A DNA stretch of 64,000 bases from Ilumatobacter fluminis (GTDB taxonomy: Bacteria > Actinomycetota > Acidimicrobiia > Acidimicrobiales > Ilumatobacteraceae): positions 868,001 through 932,000 of the forward strand of contig NZ_SOAU01000001.1 in the NCBI RefSeq assembly GCF_004364865.1, read 5' to 3'. The position numbers were made by a program, and so were the translations under genes. The first letter of the stretch is position 1. Each line of letters begins with the position of its first letter. The notes under the pieces were generated by a model. That model saw only the letters and a program-made list of their open reading frames with translations, was not told the origin of the DNA and ran no database searches. This document shows, in pieces, positions 1 through 64,000 of this stretch.

Positions 1-576
1 ACGTCGGGCAAGCACCTGCCCGCCGCCCTCGTGCACGACGCACTGGTCGACGACCCGGCCATCGACCGATACCACGCCGACGAACTGTTCCGTGACGGGA
101 TGGGCGATCTCGAGGTCGGTTTCATCCGGCGCTGGTTGATGTGGACCGCGGTCACGCTCGAGACCATCCGCCGACGTGCCGACGTGTTGACCAAGGTGCG
201 CACGTTCGGGTCGCTGCTGCTGATCGTCCTCCTCGGTGCGGCGGCGACCGTGAACCTGGCGACCGACGTCACGATCCTGCCGTGGATGGGGACCGAGGAG
301 GGAGTGAGCGGCTTCTTTGTCGAGACGGCCTTCGGGCTCGCCGGGGCGATCGTGATCCCGGTCGTGCTCGGGGTGCTGCTGTGGGCGCCGGTCCGAACGG
401 CCGGGGTGATCGCCGGGGTGTCGATCGCCGTGCTGTTCCACGCCATGCTGCTCGTCGCCGGGGTGTACGGCTTCTACCGCCTGCTCGAGGGCACGCCGCG
501 ACGGCTTCAGCAGGCCGTCGGCATCGTGCTCCTCCTCGCCGCGACCGTCGTCTTCACCTGGTCGTTCCTCCGCTGA
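1..576 (+). CDS. DUF1353-like membrane protein, 5' end missing
   Basis: The reading frame is already open at base 1 and stops at 574-576, so this is the 3' part (191 codons visible) of a gene that begins outside the window. The visible N-terminal part, with KHLPAALVHDALV followed by DRYHADELFRDGMGDLEVGFIRRWLMW, resembles the DUF1353 family, which has an AAxxHD segment and an xxDxxFrxaM segment. About four hydrophobic helices follow, the last ending at the C-terminus with WSFLR. The function of DUF1353 proteins is not established. The gene is convergent with clpC across a repeat-rich gap. An ATG at position 247 is not a plausible true start because the family signature lies upstream of it. Confidence 0.7.
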   Translation, partial: TSGKHLPAALVHDALVDDPAIDRYHADELFRDGMGDLEVGFIRRWLMWTAVTLETIRRRADVLTKVRTFGSLLLIVLLGAAATVNLATDVTILPWMGTEEGVSGFFVETAFGLAGAIVIPVVLGVLLWAPVRTAGVIAGVSIAVLFHAMLLVAGVYGFYRLLEGTPRRLQQAVGIVLLLAATVVFTWSFLR

Positions 577-600
577 CCCGACCCGAATCGGCGCCGGACG

Positions 601-800
601 CCTGGTGGATTCAATCGCTTTGGCGTCCGGGGAGGTGGGTGGTCGAGGTCGGGGTGGTGGCGGACTCCTGGTGGATTTAATCGCCTGTGCGTCCACCGGT
701 GGACGCCTGGTGGATTTAATCGCTTTGGCGTCCGGGGTGGTGGGTGGTCGAGGTCGGGTGGTGGCGGACTCCTGGTGGATTCAATCGCCTGGGCGTCCGG
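601..800. repeat. degenerate tandem duplication of about 105 bp
   Basis: The motif CCTGGTGGATTYAATCGC occurs four times, beginning at 601, 667, 706 and 771. The distances 601 to 706 and 667 to 771 are 105 and 104 bp. The region therefore reads as two copies of a ~105-bp unit, each carrying the motif twice, with GGTGGGTGGTCGAGGTCGGG in the middle of each copy. It fills the gap between two convergent genes. I see no coding potential in it. Confidence 0.75.
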
Positions 801-855
801 GGTGACGGGTGGGTGCGGAGCCGCGGCCTGGTCGAGACCTGGGGTCGGACGCGGC

Positions 856-900
856 GACGCGGCCGCCGCAACCCCGGGTGGGGGAGCGAGCGGCCGCGTC
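856..900 (-). terminator. inverted repeat behind clpC, terminator candidate
   Basis: Perfect 11-bp arms GACGCGGCCGC (856-866) and GCGGCCGCGTC (890-900) flank a 23-base loop and begin 10 bases past the clpC stop codon. There is no T tract, so intrinsic termination is only a possibility. The position directly behind the gene is the main support. Confidence 0.4.
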
Positions 901-910
901 GGCTCGGAAC

Positions 911-3505
<2,595 letters not shown>

Positions 3506-3542
3506 CTGTCGCCTTTCGTGGAGTTGGCGAATACGTGTACCC

Positions 3543-3548
3543 ACTCTA
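3543..3548 (-). promoter_or_regulatory. -10 box candidate for clpC
   Basis: On the minus strand TAGAGT lies 37 bp before the clpC ATG, which would give a short leader carrying the GAAAGG ribosome site. No convincing -35 sequence was found. Confidence 0.4.
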
Positions 3549-3636
3549 CCGGGAGGTTCCGGATCGGGTGCCCACGTGGTTCGCGCGCTGCTCGTGCGAC
3601 GTGACGGAACCAGGTGACGCCGATCGAGGTTTCCGG

Positions 3637-3651
3637 GTTCGCTGCTTTGCG
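3637..3651 (+). promoter_or_regulatory. possible ClgR-type operator
   Basis: GTTCGCT-GCTTT-GCG matches the ClgR motif described for Streptomyces clp genes (GTTCGCY, five free bases, GCG). It sits in the clpC/polyprenyl-synthase divergent region, about 130 bp before clpC and three bases before the -10 box of the other gene. A chance match in GC-rich DNA cannot be excluded. Confidence 0.3.
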
Positions 3652-3653
3652 CC

Positions 3654-3659
3654 TAGCCT
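3654..3659 (+). promoter_or_regulatory. -10 box for leaderless start of polyprenyl synthase
   Basis: TAGCCT ends exactly 7 bases before the GTG at 3667. This is the geometry expected when transcription starts at the start codon itself. The same arrangement recurs at several other genes in this window. Confidence 0.55.
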
Positions 3660-3666
3660 CAACACC

Positions 3667-4653
3667 GTGTCAGGTGCCACGGTGACCTCACCCTTGCTGC
3701 AGATCACGGGGATGGACGAGGATCGTGCGCGCATCGAAGCCGCGATGCGAGCGGCCGTCGTCACCTCCGACGACTACCTGACCGAGATCGCCTCGCACCT
3801 CATCGTGGCCGGCGGCAAGCGCCTGCGTCCGGTCCTCGCCGTCGTCGCCGGGCAGATCGCAGGAGCACCGGCGAGCGACGACGTCGTCCAGGGCGGCGTC
3901 GCCTGCGAGCTGGTGCACCTCGGGTCGCTCTACCACGACGACGTCATGGACGAGGCCGAGGTTCGACGCAGCGTCGAGACGGTCAACGCCCGCTGGGGCA
4001 ATCTCCAGGCGATCCTCGCCGGCGACTTCCTGTTGTCGCGAGCGTCGGAGATCGCCGCCTCGCTCGGCACCGAGGTCGCCGGGCTCCTCGCCCGCACCAT
4101 CGGCTGGCTGTGCGAGGGCCAGATCGAGGAGCTCCGCCACACCTACGACGTGGGCCGCGACGAACCGAGCTACCTCCGGTCGATCCACGGCAAGACGGCG
4201 TCCCTCTACGGCACGGCCGCCCGGATCGGTGGCATCGTCGCCGACCTCGACCGCGACCGGATCGACGCCCTCACCGACTTCGGCAATGCGTACGGCATGG
4301 TGTTCCAGATCGTCGACGACGTGCTCGACCTCACGGCCACCGCCGAACAGCTCGGCAAGCCGGCCGGTCACGACATGGAAGAGGGCGTCTACACCCTGCC
4401 GGTGATCCGCACGCTCGACTCGGGCGGCGCCGCCGCCGACGAGCTGCGCGATCTGCTCGGCTCGCCGCTCGACGCCGCCGAGCGCGACAAGGCGTTGGCG
4501 ATCGTCCGCGACGGTTCGGGCATCGGCAGCGCGCTGCAGACGGCGCAGCGATTCGTCGACGAGGCCGGTGCAGCGTGCGATCGCCTCGGCGACGCCGACG
4601 TGATCCCCGCCCTCCGCGAAGCCCCCGCCGCGCTCCTGGCCTCGGTCTCCTGA
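3667..4653 (+). CDS. long-chain polyprenyl diphosphate synthase
   Basis: A 328-residue trans-isoprenyl diphosphate synthase that would condense isopentenyl diphosphate onto an allylic primer to build a long prenyl chain, most likely the menaquinone side chain. The first Asp-rich motif DDVMDEAEVRR lies near residues 92-102 and the second, IVDDVLDLT, near 214-222. GGKRLRP and GNAYGMVFQ are also typical of the family. I chose the GTG at 3667 because of the TAGCCT box 7 bases upstream; an ATG at 3712 (MDEDRARIEA) is possible. The stop codon lies inside the first copy of a 25-bp tandem repeat. The respiratory genes downstream favour a menaquinone role. Product chain length cannot be read with confidence. 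Confidence 0.9.
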   Translation: MSGATVTSPLLQITGMDEDRARIEAAMRAAVVTSDDYLTEIASHLIVAGGKRLRPVLAVVAGQIAGAPASDDVVQGGVACELVHLGSLYHDDVMDEAEVRRSVETVNARWGNLQAILAGDFLLSRASEIAASLGTEVAGLLARTIGWLCEGQIEELRHTYDVGRDEPSYLRSIHGKTASLYGTAARIGGIVADLDRDRIDALTDFGNAYGMVFQIVDDVLDLTATAEQLGKPAGHDMEEGVYTLPVIRTLDSGGAAADELRDLLGSPLDAAERDKALAIVRDGSGIGSALQTAQRFVDEAGAACDRLGDADVIPALREAPAALLASVS

Positions 4654-4760
4654 CTCGACGGGTCGACGCGTCTCCTGACTCGACGGGTCGTCGCGTCTCC
4701 TGACTCGACGGGTCGTCGCGTCTCCTGACTCGACCGTCGTCGCGTCTCCCGACTCGTCCC
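4645..4760. repeat. 25-bp tandem repeat overlapping a stop codon
   Basis: Units begin at 4645, 4670, 4695, 4720 and 4744. The first three are 25 bp, the fourth is 24 bp, and the fifth is degenerate. The unit starts GTCTCCTGACTCGACGGGTC. Unit 1 supplies the last codons and the TGA of the polyprenyl synthase, and each of the first four units carries the same TGA. Nothing suggests coding function past 4653. Confidence 0.9.
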
Positions 4761-4823
4761 GGTCGAGGCGACGTCGCTGACGCGGCCGTCGAGTCGGTGA
4801 CATCGGGTTCGGTCCCCGTTCGG

Positions 4824-4829
4824 TAGGTT
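4824..4829 (+). promoter_or_regulatory. -10 box for leaderless trkA
   Basis: TAGGTT ends 8 bases before the GTG start at 4838, consistent with transcription starting at or next to the start codon. Confidence 0.5.
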
Positions 4830-4837
4830 GCACCGAC

Positions 4838-6181
4838 GTGCACGTGATCATCGTCGGCGCCGGAGAGGTCGGTTGGTACCTCGCCCAACGCCTCGGAGCC
4901 GAGAACCACGACGTCGTCGTCATCGAGCAGGACGAGGTCATCGCCCGTGCGCTCGGCGACGAACTCGACGTGCAGACCGTCGTCGGCAGCGGCACCCACC
5001 CCTCGACGTTGCGGGCCGCCCGTGTCGAACGGGCCGATCTCGTCGCCGGCGTGACCCAGGACGACGAGGTCAACATGATCTGTTCGGCGCTCTCGAAGCA
5101 GATGGGCGCCAAGAAGACCGTGGTGCGGCTCCAGACCGACGAGCTGCGTGGGCCCGAAGGTGCCGAACTCCGCAAGCTGGTCGACGCCGACCTGATCATC
5201 GACCCCGACGCCGACACCGCCGAGGAGATCCTCCGGCTGGTCAGCGTGTCGGGCGCCGACGAGGTGTACCCGATGGCGGGTGGCAGCCTCGTGGTGCTCG
5301 GTGCCGTGGTCGGCCCCGACTCGCGGTTCGTCGGACGCACTCTCGCCGACGTCGGGCAGTCCGCCGAGTGGACGTTCCTGTTCGGGTCGGTCACCCGCGA
5401 CGGCGCCACGATCATCCCGCGCGGCGACCTCGAGGTGGCCGAAGGCGATCACGTGCGTGTCCTGTGCGCGGCCAGTCGCCAGCGGGAGGTGCTGCAGACC
5501 CTCGATGCGATGGGCAAGCGCGTCCGTCGGGTCATGGTGCTCGGCGGCGGCTCGGTCGGTGGTCGGGTGGCCGAGCACCTGTCGCACAGCGCCGACGTGG
5601 TGTTGGTCGAACGTGACAGCGAACGGGCGATGGACCTCGCCGAGCGCCTGCGCCGCGTCACCATCGTCCACGGCGACATCACCGACACGAACCTGCTCAC
5701 CGAGGAGTCGGTCGGCACGACCGACGTCGTGATCGCCGCGACCGGCGAGGACACGGCGAACGTCCTCGCCTGCGCATTCGCCGTCGCCGAGAACCCCGAC
5801 GCCTTCACCGTTGCGGTGCTCCATCGCCTCGCCCTGCTGCCGCTGGTGCGCCAGTTCGGCATCGACGCCGCGCTCAGTCCGCGAACCGCCTCGGCCAACG
5901 CAGTACTCCAGGAGATGCGCGGCGGCACCGCGTCGGTGGCGACCTTCCTCGACTCCGACGTCGAGGTCGACGAGTTCGTCATCGAACCCGGCAGCCCCGG
6001 CGACGGCGCGATCGTGAGCGACCTCCACCTCCCGCGATCGGTGCTCCTCGGCGCGATCGTGCGCTCCGACGGATCGAACGAGATCGTGCGCGGCAGCACG
6101 CGTCTCCAGGCGGGCGACAGCATCGTGCTGTTCGCCCGCCCGTCGGCGCTCTCCGACGTCCGCAAGGTCTTCGGTTCGTGA
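4838..6181 (+). CDS. trkA: Trk potassium uptake regulatory subunit TrkA
   Basis: A 447-residue peripheral cytoplasmic protein that gates the TrkH channel by binding nucleotides. It has two RCK modules. The first Rossmann fold opens with VIIVGAGEVGWYLAQRL at residues 3-19, and the second with VMVLGGGSVGGRVAEHL near residue 230. Each is followed by a TrkA-C-like domain; the first contains GSLVVLGAVVGPDSRFVGRTL and the last ends DSIVLFARPSALSDVRKVFG. The length fits the duplicated TrkA type. trkH starts 67 bases downstream on the same strand, so the two form a unit. Confidence 0.95.
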   Translation: MHVIIVGAGEVGWYLAQRLGAENHDVVVIEQDEVIARALGDELDVQTVVGSGTHPSTLRAARVERADLVAGVTQDDEVNMICSALSKQMGAKKTVVRLQTDELRGPEGAELRKLVDADLIIDPDADTAEEILRLVSVSGADEVYPMAGGSLVVLGAVVGPDSRFVGRTLADVGQSAEWTFLFGSVTRDGATIIPRGDLEVAEGDHVRVLCAASRQREVLQTLDAMGKRVRRVMVLGGGSVGGRVAEHLSHSADVVLVERDSERAMDLAERLRRVTIVHGDITDTNLLTEESVGTTDVVIAATGEDTANVLACAFAVAENPDAFTVAVLHRLALLPLVRQFGIDAALSPRTASANAVLQEMRGGTASVATFLDSDVEVDEFVIEPGSPGDGAIVSDLHLPRSVLLGAIVRSDGSNEIVRGSTRLQAGDSIVLFARPSALSDVRKVFGS

Positions 6182-6248
6182 CCCGTCGACCGTCGACCCG
6201 TCGACGTGTCTCGCCGGCCACGCGGCACCGTGCCGATCGGGAGCGCCG

Positions 6249-7766
6249 ATGAGCGACCGGATGATGGGATCGCTCACCGGCGATCTCGGCGAGAAGTGGG
6301 GGCGGTCGTACGAGACCCTGATCGGTCACATCGTCGGCCTGACCGTCGCCGTCGCCGGACTCGGCATCCTCGCCTCCGCGGTCGTCGACGCGCTGCGGAG
6401 CGGTCCCGACGTCGTGCCGCTCACGATCGTCGGCCTCTGCACCTCGGTGGTGGGTTTGTTCGGTTGGCGGTTCACGACGCTGCCGCGCCAGATCCGCATC
6501 CTCGACGTGTTCGTCACCGTGACGTTGGCCTGGTCGGTGCTCGCCGTCGTCGGCGCGCTCCCGTACTACGTCACCGGCTGGATCCCGGCGATCGACAACG
6601 CCCTGTTCGAGTCGATCTCGGGGTTCACGACCACTGGGGCGACCGTGCTGCGCCCGATCGAGGGCACCGGTCCCGGCGTGCTGTTCTGGCGCTCGATCAC
6701 CCAGTGGATGGGTGGCATGGGCGTCATCGTGCTCGTGGTCGCCGTGCTCCCGACCGTCGGATCGGGCGGGATGAGCCTGCTCGAGGCCGAGGCGCCGGGG
6801 CCGACCGGTGAGCGGCTGACGCCTCGCGTCCGCCACACCGCCCGTCGGCTGTGGGCGGTCTACGTCGGCTTCACGATCGTCCTGGCGATCGCCTACATCG
6901 CCGCAGGCATGTCGCTGTACGACGGCGTCGCCCACAGCTTCACGACGGTGTCGACCGGCGGGTTCTCGCCCTACAACTCGTCGCTCGGCCACTTCGACTC
7001 GGCGCTGATCGAGTGGATCTGCATCGTTGCCATGTTCATCGCCGGTTCGAGCTTCACGCTGCTCTATCGCCTCCTGCGCGGCCGACCGGGGCCACTGTTC
7101 AAGTCGAAGGAGTTCCAGCTCTACACGGCGGTCGTGCTCGGCGTCGCCACCCTGCTCTTCATCGTCAACGACGCCGTCGGCTCGATCGCCGATCGCATCA
7201 GGGGAGCGCTGTTCACGACGCTGACCATCGTGTCGACGACCGGCTACGCCACCGACGACTTCGGTGCCTGGTCGCAGGCGGCGCAGGCCCTCATCATCAT
7301 CCTCTTGCCGATCGGCGCCATGGCCGGCTCGACCGCCGGCGGTGTGAAGATGATCCGCATCCTGGCGATCGCCAGCTACACCCACCGCGAGGCACTCCGA
7401 CACCTCCACCCGCGCCTGGTCCGTCCCGTCCGCGTCGGCGGCGGCATCATGCCCGACGCCGTGGCCAACAAGATCGTCGGCTTCCTGGTGCTGGCGCTCG
7501 CCACGTTCGGCGGTGGCGCGCTGTTGATCGCCCTGTCCGGGCCCGACCTGATCACGTCGTTCTCGGCGGCCGCGACCGCGTTCGGCAACGTCGGTCCCGG
7601 CCTCGGCGACGTCGGGCCGACGAACGACTTCCTCGAGCTGCCTCGTTTCGCCCGCTGGGTGACGATGGGACAGATGCTGCTGGGTCGTCTCGAGATCTAC
7701 CCGGTCATCCTGGCGCTGTCGGTCGTCACGCTTCGCCGCCGCCACTCCAAGCTGCGCCTCGACTGA
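6249..7766 (+). CDS. trkH: Trk potassium uptake channel TrkH
   Basis: A 505-residue integral membrane channel subunit of the SKT superfamily that admits K+ with TrkA. The four selectivity-filter segments are visible as SGFTTTGATVL (about 124-134), FTTVSTGGFSPYN, TIVSTTGYATDDF and TAFGNVGPGLGDV, each preceded by a pore helix. The fused hydrophobic segments account for the remaining eight or so helices. GGGAGCG lies a few bases before the ATG. It is convergent with the geranylgeranyl-reductase-like gene. Confidence 0.95.
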   Translation: MSDRMMGSLTGDLGEKWGRSYETLIGHIVGLTVAVAGLGILASAVVDALRSGPDVVPLTIVGLCTSVVGLFGWRFTTLPRQIRILDVFVTVTLAWSVLAVVGALPYYVTGWIPAIDNALFESISGFTTTGATVLRPIEGTGPGVLFWRSITQWMGGMGVIVLVVAVLPTVGSGGMSLLEAEAPGPTGERLTPRVRHTARRLWAVYVGFTIVLAIAYIAAGMSLYDGVAHSFTTVSTGGFSPYNSSLGHFDSALIEWICIVAMFIAGSSFTLLYRLLRGRPGPLFKSKEFQLYTAVVLGVATLLFIVNDAVGSIADRIRGALFTTLTIVSTTGYATDDFGAWSQAAQALIIILLPIGAMAGSTAGGVKMIRILAIASYTHREALRHLHPRLVRPVRVGGGIMPDAVANKIVGFLVLALATFGGGALLIALSGPDLITSFSAAATAFGNVGPGLGDVGPTNDFLELPRFARWVTMGQMLLGRLEIYPVILALSVVTLRRRHSKLRLD

Positions 7767-7820
7767 CGCCTCGACCGATGTGTCGACCGGCGTGACGACT
7801 GACGCGGTGCGGGCGGGCCG

Positions 7821-9110
7821 TCAGGCGTCGGGGCCGAAGGAGGCGACGGCGCGGGCGGCACCGTAGACCAGCTCGGGCATGCCGCCGCGTCCGCTGCGCA
7901 GATGCTGGAGCGCGACCCGGAGCGCGCCCTCGGCGAAGGTCGGCCGCGCGCCGAGCGCGCCGTGCAGGCGGCGGGCGACCGGTGGCTGGCCGACCAGGCG
8001 GTCGGCGAGTCGGCCGATCTTGTAGTACGAGCCGTAGCGGTCGTCGACGAGCTTCGGGTACTGCTGGAGTTCGGCCGCGCTGTTCTGGTCGAGCGCCTCG
8101 CCGACGACGTCGCCGGCGATGATGCCGGTCTCGAGCGCCGTGTCGATGCCGAGCCCGCTGAGGGGGTTCGCGACGCCGCCCGCGTCGCCCACGATGAGAT
8201 AGGTCGGTCCGGCGAGGGGGCCGACCGACATACCGAGCGGGATCCGGCCGCCGGCCGCCGGGGCGGTCGGCTCGTCGCCGAGCTGCCACCGGTCGGCGTG
8301 CTGCTCGGCGAAGCGCTCGAGCAGGTGGGCGGGATTGATGACGGCGAACGACGGCGAGGTCGAGAGCAACATCACGCCGACCCCGACCGTGCCGTTGCCG
8401 GTCGGGTACATCCAGCCGTAGCCGGCGATCGGCGTGCCGACGCGATCGGTCACGCCGACGACGATCTCGACCTCGTTCGCGAGATGGAGCGGCGATCGGT
8501 AGTCGGCGGCGTGCGCGACCGCCAGTGGCCAGTCGGGCTCGCGGTAGGTGCCGAGCATGCGACCGAAGTTGCTGTTGGCGCCGTCGGCGACGACCGTGAT
8601 CGCCGCACGCACCTCGGCCAGTTCACCACTCGGGCAGCGAACGCTCGCACCGCGTACGAATCCGCGCTCGACGATCGGCTCGACGGCGTCGTGGCCGTCG
8701 AGCACCTCGACGCCGAGTTCGTCGGCGAGCGACCGGAGGTGGCCGACGAACGCCCCGCGGGTCCCGACGCAGCCGTCGTCCGGAGCCACACGGACGCGTG
8801 GCCAGCCGCTCGAGGTCGACGGCCCGACGGCGCCACCCGGATGGGCGGGATCGGCGACCGAGGCGGTCAGCCGGACACGCTCGATCGGATGGAAGTGCTC
8901 GAGCAGATCGACACCCACCCGGCGCGCCGCCGCGACGGCGCGAGGGGTGAAGACGGTCGTGACGTCGTCGGGCGTGTCGCCGCGATCGACGAGGACGACC
9001 CGGCGGTCACGACGTGCGAGTTCGGTCGCGGTAGCGAAACCGGCCGGTCCGCCGCCGACGACGAGGACGTCGACCGACCCGTGAGCGGTCGTGTCGGCCG
9101 AGACGGTCAC
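7821..9110 (-). CDS. geranylgeranyl-reductase-family FAD oxidoreductase, menaquinone tail reductase candidate
   Basis: A 429-residue flavoprotein. The dinucleotide-binding motif VLVVGGGPAGFATATELARR sits at about residues 15-34. The family's YGWMYPTGNGTVGVGV segment lies mid-protein, and the second FAD motif LIVGDAGGVANPLSGLGIDTALETG follows. Members reduce isoprenoid double bonds, including menaquinone side chains (MenJ) in actinobacteria. The setting beside a polyprenyl synthase, cytochrome bc and nuo genes favours this role, but the substrate is inferred. It starts 22 bases after the stop of the monoheme cytochrome c gene on the same strand, so the two are probably co-transcribed. Confidence 0.85.
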   Translation of the reverse strand: MTVSADTTAHGSVDVLVVGGGPAGFATATELARRDRRVVLVDRGDTPDDVTTVFTPRAVAAARRVGVDLLEHFHPIERVRLTASVADPAHPGGAVGPSTSSGWPRVRVAPDDGCVGTRGAFVGHLRSLADELGVEVLDGHDAVEPIVERGFVRGASVRCPSGELAEVRAAITVVADGANSNFGRMLGTYREPDWPLAVAHAADYRSPLHLANEVEIVVGVTDRVGTPIAGYGWMYPTGNGTVGVGVMLLSTSPSFAVINPAHLLERFAEQHADRWQLGDEPTAPAAGGRIPLGMSVGPLAGPTYLIVGDAGGVANPLSGLGIDTALETGIIAGDVVGEALDQNSAAELQQYPKLVDDRYGSYYKIGRLADRLVGQPPVARRLHGALGARPTFAEGALRVALQHLRSGRGGMPELVYGAARAVASFGPDA

Positions 9111-9132
9111 ACTGCGCCGGCCGAACGGTCGG

Positions 9133-9960
9133 TCACTCGGTGGCGGGCGAGCCGGGAGCCGGCTCCGAACCGATGGGCATGATGCCCTCGATCCGCTGAT
9201 CGAGGTCGGCGAGCAGACCGCCGGCTTCGAGATCGGCGAACGCGGGCGACTCCTCGGAGCACCAGGTCTCGTACTCCTCGGCGTATTCGCCGGCCGGGTC
9301 GGCCCCGCCGAGCGTGTAGCGCTCGTGGCAGACGACCGACAAGAGTTCGTACTCGGTCAGCTGGCCACCGAAGCCCGGCATCACGCCCTTGGCGCCGGTG
9401 ATGTGCACCCCGCCCTCACGGTCGGGGTTGCCGTAGATCTCGACGCCGGCGAGGTTGTACTGCTCGGTGCCGTAGTAGACGTAGCGGAGCTGGTCTTCGA
9501 TGTTCGGGAAGGTGTCGAGCACCTCGCCACCGACGAACGCGTAGCCGGCGCCCTCGTTGCCGCCCGGGTGGCACGACTGGCAGTTGGAGTAGACCTCGGC
9601 GCCGAGGCCGATCGGGCCCGTGGCCTCTTCGGGCGCCTCGGTGAGGGCACGGGCGTAGAGGAACGCCCACACCGGGAGCACGCCGAGCGCGGCCATTGCC
9701 CAGAACGGGACCCGGCGACGCTTCTTGTAGGCAGCGACGACGGGCGTGTCGGGCTTGGGCGGCGGGGGAGCGGCCGGAGCAGGAGCGGCGGCACGACCGG
9801 CCGGGGCGGCCGGCGCAGCAGCGGCCGGCGCAGCAGCCTTGGTCGGAGCCGGCTTGTTGTCGGTGGCGTCGCCACCGTCGCCGGCGTCGTCGCCGCCGAG
9901 ACCGAGCGCGGAGCGGCGGTCGCGGCTTCGCTTCAGCAGATGCTCGGGGATTTCGGTCAC
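9133..9960 (-). CDS. membrane-anchored monoheme cytochrome c
   Basis: A 275-residue protein with one heme-binding site CQSCH (127-131) and a plausible methionine ligand in GVMPGFGG. The N-terminus begins TEIPEHLLKRSRDRRSALG, then an Ala/Pro-rich hydrophilic stretch (about 35-75) and one transmembrane anchor at 84-104, which would place the heme domain outside. The GTG at 9960 is chosen because it gives an N-terminus nearly identical to that of the cytochrome b C-terminal subunit at 12298. GAGAGGA lies before it. It probably carries electrons from the bc complex to a terminal oxidase. It is divergent from the bc/nuo operon and leads a two-gene unit with the FAD oxidoreductase. Confidence 0.88.
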   Translation of the reverse strand: MTEIPEHLLKRSRDRRSALGLGGDDAGDGGDATDNKPAPTKAAAPAAAAPAAPAGRAAAPAPAAPPPPKPDTPVVAAYKKRRRVPFWAMAALGVLPVWAFLYARALTEAPEEATGPIGLGAEVYSNCQSCHPGGNEGAGYAFVGGEVLDTFPNIEDQLRYVYYGTEQYNLAGVEIYGNPDREGGVHITGAKGVMPGFGGQLTEYELLSVVCHERYTLGGADPAGEYAEEYETWCSEESPAFADLEAGGLLADLDQRIEGIMPIGSEPAPGSPATE

Positions 9961-10465
9961 GCTCGTCCTCTCACGGTGTTCGGATGGCTCGGCTCGGTTC
10001 CGGCGCGCGGGCGAGTGCGGCGCGACCGGTGAGATCGGGCACAACGATAGACGCCTGCGTCCCGTAAACCGAATTCCTGAGCCGAGTTCGGTCGGGTTTC
10101 GCGACGGTTCGTGTCGCCCGACACCCCGGTCGATGCATCCAGGCCGGCCGGTCGCTCCGAATGCACTTATGCACATGCGGTGTCGGACGGGCAGACTCCA
10201 TTGCACACTGTCCGGACGACTCGCCAAACCGATCGACGAGTCGATACAGACAGTCGTGTACGGCGTCGCTGCCATCCGTCCGCTGACGGTTCGGTGACGA
10301 CCCGGCCGGGAATGCCGCGCGGCGGACTCGGCCGACTACAGTGCGAACCACTGGTTCGTGCGACCGTTCACGAACGCGGGCGACGCCCCGGCAGCGCCCA
10401 CAACCGACGGCTCCACGACGGGCCGAACCGACACATCCGCAAGATCGAAAGGCACGACGACCGAG
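9961..10465. promoter_or_regulatory. divergent promoter region of cytochrome c and bc/nuo operons
   Basis: About 505 bases without a supported gene. On the minus strand TATCGT (10044-10049) is a -10 candidate for the cytochrome c gene. On the plus strand TACAGT (10337-10342) is a -10 candidate for the bc/nuo operon. An imperfect operator-like element is present with CGACTCG (10217-10223) and CGAGTCG (10237-10243) arms. GAAAGG occurs ahead of the ATG at 10466. Apparent longer frames here are out-of-frame readings with low-complexity Arg/Ala composition. Confidence 0.5.
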
Positions 10466-10960
10466 ATGATCGCCATCAACTGGGCGAATCCGCTGGAGGG
10501 ATATGCCGTCCCCTTCGTCAACGTCGCGTTCATCACGTCGTTCGTCGCAGCGACGGTGCTCACGCTCATCGCGATTCCTTACGGCAAGCGCCGGCCCAAG
10601 GGCACCCCGTTCTCGTGGGGCGAGGCGATGCTCGGGTCCACCTACGCCTTCGGTGTCATGTTCCTCGCCTTCGGCATCGTGCCGCACCAGTTCGTCGACC
10701 ACGCCGACAAGGAACTCGGCTGGGACCGTGCCAACATCATCTACGGGCCGTTCGACATCCTGAAGCCCGACAGCCTCGGTGGATGGAACCCGATCACCCT
10801 CCAGTACGAGGCCGTCCGCGACATCGTGGTCGTCCTCATCCACGTGTACTTCTTCGGCCTCCTGATCTTCATCTGGAACTGGTGGCAGAAGCGTGGCGAC
10901 AACGTCACCAAGGAACTGCCGACCAGCTCGTACGGCCGACCGCTCGTCAAGAAGGCCTGA
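10466..10960 (+). CDS. uncharacterised three-helix membrane protein heading the bc operon
   Basis: 164 residues when started at the ATG that gives MIAINWANPLEGYAVPF. A GTG at 10358 in the same frame would add 36 low-complexity residues and is less likely. Three membrane helices are predicted at about 17-38, 54-74 and 117-139, with a conserved-looking loop GIVPHQFVDHADKELGWD and IIYGPFDILKP between helices 2 and 3. I do not recognise a named family. Its place as the first cistron before ferredoxin, cytochrome b, Rieske and cytochrome c genes suggests an accessory subunit of that complex. No cysteine or heme motif is present. The histidines H74 and H79 on the loop could be ligands, which is speculation. 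Confidence 0.75.
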   Translation: MIAINWANPLEGYAVPFVNVAFITSFVAATVLTLIAIPYGKRRPKGTPFSWGEAMLGSTYAFGVMFLAFGIVPHQFVDHADKELGWDRANIIYGPFDILKPDSLGGWNPITLQYEAVRDIVVVLIHVYFFGLLIFIWNWWQKRGDNVTKELPTSSYGRPLVKKA

Positions 10961-10970
10961 CCGTCACATC

Positions 10971-11057
10971 ATGATCCGTTCCCGCCCCTCGATGCGTCTC
11001 ACCGCCACGCCGGACACCGGCGTCGTCGCGACGCGCGCCCAGGAAGGGAGGCGCTGA
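10971..11057 (+). CDS. possible 28-codon leader ORF before ferredoxin gene
   Basis: An ATG opens a 28-residue frame beginning MIRSRPSMRLTATPDTG. Its TGA ends one base before the ferredoxin ATG, and the ferredoxin ribosome site GAAGGGAGG lies inside it. It has no recognised homology and poor composition. It may serve only for translational coupling or may not be translated. Confidence 0.2.
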   Translation: MIRSRPSMRLTATPDTGVVATRAQEGRR

Positions 11058-11058
11058 G

Positions 11059-11472
11059 ATGGCAACCACCGACGCCAATCCGCCGATGATGCCGTACACC
11101 GACGAGTACACCCTCGTCGAGGTCGACGCCGACTACCTCGGCCGTGCGGTCAAGCCGAAGCAGTTCATCCACATCGATCAGTCCGAGTGCATCGCGTGCG
11201 AGGGCTGCGTCGACATCTGCCCGTGGAAGTGCATCCACATGGTGAACACGTCGGCGGTCGTCGAGGCCGACGGAACCGAACAGCCCGGCATCGATCCCTC
11301 CGACGCCTTCATGTTCGTCATCGACGACGACATCTGTACGCGGTGCGCCCTGTGCGTCGACCGCTGCCCGACCGGGGTCATCATCCTCGGTAAGGCCGGC
11401 CAGCCCACAGCTGCCGGCGACTCCCATGCCCGAACCAACAACCATGGCTACGGCTATGGCATGAGGCTCTGA
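11059..11472 (+). CDS. 2[4Fe-4S] ferredoxin of the bc/nuo operon
   Basis: 137 residues with two cysteine sets, C44/C47/C50/C54 in CIACEGCVDICP and C93/C96/C99/C103 in CTRCALCVDRCP, each expected to hold a 4Fe-4S cluster. The spacer between the sets is long (about 38 residues) and acidic, and the tail is Gly/His-rich. There is no signal peptide or membrane segment, so it is cytoplasmic. The strong ribosome site GAAGGGAGG is 7 bases before the ATG. It lies 19 bases before the cytochrome b gene. A ferredoxin inside a menaquinol:cytochrome c operon is unusual and suggests either a peripheral electron-entry subunit or a carrier shared with complex I. The partner is inferred from position only. Confidence 0.9.
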   Translation: MATTDANPPMMPYTDEYTLVEVDADYLGRAVKPKQFIHIDQSECIACEGCVDICPWKCIHMVNTSAVVEADGTEQPGIDPSDAFMFVIDDDICTRCALCVDRCPTGVIILGKAGQPTAAGDSHARTNNHGYGYGMRL

Positions 11473-11491
11473 GAGCGACCCCGAAAACGAC

Positions 11492-12277
11492 ATGGCCAAG
11501 ATCATCGACGACACCCCGAAGCCGACCGCGAAGGAACGACTCCAATCGACGGTCGACAGTGTGCAGGGCGGACAGGTCTGGAGCAGCATCTTCCGACCCG
11601 GCTCCATCTTCCGCAAGGGCTACTCCGACAGCCCGCGTAACCGCAGTTACGTGGTCATGAACTCGGTGCTGTACCACTTGCACCCGGTCAAGGTGAAGCG
11701 CCACGCGGTCAAGGTGAGCTACACGCTCTGCCTCGGCGGCCTGAGCTTCTTCCTGTTCATCCTGCTGACCGTCACCGGCATCTTCCTGATGTTCTTCTAC
11801 CGGCCCGAATCGACCGCGGCCTGGAACGACATCTCGAACCTGCAGACCTCGGTCACGTTCGGTCTGCTCGTCAGAAACATGCACCGATGGGGCGCGCACC
11901 TGATGGTGATCTCGGTGTTCCTCCACATGGCCCGCGTGTTCTACCACGGCGCGTACAAGCCGCCCCGTGAGTTCAACTGGGTCATCGGCGTGATGCTGCT
12001 CAAGCTCACCCTGCTGCTGTCGTTCACCGGCTACCTGCTCCCGTGGGACCAGTTGGCGGTGTGGGCCGTCGCCGTGGGTACCAACATGATGGGGTACACA
12101 CCGGTCTTCGGCCGAGACGTCAGATTCGTGTTGCTCGGCGGCGCGGAAATCGGATCGGAAACCCTGCTCCGATGGTACGTGTTGCACGTGTTGTTCTTCC
12201 CGTTCGTCACCGTCATCTTCATGGCCATCCACTTCTGGAGAGTCCGAAAAGATGGCGGCATCTCGGGGCCGCTCTGA
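11492..12277 (+). CDS. petB: cytochrome b6-type subunit (N-terminal half of cytochrome b)
   Basis: 261 residues, covering only the four-helix heme-binding half of cytochrome b. The heme ligands are H131/H145 and H232/H247; the second pair is 15 residues apart, the b6/Firmicutes spacing rather than the 14 of bc1. C80 in YTLCLGG aligns with the cysteine that binds the extra c-type heme in b6f and Bacillus-type complexes. SFTGYLLPWDQLAVWAV is the Qo-side helix C motif and GGISGPL closes the subunit. It would carry electrons across the membrane during menaquinol oxidation. An N-terminal hydrophilic extension of about 50 residues is longer than in plant b6. The gene for the C-terminal half follows 20 bases downstream. 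Confidence 0.95.
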   Translation: MAKIIDDTPKPTAKERLQSTVDSVQGGQVWSSIFRPGSIFRKGYSDSPRNRSYVVMNSVLYHLHPVKVKRHAVKVSYTLCLGGLSFFLFILLTVTGIFLMFFYRPESTAAWNDISNLQTSVTFGLLVRNMHRWGAHLMVISVFLHMARVFYHGAYKPPREFNWVIGVMLLKLTLLLSFTGYLLPWDQLAVWAVAVGTNMMGYTPVFGRDVRFVLLGGAEIGSETLLRWYVLHVLFFPFVTVIFMAIHFWRVRKDGGISGPL

Positions 12278-12297
12278 TCCGGGAGGTGTGCTGATCC

Positions 12298-13086
12298 ATG
12301 ACTGAGATCCCAGAACACTTGCTCAAGCGGGCGCAGGCCGCCCGTGAAAAGGCTGCGACCAGCGAACCGGCGGCTGAGCCCGCCGCGTCCGAACCGGCCG
12401 CCGAGTCGCCCGCAGACTCGCGCATCCCGGCGCACCTGCTCGAGCGCAGCAAGGCCGCGAAGGCCAACAAGGGTGGCGGCGACGCCGGTGCAGCCGAGTC
12501 CGGCGGCGGCGTTGCCGTCCAGGACAAGGTCGCCTCGGTCGTCCAGGCCGGCCCCGCCGCCGGCGGTGTGCCCGTCGGTGCCGGCCCCGGTGGCCACACC
12601 CAGCGACTGCTGACCGTCGTCAAGTCCGGATCGATCCAGGACGTCAAGGCGCAGCCGGTCGACAAGGTCCACACCTGGCCGCACCTGCTCGCCGCGGAGT
12701 TCGTGGCGGCGCTCGCTTGTCTCACCTTCACCTTCTTGTTCTCGATCTGGGTCAACGCTCCGTTGCTCCAGGCGCAGAACCCCAACCAGACGCCGAACCC
12801 GTCGAAGGCGCCGTGGTACTTCCTGGGCCTCCAGGAACTGCTCACGATGTTCCACCCGATGATCGCCGGCGTGACCATCCCCGGTGTGGGCCTGATCGTG
12901 CTGATCTTCGCCCCGTACATCGATCGCAATCCGTCCAACAAGCCCGAAGATCGCAAGTTCGCGATCTCGCTGATGACCGTCCACCTCATGTTCTGGGCAG
13001 TCCTCACGATGATCGGTTCGTTCTTCCGTGGGCCTGGCTTCAACTTCGTCTTCCCGTGGGAAGACGGCCTGTTCTTCGAACTGTGA
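12298..13086 (+). CDS. petD: cytochrome b C-terminal subunit (subunit IV-type) with long N-terminal extension
   Basis: 262 residues. The C-terminal part (from about 125) has three membrane helices and the Qo segment NPSKAPWYFLGLQELL, so the usual PEWY is APWY (171-174) and the Glu is missing. Variants at this site occur in low-potential, menaquinol-type enzymes. The first ~125 residues are hydrophilic, Ala/Gly/Pro-rich and absent from ordinary subunit IV proteins. They contain two copies of a short motif, IPEHLLKR (4-11) and IPAHLLER (43-50). The first ten residues match the N-terminus of the divergently encoded cytochrome c at 9960. Function of the extension is unknown; docking or assembly is a guess. 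Confidence 0.92.
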   Translation: MTEIPEHLLKRAQAAREKAATSEPAAEPAASEPAAESPADSRIPAHLLERSKAAKANKGGGDAGAAESGGGVAVQDKVASVVQAGPAAGGVPVGAGPGGHTQRLLTVVKSGSIQDVKAQPVDKVHTWPHLLAAEFVAALACLTFTFLFSIWVNAPLLQAQNPNQTPNPSKAPWYFLGLQELLTMFHPMIAGVTIPGVGLIVLIFAPYIDRNPSNKPEDRKFAISLMTVHLMFWAVLTMIGSFFRGPGFNFVFPWEDGLFFEL

Positions 13087-13110
13087 GCAGCGGGAAGGAG
13101 TAACACCACC

Positions 13111-13992
13111 ATGAGCACCACCGCAGCAATCATCATCGGCGTCGTCGCCGTCGTCGTCCTCGCCGCACTGGCGTTCGTCACCCTGGCTCGTCGCAGCGAC
13201 GTGCGCGGGGCCGGCGCGCTCAGTGCCGAGACGGTGAAACGCGATTCGACCGCCCGCAAGCAGCGCGCCGCCGTCGAGGGCGAGGCCGCCGCGGCCCGCA
13301 CCGGCGCCGACGCCGAGGCCGAAGGCGTCGTCGCCCGAACCGGCACCGCCGTCGTGCCGGCGTCCGACGACACCGGGCTGGCCCCGTTCACCCCGCCCGA
13401 CCCCGAAGAGATCGGCGTCAGCCGCCGCCAGTTCTTCAACCGTGCGACGATCGGCCTGATGGCCGCCAGCCTCGGCGCGTTCTCCGCAGCGGCGTTCGTC
13501 GCCTTCCTGTGGCCGACCAAGACCGGCGGCTTCGGCGGCAAGGTCAGCGTCGGCAAGCTGTCCGACGTCAAGACCGGCATCGCGTCCGGCGACGGCTTCT
13601 TCTACGCACCCGAGGCCCGCGCCTGGATCACCGAGTACCCGGTCGACGCGATCTCGAAGGCCGATGGCATCTATCAGGGCCCGCTGCTCGCGAACATGCA
13701 AGAGGGCATCATCATCTCGTACCAGAAGTGCCCGCACCTCGGTTGCCGCGTGCCCCAGTGCGTCTCGAGCCAGTGGTTCGAGTGCGGCTGCCACGGTTCG
13801 CAGTACAACCGTGTCGGCGAGAAGAAGGCCGGTCCCGCCCCGCGGGGCATGGACCACTTCGCCGCCGAGATCACCGGCGCCGGCGACGTCATCATCGACA
13901 CCGGCACCGTGTGGCAGGGTCCCCCAATCGGAACGAACACGACCGGCCAGGAGGCTGAGGGTCCGCACTGCGTCGGAGCCGCTGATCACTGA
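13111..13992 (+). CDS. petC: Rieske [2Fe-2S] iron-sulfur protein
   Basis: 293 residues. Box I CPHLGC (207-212) and box II CGCHGS (225-230) give ligands C207, H209, C225 and H228 and the disulfide pair C212-C227. It would accept the first electron from menaquinol on the outer face of the membrane and pass it to the cytochrome c. Two N-terminal hydrophobic segments (about 5-26 and 112-134) are separated by an Ala/Glu-rich stretch of some 80 residues. SRRQFFNRAT (104-113) before the second segment is a twin-arginine-like signal, as usual for Rieske proteins. The TGA shares its last base with the next gene's ATG. Confidence 0.96.
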   Translation: MSTTAAIIIGVVAVVVLAALAFVTLARRSDVRGAGALSAETVKRDSTARKQRAAVEGEAAAARTGADAEAEGVVARTGTAVVPASDDTGLAPFTPPDPEEIGVSRRQFFNRATIGLMAASLGAFSAAAFVAFLWPTKTGGFGGKVSVGKLSDVKTGIASGDGFFYAPEARAWITEYPVDAISKADGIYQGPLLANMQEGIIISYQKCPHLGCRVPQCVSSQWFECGCHGSQYNRVGEKKAGPAPRGMDHFAAEITGAGDVIIDTGTVWQGPPIGTNTTGQEAEGPHCVGAADH

Positions 13993-15053
13993 TGATTGCC
14001 CTGACCACCACATCGATCGCGTGGCTCATCTTCGCCGTTGTCCTCGGCGGCTGGGTCGTCTACGCGTTCCTCAACATCCGGCAGTCGCGCGACGAACTCG
14101 GTTCCGAGATCGAGCTCGCGGCCAACCGCAAGCCGTACTACGACGACGAGACGCTCGAAGGCTCGCGCCTGACGCGCGTCCTCGGCATGGGCGTCATCTT
14201 GCTGGTCGTGATCTCGATCGCGCTGCCGCTCTACTGGATCCTCGAACCCTCACGGCAGGCCGGAGCGCAGGCCGAGAAGGAAGAGAAGTTCATCGAATGG
14301 GGCGCCGACCTGTTCGCACCCACCGCTGACGGCGGCTTCAACTGCGCAGGCTGCCACGGTGGCATGGACGGAGCCGGCGGTGTCGCCGAGTACAACCTGA
14401 CCGACCCCACCACCGGTGAGGTCCGAGTGGTCAACTGGAAGGCGCCGGCGGTCAACTCGGTGCTGTACCGCTTCAGCGAGGAAGAAGTGAAGTTCATCCT
14501 CGTCTACGGTCGCCCGTTCAGCCCGATGTCGCCGTGGGGCGTCGACGGCGGCGGCCCGATGAACGATCAGCAGATCGACACGCTCATCGCCTACATGCGC
14601 AGCATCCAGATCGAGCGCGAAGACTGTGGTGAGGGCGAGGAAGACGCCGGCACATGCCCGTCCGGTCATCTCCCGGTCGAGATCCAGGACAACATCGAAC
14701 AGCTCGCCATGGCCTCCGTCGAAGACGGCACGTACGGCTCGTACGGCGAAGCGCTCTACAACCTCGAGTTCAGCAGCGGTGCCTACAGCTGCGCCCGGTG
14801 CCACACCCCCGGCTGGAGCTGGGACGAGCCCGGCGTCACCGGTCAGGGCGGCTTCGGCTGGAACCTCACCGGCGGCCGCGCCAACACCCAGTTCCCGGTC
14901 GAAGCCGACATGATCGACTTCATCGCGAACGGTTCGGAGAACGGCGCCCGCTACGGCGTGCAGGGCCAGGGCAGCGGACGCATGCCCGGCTTCGGTGCCA
15001 TGCTGACCGATGAACAGATCCAGGCCATCGTCGAGTACGTACGGAGTTTGTGA
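13992..15053 (+). CDS. membrane-anchored diheme cytochrome c subunit
   Basis: 353 residues with two covalent heme sites, CAGCH (118-122) and CARCH (267-271), in two class I cytochrome c-like domains. Candidate methionine ligands lie in RPFSPMSPWG and GRMPGFGAM. Two hydrophobic segments at about 7-27 and 62-84 anchor it. It would take electrons from the Rieske centre. A diheme cytochrome partnered with split cytochrome b and Rieske resembles the arrangement in heliobacterial and other Gram-positive-type complexes and in actinobacterial QcrC. An acidic cysteine-containing insertion (EDCGEGEEDAGTC) links the domains. It overlaps both neighbours by one base. Confidence 0.94.
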   Translation: MIALTTTSIAWLIFAVVLGGWVVYAFLNIRQSRDELGSEIELAANRKPYYDDETLEGSRLTRVLGMGVILLVVISIALPLYWILEPSRQAGAQAEKEEKFIEWGADLFAPTADGGFNCAGCHGGMDGAGGVAEYNLTDPTTGEVRVVNWKAPAVNSVLYRFSEEEVKFILVYGRPFSPMSPWGVDGGGPMNDQQIDTLIAYMRSIQIEREDCGEGEEDAGTCPSGHLPVEIQDNIEQLAMASVEDGTYGSYGEALYNLEFSSGAYSCARCHTPGWSWDEPGVTGQGGFGWNLTGGRANTQFPVEADMIDFIANGSENGARYGVQGQGSGRMPGFGAMLTDEQIQAIVEYVRSL

Positions 15054-15889
15054 TGTTGGCGACGTTGTTGGCCATCGGCTGGGAGCCCGAGCTCCGCGGC
15101 CTGCTCACCGTGATGATCGGCGCCGCCGTCTGGATGGGCTCGATCTACCTGATCCTCGGCACCAACCTCGGTGCCCGACTCGGCTTCCTCGTGTCGCTGG
15201 CCGGCCTGTTCGGCTGGATGGCGCTGATGGGCGCCGTGTGGTGGATCTACGGCATCGGTCTCACCGGTGACGTTCCCTCGTGGGAAGGCGTCACCGGCAG
15301 CACCGTGATCCAGGAAGTCGACCTGCTCTACCAGGCGGGCGTGCTCGAGGAGCCGATCGAGGTCACCGTCGAGACGCCGTCGGCCGAAGCGGCCGAGGCC
15401 GTCGAGGCACAGATGCTGTCGCAGGGCTGGACCGAAGTCGACGCGTCCGCACCCGAGTTCGGTCAGGCGCAGGCGTCGGCCGAGATCTTCCTCGAAGAAG
15501 AAGACGCCCTCGAGGCGGGCAGCTACCAGGTCACCGCCGTCTACGAGGTCGACCCGCCCGCCGAGTCGGCGTACCCGAAGTTCGGCGAGAACGGTGAGTT
15601 CGACCAGCTCGCCTTCTTCCACAAGCCGTACTACACCCTCGTCGAGGTCGCCCCGTACGCCGAGGTGCTCACCGAGCCGGGCCGTGCGCCGATCGCCCCG
15701 GAGATCGACGAAGAGCGTCAGCGTCAGTACGTGTACATGATCCGCGACCTCGGTTCGCTCCGCGAGCCGGCCGGCTACATCACGATCGGTTCCACCATCG
15801 TGTTCCTGATGCTGTGCTGGCTGCTGCACCGCCGCGACCGCTTCGTCGCCCAGAACCTCGCCCGGAAGAGCGCGGACGCCACCGCCTGA
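15053..15889 (+). CDS. uncharacterised membrane protein closing the bc block
   Basis: 278 residues from the ATG that overlaps the preceding TGA. Two membrane helices at about 17-36 and 43-65 are followed by a soluble, acidic domain of some 170 residues. A last helix lies near 241-258, with an Arg-rich LLHRRDRF end. No cofactor motif or named family is recognised. The domain contains PPAESAYPKFGENGEFDQLAFFHKPYY-like sequence, in which several aromatic residues stand out. Its stop lies four bases before nuoA. Coupling on both sides suggests an accessory subunit bridging or stabilising the bc complex, but this is inference from position. Confidence 0.75.
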   Translation: MLATLLAIGWEPELRGLLTVMIGAAVWMGSIYLILGTNLGARLGFLVSLAGLFGWMALMGAVWWIYGIGLTGDVPSWEGVTGSTVIQEVDLLYQAGVLEEPIEVTVETPSAEAAEAVEAQMLSQGWTEVDASAPEFGQAQASAEIFLEEEDALEAGSYQVTAVYEVDPPAESAYPKFGENGEFDQLAFFHKPYYTLVEVAPYAEVLTEPGRAPIAPEIDEERQRQYVYMIRDLGSLREPAGYITIGSTIVFLMLCWLLHRRDRFVAQNLARKSADATA

Positions 15890-15893
15890 CACC

Positions 15894-16403
15894 ATGGGTC
15901 AGTACCTTCCGCTCGTCGCCTTGATGGTGCTGGCCATCGCCTTCGGTGGTCTCAGCTTCCTGGCGTCGCGCCTGCTCGCTCCGCGCCGTCCGTCGATGGC
16001 CAAGGAAGCACCGTACGAGTGCGGCATCGTGCCATCGCGCGAGCCGCCCGATCGCTTCCCCGTGAGCTTCTACATCGTCGCGATGTTGTTCATCATGTTC
16101 GACATCGAGATCATCTTCTTGTACCCGTACGCGATCGAGGCCGGCGCGCTCGGCCAGTTCGGTTTCTGGGCGATCGCGCTGTTCTCGGTGATCTTCTTCC
16201 TGACGTTCGTGTACGAGGTCGCACGCGGTGGGCTCGAATGGGGCCCGATCCATCGCTACCGAGATCTCCGAGCCGACGCCGCGATGGTGTCGGCCGAGCG
16301 CACCACCACCACGACCATCCGTCGGGTCGGCCTCGAAGGCCGTACCGACCGTGCCACCGCTGGGGGAGCGGACGACACGCCATCGGAACACGAAGCTGCC
16401 TAG
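15894..16403 (+). CDS. nuoA: NADH-quinone oxidoreductase subunit A (complex I copy 1)
   Basis: 169-residue membrane subunit with three helices and the conserved APYECGIVP and FYIVAMLFIMFDIEIIFLYPYA segments; the acidic FDIE stretch is characteristic. The family is normally about 120-140 residues. This copy has an extra hydrophilic C-terminal tail of about 45 residues with a run of Thr and Arg that has no counterpart in the second NuoA of this window. It starts four bases after the preceding membrane-protein gene, so it belongs to the bc transcription unit. Confidence 0.95.
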   Translation: MGQYLPLVALMVLAIAFGGLSFLASRLLAPRRPSMAKEAPYECGIVPSREPPDRFPVSFYIVAMLFIMFDIEIIFLYPYAIEAGALGQFGFWAIALFSVIFFLTFVYEVARGGLEWGPIHRYRDLRADAAMVSAERTTTTTIRRVGLEGRTDRATAGGADDTPSEHEAA

Positions 16404-16415
16404 GAGGACACCCAC

Positions 16416-16997
16416 ATGGGGCTCGTCGACGACGTACTCGCTGATGGCATCGGCGGGCTGGGACACAACGCGATCACGGGCAGGCTCGAAGATCTGATCA
16501 ACTGGGCCCGGTCGCGTTCGTCGTGGCCGGCCTCGTTCGGTCTCGCCTGCTGCGCGATCGAGATGATGGGCACCGGCGGTGCCCACTACGACATCTCCCG
16601 CTTCGGCATGGAGGTCTTCCGTGCGTCGCCGCGCCAGGCCGACATCATGATCGTCGCCGGGCGCGTCAGCCAGAAGATGGCCCCGGTGCTCCGCCAGGTC
16701 TACGACCAGATGATGGAACCCAAGTGGGTCATCTCGATGGGCGTCTGCGCCAGCTCCGGCGGCATGTTCAACAACTACGCGGTCGTCCAGGGTGTCGATC
16801 AGATCGTGCCGGTCGACGTGTACGCCCCGGGGTGTCCTCCGACGCCGGAGACGCTGATCCACGCGATCGAGACCCTGCACCAGAAGATCGAGGACGGCGA
16901 GATCCTCAAGCGTCGTGCCGAGACCGGTGCCGGCGCGAACCTGCACATCGAAGAGATCGCGCCCACCACCACGCCGGTCCTGCTCGGGACCAAGTGA
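16416..16997 (+). CDS. nuoB: NADH-quinone oxidoreductase subunit B (complex I copy 1)
   Basis: 193 residues. Ligands of the terminal cluster N2 are visible as the adjacent pair C45-C46 in [10 protein letters not shown]111 in SMGVCASSG and C140 in APGCPP. The subunit sits at the junction of the peripheral arm and the quinone cavity. AGGAGG at about 16403-16408 precedes the ATG. The C-terminal 25 residues are a variable tail. Confidence 0.97.
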
Positions 16998-17004
16998 GCA
17001 ACCC

Positions 17005-17523
17005 ATGAGCGACATCGACAACGACACCGACGCGCCCGAGATCTCAGCCGAGATCCCGACGGTGCACGACTGCATCGCCGGCGAGAGCTGTGGCCAGACC
17101 GTCGTGTTCCCGACGCGGGAGCAGTACGTCGACCTGGTCAAGAAGCTGGCCGACGACGGCTACTCGATGATCATCGATCTCTGCGGCGTCGACTACCTCG
17201 AGTACATGGATCGTCCGTTGCCCGACGACATCGTCGCCGAGCGCTTCGAGGTGGTCGTCAACCTCCTCGACATCACGCACCGTCGCCGCATCCGACTGCG
17301 GGTGCAGGTGCCCGAAGCCGAGCCGACGATCCCGACGCTGTTCGACGTCCACCCGGGCGCCGAGGCCTACGAGCGCGAGACGTACGACATGTTCGGCGTC
17401 GTGTTCACCGAGCACCCCGACATGACCCGCATCCTGATGCCCGAAGACTGGGTCGGCCACCCCCTCCGCAAGGACTACGCCGTCGGCAAGATCCCCGTCC
17501 AGTTCAAGGGAGCACACTCGTGA
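17005..17523 (+). CDS. nuoC: NADH-quinone oxidoreductase subunit C (complex I copy 1)
   Basis: 172-residue 30-kDa-type subunit of the Q module. The signature ERETYDMFGVVFTEHPDMTRILMPEDWVGHPLRKDY occupies the C-terminal third. The ATG at 17005 gives the acidic start MSDIDNDTDAPE; longer readings upstream are out-of-frame nuoB. The stop overlaps the GTG of nuoD. Confidence 0.95.
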   Translation: MSDIDNDTDAPEISAEIPTVHDCIAGESCGQTVVFPTREQYVDLVKKLADDGYSMIIDLCGVDYLEYMDRPLPDDIVAERFEVVVNLLDITHRRRIRLRVQVPEAEPTIPTLFDVHPGAEAYERETYDMFGVVFTEHPDMTRILMPEDWVGHPLRKDYAVGKIPVQFKGAHS

Positions 17524-18893
17524 GCACGACGGAACAACCGGCCGTGACGGCCCAGCAGCCGTGGTCGCATGCGAATGTCGGTCAGACGACGGCCGGCGAG
17601 CAGGAGATGAAGCCGCGGTCGGAGACGACCGCCGAGGAGCTGATGCGCGAGATCGGCTCGGTCCTGCGCATGAGCGAGGCCGAGGCCGCCCAGCTCGGCG
17701 ACCTGCCCGACGACCCCGACGACGATCAGACGATGATCATCAACATGGGGCCGCAGCACCCGTCGACGCACGGCGTGCTCCGACTCATGCTCGAGCTGCA
17801 GGGCGAGACCGTCCTGCGGTGCAAGCCGATCATCGGCTACCTGCACACCGGCATGGAGAAGACCGGTGAGCAGCTCACGTTCATGCAGGGCGGCACGAAC
17901 GTCACCCGCATGGACTATCTGTCGCCGTTCAACAACGAGCTCGCGTTCTCGATGGCGACCGAGAAGCTGCTCGGCATCGACGGCGACATCCCCGAACGCG
18001 CCGTCTGGATGCGGATGCTGCTCTCCGAGCTCAACCGCATGTCGTCGCACCTGCTGTTCCTCGCCACCAACGGCATGGACCTCGGCGCCGTTTCGATGAT
18101 GATCTACGGCTGGCGCGAACGAGAAGAGGTCCTGCGCTTCTTCCAGAAGGTCACCGGTCTGCGGATGAACCACAACTTCATCCGACCGGGCGGCCTCGCC
18201 GCCGACCTGCCGCCCGGCTGGCGCGACGACGTCCTCCGTCTGCTCGACCTCATCCCCGAGCGGCTCGAGGAGTACGACATCCTCATGACGGGCCAGCCGA
18301 TCTGGCGCGAGCGTCTGCAGGGCGTCGGCGTGATCACGCCCGACGAGGCGATCGCCCTCGGCGCGAACGGACCGATCCTTCGCTCGACCGGCGTCCCCTG
18401 GGACCTCCGACGCGACATGCCGTACCTGAAGTACGACGAGGTCGACTTCGACGTCATCGTCGGCACCTACGGTGACGCGTACGACCGGTACGCGATCCGC
18501 CTCAACGAGGTGCGCGAGTCGATGAAGATCGTCCGCCAGATCCTCGACCGGATGCCCCAGGGCGATTACCGCATCCAGGACAAGAAGGTCACCCCGCCGC
18601 CGCGTGCCCGCATCGACGAGTCGATGGAGGCGCTGATCCACCACTTCAAGATCTTCACCGAGGGCTTCAAGGTGCCCGAGGGCGAGGTGTACGTCGGCAT
18701 CGAGTCGCCGCGCGGCGAGATCGGTTGCTACATCGCCTCCGACGGTTCACCCACCCCGTACCGCATGCACATGCGCGCCCCGTCGTTCGCCAACATCCAG
18801 TGTCTGCCGCACATGCTGCGTGGCGGACTGGTGGCCGACGCGGTCGCGATCATCTCGAGCACCGACCCCGTCCTCGGCGACGTCGACAGGTAG
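17520..18893 (+). CDS. nuoD: NADH-quinone oxidoreductase subunit D (complex I copy 1)
   Basis: 457-residue 49-kDa subunit that forms the quinone site with NuoB. The NMGPQHPSTHGVLRLML segment, with the quinone-site His, lies near residues 76-92, and GDVDR ends the protein. The GTG start overlaps nuoC and gives a ~70-residue acidic extension before the conserved core; an ATG at residue 30 is an alternative. NuoD-type subunits are the substrate of MidA/NDUFAF7 methyltransferases, one of which is encoded at 58250. Confidence 0.96.
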   Translation: MSTTEQPAVTAQQPWSHANVGQTTAGEQEMKPRSETTAEELMREIGSVLRMSEAEAAQLGDLPDDPDDDQTMIINMGPQHPSTHGVLRLMLELQGETVLRCKPIIGYLHTGMEKTGEQLTFMQGGTNVTRMDYLSPFNNELAFSMATEKLLGIDGDIPERAVWMRMLLSELNRMSSHLLFLATNGMDLGAVSMMIYGWREREEVLRFFQKVTGLRMNHNFIRPGGLAADLPPGWRDDVLRLLDLIPERLEEYDILMTGQPIWRERLQGVGVITPDEAIALGANGPILRSTGVPWDLRRDMPYLKYDEVDFDVIVGTYGDAYDRYAIRLNEVRESMKIVRQILDRMPQGDYRIQDKKVTPPPRARIDESMEALIHHFKIFTEGFKVPEGEVYVGIESPRGEIGCYIASDGSPTPYRMHMRAPSFANIQCLPHMLRGGLVADAVAIISSTDPVLGDVDR

Positions 18894-18898
18894 GAACG

Positions 18899-19519
18899 AT
18901 GAGTCGTTTGAATGACCAGAACGTGGCGCTGGCGAAGGAGATCGTCGCCCGCTACCCGAAGAAGAAGTCGGCGCTGATCCCGCTCGTGCACCTGAGCCAG
19001 GAACAGAACGGATACGTCACCGAGGAGGCGATGAAGCACGTCGCCGAACTCGTCGACGTGACCCCCGCCGAGGTGTACGGCACCGCTTCGTTCTACGAGA
19101 TGTTCCGGTTCGAGCCGACCGGCAAGTACCTCATCAACATCTGCGGCACCATGAGCTGTGCGCTGATGGGCGGCCACGACCTCATGCACCACGCCGAGCA
19201 CACGCTCGGCGTGAAGGCCGGTTCGACCACCGACGACGGTCTCATCACCTTGCAGCACGCCGAGTGCCAGGCCGCCTGCACCGAGGCGCCGACGCTCCAG
19301 GTCAACTACCGCCACCGGTTCCGGGTCACGCCCGCGGAGTTCGACGAACTGGTCGACGATCTGCGCGCGGGCAAGCTCGACGACGAGATCCCGCCGCACG
19401 GCACGCTCGGCCGCAACCGCCAGCACATCCCCGCCGACAAGGCCGTCGGCGCGGTGCCGCCCGACGAGGTCGACGGCGCACCCGCCTGGGTCACGATAAA
19501 GGAAGAAGGCGCTTCATGA
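18899..19519 (+). CDS. nuoE: NADH-quinone oxidoreductase subunit E (complex I copy 1)
   Basis: 206-residue thioredoxin-like subunit of the NADH module. The [2Fe-2S] ligands are C82 and C87 (CGTMSC) and C123 and C127 (CQAAC). It has an extra C-terminal stretch of about 40 residues beyond the fold. The start is in a different frame from the end of nuoD, 5 bases behind it. The ATG of nuoF overlaps its stop as ATGA. Confidence 0.95.
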   Translation: MSRLNDQNVALAKEIVARYPKKKSALIPLVHLSQEQNGYVTEEAMKHVAELVDVTPAEVYGTASFYEMFRFEPTGKYLINICGTMSCALMGGHDLMHHAEHTLGVKAGSTTDDGLITLQHAECQAACTEAPTLQVNYRHRFRVTPAEFDELVDDLRAGKLDDEIPPHGTLGRNRQHIPADKAVGAVPPDEVDGAPAWVTIKEEGAS

Positions 19520-20937
19520 GCGCGCACGGTTCGTACCCCTGGGCCGCCGGCTACTACGACGACGGCGATCGTCCGCAGATCGTCACCTCGCGCTTCAAGT
19601 ACGAGGACTCGCACACCATCGACCGCTACCACGCCACCGGCGGGTACGAGGGGCTGAAGAAGGCCCTGTCGATGCCGCCCGAGGAGGTGCACGACGAGGT
19701 TCGCAAGTCGACCCTCCTCGGCCGTGGCGGCGCCGGCTTCCCCGCCGGCGTCAAATGGGGCTTCACGCCCCAGGGCGTGTGGCCGCGCTACCTCGTCGTC
19801 AACGGCGACGAGTCGGAACCGGGCACCTACAAGGACCGCCTCCTGATGGAGCTCGATCCGCACCAGCTGATCGAGGGCTGCCTGATCGCCTGCTACGCCG
19901 CCGGACTCAGCCGCTGCTTCCTCTACATCCGTGGTGAGATGGCGCTCGCGCACGAGCGGGTCGCCAAGGCGCTCGACGATGCCTACGCGCACGGCTACAT
20001 CGGCACGAACATCCTCGGCACCGACTTCTCCGTCGACATCGTCCTGCACTGGGGTGCGGGTGCCTACGTCGTCGGCGAGGAGACCGCACTCATCGAGTCG
20101 CTCGAAGGCGAGCGCGGCATGCCTCGCCTCAAGCCGCCGTACTTCCCGGCGGCGATCGGCCTGTACGGCAAGCCGACGATCGTCAACAACGTCGAGACGC
20201 TCTCGAACCTGCCGTTCATCGCACTCAACGGCTCGGCCGCCTACACGGCGATCGGCACCGAGACGTCGCCCGGCACGCGCATGATCGCCGTGTCCGGCCA
20301 CGTCAAGCGACCCGGTGTGTTCGAGATCGTGAACGGCTCCACCACCTTCCGCGACCTGCTCTACGGCGACGAGTTCAGCCAGGGCATGCGCGACGGCCGC
20401 GAGCTCAAGGCGTTCGTGCCCGGCGGCGGTTCCGCGCCGTGGTTCCTGCCCGACCAGCTCGACATCTCGTTCGAAGGTCGCGAGGCGGGCTCGGCCGGTT
20501 CGATGCTCGGCTCGGGCGCCGTGATGGTGATGGACGACACGACCGACATCCCGGCTGCGGCGCTCACACTCGTCAAGTTCTACGCCCACGAGTCGTGCGG
20601 CAAGTGCGTCCCCTGTCGTGAGGGCGGCACCTGGCTGTACCGCATCGTCGAGCGCATCGTCGCCGGCGACGGCACCGACGCCGACCTCGAGACCATCCGC
20701 GAGGTCGGGCAGTCGATCTGCCCCGGTGAGATGCCGCATGCGTCGAGCGAACGGCTCGGCCTCGAGGCCGTGCCGTTCCCGTACAAGATGACGACGATCT
20801 GCTTCGTCGGACCATCGGCGTACGTGCCGATCCACTCGGCGATGACCCTGTTCCCCGAAGAGTTCGAAGCGATCGTGACGAAACGCGAAGTGCGCACCAC
20901 GATCCCGGTCACGGCCGTCCCCGTGGGAGGTGAGTGA
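19516..20937 (+). CDS. nuoF: NADH-quinone oxidoreductase subunit F, NADH/FMN-binding (complex I copy 1)
   Basis: 473 residues. The NADH-binding loop GRGGAGFPAGVKW begins at 69 and the FMN region includes NGDESEPGTYKDR. Cluster N3 ligands are C361, C364 and C367 in SCGKCVPCREGG, and C429 in TICFVGPSAYVP. Between the third and fourth ligands there is an insertion of about 22 residues relative to E. coli NuoF, which contains another cysteine, C402 in SICPGEMP. This is the entry point of NADH electrons, present only in the first of the two complex I operons here. Confidence 0.96.
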   Translation: MSAHGSYPWAAGYYDDGDRPQIVTSRFKYEDSHTIDRYHATGGYEGLKKALSMPPEEVHDEVRKSTLLGRGGAGFPAGVKWGFTPQGVWPRYLVVNGDESEPGTYKDRLLMELDPHQLIEGCLIACYAAGLSRCFLYIRGEMALAHERVAKALDDAYAHGYIGTNILGTDFSVDIVLHWGAGAYVVGEETALIESLEGERGMPRLKPPYFPAAIGLYGKPTIVNNVETLSNLPFIALNGSAAYTAIGTETSPGTRMIAVSGHVKRPGVFEIVNGSTTFRDLLYGDEFSQGMRDGRELKAFVPGGGSAPWFLPDQLDISFEGREAGSAGSMLGSGAVMVMDDTTDIPAAALTLVKFYAHESCGKCVPCREGGTWLYRIVERIVAGDGTDADLETIREVGQSICPGEMPHASSERLGLEAVPFPYKMTTICFVGPSAYVPIHSAMTLFPEEFEAIVTKREVRTTIPVTAVPVGGE

Positions 20938-20938
20938 G

Positions 20939-23485
20939 ATGAGCGACGCAGACGAACAGCAGCCCGACACGCAAGAACCCGACACCGGGGCTGCCGACGC
21001 CGATGCCGCCGAGCGCGGTGAAGCCCATCCCGAGACCCAGGCCACCGACGCCGAAGCCGACGTCCCCGCCGACGACGATCAGCCCGCCGAAGCATCCGCC
21101 ACCGCGGACGACGCCGACGCGATCGCCGACGAGACGCAGGGCGGCGACGGCGCCGACGACGAGGCACCGGCCGAACCCGACCCGAACCTCGTCCAGGTCA
21201 CCATCAACGGCCGCGCCTTCGACGCCCACCAGGGCGAACTCGTCATCAACGCAGCCGAGCGTGCCGGCCACTACGTGCCCCGGTTCTGCTACCACCCGCG
21301 CATGTCGTCGGTGGGCATGTGCCGCCAGTGCATGGTCGAGATCGACACGGGTCGCGGCCCGATGCTGCAGCCCTCCTGCATGGTGAGCGTCGCCCCCGAC
21401 ATGAAGGTCGAGACCGAGAGCGACACGGCCAAGCGTGCCCAAGAAGGCATCCTCGAACTCCTGCTCGCCAACCACCCGCTCGACTGTCCGGTCTGCGACA
21501 AGGGCGGCGAATGCCCCCTCCAGGACCAGGCGTTCAGCCACGGTCCCGGCGAGAGCCGCTACGTGGAGCAGAAGCGCCACTACGAGAAGCCGATCCCGAT
21601 CAGCGATCACATCCTGCTCGACCGTGAGCGCTGCATCCTGTGCGACCGCTGCACCCGCTTCGCGGACGAGGTGGCCGGCGACAAGCTGATCCACTTCATC
21701 GACCGTGGCAACTACACCCAGGTCGCCACGTTCCCCGACGAGCCGTTCGCGTCGTACTTCTCCGGCAACGTCGCCCAGATCTGCCCGGTGGGCGCCCTCA
21801 CCGCCAAGCCGTACCGCTTCAAGGCCCGCCCCTGGGATCTCGAACAGGCCGACTCCACGTGCACGACCTGCTCGGTCGGTTGCCGGATCTCGGTGCATTC
21901 GAGCCGCGACCAGCTGCTCCGCTACCAGGGCGTCGACACCGGGCTCGACACCGACTCGGTCAACCTCGGCTGGATGTGCGACCGCGGTCGGTTCAACTTC
22001 GAAGCGGTCGAGTCCGAACTCCGCCTCGCCGACCCGCAGGTCCGCGGTGAAGCCGGCCTCGCCAAGTCGTCGTGGGCGTCGGCGATGTCGATCATCGAGC
22101 AGCTCCTGCGCCACGCGTCGAGCGTTGCGCTGCTCGGCGGTGCCCGCTCCACCAACGAGGGAGCATTCGCCTGGGCCAAGCTCGCCGACGCGATGGGGAT
22201 CTCGTTCCGCGACGCCCAGCTCGGCGACGGCCTCCCGGCGGGCGTGCTCGACCTGCCGCGCGCCACGATCGACGACGCCGTCAACGCGAAGACCGTCATC
22301 CTGCTCGGCCCCGACCTCAAAGAAGAGCTCCCGGTGCTGTACCTGCGCCTCCGCGATGCTGCGGTCAGCGGTACCACCAAGCTCGTCGAGTTCTCGACGC
22401 AGGAGACCGGGCTCACCCGCTACGCCTGGAAGAGCGTCCGCCATGCCCCGGGCATGGGAGCGACCGAGATCAGCCGTGCCCTCGCCGACGCCGCGATGGC
22501 CGACCAGCTCGCGTCGGGTGAGGTCGTGATCGTCGCCGGTCGTGGCAACCTCGCCGCAAGCGAGGCGACCGCCGTCGCCGCGATCCACGCAGCCCGCGCC
22601 GCCGCCCCCGATGCGAAGGTGCTCCCGGCGCTGCGACGCGGGAACGTGGTCGGTGCGCTGCAGCTCGGCCTCGCGCCGAGCGATGCCGACCACGACGCGC
22701 TCGCCACCCTGCGAGCCTGCGCCGACGGCAAGGTCGACGTGCTCGTCCTGCTCGGCGCCGACCCGCTCAACGACTGCCCCGACGCCGATCTCGCCCGCCG
22801 TGGTCTGGCAGGCGCCCGCCGGGTCATCTCGATCGACACGCACCCGTCGGAGTCGACGCAGCAGGCCGACATCGTCCTGCCGGCTGCGGCGTTCGCCGAA
22901 CAGTCGGGCACCACGACCAACCTCGAGGGTCGCGTCACCGACGTCGCCCAGAAGATCACCGCCAACGGAACCGCCCGTCCCGACTGGATGATCGCCTCGG
23001 AACTGGCTCTCCGCATGGGCCACGACCTCGGGTTCGAGACGATCGAGCAGATCACTGCCGCGATCGCCGCACTGCCGGGCTTCGCCCCGGCCTTCGACGG
23101 CGGGTTCGCCACCGGCTCGCTGCCGGCGCTGCCCGACGCCTCGACGAACGACCAGGTGCCGAGCGGCTACGACTTCCGACTCGTCGTGAGTCGCAAGCTG
23201 TACGACCGGGCGGTCAACACGGTCATGGCACCGTCGATCGCCAAGCTCAACATCGGCGCCGGTGCCCGCGTGCACTCCCTCGACCTGCCCCGGGTAGGCG
23301 TCGACGACGGCACCGACGTGAAGTTGATCAGTGCGACCGGTTCGGTCGTCCTGCCGCTGATCGCCGACGACTCGGTCCAGCGCGGCACGATCTGGGCGCC
23401 GTTCAACATGGCCGGCGCCGACGTCACCGATCTGGTCGACGCCACCGCGCCCGTCACCGACGTCCGCATCGAGAGGTTGACCTGA
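20939..23485 (+). CDS. nuoG: NADH-quinone oxidoreductase subunit G (complex I copy 1)
   Basis: 848 residues. The N-terminal [2Fe-2S] domain has CYHPRMSSVGMCRQC and a fourth cysteine in PSCMV (about 117-148). The His-ligated 4Fe-4S region follows, then CPVCDKGGECPLQ, CILCDRCTRF and CTTCSVGCRI (N7-type), and then a molybdopterin-oxidoreductase-like domain. The ordinary start of the fold (VQVTINGRAFDAHQGE) is preceded by about 80 very acidic Asp/Glu/Ala residues, which is unusual. It begins one base after the nuoF stop. Confidence 0.96.
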   Translation: MSDADEQQPDTQEPDTGAADADAAERGEAHPETQATDAEADVPADDDQPAEASATADDADAIADETQGGDGADDEAPAEPDPNLVQVTINGRAFDAHQGELVINAAERAGHYVPRFCYHPRMSSVGMCRQCMVEIDTGRGPMLQPSCMVSVAPDMKVETESDTAKRAQEGILELLLANHPLDCPVCDKGGECPLQDQAFSHGPGESRYVEQKRHYEKPIPISDHILLDRERCILCDRCTRFADEVAGDKLIHFIDRGNYTQVATFPDEPFASYFSGNVAQICPVGALTAKPYRFKARPWDLEQADSTCTTCSVGCRISVHSSRDQLLRYQGVDTGLDTDSVNLGWMCDRGRFNFEAVESELRLADPQVRGEAGLAKSSWASAMSIIEQLLRHASSVALLGGARSTNEGAFAWAKLADAMGISFRDAQLGDGLPAGVLDLPRATIDDAVNAKTVILLGPDLKEELPVLYLRLRDAAVSGTTKLVEFSTQETGLTRYAWKSVRHAPGMGATEISRALADAAMADQLASGEVVIVAGRGNLAASEATAVAAIHAARAAAPDAKVLPALRRGNVVGALQLGLAPSDADHDALATLRACADGKVDVLVLLGADPLNDCPDADLARRGLAGARRVISIDTHPSESTQQADIVLPAAAFAEQSGTTTNLEGRVTDVAQKITANGTARPDWMIASELALRMGHDLGFETIEQITAAIAALPGFAPAFDGGFATGSLPALPDASTNDQVPSGYDFRLVVSRKLYDRAVNTVMAPSIAKLNIGAGARVHSLDLPRVGVDDGTDVKLISATGSVVLPLIADDSVQRGTIWAPFNMAGADVTDLVDATAPVTDVRIERLT

Positions 23486-24747
23486 TGCCTGCATCACTGC
23501 TCGCCGCCGATCCGCTCCTCGACACCGACGACTGGTGGTGGCAGGTCCTCGCCATCGTCGCCGGCAAGGTCCTGGCGATCTTCGTCATCGGTCTCGTCGG
23601 CACCATGTTCATGGTGTGGTTCGAGCGCAAGATCGTCTCGGGCATGCAGAACCGTGTCGGCCCCAACAAGGCCGGCCCGTTCGGTCTGCTCCAGACGCTC
23701 GCCGACGGCACCAAGCTGTTCTTCAAAGAAGACCTGCTGCCCGACAAGGCCGACAAGTGGGTGTTCCGCCTCTCGCCGTTCCTGGCGTTCGTGCCGGCGT
23801 TCCTGCTGTGGGCGGTCATCCCGCTCGGCGGCGACTTCACGAACGGCAACGACGGCACCGTCACGATGTTCGGCTACGAGACGCGTGTCCAGCTCGTCGA
23901 CGTGCCGATCGGCATCCTGCTCGTGCTGGCGCTCAGCTCCATCGGCGTCTACGGCATCATGCTGGCCGGCTGGGCGTCGGGTTCGAAGTACCCGCTGCTC
24001 GGCTCGGTTCGTGCCACGGCCCAGATGATCTCGTACGAAGCCGCGCTCGGGCTGAGCCTCGCCGCCGTGCTGTTGATGTCGGGCACCTTGTCGACGGCCG
24101 GCATCGTGCAGGGCCAGGACAGCCTGCTCGACTGGAACGTCGTCGCCACCGGCTTCATCCCCTTCGTCGTCTTCCTGATCGCGATGACGGCCGAACTCAA
24201 CCGTCCCCCCTTCGACCTCGTCGAGGCCGAGCAGGAACTCGTCGGTGGCTTCAACACCGAGTACTCCTCGATCCGCTTCGCCCTGTTCTTCCTCGCCGAG
24301 TTCATGAACGTCATCACGATGAGCGCCATCATGGTGACCCTGTTCTTCGGTGGCCCGCAGCCGCTCAAGCTCGGCGATCTGCAGCTCGGCGGCATCATCG
24401 AGGACGGCAACATTTTCGCCTGGGCTGGTCCGCTGTCGGGCACCATCTGGGTCGTCCTCAAGACGCTCGCATTCCTCTACGCCTACGTCTGGTTCCGTGC
24501 GACCCTGCCCCGATTGCGGTACGACCAGCTGATGGACTTCGGCTGGAAGCTGCTGATCCCGATCGCGCTCGGCTGGTTCCTCGTGCTCGCGGCGCTCGAG
24601 ATGGTCCGCGATCGCTACGACGGCTGGGAGCCGTTGGCGATCACCGTGGTGATCAGCCTCGTCGTGCTCGGCATCGCCTACGGACTCTTCAGCCTCGCGA
24701 TGGGCGTGGCGAAACGCAATCGAGAGCAGGAAGGGCCGGCGTACTGA
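23485..24747 (+). CDS. nuoH: NADH-quinone oxidoreductase subunit H (complex I copy 1)
   Basis: 420-residue membrane subunit linking the quinone cavity to the proton pumps. [29 protein letters not shown] is the conserved first loop. [26 protein letters not shown] is the loop lining the quinone tunnel. About eight helices are visible. Its ATG shares a base with the nuoG stop (TGATG). Confidence 0.97.
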
Positions 24748-24818
24748 TGTCTGCGCTCGATACCGCTCAGATCGGCGTACCGATGTCTGCGCTCGAAACC
24801 GCACAAGGAGGGATCTGA
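24747..24818 (+). CDS. putative 23-residue coupled micro-ORF with internal duplication
   Basis: An ATG sharing one base with the nuoH TGA opens 23 codons whose TGA shares one base with the nuoI ATG. The frame is exactly two 36-base units, 24747-24782 and 24783-24818. They encode [12 protein letters not shown] and [11 protein letters not shown], and 21 of the first 24 bases are identical. The nuoI ribosome site AAGGAGGG is inside the second unit. No family is known. It may be a translational coupler rather than a functional peptide, but the coupling on both sides is exact. Confidence 0.4.
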
Positions 24819-25477
24819 TGGGATACCTCGACGGATTCGCCGTCACCATCCGCCAGCACCGCCTCTTCGGCGGCAAGCAGGTCACGACCGAGTACTCGGG
24901 CGGCCGCACCGCGAAGAAGCGCGGCAAGGCGACCGACCCCGACGTCGACCACGACGAGAAGATCGACAAGCCGGAGCGTCTGCACGGCCGTCACGTCCTC
25001 AACAAGTACGAGGACGGGATGGAGAAGTGCATCGGCTGCGAGCTGTGCGCGGGCGTGTGCCCGGCCAAGTGCATCTATGTGCGCGGCGCCGACAACGATC
25101 CGCTCAACCCGACCTCGCCCGGCGAGCGGTTCGGGTTCGTCTACGAGATCAACTACCTCCGGTGTATCCACTGCGACCTGTGTGTCGAGGCGTGCCCGAC
25201 CGAGGCGATCACCGAGACGAAGCTGTTCGAGTTCAGCTTCACCAATCGTCAGGACGCGATCTACACCAAGAACGAGCTGCTCGTCGACGACGAGGGCAAG
25301 CCGCGCGCTCAGCCGTGGGAAGACTGGCGCGACGGCGAGGACGAGCTGACGTCCGGCTGGATGCGTGCCACGTCGCCGTCGGGTGACGCGACGTTCCGCG
25401 GCGTCGTCGGCTGGAGCAACGAGCTCGGCCACGGCGAGCGTGCCCCCGAACCGCCCCAAGAGGAGTCCGACCGATGA
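24818..25477 (+). CDS. nuoI: NADH-quinone oxidoreductase subunit I (complex I copy 1)
   Basis: 219-residue TYKY-type ferredoxin subunit. The two 4Fe-4S motifs are C71/C74/C77/C81 ([12 protein letters not shown]) and C116/C119/C122/C126 ([12 protein letters not shown]). It conveys electrons from the NuoG clusters to N2. It is longer than the copy 2 protein (163 residues), with an extra C-terminal acidic tail. AAGGAGGG is 5 bases before the ATG. Confidence 0.96.
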
Positions 25478-25593
25478 TGACGACCTCTCACAGCGACGCA
25501 ACGAGGGAAGCGCCAGCGACGAGTTGCACGGAGGGAGCGGCCGAAGCGCAGCGGAGGCCAGTCCCGACCATCGACGCGGGGGCGGACCAGTGA
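25474..25593 (+). CDS. putative 39-residue coupled ORF between nuoI and nuoJ
   Basis: The ATG overlaps the nuoI stop (ATGA) and the TGA overlaps the nuoJ ATG (TGATG). The product begins [18 protein letters not shown] and is hydrophilic with one cysteine. The DNA has a GAGGGAAGCGCC / GAGGGAGCGGCC style composition unlike its neighbours and could be a short repeat element inserted into the operon. No homology is recognised. Confidence 0.3.
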
Positions 25594-26114
25594 TGGAACT
25601 CGTCGTGTTCGTCATCGCCTCGGCGATGGTCCTCGCCGGGGCGTTGGGTGTGGTGTTGCGGAGCAATCCGGTCCACGCCGCGCTCTCGCTCGTCCTGACA
25701 CTGTTCGGCATCGCCGTGCACTTCGTCGCGATGGAGGCCCACTTCCTCGCGGCGGTGCAGGTGATCGTGTACGCCGGCGCGATCGTCGTGCTGTTCCTGT
25801 TCGTCATCATGTTGCTGGGCGTCGACAAGAGCGAAGACCTGTCGGTCGAACCGTTCCCGATCCAGCGCCCACTCGCGATCGTGATCGGCGTGTCGCTCGC
25901 TGCGCTCGTCAGCGCCGCCGCTCTCCGCGCCAGCGACACCCTGCCCGAAGGCACACCGCTCGAGGCCGACGGCGACAGCAACATCCGACAGCTCGCCCAG
26001 AACCTGTTCAGCGACTACGTGTTCGCGTTCGAGTTCACCTCGGTGCTGCTGATCGTCGCCGTCGCCGGCACCGTCATGCTCACCCGCAAGGAGAAGAAGG
26101 GTGGTGAGTCCTGA
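25593..26114 (+). CDS. nuoJ: NADH-quinone oxidoreductase subunit J (complex I copy 1)
   Basis: 173-residue membrane subunit with five helices. [25 protein letters not shown] contains the characteristic helix 3 with its pi-bulge region. The ATG at 25593 is preferred because it gives the usual [20 protein letters not shown] start; frames extending upstream read into the nuoI tail out of frame. A basic KEKKGG tail ends it. Confidence 0.95.
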
Positions 26115-26434
26115 TGCTGCTCGCCGCCGCTGAGCCCACCGCGACCTGGTACCTGATCCTGGCCGCGCTCGTGTTCGCCATTGGTTCGGTCGGACTCATG
26201 GTCCGCCGCAACCCGCTCGTGATGTTCATGTGCATCGAGCTGATGCTCAACGCCGTGAACCTCACCTTCGTCGCACTCGCCACACGCTTCGGGAACATCG
26301 ACGGGCAGACCGCCGTGTTCTTCGTGATGGTCGTCGCGGCCGCCGAGGTCGTGGTCGGCCTGGGCATCATCATCTCGGTCCTGCGGCGTCGCCCCGGTGC
26401 GACCGCCGACGATCTCGCAGAGCTGAAGGGATAA
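26114..26434 (+). CDS. nuoK: NADH-quinone oxidoreductase subunit K (complex I copy 1)
   Basis: 106-residue, three-helix subunit. The two membrane glutamates typical of NuoK are visible in [11 protein letters not shown] and [12 protein letters not shown]. It overlaps nuoJ by one base (TGATG). Confidence 0.96.
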
Positions 26435-26437
26435 GCC

Positions 26438-28482
26438 GTGCTCGACGTCATCTGGTTGATCCCTGCCTTCCCGCTGTTCGGGTTCTTCACCCTGCTGCTG
26501 TTCGGGCGCAAGCTCGGCGACCCGAAGGCCGGCTACTTCGCCGCCGCCATGGTCCTCGCCTCGTTCGTCGTTTCGGTCGGGGCCTATTTCGACCTGCTCT
26601 CGATGGACGAGCACGATCGCAGCCATGTCGAGACGCTGTTCTCGTGGGTGCCCGTCGACTCGTTGCAGATCGACATGGCCTTCCTGGCCGACCCGCTCAG
26701 CATCGTCATGTGCCTGTTCGTCACGGGCATCGCGTTCCTGATCCACCTGTTCGCGATCGGGTACATGCAGGGCGACGAGAAGTTCTCGAAGTTCTTCCTG
26801 TACCTGAACCTGTTCGTGCTGTCGATGACGCTGCTGGTGCTCGGTGAGAACCTCCTCGTCACCTTCCTCGGCTGGGAAGGCGTCGGCACCTGCTCGTACT
26901 TCCTGATCTCGTTCTGGCACACCAAGGACGCGAACGCCACCGCCGGCAAGAAGGCCTTCGTCACCAACCGCATCGGTGACTGGGGCTTCATGCTCGCCAT
27001 GTTCCTCGGCTTCAAGGCCGTCGGAACGGTCAGCTACTTCGGTCTCAACGAGGCCGCCGAGTTCGGCGCCCTCAGCGAGACGACGGCGACCGGCATCGCA
27101 CTGTTCCTCTTCATCGGCGCGGTCGGCAAGTCGGCCCAACTGCCGCTCTACGTCTGGCTGCCCGACGCCATGGCCGGCCCGACGCCGGTGTCGGCGCTCA
27201 TCCACGCCGCCACGATGGTGACCGCGGGCGTGTTCCTGATGACCCGCATGAACCCGATGCTGGCGGCCGCCGCACCCGAGGTGTCGACACTCATCGCGTG
27301 GGTCGGTGGCATCACCGCCCTGTTCGCCGCGACGATCGCCGTCGCCCAGCAGGACATCAAGAAGGTGCTCGCGTACTCGACGGTGTCCCAGCTCGGCTAC
27401 ATGTTCCTCGCAGTCGGGTCGGGTGCGTTCGTCGCTGCGATCTTCCACATGGTCACCCACGCCTTCTTCAAGGCGCTGCTGTTCCTCGGCTCGGGTTCGG
27501 TGATCCACGGCATGCACCACGAGCAGGACATGCGCCACATGGGCGCCTTGCGCAAGCTGATGCCCGTCACCGCCGCCACGTTCATCATCGGCTGGTTGGC
27601 GATCGCCGGTGTGCCGCCGTTCGCCGGCTTCTGGTCGAAGGACGAGATCCTGTTGTTCACCCTGGCCAAGGGCGGGGCGAGCGCCACGGTGCTCTACGTC
27701 ATCGGTCTGGTCACCGCCCTGCTGACCGCGTTCTACATGACCCGTCAGGTCATCCTCGTCTTCTTCGGCAAGGCCCGCTGGGGCAGCCACGCCAACGAGG
27801 CCGAAGCGGCGCATCTGGTCGACGCCGACGACGGTTCGGCCGACACCGCAGCCGACACCGCCGATGCCGAGGCCGAGGCGCTCGACGACCACCAGCCCGA
27901 GACGCACGGCGCCCACGGCGAGTTCAAGCCGCACGAGTCGCCGTGGATCATGCTCTTCCCGCTCGTCGTGCTGGCGTTCCTCTCGACCGTCGGCGGAGCA
28001 CTCAACCTGCCGTCGTTCTCGTTCATCCCGAAGGACTGGCAGCACAAGCTCGAGCACTGGCTGCACCCCGTCGTCGAGGTGGGAGAAAACCACATCACCG
28101 ACACGTCGGCGTACGACGCAAAGGGGCTGCTCGCCCTGCTCGCCATCGCCGTGGCGCTGGCAGGCATCGCCCTGGCGGTGGCCGTCTACGGCAAGAAGGC
28201 GATCAAGCCGATCGAACCGAAGATCCTCGCCGACGGCTGGCGCTACGACGCCGCAATCAGCGCCTTCATGGGCGGCCCCGGTCGCAAGGCGTTCGAGGCG
28301 ATCGCTTGGTTCGACCAACACATCGTCGACGGCGCCGTCAACGGCACGGCGAAGCTCGTCGGCGGCACCGGTGCGGGGGTTCGCAAGCTCCAGACCGGCA
28401 ATATTCGTAACTACGCCGGCATCGTCGGCATCGGAGTCGTGTTGCTCTTGGCCTGGTTCGTGATCGGTCGGGGGGTTCTGTG

Positions 28483-28483
<1 letters not shown>
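26438..28483 (+). CDS. nuoL: NADH-quinone oxidoreductase subunit L, antiporter-like (complex I copy 1)
   Basis: 681-residue proton-pumping subunit starting at a GTG three bases after the nuoK stop. FLGWEGVGTCSYFLISFW contains the key helix 5 glutamate. SAQLPLYVWLPDAMAGPTPVSALIHAATMVTAG and DIKKVLAYSTVSQLGYM are the antiporter cores. A hydrophilic Asp/Ala/His-rich loop occurs near residues 448-505. The long amphipathic helix and final anchor occupy the last 120 residues. TGATG couples it to nuoM. Confidence 0.96.
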
Positions 28484-30071
<1,588 letters not shown>

Positions 30072-30072
<1 letters not shown>

Positions 30073-31571
30073 TGCTGGCCCAAGACCCCAACTTCGTCGC
30101 CCCCGAGATCGAGTGGTGGCATCTCAGCCCGATCCTGACACTCGTCGGGGGTGCGCTGCTGCTCCTGCTCGTCGGCGCGCTGACTCTGCGCTGGCCGAAG
30201 GGTCTCTACGGGATCGTGACGATCCTGACCGCCGCCGTCGCCGGCGTATTCGCGTTCCTCCAGTGGGGTGACATCGATGACAACGGCCCGGCCACGATCG
30301 TCGACGGTGCGCTGGCCTACGACCATCTGACCCTGTTCCTGACGATGACGATCTGCGCTGCGCTGGTGCTGGTCGCGCTCGTGACGATCGACGAGCTCGC
30401 GATCGCCGGCAAGGACGCGCCCGAGATGTACGCGATGTTCCTCGTCGCCGCGACGGGCGGCATCGTCATGGCGTCGGCGAACGACATGATCGTGTTGTTC
30501 CTCGGCCTCGAGACGCTGTCGCTGGCGCTCTACGTCCTCGCTGCGTCGTATCGCACTCCGGAGAGCCAGGAGTCGGGCCTCAAGTACTTCGTGCTGGGTG
30601 GCTTCGCCTCGGCGGTGTTCCTCTACGGCATCGCACTCGTCTACGGCGGCACCCAGTCGACCAACATCTCGGAGATCGCCGCATCGTTCACGACGAACGT
30701 CTCGCTCGACGGCGACTCCACGCTGGTGTTGGCCGGCCTGGCACTGCTGATCGTCGGCCTCGGCTTCAAGGTGGCTGCGGTGCCGTTCCACGTGTGGTCA
30801 CCCGACGTCTACCAGGGCGCCCCGAACCAGGTCACGGCGTTCATGGCGTCGGTCGGCAAGGCGGCCGCCTTCGCGGCGATGCTGCGAGTGCTCCTCGTCG
30901 CCCTGCCGTTCCAGCGCGACGACTGGCGCCCGGTCATCTGGGTGCTGGCCGTGTTGTCGCTGGTGATCGGGTCGCTGCTCGCCGCCGTTCAGACCGACGT
31001 GAAGCGCATGCTGGCCTACTCGTCGGTCAGCCACGCCGGGTTCATCCTCGTCGGCGTCGAAGCCGCCGGGCACGCCGGGCCGAACAGCGGCATGGAGAGC
31101 GTCGTCGAGTACCTGCTCTTCTACTCGGTGCTCACGATCGGCTCGTTCGCCGTCGTCGCCGTGGTCGCCCACTCCAACGGTGGCGACACGTCGATCTCGG
31201 CCTTCAACGGCCTCGCTCGTCGCCGTCCGGCCGTCACGCTGGCCCTGACCGTGTTCCTGCTGGCCCAGGCCGGCGTTCCGTTCACGACCGGGTTCGTCGC
31301 GAAGTTCGGCGTGATCCAAGCCGCCGTCGACGTCAACAGCTACGCGATCGGCATCATCGCCATGCTGTCGGCCGTGATCGCGGCGTTCATGTACCTGCGC
31401 ATCATGGTCAGCGCCTGGCTCACCACCGACGACACCGACGCTCCGAAGGAGCAGGTCCCGTTCGCCACGGCGCTCGCCGTGGGCGTCGCGGCGGTGTTCA
31501 CGGTCGTCGTCGGCATCTACCCCGAGTGGCTGCTCGAGGCGGCCGAGTCGGTCGCCATCTACGCCCGCTGA
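30072..31571 (+). CDS. nuoN: NADH-quinone oxidoreductase subunit N, antiporter-like (complex I copy 1)
   Basis: 499 residues with the NuoN features FLGLETLSLALYVLAASYR, KVAAVPFHVWSPDVYQGAPNQVTAFMASVGKAAAF and DVKRMLAYSSVSHAGFI. It is the last gene of the 21-kb bc/nuo unit and is followed within 60 bases by two hairpins. Confidence 0.96.
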
Positions 31572-31575
31572 CCTC

Positions 31576-31632
31576 GCGCAGGCAGCGCCTGCGCTCTGAC
31601 GCTCGAACCGGGGGTGGGGGCAACCCCACCCC
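31576..31632 (+). terminator. double hairpin at the end of the bc/nuo operon
   Basis: Hairpin 1 has 8-bp arms GCGCAGGC and GCCTGCGC around AGC (31576-31594). Hairpin 2 has 9-bp arms GGGGTGGGG (31611-31619) and CCCCACCCC (31624-31632) closed by a GCAA tetraloop. Neither has a T tract. The position just after nuoN supports a terminator or 3' end-stabilising role. Confidence 0.6.
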
Positions 31633-31687
31633 ACGTTCGCCAGCGGTCTCCATGTCGCCACTGCCCGGTGATCTTCACGATGGAGGC

Positions 31688-32428
31688 ATGCACACCACCA
31701 CGCCTCTCCTCGATCCCCCTGCGGCTTCGACGGCCTCACCGGCGCTCGTCCAGGCGCGCGATCTCACCCGTGTCTGGGGGAAGGGCCACGCCGCACAGAT
31801 CGGCGTCGACAACGTGTCGCTCGACATCCACCGTGGCGAGCTGCTCGCGATCATCGGGCCGTCCGGCTCCGGGAAGAGCACCCTCGGTTCGCTGATCGCC
31901 GGCATCGACGTGCCGACCTCCGGCTCGCTCGTCGTCGACGGGACGCGGATCGACCAGATGAAGGCCGATCGCCTCGCCGACTGGCGCGGCGACCACGTCG
32001 GCATCGTCTTTCAGCAGTTCCACCTCCTCCCGACCTTGACGGCGGTCGAGAACGTCGAACTCGCGCTCGAGCTCGGACGCACCGACGTCGGACGACGCGA
32101 ACGTCGTCGACGTTCGCTCGAGGCGCTCGAGTGGGTCGGACTCGCCGCACATGCCAAGAAGCTCCCCGCCCAGATGAGTGGTGGCGAGCAGCAGCGGATC
32201 GGCATCGCCCGTGCGATGGTGACCCGGCCGCCGATGATCGTCGCCGACGAACCGACGGGGGCGCTCGACCAGCGCAATGGTCACGCCGTGTTCGAGCTGT
32301 TGCAGGGTCTGGCGAGCGTCGGGACGACCGTCGTGTTCATCACCCACGACCTCCACCTCGCCGAGGCCGGCGATCGTGTCGTGTCGATGATCGACGGCCG
32401 CATCGACGACGTGCGAGGCGGTGCCTGA
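31688..32428 (+). CDS. ABC transporter ATP-binding protein (MacB/LolD-type)
   Basis: 246 residues. Walker A is GPSGSGKST (57-65), the Q-loop is [20 protein letters not shown], the signature [14 protein letters not shown] begins near 164, and Walker [11 protein letters not shown] lies near 184. The fold belongs to the class that partners FtsX-like permeases in exporters, lipoprotein release or peptide-resistance systems. GGAGG stands two bases before the ATG at 31688. An in-frame ATG at 31651 has no better support. Its TGA overlaps the permease ATG. Confidence 0.92.
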
Positions 32429-34632
32429 TGCGCTCGATCCTGCGACAGTTCCGCCGAGCGCCGGGCCGCATCCTCGCGAGTATCGTGGCGCTCGCCCTGG
32501 CGATCGGTGCCATCGGCGTCCTCGCCGTGCCGGCCGTCTCCGAGGGAACGCTCCACGACGCCGTCGGCCGTGACGGGCTGGCCGACATCATCGTCGACAC
32601 CACACCACTCGACGCAGACCGACTCGACGACATCGTGGCCCTGCCCGACGTCGCCGCCGCCGAGGGACAGGCGATCGTCGCCGTCGAACTCGACGACGGC
32701 TTCCAGACCCGGATCATCGGACTCGACTTCGATGGCCAGACGATGGACCTGGTGCAGCTCGACGCCGGCCGGCTGCCCGCCGACACCGACGAGGTGGTCA
32801 CGACGCCGGCGATCGGATCGATCGGTTCCACGGTCGTCGCCGACGGCGAACCGTTCGAGATCGTCGGCCACGGGTCGACCCTGTGGTGGTCGGGCAACGA
32901 CGTGCTGTATGCGCCCTTCGACGCCGTCGTCGCCGAAACCGGTGGCGCCAACCACCTGGTCGTCACCGCCGTCGACGACGGCGAGGAAGCGCTCCGGGCG
33001 CTCTCGGACGACATCCGCACCCTGCTCGACGCGAGCGGCGCGCAGTTCACGACCTTCCCCGAGTTGCTCCCCGACGGTTCGACCCCGATCGACGACGACA
33101 TCGCCCAGGTCAGCACGCTGATCGGCATGCTCGGCGTGTTCGCCGGGCTCGTCGCGCTCGTCCTGCTCGCCGGCACGACCAACACGCTCATCACCGAACG
33201 CACCCGCGAGGTCGCCGTCATGCGTGCCCTCGGCGGTCGGTCGCGTCGACTCCGCCGACGCCTCCGTCGGATCGCGCTCGGCATCACCGGCGTGTCGCTC
33301 CTCGTCGGGTTGCCACTCGGCATCGCGATCAGCAACCTCGTGGCCCGGATGGTGCTGGAGGAGTTCGTCGGTGTGACGCCCTCCTTCGCCGTCGACTGGA
33401 CCGTCGTCGTCGCCAGCGCCGTCGGGGCGCTGCTCGCCGCACGTCTGGTGTCGGCCCGGGCCGCCCGTCGGGTGACGAAGCTGTCGTTGCCCGAAGCCCT
33501 GCGTGATCGCGACGGTGCGCCGTTCGGTGGTCGCTGGACGCACCGCGTCCTGGCCAAGCTGCCGACCGGCGGACTCCTCGAACGGATCGCCGTCCGTTCG
33601 ACCGTCCGTCGTCCGGCTCGGACGATCGCCGTGACGACCCAGATCTCCGCCGCAGTTGCCGCGGCGTTCCTCATCCCGACCCTCGTGACCTCCGTCAACG
33701 ACTTCAACACCGCGACCCTTGCGCCGTGGTCGTGGGAGTCGGTGTCGGTCGCCCGCGACCCCGGCCTCCCCATCACGGCGACGGACGACCATGACGAGAG
33801 CGCCGCGTCCGAGGCGGGCGTCTGGGTCGACGGTGCGATCGACGACTGGGGCGTCGACGTCTACGGCATGCGCCCGGACAGTCGGTTCTTCTCGGCCGAA
33901 CTGCGCTCGGGTCGATGGATCGGTGAGGGTCGGCGGGAGGCGATGATCAGTGACGGCTTCGCCAGCAGGCGCGACGTCTCGGTCGGCGACACCATCCCCT
34001 TGGAACTCGCGAACGGCGTCGCGGAGTACGAGATCGTCGGCACCCTCGACGACTCGTACGTCGCGGTCTACGTCGATCGTGCCGACGTCGCCGCCGATCT
34101 CGGAGCACCCGGGATGGCGAACGTCGTGTGGTCGGCGTCGGAGGCGCCGGTGATCGACATCGACGCCGCCGTGCGGGTCAACACGGCTGCCGATCTGGCC
34201 GCGGACGACGAGGCCGGTCGCGACGCCGTGGTGCTGATCTTCGGCGCCATCGGTGCGATCGTCGTCGGCGTCGCCGCTCTCGCCGTGTTGTCGACGATGA
34301 CGGTGAACCTGTTCGAACGTCGACACGAACTCGCGGCGCTCCAGGCCGTGGGAGCCAGGCGTCGTCGTCTCCGAGGGCTCCTCACCCGCGAGTTGCTGCC
34401 CGTCGGCGCCGTCGGCCTTGCGATCGGGCTCGGTCTCGGTGCCGTGGGCGCTCGCGCCATCATCGGCTCGTTCGAAGCCGGCGACGCCATCGACATCGGT
34501 GTCACCGACGCCGTCGGAGCGATCCCGTTCATCGTCGTCGGCACGGTTGCGACCCTGTGGCTGCTGTCGGCAGCCGTGGTGCGAACGACGGCGAAGAAGC
34601 CGATCGCCGTGACCCTGCGAGGTGCAGCATGA
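32428..34632 (+). CDS. FtsX-like ABC transporter permease
   Basis: 734 residues in two repeats. An N-terminal helix (about 13-33) is followed by a large extracytoplasmic domain, three helices (about 230-350) with the TREVAVMRALGGRSRRLRRRLRRI cytoplasmic coupling loop, then a second helix, a second outer domain and three final helices. ERRHELAALQAVGARRRRLRGLL is the second coupling loop. This is the topology of MacB-superfamily mechanotransmission permeases. Substrate is unknown. It is overlapped by the ATPase gene upstream and the kinase gene downstream. Confidence 0.9.
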   Translation: MRSILRQFRRAPGRILASIVALALAIGAIGVLAVPAVSEGTLHDAVGRDGLADIIVDTTPLDADRLDDIVALPDVAAAEGQAIVAVELDDGFQTRIIGLDFDGQTMDLVQLDAGRLPADTDEVVTTPAIGSIGSTVVADGEPFEIVGHGSTLWWSGNDVLYAPFDAVVAETGGANHLVVTAVDDGEEALRALSDDIRTLLDASGAQFTTFPELLPDGSTPIDDDIAQVSTLIGMLGVFAGLVALVLLAGTTNTLITERTREVAVMRALGGRSRRLRRRLRRIALGITGVSLLVGLPLGIAISNLVARMVLEEFVGVTPSFAVDWTVVVASAVGALLAARLVSARAARRVTKLSLPEALRDRDGAPFGGRWTHRVLAKLPTGGLLERIAVRSTVRRPARTIAVTTQISAAVAAAFLIPTLVTSVNDFNTATLAPWSWESVSVARDPGLPITATDDHDESAASEAGVWVDGAIDDWGVDVYGMRPDSRFFSAELRSGRWIGEGRREAMISDGFASRRDVSVGDTIPLELANGVAEYEIVGTLDDSYVAVYVDRADVAADLGAPGMANVVWSASEAPVIDIDAAVRVNTAADLAADDEAGRDAVVLIFGAIGAIVVGVAALAVLSTMTVNLFERRHELAALQAVGARRRRLRGLLTRELLPVGAVGLAIGLGLGAVGARAIIGSFEAGDAIDIGVTDAVGAIPFIVVGTVATLWLLSAAVVRTTAKKPIAVTLRGAA

Positions 34633-36071
34633 ACTCGCTCGACTCCGATCTGGTCGACCGCGACCGGACCGATGGGCGCGAGACTGGCGACGTGAGCCAG
34701 CTCCCGCCGCCGCAGATGCCGCCCCCGGCACCGCCGACCGGTGAGCACGACGGCCGGCGATCCTCGGACCCGTCCGACTGGGACTGGGACCGAATCCGCG
34801 ACCTCGCCGAACGATGGTTCCGTCCGTTGATCCAGCCGGAGGGCTGGCGGGCCCTCGGATACCTCTTCGTCGGCATGCTGTCGGGAGCGGTCTTCTTCGC
34901 TGTCTCGTTCGTCGCCGCAGGCGTCGTGTTCGGCTTGTCGTTCGTCGGTGTCGGGCTGCTCCTGATCGGCCCGTTCTTCGCCCTCACGAGTGTGTTCGCC
35001 CGGGCCGAGCGGGCGATGGCCGGCTGGGTCGGCGTCGACGTCGCACCGCGCCGGCTCGCGCCGGCCGGCCGCTTCGGGATCAGGTCGATCCTCGACCCGG
35101 AGCGGTGGCGGATCGTCGGGTATCTCGCGATCAACTCCGTGCTGGCATCCGGCCTGTTCGCCATCGGCAGCTTCCTCTACACGGTCGCGATCAACGTGAT
35201 CTTCGGCGGACTCGCCGGTTCGGTGTTCGACACCTTCCCGTTCAACGCAGTCGCCGGCATCGTCGCGCTCGCCGTCTGCGCAGCCGCACTCGGCGGAGCC
35301 CCCCGTGTCGCCGTCTGGGTCGGCATGCTCAAGGCACAGATCACGTCGTGGTTCCTCGGTCCCGACCGGCTCGCGCAGGCCGAGCGGCGGGTGACGGAGC
35401 TGTCGAGTCACCGCCAGGAGATCCTCGATGCCGTCGCCGCAGAGCGCCGTCGGATCGAGCGCAACCTGCACGACGGGGTGCAGCAACAGCTCGTCGCGAT
35501 CGGGCTCGATCTCGGCATGGCCGAGCAGCAACTCGATCGAGACCCGGAGCGTGCCCGTGAGCTCGTCGTGAACGCCCGCCAGAAGGTGCAGGGTTCGATC
35601 GGTGAGTTGCGCCAGCTCGGACGCGGTCTGCACCCGGCGATCCTCGAAGATCGCGGCATCGATGCCGCGCTGTCGGCTGTCGTCAGCGGTGCGCCGATCC
35701 CGATCACGGTACACGTCGATCCCGACCTCGACCTCGACACCGATGTGTCGGAGACCGTCTACTTCTGCGCCAACGAGGCGCTCGCCAACGTCCTCAAGCA
35801 CTCGTCGGCGCGTGCGGCATCCGTGCACGTCCACCGCGTCGCGGCCAACGTCCGCGTCATCGTCCACGACGACGGCGTCGGCGGCGCCGACCCCACGCAC
35901 GGTACCGGCCTCGCCGGCATCCGTGCCAGGGCCAACGCCGTCGACGGCTCCCTGCAGGTCTCGTCGCCCGGCGGCGGCCCCACCACCATCACCGTCGAGC
36001 TGCCACGCCACATCGTGCGCGCCGACGAACCACCGGACCACGAACGATCGGAGACCAGCGATGTCCGATGA
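34629..36071 (+). CDS. NarL-family sensor histidine kinase
   Basis: 480 residues. A Pro/Asp-rich N-terminus precedes a membrane sensor region with four to six hydrophobic segments (about 80-240). The HisKA_3 helix ERRRIERNLHDGVQQQLVAI follows with phospho-acceptor H281, then an HATPase domain with NEALANVLKHS and DDGVGG. It is expected to phosphorylate the response regulator whose gene overlaps its 3' end by 11 bases. The ATG overlaps the permease stop (ATGA), so transporter and signalling genes are one operon. Confidence 0.92.
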   Translation: MNSLDSDLVDRDRTDGRETGDVSQLPPPQMPPPAPPTGEHDGRRSSDPSDWDWDRIRDLAERWFRPLIQPEGWRALGYLFVGMLSGAVFFAVSFVAAGVVFGLSFVGVGLLLIGPFFALTSVFARAERAMAGWVGVDVAPRRLAPAGRFGIRSILDPERWRIVGYLAINSVLASGLFAIGSFLYTVAINVIFGGLAGSVFDTFPFNAVAGIVALAVCAAALGGAPRVAVWVGMLKAQITSWFLGPDRLAQAERRVTELSSHRQEILDAVAAERRRIERNLHDGVQQQLVAIGLDLGMAEQQLDRDPERARELVVNARQKVQGSIGELRQLGRGLHPAILEDRGIDAALSAVVSGAPIPITVHVDPDLDLDTDVSETVYFCANEALANVLKHSSARAASVHVHRVAANVRVIVHDDGVGGADPTHGTGLAGIRARANAVDGSLQVSSPGGGPTTITVELPRHIVRADEPPDHERSETSDVR

Positions 36072-36726
36072 ATCGACCCCCATCCGAGTCGTCGTCGCCG
36101 ACGACAGCGTCCTGCTGCGCGACGGCGTGGTGCGCCTCCTCACCGACTCCGGGTTCGAGGTGCTCGCCGCCGTCGGCGATGGCGACGCCTTGCTCGACGC
36201 CGTGACCGAACACGACCCCGATCTGTGCATCGTCGACGTGCGCATGCCGCCGACGCACACCGACGAGGGGCTGAAGGCGGCGCTCGAGATCCGACGGAGG
36301 TCGCCCGACACGGCGGTCCTCGTACTGTCGCAGTACGTCGAGGAGCGCTACGCCGGCGAGCTCCTCGAAGGCGACGTCTCCGGTGTCGGCTACCTGTTGA
36401 AGGACCGCGTGATCGACGTCGACGACTTCATCGCCTCGCTGCGGCGGGTGGCGGGCGGCGGGAGCGCCGTCGACGCCGAGGTCGTGAGCCAGATCCTCGG
36501 GCGTTCACGACGGAGCAACGAACTCGAGCGATTGACGCCGCGTGAACGTGAGGTGCTCCAGCTGATGGCCGAGGGTCTGTCGAACGGAGGTATCGCCGAG
36601 CGGCTGGTCGTGTCGCACGGAGCCGTCGAGAAGCACATCTCGAACGTGTTCATGAAGCTCGGCCTCGACATCGAGGACGGCGCGCATCGTCGTGTGCTGG
36701 CGGTGCTGACCTTTCTCCGCGCGTGA
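36061..36726 (+). CDS. LuxR/NarL-type response regulator
   Basis: 221 residues. The receiver domain has the acidic pair D14-D15, phospho-acceptor D59 in CIVDVRMPP and the conserved lysine in LLKDR near 113. The C-terminal LuxR-type helix-turn-helix is LTPREREVLQLMAEGLSNGGIAERLVVSHGAVEKHISNVFMKLGL-like (about 159-204). It probably regulates its own operon or the neighbouring subtilase gene, which is not shown by the sequence. Confidence 0.94.
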   Translation: MSDESTPIRVVVADDSVLLRDGVVRLLTDSGFEVLAAVGDGDALLDAVTEHDPDLCIVDVRMPPTHTDEGLKAALEIRRRSPDTAVLVLSQYVEERYAGELLEGDVSGVGYLLKDRVIDVDDFIASLRRVAGGGSAVDAEVVSQILGRSRRSNELERLTPREREVLQLMAEGLSNGGIAERLVVSHGAVEKHISNVFMKLGLDIEDGAHRRVLAVLTFLRA

Positions 36727-36806
36727 CCGTTCACCGGGCGTTCTCACGGTCGGTGACCCTGTAACCGAGCGTTCACGAGAACTCACACGCCCTTGACGCT
36801 GTGCCC

Positions 36807-36836
36807 TTGGTCACAAGCCGTTGGAACGTCTAGGTT
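36807..36836 (+). promoter_or_regulatory. promoter candidate for the subtilase gene
   Basis: TTGGTC (36807-36812) and TAGGTT (36831-36836) are separated by 18 bp. Transcription would begin near 36844, leaving a leader of about 100 bases. A good ribosome site GGGAGAA stands just before the ATG at 36947. Confidence 0.45.
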
Positions 36837-36946
36837 CGCACGCCAGCGGGCGGTGAAACATCCGTTCCGGAGGCGGGGAGCCCAGACGACCGAGTCGTTG
36901 ATCCCGTTGTCGGAGCGGTGTTGACCGCACAACAACCAAGGGAGAA

Positions 36947-39916
36947 ATGATGAGGAGACGTCTGCCAGCTGCGCTCGTCGCAGGTGCGCTCGCCGTCACG
37001 ACGGTGGCGGCATTCGGAAGCGCCGGCGGGGTGAACGCCGAGCCACCGGACACGATCGACGTGAGTCAACTGACCGACGGCGAGGTGATTCCCGGCCGCT
37101 ACGTGGTGATCATGGACGAAGATCCGTTGGTCGCCCAGTTCGGTCAGGACCAGCTCGACAGCAAGGCCGCCAAGAAGGCCCAGAACGGGCTGAAGAAGGG
37201 CCACCAGAAGGCGCTGGCCGCCGCCGGTGCCGACGCCAGCCAGGTCACCGCGGAGTACACGGTCGCGCTGAACGGCTTCGCAGCCGAGCTGTCCGACGTC
37301 GAGCTCGCCAAGATGAAATCGGTCGACGGTGTCACCGCCGTCATCCCCGACGTGTGGCGCACCGCCCAGACCGACAACTCCGGCGACTTCCTCGGTCTCA
37401 CGAGCCCCGGTGGCCTGTACGCCAAGGGCTACGACGGTGAGGGCGTGGTGATCGGCGTCATCGACTCCGGCATCTGGCCCGAGCATGCGAGCTTCGCCGA
37501 CGACGGCAGCTACGCCGACCTCGGGATCACGCTCGACGAGACGGTGTACCCGGCCTGCGACTTCGGCAACACCGCCCACAACGCCAACGACGCTCCGTTC
37601 GAGTGCAACAACAAGCTGATCGGTGCTCGCCAGACGATCCCGACGTACCGATCCCTGATCGGTGCCGAGCCGTTCGAGTTCGACTCGGCTCGTGACGACG
37701 ACGGCCACGGCACGCACACCGCCTCGACCGCTGCCGGCAACGCCGGTGTGTCGGCGTCGATCCTCGGTGTCGATCGCGGCGTCGTGACCGGCGTCGCTCC
37801 TCGCGCGCGGATCATCGCCTACAAGGGACTCGGCACGCTCGGCGGCTTCGGCTCCGACCTCGCCGCCTCGATCGATCAGGCGGTCGCCGACGGCGTCGAC
37901 GTCATCAACTACTCGATCGGTTCCAGCTCGTTCGCGATCGGTCCCGACGACGTGGCGTTCCTCTTCGCCGCCGACGCCGGTGTGTTCGTCGCGACATCGA
38001 ACGGCAACAGCGGCCCGAACCCGGCCACGACCGGCAGCCCGGCCTCGGTGCCGTGGTTGACCAGCGTCGGTGCCAGCACCCAGGACCGCACGTTCCAGGG
38101 TTCCGCGTCGTCGAGTGACGGCTGGGAGTTCTTCGGTGCATCGGTCACCGCCGGTACCGATGAGCTGCCGCTCGTCGACGCCGAGGACGCCGGGGACAAC
38201 CTGTGCAACCCGGGCGCACTCGATCCGGCAGTGGTCGCCGGCAAGATCGTGCTCTGCGAACGCGGTGCGATCGCTCGTGTCGCCAAGAGCGAGGCAGTCG
38301 CCATCGCTGGTGGCGCCGGCATGATCCTGTTCAACCAGACCGACACCCAGGAACTCGTGACCGACACGCACTTCGTGCCGTCGGTGCACATCAACAACAC
38401 CAACGGGCTGATCATCAAGGGCTACATCGACAGCGCCGGCGCCGGCGCCGTCGCCCAGATCAACGGTGGTGCGCTCACGCCGTCGCAGGGGTCGGTCATG
38501 GCGGCGTTCTCGTCGCGTGGTCCGAACTCGCTGGCGCCCGACATCGTCAAGCCCGACGTGACGGCCCCCGGTGTGAACATCCTGGCCGGCAACACGCCGT
38601 TCCCGGCACCCGGTGCCGTCAGTGGTGAGCTGTTCCAGTCGATCTCCGGTACCTCGATGTCGAGCCCGCACGTCGCCGGTCTGTTCGCACTGATCAAGCA
38701 GGCGAATCCGGACTGGACCCCTGCGGTCGCGAAGTCGGCACTCATGACGACGTCGCGGCAGGACGTGACGAAGGAAGACGCCGCCACGCCCGCCGACCCG
38801 TTCGACATGGGCGCCGGACACGTCGATCCGTCGACCAGCGGCAAGGGCTCGATCTTCGAACCCGGACTCGCCTACGACGCCGGCTTGCTGGAGTACGCGG
38901 CGTTCACCTGCGGCGCCGAGCTGGGTGTGTTCACACCCGGGACCTGCGCGTACACCGACTCGCTCGGCATCCCGAGCGACCCGGCGCAGTTGAACCTGCC
39001 GTCGATCGGCATCGACTCGATCCCCGCGAGCGAGACCGTGACCCGCACCGTCACGAGTGTCGCCAAGGACAACGGCTGGCGCACCTACAACGTGTCGGTC
39101 GATGCCCCCGCAGGCTTCGAGGTCACGGTGAACCCGAGCAGCTTCCGGATCAAGCCGGGACAGAGCGTCAGCTATGACGTGACCGTCACCAACGTGTCGG
39201 CCCCGGCCGGTGAATGGCGCCACGGCTCGCTCACCTGGAGCGACACGACGGGCCACTACCAGGTGTACAGCCCGATCTCGGTCAACGGCGCCCTGCTCGC
39301 CGCCCCCGACGCCGTCGCCGGCGCCGGTGAAGCGGGCAGCACGTCGTTCGACGTGACGTTCGGGTACACCGGTGCCTACAGCGCCGCTCCGCACGGCCTC
39401 GCGCCCGAGGTGCTGCTCAGCGGCTCGGTGGGTCAAGACCCCGACCAGACGTACCCGTCGCTCGACGACGCCGATCCCGGTGTGGTCGAGATCCCGTTCC
39501 CGATCGCCGGGGCGGCGTTCGCTCGGCTCGAGCTCGTCATCCCGGGCGACGACGACATCGACCTGTTCCTCGAGGACTCGAGTGGCAACGCGGTGGGATC
39601 GAGCACGAACGGTGGCACGGACGAGTTGATCGAGCTGACGCTGCCGGCCGACGACACCTACACGCTGATCGTTCACGGCTGGTCGGTGCCGAACGAGCCG
39701 TTGCCGTTCGACGTGTCGACGTGGGTCGTGCCGCTCGCCTCGGGTGGCAGCCTGGCGATCGACAGTGCGCCCACGGCAGCGACGATCGGCGCAACGGAGA
39801 CCATCGACGTGAGCTGGACCGGCGCCGCCGCCGGTGAGCGATCGCTCGGTGCCGTGTCGCACGCCGACGGCTCGGGTCTGATCGGCCTGACGCTCGTCGA
39901 GGTGGACAACCGGTGA
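36947..39916 (+). CDS. secreted subtilisin-like serine protease with PA and PPC-type domains
   Basis: 989 residues. A signal peptide (MMRRRLPAALVAGALAVTTVAAFG, cleavage near residue 31) and an I9-type inhibitor propeptide (about 50-136) precede the S8 catalytic domain. The catalytic triad is D173 (IDSGIWPEH), H254 (DGHGTHT) and S570 (SGTSMSSPH), with oxyanion Asn about 354 in SNGNSGP. A protease-associated insert lies near 405-505. The C-terminus has an Fn3-like domain and a domain resembling the bacterial pre-peptidase C-terminal type (DDDIDLFLEDSSGN). It is exported; no cell-wall sorting signal is seen. It stands alone after the two-component operon. Confidence 0.95.
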   Translation: MMRRRLPAALVAGALAVTTVAAFGSAGGVNAEPPDTIDVSQLTDGEVIPGRYVVIMDEDPLVAQFGQDQLDSKAAKKAQNGLKKGHQKALAAAGADASQVTAEYTVALNGFAAELSDVELAKMKSVDGVTAVIPDVWRTAQTDNSGDFLGLTSPGGLYAKGYDGEGVVIGVIDSGIWPEHASFADDGSYADLGITLDETVYPACDFGNTAHNANDAPFECNNKLIGARQTIPTYRSLIGAEPFEFDSARDDDGHGTHTASTAAGNAGVSASILGVDRGVVTGVAPRARIIAYKGLGTLGGFGSDLAASIDQAVADGVDVINYSIGSSSFAIGPDDVAFLFAADAGVFVATSNGNSGPNPATTGSPASVPWLTSVGASTQDRTFQGSASSSDGWEFFGASVTAGTDELPLVDAEDAGDNLCNPGALDPAVVAGKIVLCERGAIARVAKSEAVAIAGGAGMILFNQTDTQELVTDTHFVPSVHINNTNGLIIKGYIDSAGAGAVAQINGGALTPSQGSVMAAFSSRGPNSLAPDIVKPDVTAPGVNILAGNTPFPAPGAVSGELFQSISGTSMSSPHVAGLFALIKQANPDWTPAVAKSALMTTSRQDVTKEDAATPADPFDMGAGHVDPSTSGKGSIFEPGLAYDAGLLEYAAFTCGAELGVFTPGTCAYTDSLGIPSDPAQLNLPSIGIDSIPASETVTRTVTSVAKDNGWRTYNVSVDAPAGFEVTVNPSSFRIKPGQSVSYDVTVTNVSAPAGEWRHGSLTWSDTTGHYQVYSPISVNGALLAAPDAVAGAGEAGSTSFDVTFGYTGAYSAAPHGLAPEVLLSGSVGQDPDQTYPSLDDADPGVVEIPFPIAGAAFARLELVIPGDDDIDLFLEDSSGNAVGSSTNGGTDELIELTLPADDTYTLIVHGWSVPNEPLPFDVSTWVVPLASGGSLAIDSAPTAATIGATETIDVSWTGAAAGERSLGAVSHADGSGLIGLTLVEVDNR

Positions 39917-39947
39917 TCCACCGGCGGTAGCCGATCGACATCGGAAC

Positions 39948-39975
39948 GAGGGGGCGCCCGATCGGGCGCCCCCTC
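39948..39975 (+). terminator. terminator hairpin after the subtilase gene
   Basis: A perfect 28-base inverted repeat, with arms GAGGGGGCGCCC and GGGCGCCCCCTC around GATC, 32 bases behind the stop. It lies between convergent genes and may serve both strands. Confidence 0.65.
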
Positions 39976-40022
39976 GCCGCGTCCGATGACACATCGATCG
40001 ACTGGTCGGCGGAGCGACCCGG

Positions 40023-40586
40023 TCAGATGTCGCCGTAGCCGCCGGCTGCGGGCGGGGTGACCCGGTCGGCGGGGCAGTAGAAGGGGACGCCGCTCTGGCC
40101 CGAGTGGTACTCGTACTCGATGGCGTCGACCGAGAGGACGATCCGGCTGCCGTTGACCAGGGCCTGGGTGTACGCCATGCCGGGCTCGGGGCAGCCGAGG
40201 CCGCCGTCGGGCCAGGTGACCTCCACGACGCTGACGATCTCGATGTCGTCAGCGGTGACGTCGAGTCGGCCGGCGAGGTCGGCGATCGCGATCTCGACGG
40301 GTTCGGCATCGGTCGGCACGGTGGTCTCCTCGGTGGACTGGGTGGACGTCGGCGGGGGAGTGGTCGTCGCCACGGCGGGCGCCGTCTTCGACGGCGACGT
40401 GGACGGGGATGACGCTTCCGGAGCGGTCGTGGTCGTCGGCTCGGTGGGGGCGGTCGTCTCGGCGATCGTCGGGCTCGGCGGCGTCGCAGCGCTGTCGGCG
40501 GTGGGGGAGTCGTCGTCGCTGCCGCAGGCGCAGAGCGTCATCGCGGTGGTGATGGCGAGCGTCGAGATGAGGCGGCGCTGAGACAC
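40023..40586 (-). CDS. secreted lipoprotein with Thr/Pro-rich linker, function unknown
   Basis: 187 residues from a GTG. A signal peptide ends in a lipobox-like LCAC (C21). A low-complexity Thr/Pro/Ser linker runs to about residue 90. A compact C-terminal domain follows with VTWPDGGLGCPEPGMAYTQALV and the second cysteine in VPFYCPADR. The pair of cysteines could form a disulfide. I recall similar WPDGxLGCPxPG segments in other secreted proteins but cannot name the family. It is divergent from the oxygenase gene and convergent with the subtilase gene. Confidence 0.75.
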   Translation of the reverse strand: MSQRRLISTLAITTAMTLCACGSDDDSPTADSAATPPSPTIAETTAPTEPTTTTAPEASSPSTSPSKTAPAVATTTPPPTSTQSTEETTVPTDAEPVEIAIADLAGRLDVTADDIEIVSVVEVTWPDGGLGCPEPGMAYTQALVNGSRIVLSVDAIEYEYHSGQSGVPFYCPADRVTPPAAGGYGDI

Positions 40587-40645
40587 GAGTGCAGTCTCGC
40601 GCCGCTCTGCAAAGCCGCGGCGTCGCCACGACCCCGTCCGGTCCG

Positions 40646-40651
40646 TAGCCT
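40646..40651 (+). promoter_or_regulatory. -10 box for leaderless oxygenase gene
   Basis: TAGCCT ends 6 bases before the ATG at 40658, with no ribosome site between. This is consistent with a leaderless transcript. Confidence 0.5.
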
Positions 40652-40657
40652 GGTGTT

Positions 40658-41497
40658 ATGGACGTCGCTGTCGTCGATTACACGTCGCCCACCGCTCCGG
40701 AGGAGTTCGCCACGAGCCTCCGCGACACGGGCTTCGGCGTGATCACCAACCATCCACTCGACTGGTCGCTGGTCGAGCAGATCTACGCCGAATGGTCGGC
40801 CCTGTTCGACGACCCGGCGGTCGCCGACTACACGACCACCGACTCGCTCACCGGCTACTTCCCGCCCGAGGTCAGCGAGACCGCCAAGGGGTTCGAGGTC
40901 CGCGACCTCAAGGAGTTCTTCCACGTGTACCCGTGGTCGATCTATCCGACCCAGGTCACCGACGTGGCCATGCGCTACCGCGACCAGGCAATGGACGTCG
41001 CCCTCACCTTGCTCGACTGGGTCGAAGACCAGCTGCCGCCCGAGATCGCCGGCCGCCTCTCGATGCCGCTGTCGCAGATGATGGACAACAGCACCCGCAC
41101 CCTGTTGCGAGTGCTCCGGTATCCGCCGCTGCCGCCTGAGGTGCCCGAAGGCGCCGTCCGGGCCGCCGCCCACGAGGACATCAACCTGCTCACGGTGCTC
41201 CCGGCGTCGGACCAGCCCGGCCTCGAGCTGCTCGGCGCGAACGGCGAGTGGTTCCCGGTGCCGACCGATCCCGGCTCACTCGCCATCAACGGCGGGGAGA
41301 TGCTCGACCTGGCGACCGAGGGGTATTACCCGGCGACCAAGCACCGGGTGGTCAACCCGATCGGCGAGGCGGCGCAGGTATCGCGCATGTCGCTCCCGCT
41401 CTTCCTCCACCCGGCCGACGACGTGGTGTTGGCCGAGGATCGCACCGCCTACGAGTTCCTGATGCAGCGCATCGCCGAGCTACGCGGCGACTCCTGA
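40658..41497 (+). CDS. 2-oxoglutarate/Fe(II)-dependent oxygenase, isopenicillin N synthase-like family
   Basis: 279 residues of the double-stranded beta-helix dioxygenase fold. The iron ligands are the HxD pair in AAHEDINLLTVL and the distal His in TKHRVVNP. SRMSLPLFL holds the R-x-S pair that binds 2-oxoglutarate. The N-terminal GFGVITNHPLD segment is also typical. Substrate cannot be predicted; the family includes enzymes of secondary metabolism and hormone-like compounds. It stands as a single cistron and its stop is followed 12 bases later by a 43-bp palindrome. Confidence 0.9.
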   Translation: MDVAVVDYTSPTAPEEFATSLRDTGFGVITNHPLDWSLVEQIYAEWSALFDDPAVADYTTTDSLTGYFPPEVSETAKGFEVRDLKEFFHVYPWSIYPTQVTDVAMRYRDQAMDVALTLLDWVEDQLPPEIAGRLSMPLSQMMDNSTRTLLRVLRYPPLPPEVPEGAVRAAAHEDINLLTVLPASDQPGLELLGANGEWFPVPTDPGSLAINGGEMLDLATEGYYPATKHRVVNPIGEAAQVSRMSLPLFLHPADDVVLAEDRTAYEFLMQRIAELRGDS

Positions 41498-41509
41498 CCG
41501 GTCCGGTCA

Positions 41510-41600
41510 GACGGCCTGTCGGTTGATGTCAGACATCAACCGACAGGCCGTCGCCGTGCTCGGGTCCTCGATGTCGGTTGATGTCTGACATCAACCGACA
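41510..41600. repeat. palindrome pair 1
   Basis: Element A (41510-41552) is a perfect 43-base palindrome with 21-bp arms around a central A at 41531. Element B (41572-41600) is a 29-base palindrome around a central T at 41586. They share the core GTTGATGTC W GACATCAAC. Centres are 55 bp apart. The pair lies between the convergent stops of the oxygenase and the first surface-protein gene, so it could terminate transcription in both directions. Related pairs occur at 43090 and 44780. Confidence 0.9.
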
Positions 41601-41608
41601 GGTGTGTG

Positions 41609-42985
41609 TCAGGCGATGCGTCGGCGGGCGACGAGGAGTGCGCCGCCGATGGCGATGAGCAGGGTGGCGATGATGGCCATTGTGCCGTTGTCGTCGCCGG
41701 TGGGAGGCAGGATGGGTGCCACGGTGGTGGGGACGTTGGCGCCGCCGTCTTGGTCGGTGGTGGTGGGTGCCATCGTCGTGGTGGTGGTGGGGTCGTCGTT
41801 GACGATCTTGCACGTCACCTCACCGAACGGCTCGACCGTCGCCACTGCATCGTCACCGGGAATGGCTTCGTTCTGCCTGGGCTCGACCGTGTCGGGTGGC
41901 GTGGTGGTGATGTCGCCGGGGCCGTCGGGTTCGACGGTGACGGTGCAGGTGACGCTGGGGGTGTAGCCCTGCGGGTCTGCTTCGCCGATGCGGTAGTCGC
42001 CGATCGGGAGGGTGACGTCGAGGCAGGTGCCGTCGGCCATGCAGGTTGCGCTCGTGACGGGGGTGCCCTCGGGTTCGGTGAAGATCTCGGCCACGAAGTC
42101 GTCGGGTCCGAGCAATCCGCCGTCGTCGTTGGTGACCGACTTCGTCACCACGAGGCTGCCCTCGTAGTAGTCGTTCGTGATCTCGCACAGCGCGACCGAC
42201 TCGATCTCGGTCGTCGGGTCATCGCTGATCGTGAACTCGCCGATCCCGGCCGGGAACGATTCGGCCAGCAGGAACTCCTGAAGTCCGCGACAACCCACGT
42301 TGGATGCGACGTAGCCGTCCGGTCCCGACTCGCCGAGCTGGTACGTGCCCGCCGGGAGCGGGACGACGAGGCAGTTCTCGAGCTCACCGAAGTCGTTGCA
42401 CTGGTCGGTGGAGAGATCCTGACCGGTCGCAACGCTGACGCCGCCCTCGCCGTAGACCTCGATCGTGAAGTCGGAGGTGTCGGCGGTGCCGCTGGCGACC
42501 ACCTTGTCGACGAGCAACATGGGTTGGATCAGGTCGAGATCACACTGGACGAGTTGGAACGGGTCGTCGATCTCGAACTGGAACTGGTCACCGTCGAGGA
42601 CCTCGTAGTTGTTGTCTTCGACGAAGCACGAGCCGGTGACGGTCATCCCCTCGGGGACCCCGTCGAGCCCGATCGCGTAGGTGCCGTTCGACAGGATTTC
42701 GCAATCGCCGCCGGCGTACGCGCTGAACCCGCCGGGTGCGGCGAAGCCGGTGAGTGTGGAACCGGAACCGCACGGACTCCCAGGCACCAGCATCGGCGTC
42801 GAGCTGACGTCCCACAGCTCGAGGGTCAGGCCCTCGAGCGTCCCGACCGGGTCGGGACTGATGATACGGACGTCGACGTCGACGTCTTGGTCGACTCCGG
42901 CCGACGCCGGGGCTGCCGGGGACATTGCCCCGATGATGGTCGCCGCTGCCATGCCGGCCGCGACGAAGATGGACCGCTTCCGCAT
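41609..42985 (-). CDS. LPXTG-type surface protein with SpaA/Cna-B-like domains, paralog 1
   Basis: 458 residues. A signal peptide (MRKRSIFVAAGMAAATIIGAM, cut after about ASA) is followed by several repeated beta domains. Their recurrent features are LVVTKSVTNDDGGLLGPDDF, LPIGDYRIGE and LPAGTYQLGES, typical of prealbumin-like SpaA/Cna-B modules. A Thr-rich spacer follows, then the sorting signal LPPTG, a hydrophobic helix and the basic end ARRRIA. Sortase would attach it to the cell wall; no sortase gene is in the window. AAGGAGG supports the ATG at 42985. The last part is almost identical to paralog 2, including the noncoding DNA behind it. Confidence 0.88.
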   Translation of the reverse strand: MRKRSIFVAAGMAAATIIGAMSPAAPASAGVDQDVDVDVRIISPDPVGTLEGLTLELWDVSSTPMLVPGSPCGSGSTLTGFAAPGGFSAYAGGDCEILSNGTYAIGLDGVPEGMTVTGSCFVEDNNYEVLDGDQFQFEIDDPFQLVQCDLDLIQPMLLVDKVVASGTADTSDFTIEVYGEGGVSVATGQDLSTDQCNDFGELENCLVVPLPAGTYQLGESGPDGYVASNVGCRGLQEFLLAESFPAGIGEFTISDDPTTEIESVALCEITNDYYEGSLVVTKSVTNDDGGLLGPDDFVAEIFTEPEGTPVTSATCMADGTCLDVTLPIGDYRIGEADPQGYTPSVTCTVTVEPDGPGDITTTPPDTVEPRQNEAIPGDDAVATVEPFGEVTCKIVNDDPTTTTTMAPTTTDQDGGANVPTTVAPILPPTGDDNGTMAIIATLLIAIGGALLVARRRIA

Positions 42986-42993
42986 GCCCGCCT

Positions 42994-43005
42994 CCTTGTA
43001 CAAGG
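42994..43005 (-). promoter_or_regulatory. palindrome covering the ribosome site of paralog 1
   Basis: CCTTGTACAAGG is a perfect 12-base palindrome whose minus-strand copy shares its end with the AAGGAGG ribosome site. It could be an operator or affect translation. Paralog 2 lacks it. Confidence 0.3.
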
Positions 43006-43089
43006 TTTCCGCTGTTGAGCGATCCGGTCTAGCACAAGGCTCTCAGCGGCTCGGTGAATAAGCCGGCCGACTGCTGACCGGCTCGGTCA

Positions 43090-43179
43090 GACGGCCTGTC
43101 GGATGATGTCAGACATCAACCGACAGGCCGTCGCCGTGCTCGGGTCCTCGATGTCGGTTGATGTCTGACATCAACCGAC
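43090..43179. repeat. palindrome pair 2
   Basis: A copy of pair 1 lying 1,580 bp further on. Element A (43090-43132, centre 43111) has one mismatch in the left arm (GGATGATGTC). Element B (43153-43179, centre 43166) is perfect over 27 bases. Centres are again 55 bp apart. It lies immediately downstream of paralog 2 and upstream of paralog 1. Confidence 0.88.
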
Positions 43180-43188
43180 CGGTGTGTG

Positions 43189-44574
43189 TCAGGCGATGCG
43201 TCGGCGGGCGACGAGGAGTGCGCCGCCGATGGCGATGAGCAGGGTGGCGATGATGGCCATGGTGCCGTTGTCGTCGCCGGTGGGCGGCAGGATCGGTGCC
43301 ACGGTGGTGGGAACGTTGGCGCCACCGTCCTGGTCGGTGGTGGTGGGTGCCATCGTGGTGGTGGTGGTGGTGGGGTCGTCGTTGACGATCTCGCACGTCA
43401 CCTCACCGAACGGCTCGACCGTCGCCACTGCGTCGTCACCGGCGATCGCCTCGAAGTTCGGGATGCTGCTGCTCGTGGCCGGTGGGTTCGTCGTGATCGG
43501 CCCCGGGCCGTCTGGCTCTCGGGTGACGGTGCAGGTGACACTCGGGGTGTAGCCCTGCGGGTCCGCTTCACCGATGCGGTAGTCGCCGATGGGGAGGGTG
43601 ACGTCGAGGCAGCTGCCGTCCGCCATACACGGTGCGCTCGTGACGAGCGAACCGTCGGGTTCGGTGTAGATCTCTGCGGTGAAGTCGGCCGGGCCGAGGA
43701 GACCGCCGTCGTCGTTGGTGACCGACTTGGTCACCACGAGGTCGCCCTCGTAGTACTGGTTTGTGACTTCACACTGGGCGAACGGATAGGCGCCCTCCTC
43801 GGGCACGTCGCCCACGGTGAACTCGCCCACACCGGTCGGAAAGGCTTCGATGAGGATCGTGTCGTCCGGAACGAAGGTGGTGCACCACACGTTGCTGGGC
43901 ACGTACCCGTCAGGACCGGTCTCGCCGATCTGGTAGCTGCCTGCAGCAAGCGGGATCACCGCACAGTTGGTGAGTGGCTGGCCCTGCCCGCACGACAACG
44001 TCGAGGTGTCGGTGCCGGTCGCCACCTCGCTGCCTCCATCGTCGTACACCTCGAGCGTGAAGTCCTCCGGAGCGTCGGCCGACGGCCCGTCGACGACTTC
44101 CTTGTCGATCAACACGGCAGGCTGAACCACGATGAGGTCGCACTCGACGTAGGCAACGCCGAAGTCGACGGTGAACTCGGCGTCGGTGCCGGGGATCAGT
44201 TCGTTCGGCACGGACGTCTCGTTGCAGAACGCCGTCGGTGTCGCTCCGGCCGGAAGGCCCGCTACCCCGAGCGCGTAGTCGCCCGTCTGTGGGGCGGTGC
44301 AGGTCGGGGCGAGGTCGTAGGCGAAGAGCCCACCCCCCGAGGCCGCGAGTGTCGAGCACTGCGGGTCGGCGACGGCGACCGGCTCGGCGCCATCGATGTC
44401 CCAGAGCTCGAGAGTGAGTCCTTCGAGGACGGTGTCGGCATCGGGCGCGTAGACCTGCACGTCGACGAGGACGGTCCAGCCGTCTCCCGCCGATGCCGAA
44501 CTGGCCGGAGCGAGAGCCCCGGTGACGGTTGCTGCGACGAGTCCGGCCGCCGCAATGATCGAACGTAAGCGCAT
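43189..44574 (-). CDS. LPXTG-type surface protein with SpaA/Cna-B-like domains, paralog 2
   Basis: 461 residues with the same plan as its neighbour: signal peptide (MRLRSIIAAAGLVAATVTGAL, cut after about ASA), three or more prealbumin-like domains, a Thr-rich spacer, LPPTG, a membrane helix and ARRRIA. The N-terminal halves of the two paralogs are clearly diverged, while the last 60 or so residues are nearly the same. AGGAGG precedes the ATG. Cysteines are frequent (for example QCDL/ECDL and SCLDV), which suggests disulfides in the folded wall protein. Ligand unknown. Confidence 0.88.
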   Translation of the reverse strand: MRLRSIIAAAGLVAATVTGALAPASSASAGDGWTVLVDVQVYAPDADTVLEGLTLELWDIDGAEPVAVADPQCSTLAASGGGLFAYDLAPTCTAPQTGDYALGVAGLPAGATPTAFCNETSVPNELIPGTDAEFTVDFGVAYVECDLIVVQPAVLIDKEVVDGPSADAPEDFTLEVYDDGGSEVATGTDTSTLSCGQGQPLTNCAVIPLAAGSYQIGETGPDGYVPSNVWCTTFVPDDTILIEAFPTGVGEFTVGDVPEEGAYPFAQCEVTNQYYEGDLVVTKSVTNDDGGLLGPADFTAEIYTEPDGSLVTSAPCMADGSCLDVTLPIGDYRIGEADPQGYTPSVTCTVTREPDGPGPITTNPPATSSSIPNFEAIAGDDAVATVEPFGEVTCEIVNDDPTTTTTTMAPTTTDQDGGANVPTTVAPILPPTGDDNGTMAIIATLLIAIGGALLVARRRIA

Positions 44575-44871
44575 GGGTTCGCCTCCTGTAGTTGATTCCC
44601 CGCCTCGAGTTGTACCAACACCCCTTCGGGTGACCTTCGAGCGGATGGTCGGCCGCTGTGATCGGCCGGCTGATCAGCGGCATTCCGAGGATCGGCGGGA
44701 ACGCGTGGCATGCGCGAGCCGTGCGTCGCTGTTCGGGGTTCGGGGACGTCGCAGCCTCGGGAGGGGGTCCGTCGTGAATGTCGGTTGATGTCAGACATCA
44801 ACCGACCAGGTCTGCGAGGTCGAACGTTCCGGATGGTCGGATGATGTCTGACATCAACCGACCGGTTGATG
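44575..44871. repeat. intergenic region with palindrome pair 3 and a half copy
   Basis: Element A (44780-44806, centre 44793) is a perfect 27-base palindrome. Element B (44835-44863, centre 44849) has one mismatched pair. Centres are 56 bp apart although the spacer sequence differs entirely from pairs 1 and 2. A half copy (44862-44877) follows and includes the stop codon of the desaturase gene. The rest of the interval (44575-44779), upstream of paralog 2, shows no gene; a promoter for paralog 2 must lie here but no convincing -10 box was seen. Confidence 0.8.
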
Positions 44872-45810
44872 TCAGACGGAGGCGAGTTCTGCGTCGGCCT
44901 TGGCCTTCGCCTTGCGGTCGCTGAGGCGCTTGGCGACGCGGCCGCTCTTCTCGAGGTACTTCACGATCCGCTCGCGGGCCTGTTCGGCCTCGGCGTCGAG
45001 ACCCTCGATCGACTCGAGCTCCCAGGTGCGCAGCACCATCGGCACGAGGATCTGCTCGTGGTGGATGGCGAGGTCGTAGATGCCGGCGTTGGCGATCCGC
45101 TTGGCGTGCTCGGCGAAGCCGGGAATGCCGACACCGGGCATCGCGAACTTGGTGACCTCTTCTTCCATCGCCATGACCATGCCGCTCGGGTCGACCTCGA
45201 TCGCCGCCTTGGCGAGATCGCGGTAGAAGAGCTGGTGGAGGTTCTCGTCGGAGGCGACGCGCATCATGACGTCGTAGCCGGCCGGATCACCGATCATCTG
45301 CCCCGTGGAGCGGTGGGCGATGCGGGTGGCGAGCTCCTGCAGCGAGAGGTAGACGAACCCGTTCTGGACGGTCGGCGGGTTCGGGGTGATGCCGCCCGAC
45401 ACCTGTGCCATGCGGCAGCGCTCGAGGTGGTGCGGGTCGATCGCCCGGGTCACCATGAGGTAGCCGTAGATCGCCATCGAGTGGCGGCCCTCTTCGGCGG
45501 TCCAGCGGCGGACCCACTCGCCCCACGCCTTCTCCGAACCGAACTTGCTCTCGACGGTGCGGAAGTAATACGGCAGGTTGTCCTCGGTGAGGAGGTTGAC
45601 GAGCAGTGACGAGCGAACGGCGTCGTCGATCTCGGCGCCGGCCAGGTCGGCGTCGTCGGCCGACCATTCTTCGCCGGGGATCGGGTCGCGCCCACGGCCG
45701 TACGGGACGTGCTCGTGGGGGAACCATTCCTTCGTGGTCGACAGATGGCGTTCGAGCAACCGCTCGACCGTGGTGTCGAGATCGTCGAGAACTGCTTGAT
45801 CCGGGCGCAC
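44872..45810 (-). CDS. acyl-ACP desaturase, ferritin-like diiron
   Basis: 312 residues from the GTG at 45810. The two diiron motifs are EEGRH and DENLH, with the first carboxylate ligand likely in TEDNLPYYFR. Such enzymes introduce a double bond into acyl-ACP and are typical of mycobacteria and relatives (DesA). The usual long start at 45819 would lie within a TAGGGT -10 box, whereas GTG 45810 is exactly 7 bases behind that box, so I prefer the shorter protein. The C-terminus is Lys/Arg/Ala-rich. The stop codon lies inside a half-palindrome. The MFS gene upstream ends 38 bases before this start. Confidence 0.9.
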   Translation of the reverse strand: MRPDQAVLDDLDTTVERLLERHLSTTKEWFPHEHVPYGRGRDPIPGEEWSADDADLAGAEIDDAVRSSLLVNLLTEDNLPYYFRTVESKFGSEKAWGEWVRRWTAEEGRHSMAIYGYLMVTRAIDPHHLERCRMAQVSGGITPNPPTVQNGFVYLSLQELATRIAHRSTGQMIGDPAGYDVMMRVASDENLHQLFYRDLAKAAIEVDPSGMVMAMEEEVTKFAMPGVGIPGFAEHAKRIANAGIYDLAIHHEQILVPMVLRTWELESIEGLDAEAEQARERIVKYLEKSGRVAKRLSDRKAKAKADAELASV

Positions 45811-45817
45811 GAGGTGC

Positions 45818-45823
45818 ACCCTA
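45818..45823 (-). promoter_or_regulatory. -10 box for leaderless desaturase gene
   Basis: On the minus strand TAGGGT ends 7 bases before the GTG at 45810. It overlaps an alternative upstream GTG at 45819, which argues against that start. Confidence 0.5.
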
Positions 45824-45848
45824 CCGCCCTACCGACCAGTAGGTAGCA

Positions 45849-47069
45849 TCACGGCGCCGCCTTTTTCGTCGTCTCGTCCGTCGTCGGTGTCGGCGTGGCT
45901 CCGTCGCTGAACGGACGGAGCGCGAACAGGGCCACGAGTGCGGCGGCGCCGACCGCTCCGGAGAGGAGGGCAGCGCCCGATCCGGGCCCGGCGAGGAGCG
46001 CTCCCGCGACGAGCGGTCCGGTGGTCTGTCCGGCCCGGGCCATGGCCGTCCAGCCCGCCATCACCGCCGCCCGTTGGTCGGCGGGAGCGCGGGACATGGC
46101 GGCGTCCTGCAGGGTCGGCAGGAGCGCCCCCTCGGCGATGCCATAGGCGAGGGCTCCGACGCAGAGCACGACGAGCGAACCTGCCAGGCCGAGCAGGAGG
46201 AACGAGCCGGTCCACGCCGCCGCCGACACGATCGCCACGGTGGACGCGCCGACCCGGCGACGGATCCGGCCCAGGTTGAACGCGGCGATCGACGAGGTGA
46301 TCGCCGGGAGCCCGAACACGATCCCGCGCCCCCAGGCGTCGAGTCCGAACTCGTCGTCGAGGTGGGTCGGGAGCGCAGCCAGGAACACGCCGAAGATCAC
46401 CGCGAAACTGACCGCCGCTGCGATGACGCTCGTCAGGATCGTTCGGTCGGTGAAGGCGATCCGGGCGCCGGCCAACTGATCGCGCAACGACACCTGCACC
46501 TCGGGACGTCCGGGTGGCAGGGTGCGCCACGCGAACAGCGCCGAGAACACGCCGAGCGACAGGGGAGCGAGCGCCCATCGCCACCCGAACGCCGATGCGA
46601 TCGCGCCCGACACAACCGGAAAAGCCGCCAGCGCCACGGTGAGCACGCCCGAGTTGGCGCCGATCCATCGCGTCCGCTCGTCGCCGTCGAAGTGGTCGGA
46701 GATCAGCACGATCGCGAGGTTCACGAGTCCGGCGGCGCCGAGGCCCAGGCAGAACCGCGCGATCAGCATGATCTCGAACGTGGGAGCGGTCGCGACGAAG
46801 ACGCCGGCGAGACCGAACACGAACAGGCACGGGGTCAAGACCGGCCGCCGTCCGAAACGATCGGCGAGCAGGCCGATGATCGGCGCCATCGCGATGCCCG
46901 GCAGCGACGCCGCCGCCACGAGCAGACCCGCCGAACCGTCGGGTCGGTCGAACGTCTCGAGGATGTCGGGGATCAGCGGCGCGAGCAGGGAGTTGCCCAT
47001 GATGCTCGTCAGCGTCGTGACGAACACGAGGGGAAGGATCGGGCGCGTCGCCCCCACCTGCTCGCGCAT
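45849..47069 (-). CDS. major facilitator superfamily transporter
   Basis: 406 residues with twelve hydrophobic segments. The MFS signature between helices 2 and 3 is [22 protein letters not shown] matching weaker loop lies in the second half ([13 protein letters not shown]). Segments such as [21 protein letters not shown] suggest a drug:H+ antiporter-type exporter, substrate unknown. The ATG at 47069 is preferred because TAGCGT ends 7 bases upstream; a longer frame to 47147 would begin before that box. It may be co-transcribed with the desaturase, which also has its own promoter box. Confidence 0.9.
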
Positions 47070-47076
47070 CGGGCCG

Positions 47077-47082
47077 ACGCTA
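47077..47082 (-). promoter_or_regulatory. -10 box for leaderless MFS gene
   Basis: On the minus strand TAGCGT ends exactly 7 bases before the ATG at 47069. Confidence 0.5.
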
Positions 47083-47194
47083 ACGGTCGCACCGTCATTC
47101 CCCGGCACGAGATGTCGTGCGGGGCGACCGCATGAGCCCTGTTTCACGTCGAAAACGGTGGAGGAGGGTTTGGGAATCGATTCACGACCCCTGG

Positions 47195-47200
47195 TAGCCT
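47195..47200 (+). promoter_or_regulatory. -10 box of the second nuo operon
   Basis: TAGCCT ends 9 bases before the nuoA ATG at 47210 with no ribosome site between. The operon is probably transcribed from here with a leaderless or nearly leaderless 5' end. Confidence 0.5.
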
Positions 47201-47209
47201 CGCTGCCCG

Positions 47210-47575
47210 ATGTCGCTGTTTCTGCGCGATTACCTCACCGTCGTCTGGTTCGGCCTCGCCGCGCTGGTCCTCGGCAGTCTGCTGCTCGGTATTGCCGCCG
47301 CAGTCAGGCCGTCGCGTCCCAACGCCGAGAAGCTGATCGCATACGAATCCGGTGTCGACCCGGTCGGCATGGGGTGGTCGCAGAGCCAAGTTCGTTATTA
47401 CGTGTTCGCCCTCCTCTTCGTCATCTTCGACGTCGAGGCCGTGTTCATCTTCCCCTGGGCGACCTCCATGGAGCGGTACGGCTGGTTCGGCCTCATCACG
47501 ATGCTGATCTTCATCGTGCTGTTGCTCGACGGTCTCGTCTACGCCTGGAAGCGAGGACTCCTCCGATGGGTCTAG
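47210..47575 (+). CDS. nuoA: NADH-quinone oxidoreductase-type subunit A (complex I copy 2)
   Basis: 121 residues, the standard length, with three helices, [13 protein letters not shown] and [23 protein letters not shown]. It lacks the long C-terminal tail of copy 1. Its last 10 bases overlap nuoB. It opens an 11-gene operon. Confidence 0.95.
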
Positions 47576-48162
47576 TCGACCGCGGGCGCATGCCCGCCCC
47601 ACTCACCAAGCTGTTCAACATCGGGCGTTCGTACTCGATGTGGGTGTACCAGTGGGGTCTCGCCTGCTGCGCGATCGAGATGGGCGCAGCGTTCGCGTCG
47701 CCCCGCTACGACGTGATGCGCCTCGGCGTCATCCCGTTGCCTGCGAGCCCGCGCCAGGCCGACTTCGTCGTCGTGTCCGGCACGGTCACCGACAAGATGG
47801 CGCCGGCCGTGCGTCGTCTGTACGAGCAGATGCCCGAGCCGAAGTACGTGATCTCGATGGGATCGTGCGCCAACTGCGGCGGCCCGTACTGGGACAGCTA
47901 CTCGGTCACCAAGGGCGTCGACCAGATCCTGCCGGTCGACGTGTACGTGCCCGGCTGCCCGCCGCGTCCGGAGGCCCTGCTCGAGGGCATCGTCCTGCTC
48001 CAGCAGCGCATCCGCAACGAGGACATGGGCGCCAAGTGGCGTCACGAGGAGTACACCTCGCTGCAAGCCAGCAACGCCAAGAAGAACCCGCCGGCCGCCG
48101 ACCAGCAGGCGTCCGACGCCGCTCGCGAGCCGATCGTGGTCGGGGGTGGCCCGATTGAGTGA
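47566..48162 (+). CDS. nuoB: NADH-quinone oxidoreductase-type subunit B (complex I copy 2)
   Basis: 198 residues. All N2 ligands are present: C34-C35 ([10 protein letters not shown]), C101 ([10 protein letters not shown]) and C131 (VPGCPP). An extra cysteine, C104, is near the third ligand. The N-terminus differs from copy 1 after MGLVD. The C-terminal 40 residues are hydrophilic. Confidence 0.96.
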
Positions 48163-48814
48163 CACCTCCACCGACGAAGCGCCGGCGGAGCTCCCCGGCG
48201 ACGGCTTGCGCGACGGCATCGTCGACGCGCTGCGTGCGGCGATCGGCGACCAGCTACTCGATACCCACCTGGTTCCGCAGACCGACCTCTGGGTCCGTGT
48301 CTCGCCCGAGGCATGGCAGCAGACCGGTGCCGTGCTGAAAGACCAGGGCTTCGACTACTTCTGCTTCCTGTCGGCGATCGACTGGATGCCGTCGCCGTAC
48401 GGCAAGGGCGAAGACGACCCCTCGGCCGACGACGACGAGGCCGAAGCCGAAGAGATGAAGTCGGGCTACACCGGCGGCGACACCCGCTTCCAGGTGTTCG
48501 CACGCCTCACCGACATCCGTCGCCACGTCGGCGTCACGATCAAGGCCGACGTTCCCGAGTCGATGACGATCGACACGTGGATCGGCAGCTTCGCCGGTGC
48601 CAACTGGCACGAGCGCGAAACGCACGAGATGTTCGGGATCACCTTCGACGGTCACCCCGACATGCGCAACCTCTACCTTCCCGGCGAGTTCGAGGGGTTC
48701 CCGCTCCGCAAGGACTTCCCACTCCTCTCCCGGATGATCAAGCCGTGGCCCGGCATCGTCGACGTCGAGCCGATGCCCGAATTCGACGACGAAGAAGGCG
48801 GTGACGGCGAATGA
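48146..48814 (+). CDS. nuoC: NADH-quinone oxidoreductase-type subunit C (complex I copy 2)
   Basis: 222 residues from a GTG overlapping nuoB; a TTG three codons later ([10 protein letters not shown]) is an alternative. [39 protein letters not shown] is the conserved signature. An acidic insertion (about 93-113) and an acidic tail of about 30 residues distinguish it from copy 1. Confidence 0.92.
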
Positions 48815-49983
48815 CCATGCTCAACGAACGCCAGCAGCTGTCGTACATCGCGGCCCAGGCCGCCGACGCCCGCCTCAACGTCGAGCTCGAGACCGAGGGC
48901 ATGACCCTCAACATCGGTCCGCAGCACCCGGCGACGCACGGCACGCTCCGCATCATCGCCCGCCTCGACGGCGAGCAGGTCGTGTGGGCCGAGCCCGTGC
49001 CCGGCTACATGCACCGCGGCTACGAGAAGCTCACCGAGGTCCGCACGTTCCCGCAGGTCACCACGCTGATCAACCGGATCGACTGGCTCGGCAGCTTCGC
49101 GAACGAGGTGCCGTTCATCCTCGCCGCCGAACAGCTCATGGAGATCGAGGCGCCGCCGCGCGCCCAGTACATCCGCACGATCCTGTTCGAGCTCTCGCGC
49201 ATCGCCAACATCGGCCTGTTCCTCGGCGACCTCGGCGTCCAGATGGGCGCCGTCACCCCCGCCTTCTTCGGGTTCCGCGACCGTGAGTACGTGCTCAACC
49301 TGATCGAGGGCGCCACCGGTGGCCGCTTCCACCCGAACTTCGACCGCATCGGCGGCCTGAAGGACGATTTGCCGAAGGGCTGGATCAACGAGACGAAGCA
49401 GGTCATGAAGCGCCTGCGCGGCTTCTGCGACGAGATCGAAGACCTCCTCTTCGGCAACGAGATCTTCCAGAGCCGTACCCGTGGCATCGGCGTCATCCCC
49501 GCCGACGTCGCCAAGTCGTTCGGCCTGTCGGGCGCCAACCTGCGTGCGTCGGGCGTCGACTGGGACCTCCGCCGCGACCAGTCGCTGCCGATGGCCTGGG
49601 ACAAGGCCGACTTCAAGGTCTGGACCCATCCCGACGGCGACTCGTGGGCCCGCTGCTGGGTCCGTCTGCAGGAGACTCGCGAGGCCACCAAGATCGTCGA
49701 CCAGCTGATCGACGACCTGCCCGCCGGCCCGGTCATGGCCAAGGTGCCCCGCATCATCAAGGTGCCCGAGGGTGAAGCCTGGATCTCGACCGAGAACCCG
49801 CTCGGTGAGATGGGCTACTACGTGATCAGCAAGGGCGACCTCGGCCCGTTCCGGGTCAAGATCCGCTCGGCCAGCTTCAACAACATCTCGATCACCCCCT
49901 GGGTGCTCAAGGGCGTCTACGTGCCCGACATCATCACGATCCTGGCCAGCCTCTACTTCATCCTCGGAGACATCGACCGGTGA
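48811..49983 (+). CDS. nuoD: NADH-quinone oxidoreductase-type subunit D (complex I copy 2)
   Basis: 390 residues. LNIGPQHPATHGTLRIIARLDGE near residues 33-54 holds the quinone-site His. RGYEKLTEVRTFPQVTTLINRIDWLGSFANE and the terminal LGDIDR are conserved. It has no long acidic extension, unlike copy 1. ATGA overlap with nuoC and GTGA overlap with nuoH show tight coupling. Confidence 0.96.
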   Translation: MTMLNERQQLSYIAAQAADARLNVELETEGMTLNIGPQHPATHGTLRIIARLDGEQVVWAEPVPGYMHRGYEKLTEVRTFPQVTTLINRIDWLGSFANEVPFILAAEQLMEIEAPPRAQYIRTILFELSRIANIGLFLGDLGVQMGAVTPAFFGFRDREYVLNLIEGATGGRFHPNFDRIGGLKDDLPKGWINETKQVMKRLRGFCDEIEDLLFGNEIFQSRTRGIGVIPADVAKSFGLSGANLRASGVDWDLRRDQSLPMAWDKADFKVWTHPDGDSWARCWVRLQETREATKIVDQLIDDLPAGPVMAKVPRIIKVPEGEAWISTENPLGEMGYYVISKGDLGPFRVKIRSASFNNISITPWVLKGVYVPDIITILASLYFILGDIDR

Positions 49984-51035
49984 CATCCCTGCTTGCTGTT
50001 GAGGTCCCGTACTGGGGACAGTCGCTGTTGCGCGTCTTGGGCGGCATCGTCGCGGTGCTCCTGCCCGCCGGCACGATCGTCTACCTGTTCCTGTTCAAGA
50101 TGATGTCGTTCATGCAGAGCCGCCTCGGCCCGATGGAGGCCGGCCCGTACGGCTCGATGCAGCTCCTCGCCGAGGTCGGCAAGTGGCTGCAGAAGGAAGA
50201 CATCATCCCCGAGAACGCCGACCGGACGATCTTCAAGATCGCACCGCTCATCGTGCTCGCGTCCACCTTCCTGCTCGTCGTCGTCGTGCCGTTCGGCCCC
50301 GACGCCCTGATGACCGACTTCCAGGCGGGCATCTACTACGCCCTGGCAATCGGCTCGGTCTCGGTCATCGGCATCCTCGTCGCAGGCTGGTCGAGTGCGA
50401 ACAAGTACTCGCTGCTCGGTGGCCTGCGTGCCGCCGGCCAGCTCATCGCCTACGAACTCCCGATGGTGCTCGCCGTCGTCGGCGTCGTCATCCAGGCCGG
50501 TTCGATGAACCTGCAGCAGATCGTGGTGGCGCAGAACACCTACGAGATCTTCGGGCTCGACTGGATCGGCATGCCGTTCGTCATCACCCAGTGCGTCGGC
50601 TTCGTGATCTTCATGATCGCCGTGCAGGCCGAGCTCACCCAGCCGCCGTTCGACATGCCGATCGCCGAATCCGAGCTCGTGTCCGGCTACATGACCGAGT
50701 ACTCGGGCTTCCGATTCCTGACGTTCTTCATCGCCGAGTTCGCCACCGCCGGCGTGTTCGCCTTCATCGCTGCCGTGCTGTTCCTCGGCGGTTGGGGCGT
50801 GCCGTTCAGCTGGTTCGGCTGGGACACGGTCGACTCGGTCGACAACTGGATGAACGTCGTCGGGCCGATCATCATGCTCACCAAGATGATGCTGCTGGTC
50901 GGGATCATCATGTGGGTCCGCTTCACCTACCCACGTTTCCGTGAAGACCAGCTCCAGCAGTTCGCCTGGAAGGTCCTCATCCCGGTGTCGATCCTGAACA
51001 TCGCCGTCACCGCAATCCTCAAGGTCGCCGTCTAA
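49980..51035 (+). CDS. nuoH: NADH-quinone oxidoreductase-type subunit H (complex I copy 2)
   Basis: 351 residues from a [31 protein letters not shown] matches the first conserved loop, though the usual ERKxxxxxQxRxGPN is altered to [41 protein letters not shown] is the quinone-tunnel loop. About eight helices. nuoE, nuoF and nuoG do not occur between nuoD and this gene. Confidence 0.95.
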
Positions 51036-51526
51036 TGCCTTCGAAGCCGAAAGTCCCGGGCCTGATCAAGGGCCTCGGCATCACGATGGGAACCATGTTC
51101 CGCACCGCGAAAGACGGTGCGGCCACGGTCCAGTATCCGCATGCCAAGGAGACCCCGCCCGTCCGCGCCCGCGGCGTCATCGCGCTTCGCGAGGACAACT
51201 GCACGGCCTGCATGCTGTGTGCCCGCTCGTGCCCCGACTGGTGCATCTACATCGAGGCCCACAAGCAGCTCGCCCCGCCTCGTCGCGCCGGCGGCAAGCC
51301 CCGCCAGGTCAACCACCTCGACCGGTTCGACATCGACTACGCGCTCTGCATGTACTGCGGTATCTGCGTCGAGGTGTGTCCGTTCGACGCCCTCTTCTGG
51401 AGCCCCGAGTACGAGTACTCCGAGCCCCGCATCGCCGACCTGCTCCACGACAAGGAGAAGCTCGGTGAGTGGATGGAGACCGTGCCCGAGGCGCCCGAGC
51501 TCGAAGCGGGGGCGGCCAAGAAATGA
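51035..51526 (+). CDS. nuoI: NADH-quinone oxidoreductase-type subunit I (complex I copy 2)
   Basis: 163 residues. Two 4Fe-4S motifs: C56/C59/C62/C66 ([12 protein letters not shown]) and C105/C108/C111/C115 ([12 protein letters not shown]). Without NuoE, F and G in the operon this would be the outermost cluster subunit and the likely place where an external donor delivers electrons. Confidence 0.95.
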
Positions 51527-52059
51527 GCCTCCTCGCCCAAGCCAACGACGGGGTCAACGTCGCCCAGAACGTCGGCTTCTGGATCATCGCAGCGCTGATG
51601 CTGTGGGGCGCATTCCGGGTCGTCACGACCCGCAACGTCGTCCACGCCGCCCTGTGGCTGGTGGTCGTGCTCGGCGGCATCGCCGCGCAGTACATTCTCG
51701 CCGCCGCCGAGTTCGTGGCGATCTCGCAGGTGCTCGTCTACATCGGTGCCGTCATGGTGCTGTTCCTGTTCGGCATCATGCTCACCCGGGCCACGATCGG
51801 TGAAGAGACCGACGTCAACAACAAGAACTGGGCCGTCGGCATCCCCGTCGCCCTCCTGATGTTCGGCGTGCTCGCCTACGTCACCCTCGACTTCACCGAG
51901 GACGCGACCCTCACCGACCCGACCGAGGAACAGATCGCATCGGCGACGACGGCGATCTCCGACGCCTACCTCGGCGCCTACCTCGTACCCCTGATCGCCG
52001 TCTCGTTCGTCCTGCTCGCCGCCGCCATCGGCGCCATCGTGCTGGCCCGGAAGGACTGA
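51523..52059 (+). CDS. nuoJ: NADH-quinone oxidoreductase-type subunit J (complex I copy 2)
   Basis: 178 residues, five helices, [24 protein letters not shown] as the conserved helix 3 region. The ATG at 51523 overlaps the nuoI stop. A loop of about 25 acidic residues ([11 protein letters not shown]) faces out of the membrane before the last helix. Confidence 0.94.
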
Positions 52060-52062
52060 CCG

Positions 52063-52362
52063 ATGTACGCGTTCAACTTCCTCCTCCTCAGCGCCGCGCT
52101 CTTCTCGTTCGGTGTCTACGGCGTCCTCGCCCGCAAGAACGCGGTCATGGTGCTCATGTCGATCGAGCTGATCCTCAACTCGGTCAACCTGAACCTCGTC
52201 GCCTTCGCGCTGATGAACAACTCGATCGACGGGCACGTGTTCGCCCTGTTCGTGATCGCGATCGCCGCCGCCGAAGTCGGTGTCGGTCTCGCCATGGTGC
52301 TGATGATCTACCGCAACCGGCGTTCGATCGCGCTCGATGAACTCTCGGAGATGAAGGGATGA
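52063..52362 (+). CDS. nuoK: NADH-quinone oxidoreductase-type subunit K (complex I copy 2)
   Basis: 99 residues with three helices and both glutamates (SIELILNSVNLNLV and IAAAEVGVGLAMVL). Standard length. Confidence 0.95.
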   Translation: MYAFNFLLLSAALFSFGVYGVLARKNAVMVLMSIELILNSVNLNLVAFALMNNSIDGHVFALFVIAIAAAEVGVGLAMVLMIYRNRRSIALDELSEMKG

Positions 52363-54857
52363 GCCGACCCTCCATGTTGCTCGCCGCAGAAGAATCCGGC
52401 CACGCCGTCGGCGAAGCCAGCGGGTGGTTCCTCGAGAACGCCTGGCTGATCCCGGTCATCCCGGCCGTCGCGTTCTTCCTCATCCTGTTCTTCGGCAAGA
52501 AGCTGCCCCGTGGCGGCAGCGAGTTCGGCATCGTCGCGATGCTCGGTTCGCTGTTCGTCGCCGCCGGCGCCACCTGGCAGTGGATCTCGTCCACCACCAG
52601 CCACTACGACGAAGCCGGCAACTACGAGGTCGAACCCGTCATCCGCGAGATCGTGTGGTGGCAGTCGGGCCCGTACGAGTTCGGCCTCGGCCAGCACATC
52701 GACGGTCTCGCCATCATGGCCCTGCTGCTCGTGGCGTTCATCTCGACGCTCGTGCAGCTGTACTCCACCGAGTACGTCAACGGCGACCGTCGCTACACCC
52801 ACTTCTTCGCCGCGCTCACCCTCTTCTCGTCGGGCATGCTCGCCATGGTCCTGGCTCCCGACATGGTCCAGCTGATCCTCGGCTGGGAGATCATGGGTCT
52901 CTGCTCGTTCATGCTCATCGGACACTGGTGGGAAGAACAGGCCAACAGCCGTGCGGCGCTCAAGGCGTTCTTCACCGTCCGTGTCGGCGACATGGGCCTG
53001 CTGGTCGGCACGGCGATGCTGCTCGCGATCTTCGGCACGCTCCAGATCTCCGAGATCAACGAACTCGCCGCTGCCGGTGAGTTCGACAGCAAGAACATGC
53101 TCATGTGGACCGCAGTGGCGTTGTTCATCGCCTGCATCGGCAAGTCGGGCCAGTTCCCGCTCCACACCTGGCTCCCCGACGCCATGGCCGGCCCGACGCC
53201 TGTCTCGTCGCTGCTCCACAGCTCGACCATGGTCGTTGCCGGCGTGTTCCTCGTCGCCCGCATCTACCCGGTGTTCCACGTCGGTCTCGACATCAACGCC
53301 GCCGGACAGTCGGTCAACCTGATCGCCGCCATCGGTGGCATCACCCTGCTGATCGCCGCCGCGCTCGCCTTCGTCCAGAACGACATCAAGAAGGTGCTCG
53401 CCTACTCGACGGTGTCGCAGCTCGGCTACATGATGATGGGCCTGGGTATCGGCGCCTGGACCGGTGCCGTGTTCCACATCTTCACGCACGCCTTCTTCAA
53501 GTGCTGCCTGTTCCTCGCCGCCGGCTCGATCAGCCACACCGCGGCGCACCACAGCTTCGACATGAAGAAAGACATGGGCGGCATCTGGAAGAAGATGCCG
53601 GTCACGTTCGGTGCCTGGATGGTCTCGACCGCTGCGCTGATGGGCATCCCCTTCACCGCCGGTTTCTTCTCGAAGGACGAGATCATCGACTCGGCGAAGC
53701 ACTACGAGTACACGTGGTTCTACTACGCCGGCATCATCGGTGCGTTCATGACGGCCGCCTACATGACGCGGGCGACCTATCTCACCTTCTTCGGCAAGCC
53801 GCGCGGCGCCGCCGCCCACTTCATGGGTGTCGAGCACGACACCACCGGCGAGGTGCACGAGCACTCGGCCCACCCCGACGAGGCCGAGCACGCCGACGGC
53901 CACCTGCCCGACGAGACGGTCGACGCCCCGCTCCACACCGCCGACACGCACGGCGCCCACGACGCGCACGACGATCACGGTCACGACGACCACCACGACG
54001 ACCACGCCACGCACGGACGTCCGCTGCCGTTCGCGCCGTTCGACTCGCCGTGGAAGATCACCGCCCCGCTCATCATCCTCGCGGCGCTGGCGATCGGTGC
54101 CGGCTATCTCAACGCACCGGCGCTCAAGATCTACTGGTTCGAACACCAGACCGAGTCGTCGATCGGACTGCCGATCGACCACGGCGACCACAGCGACGAA
54201 GAAGAGCACGGCGACGACGAGGAGCACGAAGAAGCGCTGCTCGGCTCCGTCGACGAGCTCGCCCTCGGTGCCGGAGGCGGCTTCGTCGCCGCCGAGTCCG
54301 GTGGCGGCGACCACTCGTACGAGGCGCCCGGCCCGTTCAAGGTCCCGGCACCGCCGGTGTTCACGTGGGCCAACGCTGCACCGGGTCTGATCCTGGTCGC
54401 GCTCGGCATTCTCGTGAGCTGGTTCATGAGCCTGGCCGTGTTCGGTCGACGCAAGAACTTCCTGTCACCGACGGTCGGACTCACCGAGCGGGTCAAGCCG
54501 ATCGGCGCGATCCACTCGTTCCTGGTCAACAAGCTGTACCTCGACCACCTCTACGAGAAGGTCATCGTGCACGCGATCGCCCACCCGATCGCGAAGGCGG
54601 CCTACTGGTTCAACCAGAACGTCATCGACGGCATCGTCAACACCGTCGGTATCGTCACCCGCCGCCTCGGCGGCTGGGTCTACCGCAACGTCGACCAGCG
54701 AGTGGTCGACGGCGCGGTCAACGCATCGGGGAAGGCCGCCTCCGAAGGCGGCCACGCCCTCCAACCCGTCCAGTCCGGCAAGGTCAACCAGTACGGCGCG
54801 CTGCTGTTCGGCGCCGCCGGCATCGGTGCCATCCTCCTGATCATCCTCAACGGCTAA
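52359..54857 (+). CDS. nuoL: NADH-quinone oxidoreductase-type subunit L, with His/Asp-rich insertion (complex I copy 2)
   Basis: 832 residues, about 150-200 longer than usual and 151 longer than copy 1. The pump core is intact: ILGWEIMGLCSFMLIGHW, SGQFPLHTWLPDAMAGPTPVSSLLHSSTMVVAG and DIKKVLAYSTVSQLGYM. Between late helices there is a loop of about 65 residues (491-555) extremely rich in His and Asp (DDHGHDDHHDDH), and then a second acidic/His loop (about 602-655). These could bind metal ions or buffer protons; no precedent is known to me. The lateral helix follows. Confidence 0.94.
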   Translation: MSRPSMLLAAEESGHAVGEASGWFLENAWLIPVIPAVAFFLILFFGKKLPRGGSEFGIVAMLGSLFVAAGATWQWISSTTSHYDEAGNYEVEPVIREIVWWQSGPYEFGLGQHIDGLAIMALLLVAFISTLVQLYSTEYVNGDRRYTHFFAALTLFSSGMLAMVLAPDMVQLILGWEIMGLCSFMLIGHWWEEQANSRAALKAFFTVRVGDMGLLVGTAMLLAIFGTLQISEINELAAAGEFDSKNMLMWTAVALFIACIGKSGQFPLHTWLPDAMAGPTPVSSLLHSSTMVVAGVFLVARIYPVFHVGLDINAAGQSVNLIAAIGGITLLIAAALAFVQNDIKKVLAYSTVSQLGYMMMGLGIGAWTGAVFHIFTHAFFKCCLFLAAGSISHTAAHHSFDMKKDMGGIWKKMPVTFGAWMVSTAALMGIPFTAGFFSKDEIIDSAKHYEYTWFYYAGIIGAFMTAAYMTRATYLTFFGKPRGAAAHFMGVEHDTTGEVHEHSAHPDEAEHADGHLPDETVDAPLHTADTHGAHDAHDDHGHDDHHDDHATHGRPLPFAPFDSPWKITAPLIILAALAIGAGYLNAPALKIYWFEHQTESSIGLPIDHGDHSDEEEHGDDEEHEEALLGSVDELALGAGGGFVAAESGGGDHSYEAPGPFKVPAPPVFTWANAAPGLILVALGILVSWFMSLAVFGRRKNFLSPTVGLTERVKPIGAIHSFLVNKLYLDHLYEKVIVHAIAHPIAKAAYWFNQNVIDGIVNTVGIVTRRLGGWVYRNVDQRVVDGAVNASGKAASEGGHALQPVQSGKVNQYGALLFGAAGIGAILLIILNG

Positions 54858-54871
54858 GGCAGTTTCGACAG

Positions 54872-56464
54872 ATGGATCCTTTCAAGAACAACGAACTCCT
54901 CACCATCGGCACCTTCCTGCCGTTGGTGGGCGTGGTGATCATGATGTTCATCTCCGCAGCCGAAGAGCAGCTGCACAAGATGATCGCCATCGTCACCGCC
55001 GGTGCCACGTTGGTGGTCGGCCTCATCACGCTGATCCAGTACGACTACGACGCGAGCGGGCAGCTCCAGTTCGTGGTCAACGAGGAGTGGATCTCGGTGA
55101 TCAACTCCAACTACAACATCGGCCTCGACGGCATCAGCCTGCCGCTGTACTTCCTGTCGATGGTCGTGACGTTCCTCGTCGCGATCTACACCTACGGCAA
55201 CATGCCCGATGCCGGGAACCCGAAGATGTTCCTGATGCTCATGCTGGTCCTGCAGGTCGGCATGGCGGGCTCGTTCATCGCACAAGACCTGATCCTGTTC
55301 TTCGTCTTCTTCGAGATCGTCCTGCTGCCGATGTACTTCATGATCGGTGTGTGGGGTGGCGAAGACCGCCAGTACGCCTCGCTGAAGTTCTTCCTCTACA
55401 CGATGTTCGGCTCGGCGCTGATGCTCGTCGCGTTCCTCGCCATCTACTACAAGACCGGCGCCGAGAGCTTCGCCTTCCAGCACCTGTACGAAGCGGGCGC
55501 CGGCATCGGTCGCAACACCCAGATCTGGATCTTCACCGGCATGTTCATCGGCTTCGCCGTCAAGGTGCCGATGTTCCCGTTCCACACCTGGCTGCCCGAC
55601 GCCCACACCCAGGCGCCCACGCAAGGTTCGGTCATCCTGGCCGCCATCCTGCTGAAGCTCGGTACGTACGGCTTCGTCCGCATCGCCCTGCCGATGCTGC
55701 CCCAGGGCGCCGAGGCGTGGGCCCCGGTCATCGCCATCCTCGCCGTGATCGGCATCATCTACGGTGCCCTCGGCTGTCTGGCCCAGACCGACATGAAGCG
55801 ACTGATCGCCTTCTCGTCGGTCGCCCACATGGGCTTCGTCATGCTCGGCATCTCGACCCTCACGGTCACCGGCATCAACGCCGCCCTGTTCGGCATGGTC
55901 GCCCACGGCCTGATCACCGGCATGCTCTTCTTCATCGCCGGATCGGTCAAGCACCGCTACCACACCCTCGAGATCAGCCGCCTGTCCGGCATGCTCGTCC
56001 AGATGCCGAAGCTCGGCTGGCTGCTCGGCTTCTCGGCAATGGCCTCGCTCGGCCTTCCCGGCCTGGCCGGGTTCTGGGGCGAGTTCCCGGCCCTGCTCGC
56101 CTCGTGGAACCCGAACGAGGCGATCCTCGCCGACCAGCTCGACCTGTACCGGGTGCTCACCGTCATCGCCGCCCTCGGCACGGTGCTCGCCGCTGCGTAC
56201 CTGCTCTGGCTGTACCAGCGCACCGCCTTCGGCAACCCGAACCCCGAGTTCGTGCCGAACCAGCACGCCCACTCGCTCAGCGCCGCCGCCAACGATGACC
56301 ATCACGGTGCCGACATCCACGACGTGACCACCCTCGAGTGGATCGCCTGGACGCCGTTCCTGATCGCCATCGTCGTCTTCGGTGTCTACCCGCAGCTCAT
56401 GTTCGAGATCATGGACCCGGCCGTCGTCGAACTCGTCAACGTCATCGAGGCGGGCGTCGGCTGA
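54872..56464 (+). CDS. nuoM: NADH-quinone oxidoreductase-type subunit M (complex I copy 2)
   Basis: 530 residues. LFFVFFEIVLLPMYFMIGVWGG, AVKVPMFPFHTWLPDAHTQAPTQGSVILAAILLKLG and DMKRLIAFSSVAHMGFV are the antiporter motifs. The ATG at 54872 begins MDPFKNNELLTIG, 14 bases after nuoL. The frame stays open far upstream, but that part is out-of-frame nuoL. Confidence 0.95.
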   Translation: MDPFKNNELLTIGTFLPLVGVVIMMFISAAEEQLHKMIAIVTAGATLVVGLITLIQYDYDASGQLQFVVNEEWISVINSNYNIGLDGISLPLYFLSMVVTFLVAIYTYGNMPDAGNPKMFLMLMLVLQVGMAGSFIAQDLILFFVFFEIVLLPMYFMIGVWGGEDRQYASLKFFLYTMFGSALMLVAFLAIYYKTGAESFAFQHLYEAGAGIGRNTQIWIFTGMFIGFAVKVPMFPFHTWLPDAHTQAPTQGSVILAAILLKLGTYGFVRIALPMLPQGAEAWAPVIAILAVIGIIYGALGCLAQTDMKRLIAFSSVAHMGFVMLGISTLTVTGINAALFGMVAHGLITGMLFFIAGSVKHRYHTLEISRLSGMLVQMPKLGWLLGFSAMASLGLPGLAGFWGEFPALLASWNPNEAILADQLDLYRVLTVIAALGTVLAAAYLLWLYQRTAFGNPNPEFVPNQHAHSLSAAANDDHHGADIHDVTTLEWIAWTPFLIAIVVFGVYPQLMFEIMDPAVVELVNVIEAGVG

Positions 56465-57987
56465 TGATCGCCACGCTCCTCGCCCAAGCGGCCGAGTGGA
56501 CTCGGCCCGACATCGATTGGCACGGCATCGCGCCCGAGCTGATCCTCGTCGTGGGCATCAACCTCATCCTCCTCGTCGATCTCTGGATCGACGAGAGCAA
56601 GAAGTGGATGATCGCGTCGCTGACCGGCTTCGTCATGCTCGGCGCCCTCGTGCCGGTCGTGACCCTCGCCGTCGTCGGCGACGACACCCGATCGATGTTC
56701 TTCGACCGCTACGTGGTCGACGAGTACGCCCTCATCCTGAAGGCGCTGTTCCTCGTGATCGGTTACCTCATCGTGCTGATGAGCCAGACCGAACTCGAAG
56801 AGGGCGGCTACTACATCGGCGAGTTCTACGTGCTGATGCTCGTCAGCGTGCTCGGCATGGTCGCCATGGCATCGAGCCGCGACCTCGTGTCGATCTTCGT
56901 GTCACTCGAACTGCTCTCGATCCCGGCCTACATGATGGCCGCGTGGCGCAAGCGCGACGTCCGCTCCAACGAGGCCGGCGTCAAGTACTACCTGCTCGGC
57001 GTGTTCGCCTCCGGCGTCCTGCTCTATGGCATGAGCTACCTGTACGGCACGACCGGCTCCACCAAGCTCACCGAGATCGGCTCGGCACTCGCCGACGCCG
57101 ACGGCGGCCTCCTCGCGATGCAGGTCATCGCCGTGGCGTTCGTGATCGTCGGGTTCGGCTTCAAGGTCTCGGCCGTGCCGTTCCACACCTGGGCACCCGA
57201 CACCTACCAGGGTGCGCCGCTCCCGGTGACCGCCTTCTTGTCGGTCGCCTCGAAGGCCGCCGGTTTCGTCGGTCTGCTCTCGCTGCTGTTCATCGCGCTC
57301 TACTCGGCCGATGGCGTCTACGAACCGTTCATCTTCGTGCTCGCCGCACTCACGATGACGGTCGGCAACGTGCTCGCACTCCGCCAGACCAACATCGTCC
57401 GCATGTTGGCCTACTCGTCGGTCAGCCAGGGTGGCTTCATCCTCATGCCGCTCGCCGTCATGGCGTCCGGCGACGCCACCGAGTCGGCGCTCAAGGCGGT
57501 CGTGATCTACCTCCTGATCTACGCCCTGTCGAACCTCGGTGCGTTCGCCGTGGTGATGGCCGTCAGCCGCAAGACCAAGAGCGGCGAGATCTCCTCGTTC
57601 GGTGGCCTCATGTCGTACGCACCCGGCCTCGGCGCCCTGATGACGATCTTCCTGGCGTCGCTCACCGGCATCCCGCCGCTCGGTATCTGGATCGCCAAGC
57701 TCGCCGCCTTCAAGGCCGTCGTCGACGCGGCGACCGGCATGGGTTACACCCTCGCCATCATCGCGGCCGTCAACACCGTCATCTCGGCGGCGTACTACAT
57801 GCGGGTGCTGCGAGAGATCTGGATGAAGCCCGTCCCCGACGGCGACACGAGCAAGATCTCGGTACCGCAGCCGATCTGGGCTGCGCTGGGTATCTGCACC
57901 ATCGGCACCGTCGTGCTGGGACTGTTCCCGGGCCTCGTCATGCGGTTCGCCGATCTCCCCGATCTCACCGGCGCCTTCGGCGGCTGA
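56464..57987 (+). CDS. nuoN: NADH-quinone oxidoreductase-type subunit N (complex I copy 2)
   Basis: 507 residues. FVSLELLSIPAYMMAAWRKRD, KVSAVPFHTWAPDTYQGAPLPVTAFLSVASKAAGF and NIVRMLAYSSVSQGGFI match NuoN. In the last motif the usual Asp-Val-Lys preceding RMLAYSS is Asn-Ile-Val. It is the last gene of the 10.8-kb operon and shares the A of its ATG with the nuoM stop. Confidence 0.95.
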   Translation: MIATLLAQAAEWTRPDIDWHGIAPELILVVGINLILLVDLWIDESKKWMIASLTGFVMLGALVPVVTLAVVGDDTRSMFFDRYVVDEYALILKALFLVIGYLIVLMSQTELEEGGYYIGEFYVLMLVSVLGMVAMASSRDLVSIFVSLELLSIPAYMMAAWRKRDVRSNEAGVKYYLLGVFASGVLLYGMSYLYGTTGSTKLTEIGSALADADGGLLAMQVIAVAFVIVGFGFKVSAVPFHTWAPDTYQGAPLPVTAFLSVASKAAGFVGLLSLLFIALYSADGVYEPFIFVLAALTMTVGNVLALRQTNIVRMLAYSSVSQGGFILMPLAVMASGDATESALKAVVIYLLIYALSNLGAFAVVMAVSRKTKSGEISSFGGLMSYAPGLGALMTIFLASLTGIPPLGIWIAKLAAFKAVVDAATGMGYTLAIIAAVNTVISAAYYMRVLREIWMKPVPDGDTSKISVPQPIWAALGICTIGTVVLGLFPGLVMRFADLPDLTGAFGG

Positions 57988-58025
57988 GCGGCCAGATCGT
58001 CCGATTGCTGCGTTCCGCCTCGCCG

Positions 58026-58047
58026 CCGTCGGCCGAAAGGCCGACGG
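58026..58047 (+). terminator. terminator hairpin of the second nuo operon
   Basis: Nine-bp arms CCGTCGGCC and GGCCGACGG closed by a GAAA tetraloop, 38 bases after the nuoN stop. No T tract. Confidence 0.6.
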
Positions 58048-58050
58048 GGC

Positions 58051-58153
58051 TCGTCGCGCCTTGCACTCGAACGATCTGATCCGCCTAGCTACGCACAATG
58101 GGCCTGCGTTCACACCAACTGCAGGGTCCGGGTTCGTCGCGCCTTGCACTCGA
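58051..58153. repeat. 20-bp direct repeat behind the second nuo operon
   Basis: TCGTCGCGCCTTGCACTCGA occurs at 58051-58070 and 58134-58153, 83 bp apart. Nothing else is recognised in the 200-base gap before the MidA-like gene. Confidence 0.8.
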
Positions 58154-58236
58154 CGAAACCGACTCGGCCTCAGAAGGGGTGCGAAGAAAGGGATCTGATC
58201 CCGTACCCGTTGCAGGGTGAGCGACACCATTCGTCG

Positions 58237-58242
58237 TAGGGT
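58237..58242 (+). promoter_or_regulatory. -10 box for leaderless MidA-like gene
   Basis: TAGGGT ends 7 bases before the ATG at 58250. Confidence 0.5.
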
Positions 58243-58249
58243 TTGTGGG

Positions 58250-59236
58250 ATGGCGGAGCAGGCGCTGGGGTTCGACGGGTTCATGGAGGTGGCGCTCTAT
58301 GGGGCCGGCGGGTTCTACACACAAGGCGGCAAGGCCGGGCGTCGTGGCGACTTCATCACCTCGCCCGAGGTCGGCCCCCTCTTCGGCGCCGTGGTCGCCC
58401 GCTACCTCGACAGCGAGTGGGAACGCATCGGACGTCCCGACACCTTCACCGTCGTCGACGCCGGTGCCGGACCCGGTGCGCTCGCCCGGTCGGTGCTCGC
58501 CGCCGAACCGGCCTGCCGATCGGCCCTGCGATACGTCGCCGTCGAGATCGCCGATCATCAGCGCGAACAGCACCCCGACGAGGTCGAGTCGGTCGCCGAC
58601 CTGCCGACCGCGCCGTTCGACGGTGTCGTCGTCGCGAACGAACTGCTCGACAACCTGCCGTTCCGTCTCGCCGTGTTCGACGGTGGCTGGCGTGAAGCAT
58701 TCGTCGTCCGACTGCCCGACGGCCAGCTCGTCGAACAGCTGAGCGCCCCGTTCGACCCGGCCCCGGCCACCCTGCCCGTGCCCGCACCGCACGGAGCGCG
58801 AGCCCCACTCCACCAGCGGGCACGCGACTGGGTCGATCATGCGCGATCACTCGTGCGGAACGGCTCGGTCGTCGCGATCGACTACTGCTCGGCAACGACG
58901 GCCGAACTTGCCGCCCGGCCGTGGCGTGAGTGGCTCCGCACCTACCGCGGCCATGAGCGCGGCGGCCACTACCTCGCCGATCCCGGCCAGCAGGACATCA
59001 CGACCGAGGTCGCGATCGACCAGCTGCCCACCCCCGACGCCGTTCGTTCGCAAGCCCAGTGGCTGCAGCTCCACGGCATCGCCGACCTCGTCGACGAGGG
59101 CAAGCAGTACTGGGCCGAACACGCCGCCCGACCCGACCTCGCGGCGATGCGCATGCGCAGCCGCGTGAGCGAGGCCGAGGCGCTCCTCGACCTGGCAGGC
59201 CTCGGCTCGTTCAGCGTGCTCGAGTGGCGCAGCTGA
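58250..59236 (+). CDS. MidA/NDUFAF7-family SAM-dependent methyltransferase, complex I assembly candidate
   Basis: 328 residues. The family hallmark GDFITSPEVGPLFGAVVARYL is near residues 33-53. The SAM-binding motif VVDAGAGPGALARSVL is near 68-83, and FDGVVVANELLDNLPFR resembles the conserved VxANExxDxxP segment. NDUFAF7 symmetrically dimethylates an arginine of the NuoD-type subunit during mitochondrial complex I assembly, and MidA is its bacterial and amoebal relative. The position directly behind an 11-subunit nuo operon fits that role, though it has its own promoter. Start chosen by the TAGGGT box; a GTG at 58217 is an alternative. It ends one base from the convergent lipoprotein gene. 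Confidence 0.88.
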   Translation: MAEQALGFDGFMEVALYGAGGFYTQGGKAGRRGDFITSPEVGPLFGAVVARYLDSEWERIGRPDTFTVVDAGAGPGALARSVLAAEPACRSALRYVAVEIADHQREQHPDEVESVADLPTAPFDGVVVANELLDNLPFRLAVFDGGWREAFVVRLPDGQLVEQLSAPFDPAPATLPVPAPHGARAPLHQRARDWVDHARSLVRNGSVVAIDYCSATTAELAARPWREWLRTYRGHERGGHYLADPGQQDITTEVAIDQLPTPDAVRSQAQWLQLHGIADLVDEGKQYWAEHAARPDLAAMRMRSRVSEAEALLDLAGLGSFSVLEWRS

Positions 59237-59980
59237 TCACGCCGGCGTCAACGTCACCGGGTGACGAACCCCGGGATCCGCCGTCTCGAACATGATGACC
59301 GGCGTCGGTCCGGAACAGTCGTACGGCGCATCGTTGATCGGCACGCTTCCGAGGAGGCCGTTCGCGAAGGCGCTCTCGTCGAGCGTCTGGCCACCGACGG
59401 TCACGATCACGCTCAGGTTGCTCGAACCGAGGGTCGTGACGATGACACCGTCATCAGCGGTGTAGGTGCCACTGACGGTGCCGCTCGACTGCCCTTCACC
59501 ACTGGTGCCGACCGCGCTGACCACGAGATCGAAGTCCGCGGTGTACAGGTAGGTGTCGGCGGTGAGGTCGAGCAGCGTCTGGCCCGACACCGTGATGTCG
59601 AGCGGGGCGCCGACCGTCGCTTCGAGGGTGTCGTAGAAGGCGTTCATCTCGTCCTGGGTGATCACCCAGTTGCCGACCAGGCACTCGCCGGGTGTGGGAG
59701 CGGCCGTCGTCGGGGGCACGGTCGTCGGTGCCGGGGCGGTCGTCGGCGGTGCGGTCGTCGGGACGGTCGTGGTCTCCGCCGGGGCTGTCGTCGCTGCGCC
59801 CCCACCGCCGCCGCCACCGCTCGGGGCGTCCGTCGTCGTCGGAGCGGGTGCGGTGGTCTCGGGCGCCGTGGTCTCGGGAGCGGACGTCGTCACAGCGTCG
59901 ATCGAACTGCTGGCGTCGTCGTCACCTCCGCCGCATGCCGCGAGTGTGAGAACAAGAACCGGGACCGCCATCCAACGCAT
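59237..59980 (-). CDS. secreted lipoprotein with Thr/Pro/Gly-rich linker, function unknown
   Basis: 247 residues. The signal peptide ends in the lipobox LAAC (C16). A Thr/Pro/Ala linker with a poly-Gly patch (residues about 20-95) leads to a soluble C-terminal domain. That domain begins GECLVGNWVI, with a terminal YDCSGP cysteine that could pair with the first. The GxWxI start and repeated Thr/Ser-rich beta strands suggest a lipocalin-like barrel, which is tentative. The layout resembles the lipoprotein at 40023. Its stop codon abuts the stop of the MidA-like gene. Confidence 0.8.
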   Translation of the reverse strand: MRWMAVPVLVLTLAACGGGDDDASSSIDAVTTSAPETTAPETTAPAPTTTDAPSGGGGGGGAATTAPAETTTVPTTAPPTTAPAPTTVPPTTAAPTPGECLVGNWVITQDEMNAFYDTLEATVGAPLDITVSGQTLLDLTADTYLYTADFDLVVSAVGTSGEGQSSGTVSGTYTADDGVIVTTLGSSNLSVIVTVGGQTLDESAFANGLLGSVPINDAPYDCSGPTPVIMFETADPGVRHPVTLTPA

Positions 59981-60029
59981 GCCGACATTCTGGCTCGCGA
60001 TGCGGGCCCTGACCAGCGAATAGCCGCGG

Positions 60030-60887
60030 TCACGATGCCAGCACGGCGTCGAGGGCGCGTTCGGTCGCGCCGGCGTAGCCGCCGCCGAACTTGACGGCGT
60101 GCACCGTCAGCGGGGCCAACTGGTGCAGCGGGATGCGTTGCTCCCAGCCGTCGGCGAGCGGGAACTCGTCGTCGTAGGCGGCGAATGCGTCAACGCCGTA
60201 CCCGCCGAACAGCCGCATCATGGCCAGGTCGAACTCACGGTGCCCGCCGTGCGCAGCCGGGTCGATCAGCCACGATCGACCCGCTCGATCGACGATGCGG
60301 TTGCCTGCCCACAGGTCGCCGTGCAACCGAGCCGGAGGTTCGGGCGGACCGCCCACCTCGTCGAGTCGCTCGATCACCGCGTCGAGCTTCTCCAGGGTCC
60401 GGACAGGGAGCGCCCCACTGTCGCCGGCCAGCCGCCGCAGCGGCACCAGCCGGCGCTCGCGGAAGAACTCGACCCACGTGTCGCAGGGGTCGTTCGGCAG
60501 TGCCCGACTGCCGGTGGTCCGTCGGTCGGTGCGGCCGAAGGTGGGGAGGCCGAACCGGTGCAGTCGGGCGAGTGATCGGCCGAACGCCGCCTCGTCCTCC
60601 GCCCGGCCGCCTTCGTCGATCCATTCGAGCGCCAGGAACGCTGCACCGTCGTCGCCGTCCGAGACCGCGAGCACGTCGGGCACCGGCAGCACGCCGGGCT
60701 CCCGGAGCCACCGCAATCCCTCGGCTTCGGTCGAGAAGAAGTGTGCCGGAGGATCCCGGTGCGTCTTGGCGAACACCCTGCGACGGTCTTCGAGGTCGAC
60801 CCGGTACGACTCGGCGACGTCGCCCCCGCCGAGCCTCGCCATGGCCACGACGGGCGATCCGAGCGCGGCGGCGAGCTGATCACGCAT
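60030..60887 (-). CDS. fructosamine kinase family protein
   Basis: 285 residues of the protein-kinase-like/APH fold. The catalytic loop reads ARLHGDLWAGNRIVD and the metal-binding segment LIDPAAHGGHREFDLAMMRLFGG, both typical of fructosamine-3-kinase-related proteins. VFAKTHRD supplies the ATP-binding lysine. These enzymes phosphorylate ketosamines on glycated proteins or amines and initiate deglycation. The ATG at 60887 lies 8 bases after a TATCGT box; frames extending upstream are unrelated to the family. Substrate not determined. Confidence 0.88.
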   Translation of the reverse strand: MRDQLAAALGSPVVAMARLGGGDVAESYRVDLEDRRRVFAKTHRDPPAHFFSTEAEGLRWLREPGVLPVPDVLAVSDGDDGAAFLALEWIDEGGRAEDEAAFGRSLARLHRFGLPTFGRTDRRTTGSRALPNDPCDTWVEFFRERRLVPLRRLAGDSGALPVRTLEKLDAVIERLDEVGGPPEPPARLHGDLWAGNRIVDRAGRSWLIDPAAHGGHREFDLAMMRLFGGYGVDAFAAYDDEFPLADGWEQRIPLHQLAPLTVHAVKFGGGYAGATERALDAVLAS

Positions 60888-60895
60888 GCCGCTGC

Positions 60896-60901
60896 ACGAT
60901 A
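60896..60901 (-). promoter_or_regulatory. -10 box for leaderless fructosamine-kinase-family gene
   Basis: On the minus strand TATCGT ends 8 bases before the ATG at 60887. Confidence 0.45.
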
Positions 60902-60957
60902 GCCAGCGCTCCCGTCGGGCCGGTCGAGCGTGCGCCGCCGACGTCGTCACGATCGCG

Positions 60958-60989
60958 TACGATGCGCACGGGGCTGGGGGAGGCCCCGT
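60958..60989 (+). promoter_or_regulatory. -10 box and leader hairpin for the permease gene
   Basis: TACGAT (60958-60963) is a -10 candidate. It is followed by a 6-bp hairpin, CGGGGC and GCCCCG, around an 8-base purine-rich loop, before the GTG at 60997. Confidence 0.35.
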
Positions 60990-60996
60990 TCTCAGC

Positions 60997-63900
60997 GTGA
61001 ACCTGACCCAACCCATGTTCTCGGTCCTGCCGCGCAGCAGGGCATCGGTGATGCTCCTCGTCGCCGCGCTCGTGATGGCGACCGTCGCCACCACACTCGT
61101 CGCCGCCGTACCGATGTACTCCTCCGCGATCGTCGAAGCAGGGCTCCGCAGCACCCTGCTCGACGCCCGTCCGGCCGCCAGCGGTTTCGAGGCGTCGTTC
61201 CGGACCCCGGCCGCCGACGTGGTCGCAGTCGACCGGTCGCTGACACGGCTCGCCGATGCCCGCCTCCCCGGCGAGCGCGACGACCTTCTGCTCGTCCGCT
61301 CCGACACGTACCAGCTGCCCGCAAACCGGACCGCGGACGGCTGGATCACCACCCTCGGCGTCGCCGACGGGGACGTGTTCGTCGAAACCGCCTCGACGCC
61401 GCCGCAGGACCCCGACGCCATCCCCGCACGCATCCACGTCGAAGCAGCCGAGTTGCTCGGGCTCGCTCCGGGCGACGTGATCGTGCTGGCCCGTGGCTCG
61501 GACGAACCCGTCGCCGTCGAGGTCGTTGCACTCGTCGAGCCCGCCGATCGACTCGACAAGGTGTGGTGGGACCAGCCACTGTTCCGCGACGGCGTCAGCC
61601 CCAACGGGTCGTTCACCGAGATCGGTCCGTTCTTCGTCGAACCGGAGGCGTTGGCCGAACTCGGCGGCACGGCGAACATCCGGTGGCGGGTCGTCCCCGA
61701 ACCGGTCTCGATCACCACCGACGACATCCAGCGACTTCGACGGGGCGTCGCCGGCATGGGGACTGCGATCGGCGACCGCATCGACGCGACGACACTCGTC
61801 GTCGACACCGAGTTACCCGATCTGCTCACCACGACCGACACGGCGATCGGCGCCACCGGTGCCGTGATCGCCGCCATCCTCCTCCAGCTCGTCGGCATCG
61901 CCCTCTACGGCGTCGGTCTGTCTGCGGCCGTGCTCGTCTCGTCGCGAGCCGTCGAGACGTCGATGCTGAGGTCGCGAGGTGCGACGGCGGAGCAGCTCGG
62001 CGCGATGGCGGCGGTCGAGTCGCTCGTGATCGCCGTGCCCGCGGTCATCCTCGGCCCGATCCTCGGCGGCCGCGTCGTCGAACTCATCGAACGGTGGGGG
62101 CCCGTCGCCCAGACGGCGCTCGATCTGCGCCCCGAGCGTTCGGTGACGGCGTGGGTCGGCGCAGGAATCGTCGGCGTGCTCGTCGTCGCCATCGTCACGT
62201 GGCCGGCGGTGCGGTCGGCGCGCGGGTTCGCTCGATCACAAGCGGCCCGTGCCCGCCCCGACCGCTCCTTGCCGTTGCAACGCTCGGGCCTCGATCTGGT
62301 CATCGCGGCGCTCGCCATCCTCGGTCTGTGGCGTCTCGGCGGTTCGTCGGCGGCCACGAGCGATCTGAGCGGTCGCCTCGGCACCGACCCGGTCCTGGTG
62401 CTCGCTCCGACCCTCGGCGTGATCGCTGCGTCACTGATCACCCTGCGTCTCATCGCCGTCGTCGCTGACCTGGCCCAACGGGTGACCGCCCGCCAGGGCG
62501 GCTTGTCGCTCGCGCTCGCCGGGTGGGAGATCGCCCGCCGACCGGCACGGACGGCTCGGACGTCGGTGCTGATCGTGCTCGCCGTCACCGTCGGTACGTT
62601 CGCTGCCGTGCACGGTGCGTCGTGGCAACGATCGCTCGCCGATCAGGCCGACGCCGAGGTCTCGGCCGACCTGGTGATCACCCCCGACCCGCGACCGGCC
62701 GCGACGCTGCCCCAGCGTTACGTGGCCGACGCGTACCTGCAGCTCGACGGCGTCGAACAGGTCGTCCCCGTCGACCGTCCGACCGCCGCCGTGTCGGCCG
62801 AACTCAGCGCGGTGCCGGTCGTCCTCACCGACGCCGCCGCGCTCGAGGGAACGCTCCGCCTCCGGAGTGACCTCTACGGCGACCTCGGCAGCGCCGGCTC
62901 GTTCGCGCGACTCCACGATCCGGTCGACATCGGAGGAATCCATCTGGGCGACGCGACCGCCGATCTGGTCGTCGACTACGAGTTGGAGGCCCGTCCCGCC
63001 ACGGCGCGTGGCGACATCCGGTTGTCCGCGACCGTGCTCGACCGGACGGGAACGCCGGTGTACATCGACGGTGATCGGATCCCGCTCGACACCACCAGCG
63101 GATCGGTCACCTTCCCCCTCCGGAACGAGGAGGTGCCCGGTGTGTCGCTCGGCCTCGACGGCCCGCTCCGCCTCGTCTCGCTCGACGTGGCCTTTCCGTC
63201 GGTCCGCGACGTCCCGTTCACCGACGAACCGCTCGATCCGGCCGAGTACACCCTCGAGCTCGGCCCGGCCGGGGTGGGTGACCGATCGTTCTCGCTCGAG
63301 GCTTCGTGGACGGTGAGTAGTGCGACGCTCGGCGACGTGTTGAGCCCACCGTCGAACGACGTGACCGGCACCGACGCCGGCATGCGCATCGTCGCCGACT
63401 CGGGTTCGACCCAGCGCGTGAACGCTGCCTACACCCTCACCATCGACACGGGTCCGTTCGGCGGGGGAGCGGGGAGCGAGATCCCCATCGTGGTGACGCC
63501 GGGCCTCCTCGATGCCACATCGCTCGGTGTCGACGACCGTCTGGTCGCCCGTCTGAACGGGGCAGCGGTCGACCTGCGGATCGTCGGTGTGGTGCCGGTC
63601 GTGCCGTTCCTGATCGACGAACCGATCGCGTTCGTCGCCGACTGGGAGACGGTCGCCCTCGATCTGTACGACCGGTCCCGTCGTGTGGAGACGCCCGACT
63701 CGTGGGCGGTCGCCGCCGACGAGGAGACGGCCCTCGAGATCCAGCGCCAACTGGCCGGCCCTCCCTACGATGTCGTCTCGGCGGTCGAGCGCCGCCAGAC
63801 CGCACGAACGCTGAGCCGAGAACCGGTCACGGTCGGGCTCTCGGGCAGCCTCGCGCTCGCCCTCGCCGCATCACTCGTCGTCGCAGCCATCGGCCTCGTC

Positions 63901-64000
63901 CTGACCGCCGTCGTCGGAGGTCGAGAACGACGACCGGCGTTCGCCGTCCTGCGAGCGATGGGCACACGTGCCTCGGAGCTGCGACGCTGGCTCCTCCTCG
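60997..64000 (+). CDS. large FtsX-like permease, 3' end beyond window
   Basis: The frame is open from a GTG at 60997 (ATG at 61015 is an alternative) to the window edge, over 1,000 codons. An N-terminal helix (VMLLVAALVMATVATTLVAAVPMY) is followed by an outer domain of about 240 residues. Four or more helices come next, including VSSRAVETSMLRSRGATAEQLGAMAAVESL, which is the FtsX coupling loop. Then comes a second helix after GWEIARRPARTARTSVLIVLAV, a large outer domain of over 350 residues, and the beginning of the last helix bundle with RRPAFAVLRAMGTRASELRRWLLL at the end. No ATPase gene is visible in the window. Probably the permease of an ABC exporter or a MacB-like transporter, substrate unknown. 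Confidence 0.88.
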   Translation, partial: MNLTQPMFSVLPRSRASVMLLVAALVMATVATTLVAAVPMYSSAIVEAGLRSTLLDARPAASGFEASFRTPAADVVAVDRSLTRLADARLPGERDDLLLVRSDTYQLPANRTADGWITTLGVADGDVFVETASTPPQDPDAIPARIHVEAAELLGLAPGDVIVLARGSDEPVAVEVVALVEPADRLDKVWWDQPLFRDGVSPNGSFTEIGPFFVEPEALAELGGTANIRWRVVPEPVSITTDDIQRLRRGVAGMGTAIGDRIDATTLVVDTELPDLLTTTDTAIGATGAVIAAILLQLVGIALYGVGLSAAVLVSSRAVETSMLRSRGATAEQLGAMAAVESLVIAVPAVILGPILGGRVVELIERWGPVAQTALDLRPERSVTAWVGAGIVGVLVVAIVTWPAVRSARGFARSQAARARPDRSLPLQRSGLDLVIAALAILGLWRLGGSSAATSDLSGRLGTDPVLVLAPTLGVIAASLITLRLIAVVADLAQRVTARQGGLSLALAGWEIARRPARTARTSVLIVLAVTVGTFAAVHGASWQRSLADQADAEVSADLVITPDPRPAATLPQRYVADAYLQLDGVEQVVPVDRPTAAVSAELSAVPVVLTDAAALEGTLRLRSDLYGDLGSAGSFARLHDPVDIGGIHLGDATADLVVDYELEARPATARGDIRLSATVLDRTGTPVYIDGDRIPLDTTSGSVTFPLRNEEVPGVSLGLDGPLRLVSLDVAFPSVRDVPFTDEPLDPAEYTLELGPAGVGDRSFSLEASWTVSSATLGDVLSPPSNDVTGTDAGMRIVADSGSTQRVNAAYTLTIDTGPFGGGAGSEIPIVVTPGLLDATSLGVDDRLVARLNGAAVDLRIVGVVPVVPFLIDEPIAFVADWETVALDLYDRSRRVETPDSWAVAADEETALEIQRQLAGPPYDVVSAVERRQTARTLSREPVTVGLSGSLALALAASLVVAAIGLVLTAVVGGRERRPAFAVLRAMGTRASELRRWLLL

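Follow-up and report, generated by a model that had tools for sequence, protein, structure and literature searches.

The locus examined here raises two questions: what type of Rieske/cytochrome b complex does Ilumatobacter fluminis encode directly before its complex I genes, and why is a ferredoxin gene placed beside the gene for its cytochrome b? The window, that is, the whole stretch of DNA analysed, comprised 64,000 nucleotides of this genome (assembly GCF_004364865.1, contig NZ_SOAU01000001.1, positions 868,001 to 932,000 of the forward strand), and all coordinates below refer to it unless another locus is named.

Gene Content of the Locus

The gene run comprised a small, all-helical, probably membrane protein of unknown family (10466..10960, +), a 2x[4Fe-4S] ferredoxin proposed to be a cytoplasmic electron-transfer subunit (11059..11472, +; Fer4_21, 3.4e-11, and cysteine motifs), a b6-type cytochrome b of 261 amino acids (11492..12277, +; Pfam PF00033 Cytochrome_B, 1.4e-44), a subunit IV-type protein of 262 amino acids with a long N-terminal extension (12298..13086, +; PF00032 Cytochrom_B_C, 8.1e-8), a Rieske protein (13111..13992, +; Pfam Rieske, 6.5e-7), a c-type cytochrome with two CxxCH sites and a hydrophobic N-terminal part (13992..15053, +; Cytochrome_CBB3, 5.2e-14, in two stretches), and a protein without a family match (15050..15889, +), the gene of which overlaps the cytochrome gene by 4 bases. 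The spacing was tight, with 19 bases between ferredoxin and b6 and 20 bases between b6 and subunit IV. The complex I genes (15894..30069, +) started directly afterwards, at a boundary within the same apparent operon; nuoA and B were assigned via Pfam, and nuoD, E, F, G, H, I, L and M via NCBIfam.

The Rieske sequence contained a Tat-like segment (SRRQFF) and the cluster motif CPHLGC...CGCHGSQY, in which the serine/tyrosine pair of CxCHGSxY is retained. No signal or membrane helix was evident in the ferredoxin, as judged from its sequence by eye, so the membrane should separate it from the Rieske protein. The Rieske cluster motif was identified in 58 of 80 translated frames of titled loci, with tyrosine in 53 and phenylalanine in 5; the 22 frames outside the pattern include loci cut at their ends.

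The helical protein at 10466..10960 had no Pfam or NCBIfam family match, and its AlphaFold2 model (pLDDT 86.3) had no PDB match at E <= 0.001. It was present in 30/30 of the best class (Acidimicrobiia) loci and 18/20 divergent class loci, and its C-terminal end is conserved (YGRPLVKK-like). Pfam and NCBIfam searches likewise gave no match for the protein at 15050..15889, a match to which was present in 17/20 divergent class loci. On the opposite strand, a divergent c-type cytochrome (CQSCH; 9133..9960, −), with an IPEHLL motif at its presumed N-terminus, had no match in Pfam or NCBIfam. A geranylgeranyl-reductase-family gene (7821-9110, −; E 1.5e-41) resembles menaquinone reductase MenJ, with 142.7 bits against a cut-off of 700; such a gene was also found near the complex in 12/20 divergent class loci.

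A Split Cytochrome b with a Cysteine at the Heme c(i) Position

The cytochrome b is divided, as in b6f-type complexes, into a four-helix b6 protein and a subunit IV, which bears out the initial annotation of a b6-like, split gene. A frameshift or assembly error as the origin of the split was ruled out because the relatives carry the identical split. A phmmer alignment with the b6 proteins of solved b6f complexes (6rqf_I, 1q90_B and 1vf5_A) paired query residues 75-261 with b6 residues 30-215 and set VSYTLCLGG over VNIFYCLGG, ungapped at the cysteine. Cys80 (codon 11729-11731, +) corresponds to b6 Cys35, so it occupies the heme c(i) position that had been claimed for it. The heme ligands were spaced as in b6, with H131/H145 14 residues apart and H232/H247 15 residues apart; helix D aligned without a gap, in agreement with the spacing first reported for the second heme pair.

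Cys80 was present in 86/89 b6 sequences of the first set (genome repeats included), the remaining three being type B paralogues, which are described below. In the wider set, it was present in 117/157 sequences, and the position was occupied by Gly, Tyr, Phe or Arg in the other 40. This set was obtained by dropping 12 of 169 loci as second copies, of which 10 were true repeats and two came from separate genomes (L062 of G030 and L064 of G026); in both of these, the ferredoxin gene adjoins b6. The 157-locus set keeps some genomes twice (e.g., L009/L157, L019/L167 and L032/L133).

The Qo Motif of Subunit IV

The subunit IV family profile matched 1q90_D at 2.4e-7. The sequence APWY (residues 171-174, codons 12808-12819) aligned with PEWY, with proline replacing the glutamate, as the initial annotation had stated. 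Its further suggestion, that the change was special or a mark of low potential, was not supported: APWY was found in 150/151 subunit IV sequences of the wider set, in a family that spans at least eight phyla by record titles, and the Rieske serine/tyrosine pair is kept. A degenerate Qo site was rejected on the same count. Judged by its near-invariance over several phyla, APWY appears to be a hallmark of the wider family and no sign of lost function.

Occurrence in the Genome, Class and Phylum

A search with PF13631 gave a single match in the whole 4.78-Mb, one-contig genome. As the same search matches in Corynebacterium glutamicum, a canonical QcrB should have shown, and its presence elsewhere in the genome was rejected. 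The locus is the only Rieske/cytochrome b complex found in the genome, which also contained two POR_N matches (2-oxoacid:ferredoxin oxidoreductase type) and three COX1-family matches.

A b6 match at E <= 0.001 was present in 235/247 class genomes. By the best b6 E-value per genome, 199 were below 1e-99 (called type A), 10 lay around 1e-69 to 1e-78, 26 at 1e-17 to 1e-27, and 12 had no match. Matches of type A strength (64-84% identical) were found in many phylum families beyond the class, and 187/396 phylum genomes, class included, had a b6 match at E <= 1e-40. Among the titled rows of the b6 tree, an uncultured Ilumatobacter (L144) was the nearest. A plasmid search with b6 returned 99 records, every one below 60% identity.

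The split b6, Cys80 and APWY are thus the normal state for the class and no single-genome oddity. Most class members have this complex as their regular respiratory complex III, built on the photosynthetic b6 plan. The early view of a different complex type for an actinobacterium stands against Corynebacterium-type QcrB but not within the class, where this type is the rule (199/247). Respiratory schemes that assume a mycobacterial QcrCAB would be wrong for most class genomes. The sampled genomes of families f2, f4, f5, f13, f16, f22 and f23, which belong to the same order, had neither a type A b6 nor the specific ferredoxin, and their cytochrome b matches were all distant (1e-19 to 1e-27); it looks as though a QcrB-like complex had replaced this one entirely.

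The Predicted Heme c(i) Pocket

Position 80 of b6 and position 134 of subunit IV (codon 12697-12699, +) covaried over the 151 loci with both proteins. Cys80 was accompanied by Glu at position 134 in 110/111 loci and by another residue in one. Among the sister complexes with an altered position 80, Gly80 occurred with Glu retained in 16/16 loci, and Tyr, Phe or Arg80 with Glu in 1/24, His in 17 and other residues in 6. Glu134 aligned with PetD Phe40 (1q90_D numbering), which faces heme c(i), only to within one residue (HMMER placed it one before). The covariation supports a heme c(i) pocket: Cys80 and Glu134 look like parts of one pocket, the likeliest content of which is a glutamate-capped c(i). 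In the sister complexes with an altered position 80, the inner heme may be bound non-covalently or through histidine, or may be absent. According to the anammox paper (PMC12954380), a glutamate as second ligand gives a low-potential inner c-type heme.

His62 of b6 (codon 11675-11677, +) was conserved in 156/156 family loci, with the outlier L089 set aside as misaligned there. In the anammox paper, a further heme b is modelled at the interface of the dimer, on His43 or His62 of the proteins studied there (PMC12954380); that His62 of the present b6 is the equivalent of these residues is a guess.

A Ferredoxin Gene beside b6

The ferredoxin is a protein of 137 amino acids with two CxxCxxCxxxC motifs. 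The initial annotation passed over its gene, the most informative neighbour of b6. Its gene directly preceded b6 in 30/30 of the best class loci (window included), in 20/20 divergent class loci (the copy in L050 being in two pieces), and in 16/16 type A loci from 12 phylum families outside the class (L070-L085). The b6f-like phylum outlier L089 had no ferredoxin gene.

In a genome-wide search of the 199 type A genomes, the ferredoxin was found at E < 1e-35 in 190, as a weaker partial match in 2, and in 7 not at all; among the 48 genomes without a type A b6, it was found in 3 and was partial in 2. These counts do not represent independent events, because the genomes are related. Eleven of the 14 exceptions were examined, the other three (G140, G131 and G076) having a partial ferredoxin. 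A contig edge fell in or before the ferredoxin gene in five genomes (G084, G096, G111, G191 and G139), and the ferredoxin lay beside a cut or frameshifted b6 in three more (G203, G213 and G215). In G110, G036 and G018, the type A b6 was truly without an adjoining ferredoxin gene; the genes of both flanks were present in G110 and G036, and a contig ended on one side in G018. Two genomes (G107 and G209; L185 and L186) contained a second ferredoxin copy, with the score of an operon copy, away from any b6.

The nearly constant presence of the ferredoxin gene beside b6 suggests an exchange of electrons between ferredoxin and the complex, in one direction or the other. Literature searches on Qo motif variants (APWY) and on complexes of Acidimicrobiia, Actinobacteria or Chloroflexi with ferredoxin or GltD returned nothing on the locus among the matches listed, which is weak evidence that a ferredoxin-linked Rieske/cytochrome b complex has no prior description.

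Sister Complexes with a GltD-Like Reductase

The same class and phylum also contain type B b6 proteins (L086-L088; about 50% identical). In their loci, the gene directly upstream of b6 encoded a GltD-like oxidoreductase to which two [4Fe-4S] motifs are fused. The protein in L087 (2654-4738 of that locus, 694 amino acids) had as its best NCBIfam match the NAD(P)-binding protein PRK12771 (1.5e-141, 472.8 bits, below the cut-off of 516).

A GTDB scan with the type B query gave at least 591 candidate stretches, the best 80 of which, ranked by likeness to that query, were analysed, so the proportions should not be read as frequencies. Of these 80, 47 encoded a GltD-like protein and ferredoxin within 4.5 kb of b6, 23 a ferredoxin only, and 10 neither. 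By their titles, the first group comprised Chloroflexota, Acidobacteriota, Verrucomicrobiota, Gemmatimonadota, Ignavibacteriota, Zixibacteria, Geobacteraceae (Citrifermentans bremense) and Actinomycetota; a metagenome bin can be mistitled, as with the Chloroflexota-like L113, titled Steroidobacteraceae. In several loci of this first group (e.g., L120, L127, L138, L141 and L143), a Rieske gene lay between the reductase-ferredoxin gene and b6. All 23 ferredoxin-only loci of the best 80 had actinobacterial titles, and 5/5 Ktedonobacteria loci among the same 80 had neither module. For L137 and L142, "neither" refers to the 4.5 kb, a GltD-like gene being present farther downstream; several contigs, L140 and L154 among them, are short.

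In a maximum-likelihood b6 tree of 135/157 sequences (22 class loci left out, root arbitrary), the 73 ferredoxin-only rows, together with G110, which has no ferredoxin gene there, formed one group with 99/99 support. The two motifs were 49 residues apart in 94/95 ferredoxin-only proteins and variably spaced in the fused ones, which also have an additional RCLxC stretch that is absent from the ferredoxin-only proteins. The ferredoxin-only proteins may represent a trimmed module or an independent recruit. Cys80 was missing in 36/50 GltD-like sister complexes (L086-L088 and the 47 of the best 80), so there is no strict coupling between the reductase or ferredoxin and heme c(i).

Comparison with Known Systems

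The complex shares with cytochrome b6f (PetB/PetD) the split b6 and subunit IV, the c(i) cysteine, the 14/15 heme spacing and the Rieske protein. It differs from b6f in having APWY where b6f, like bc1, has PEWY, in a b6 N-terminus that is 45 residues longer and contains His62, and in the 2x[4Fe-4S] ferredoxin gene that precedes b6. No cytochrome f was found in the operon; the subunit starting at 13992 matched Cytochrome_CBB3/Cytochrom_C only, a two-CxxCH cytochrome taking its place.

The anammox complexes Kuste4569-4574 and Kustd1480-1485, as described in PMC12954380, likewise combine a b6-like cytochrome b, a subunit IV-like protein, a Rieske protein and a multiheme cytochrome c with an iron-sulfur module proposed on the cytoplasmic side. 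Here, too, an iron-sulfur protein gene stands together with b6, subunit IV and Rieske genes. By that description, the anammox complexes are set apart by a complete NAD(P) oxidoreductase and by cytochromes with six or eight hemes, whereas the present locus has a ferredoxin and a two-heme cytochrome; no NAD(P)-binding flavoprotein gene was found beside b6 in the window, only the 137-amino-acid ferredoxin. The GltD-like/b6 loci share the [4Fe-4S] module before b6 and subunit IV, APWY and His62, but their ferredoxin is fused behind the reductase and Cys80 is mostly replaced. By analogy, the complex would work like the b6f/bc complexes, and its relatives would operate as has been proposed in print for the anammox complexes, which have an NAD(P) port.

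The b6 protein passed the NF040969 model of ExtP from the selenite/tellurite ext operon (306.9 against a cut-off of 290), but subunit IV failed ExtQ (48.5 against 150), and the genes here seem to belong to a joint complex III-complex I operon. Actinobacterial QcrCAB presumably shares the function of a menaquinol-cytochrome c reductase, but its QcrB is a single long chain, and the window b6 reached 114 bits with NF050120 against a cut-off of 500. Together with the ExtP score, this upholds the original distinction from actinobacterial QcrB. The ferredoxin scored 42 bits with the NuoI model (cut-off 113) and was rejected as NuoI; the nuo operon has its own, better NuoI-like gene at 24818-25477 (105.5/145.8 bits, just under the cut-offs of 113.05/163). 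Judged by these profile scores, the complex is neither QcrCAB nor a full ExtPQ member, and the ferredoxin is not NuoI.

Proposed Electron Path and Alternatives

With about even confidence, we propose that the locus encodes a menaquinol-cytochrome c reductase on the split b6 plan, with a cytoplasmic ferredoxin electron port. The sequence shows the gene content, residue positions, conservation, linkage and covariation; physical association, a covalent heme, the quinone type, the electron path and its direction are inferred. Known families are the source for the Q cycle with menaquinol, with which the MenJ-like gene at 7821-9110 would fit, and for the steps from Rieske protein to two-heme cytochrome to oxidase and from the b hemes to c(i). 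Menaquinol would be oxidised at the outer Qo site (APWY). The first electron would pass through the exported Rieske protein and the two-heme cytochrome c to the oxidases, and the second would cross both b hemes and arrive, beside the inner quinone site, at a third heme, c(i), which would be bound covalently to Cys80 and capped by Glu134. The upstream-encoded ferredoxin would dock on the cytoplasmic face and exchange electrons with c(i)/bN, in the place that is taken in many of the sister complexes by a GltD-like reductase with a fused ferredoxin of this kind. Low-potential soluble donors, such as 2-oxoacid:ferredoxin oxidoreductases, would deliver electrons by way of the ferredoxin and the inner hemes to the quinone pool. 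We judge inward flow, from ferredoxin to menaquinone, likelier than outward flow, because genes of the 2-oxoacid:ferredoxin oxidoreductase type are present and menaquinol could reduce ferredoxin only against a steep energetic slope; this is an argument and not data. As G110, G036 and G018 are without an adjoining ferredoxin gene and the Ktedonobacteria without either module, the port would be dispensable.

More tentatively, and well short of even confidence, we suggest that in many deep-branching Actinomycetota complex III doubles as a ferredoxin-menaquinone oxidoreductase, with electrons entering at c(i), perhaps by way of an interface heme held by His62, and joining the Q cycle. If true, this would parallel, in respiration, the ferredoxin route of b6f cyclic electron flow, which has long been disputed. 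Photosynthesis research has long asked whether ferredoxin can pass electrons to the inner heme of a b6-type complex. Here, outside photosynthesis, a ferredoxin gene is tied to a b6-type cytochrome, and in sister complexes a GltD-like reductase stands in its stead, which opens the question to a test by purification.

Linkage and co-absence are no proof that the ferredoxin is a subunit. The complex could be a plain b6-type menaquinol-cytochrome c reductase that shares its operon with a soluble carrier for other enzymes, as might be expected from the three genomes with a type A b6 and no adjoining ferredoxin gene, the two with an extra copy away from b6, and an apparent operon that continues into complex I. 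We consider this unlikely given the near-constant place of the ferredoxin gene before b6, the type A loci outside the class included, its absence together with b6, and the fused reductase and ferredoxin that other phyla encode in that neighbourhood.

Use of the proposed port in the outward direction, with quinol bifurcation at Qo sending a low-potential electron through the inner hemes to reduce the ferredoxin, seems to us improbable: the energetic slope given above opposes it, and the oxidoreductase genes are a likely source of reduced ferredoxin. In its favour are the NAD(P)H proposal and modelled path for the anammox complexes, and the serine/tyrosine pair kept in the window Rieske, which is linked to high potential in that paper (PMC12954380). 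That Cys80 is heme-free and the ferredoxin serves only in assembly, by bringing iron-sulfur clusters to the Rieske protein, or in structure is very improbable, for all that position 80 varies in a quarter of the wider set (40/157), given the Cys80/Glu134 covariation and the exact placement of Cys80 at b6 Cys35. We retain the ferredoxin-linked reductase as the preferred reading.

A Shared IPEHLL Motif

The motif [IV]P-x-HLL-x-R-[SAT] opens subunit IV (12298-12363, +), recurs about 40 residues on (12415-12480, +), and also opens the neighbouring c-type cytochrome (9889-9960, −). It was not found in the loci outside the class (L070-L089) and recurred in Acidimicrobiia loci. In a search of the whole genome, the three locus sites had E-values of 4.8e-12 to 1.7e-10; a fourth, weaker site (E 3.5e-6) lay at the C-terminus of a 310-codon frame (G000:C1:3497071), and five further matches had E-values above 0.8. 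The motif may represent a class-specific docking or assembly peptide.
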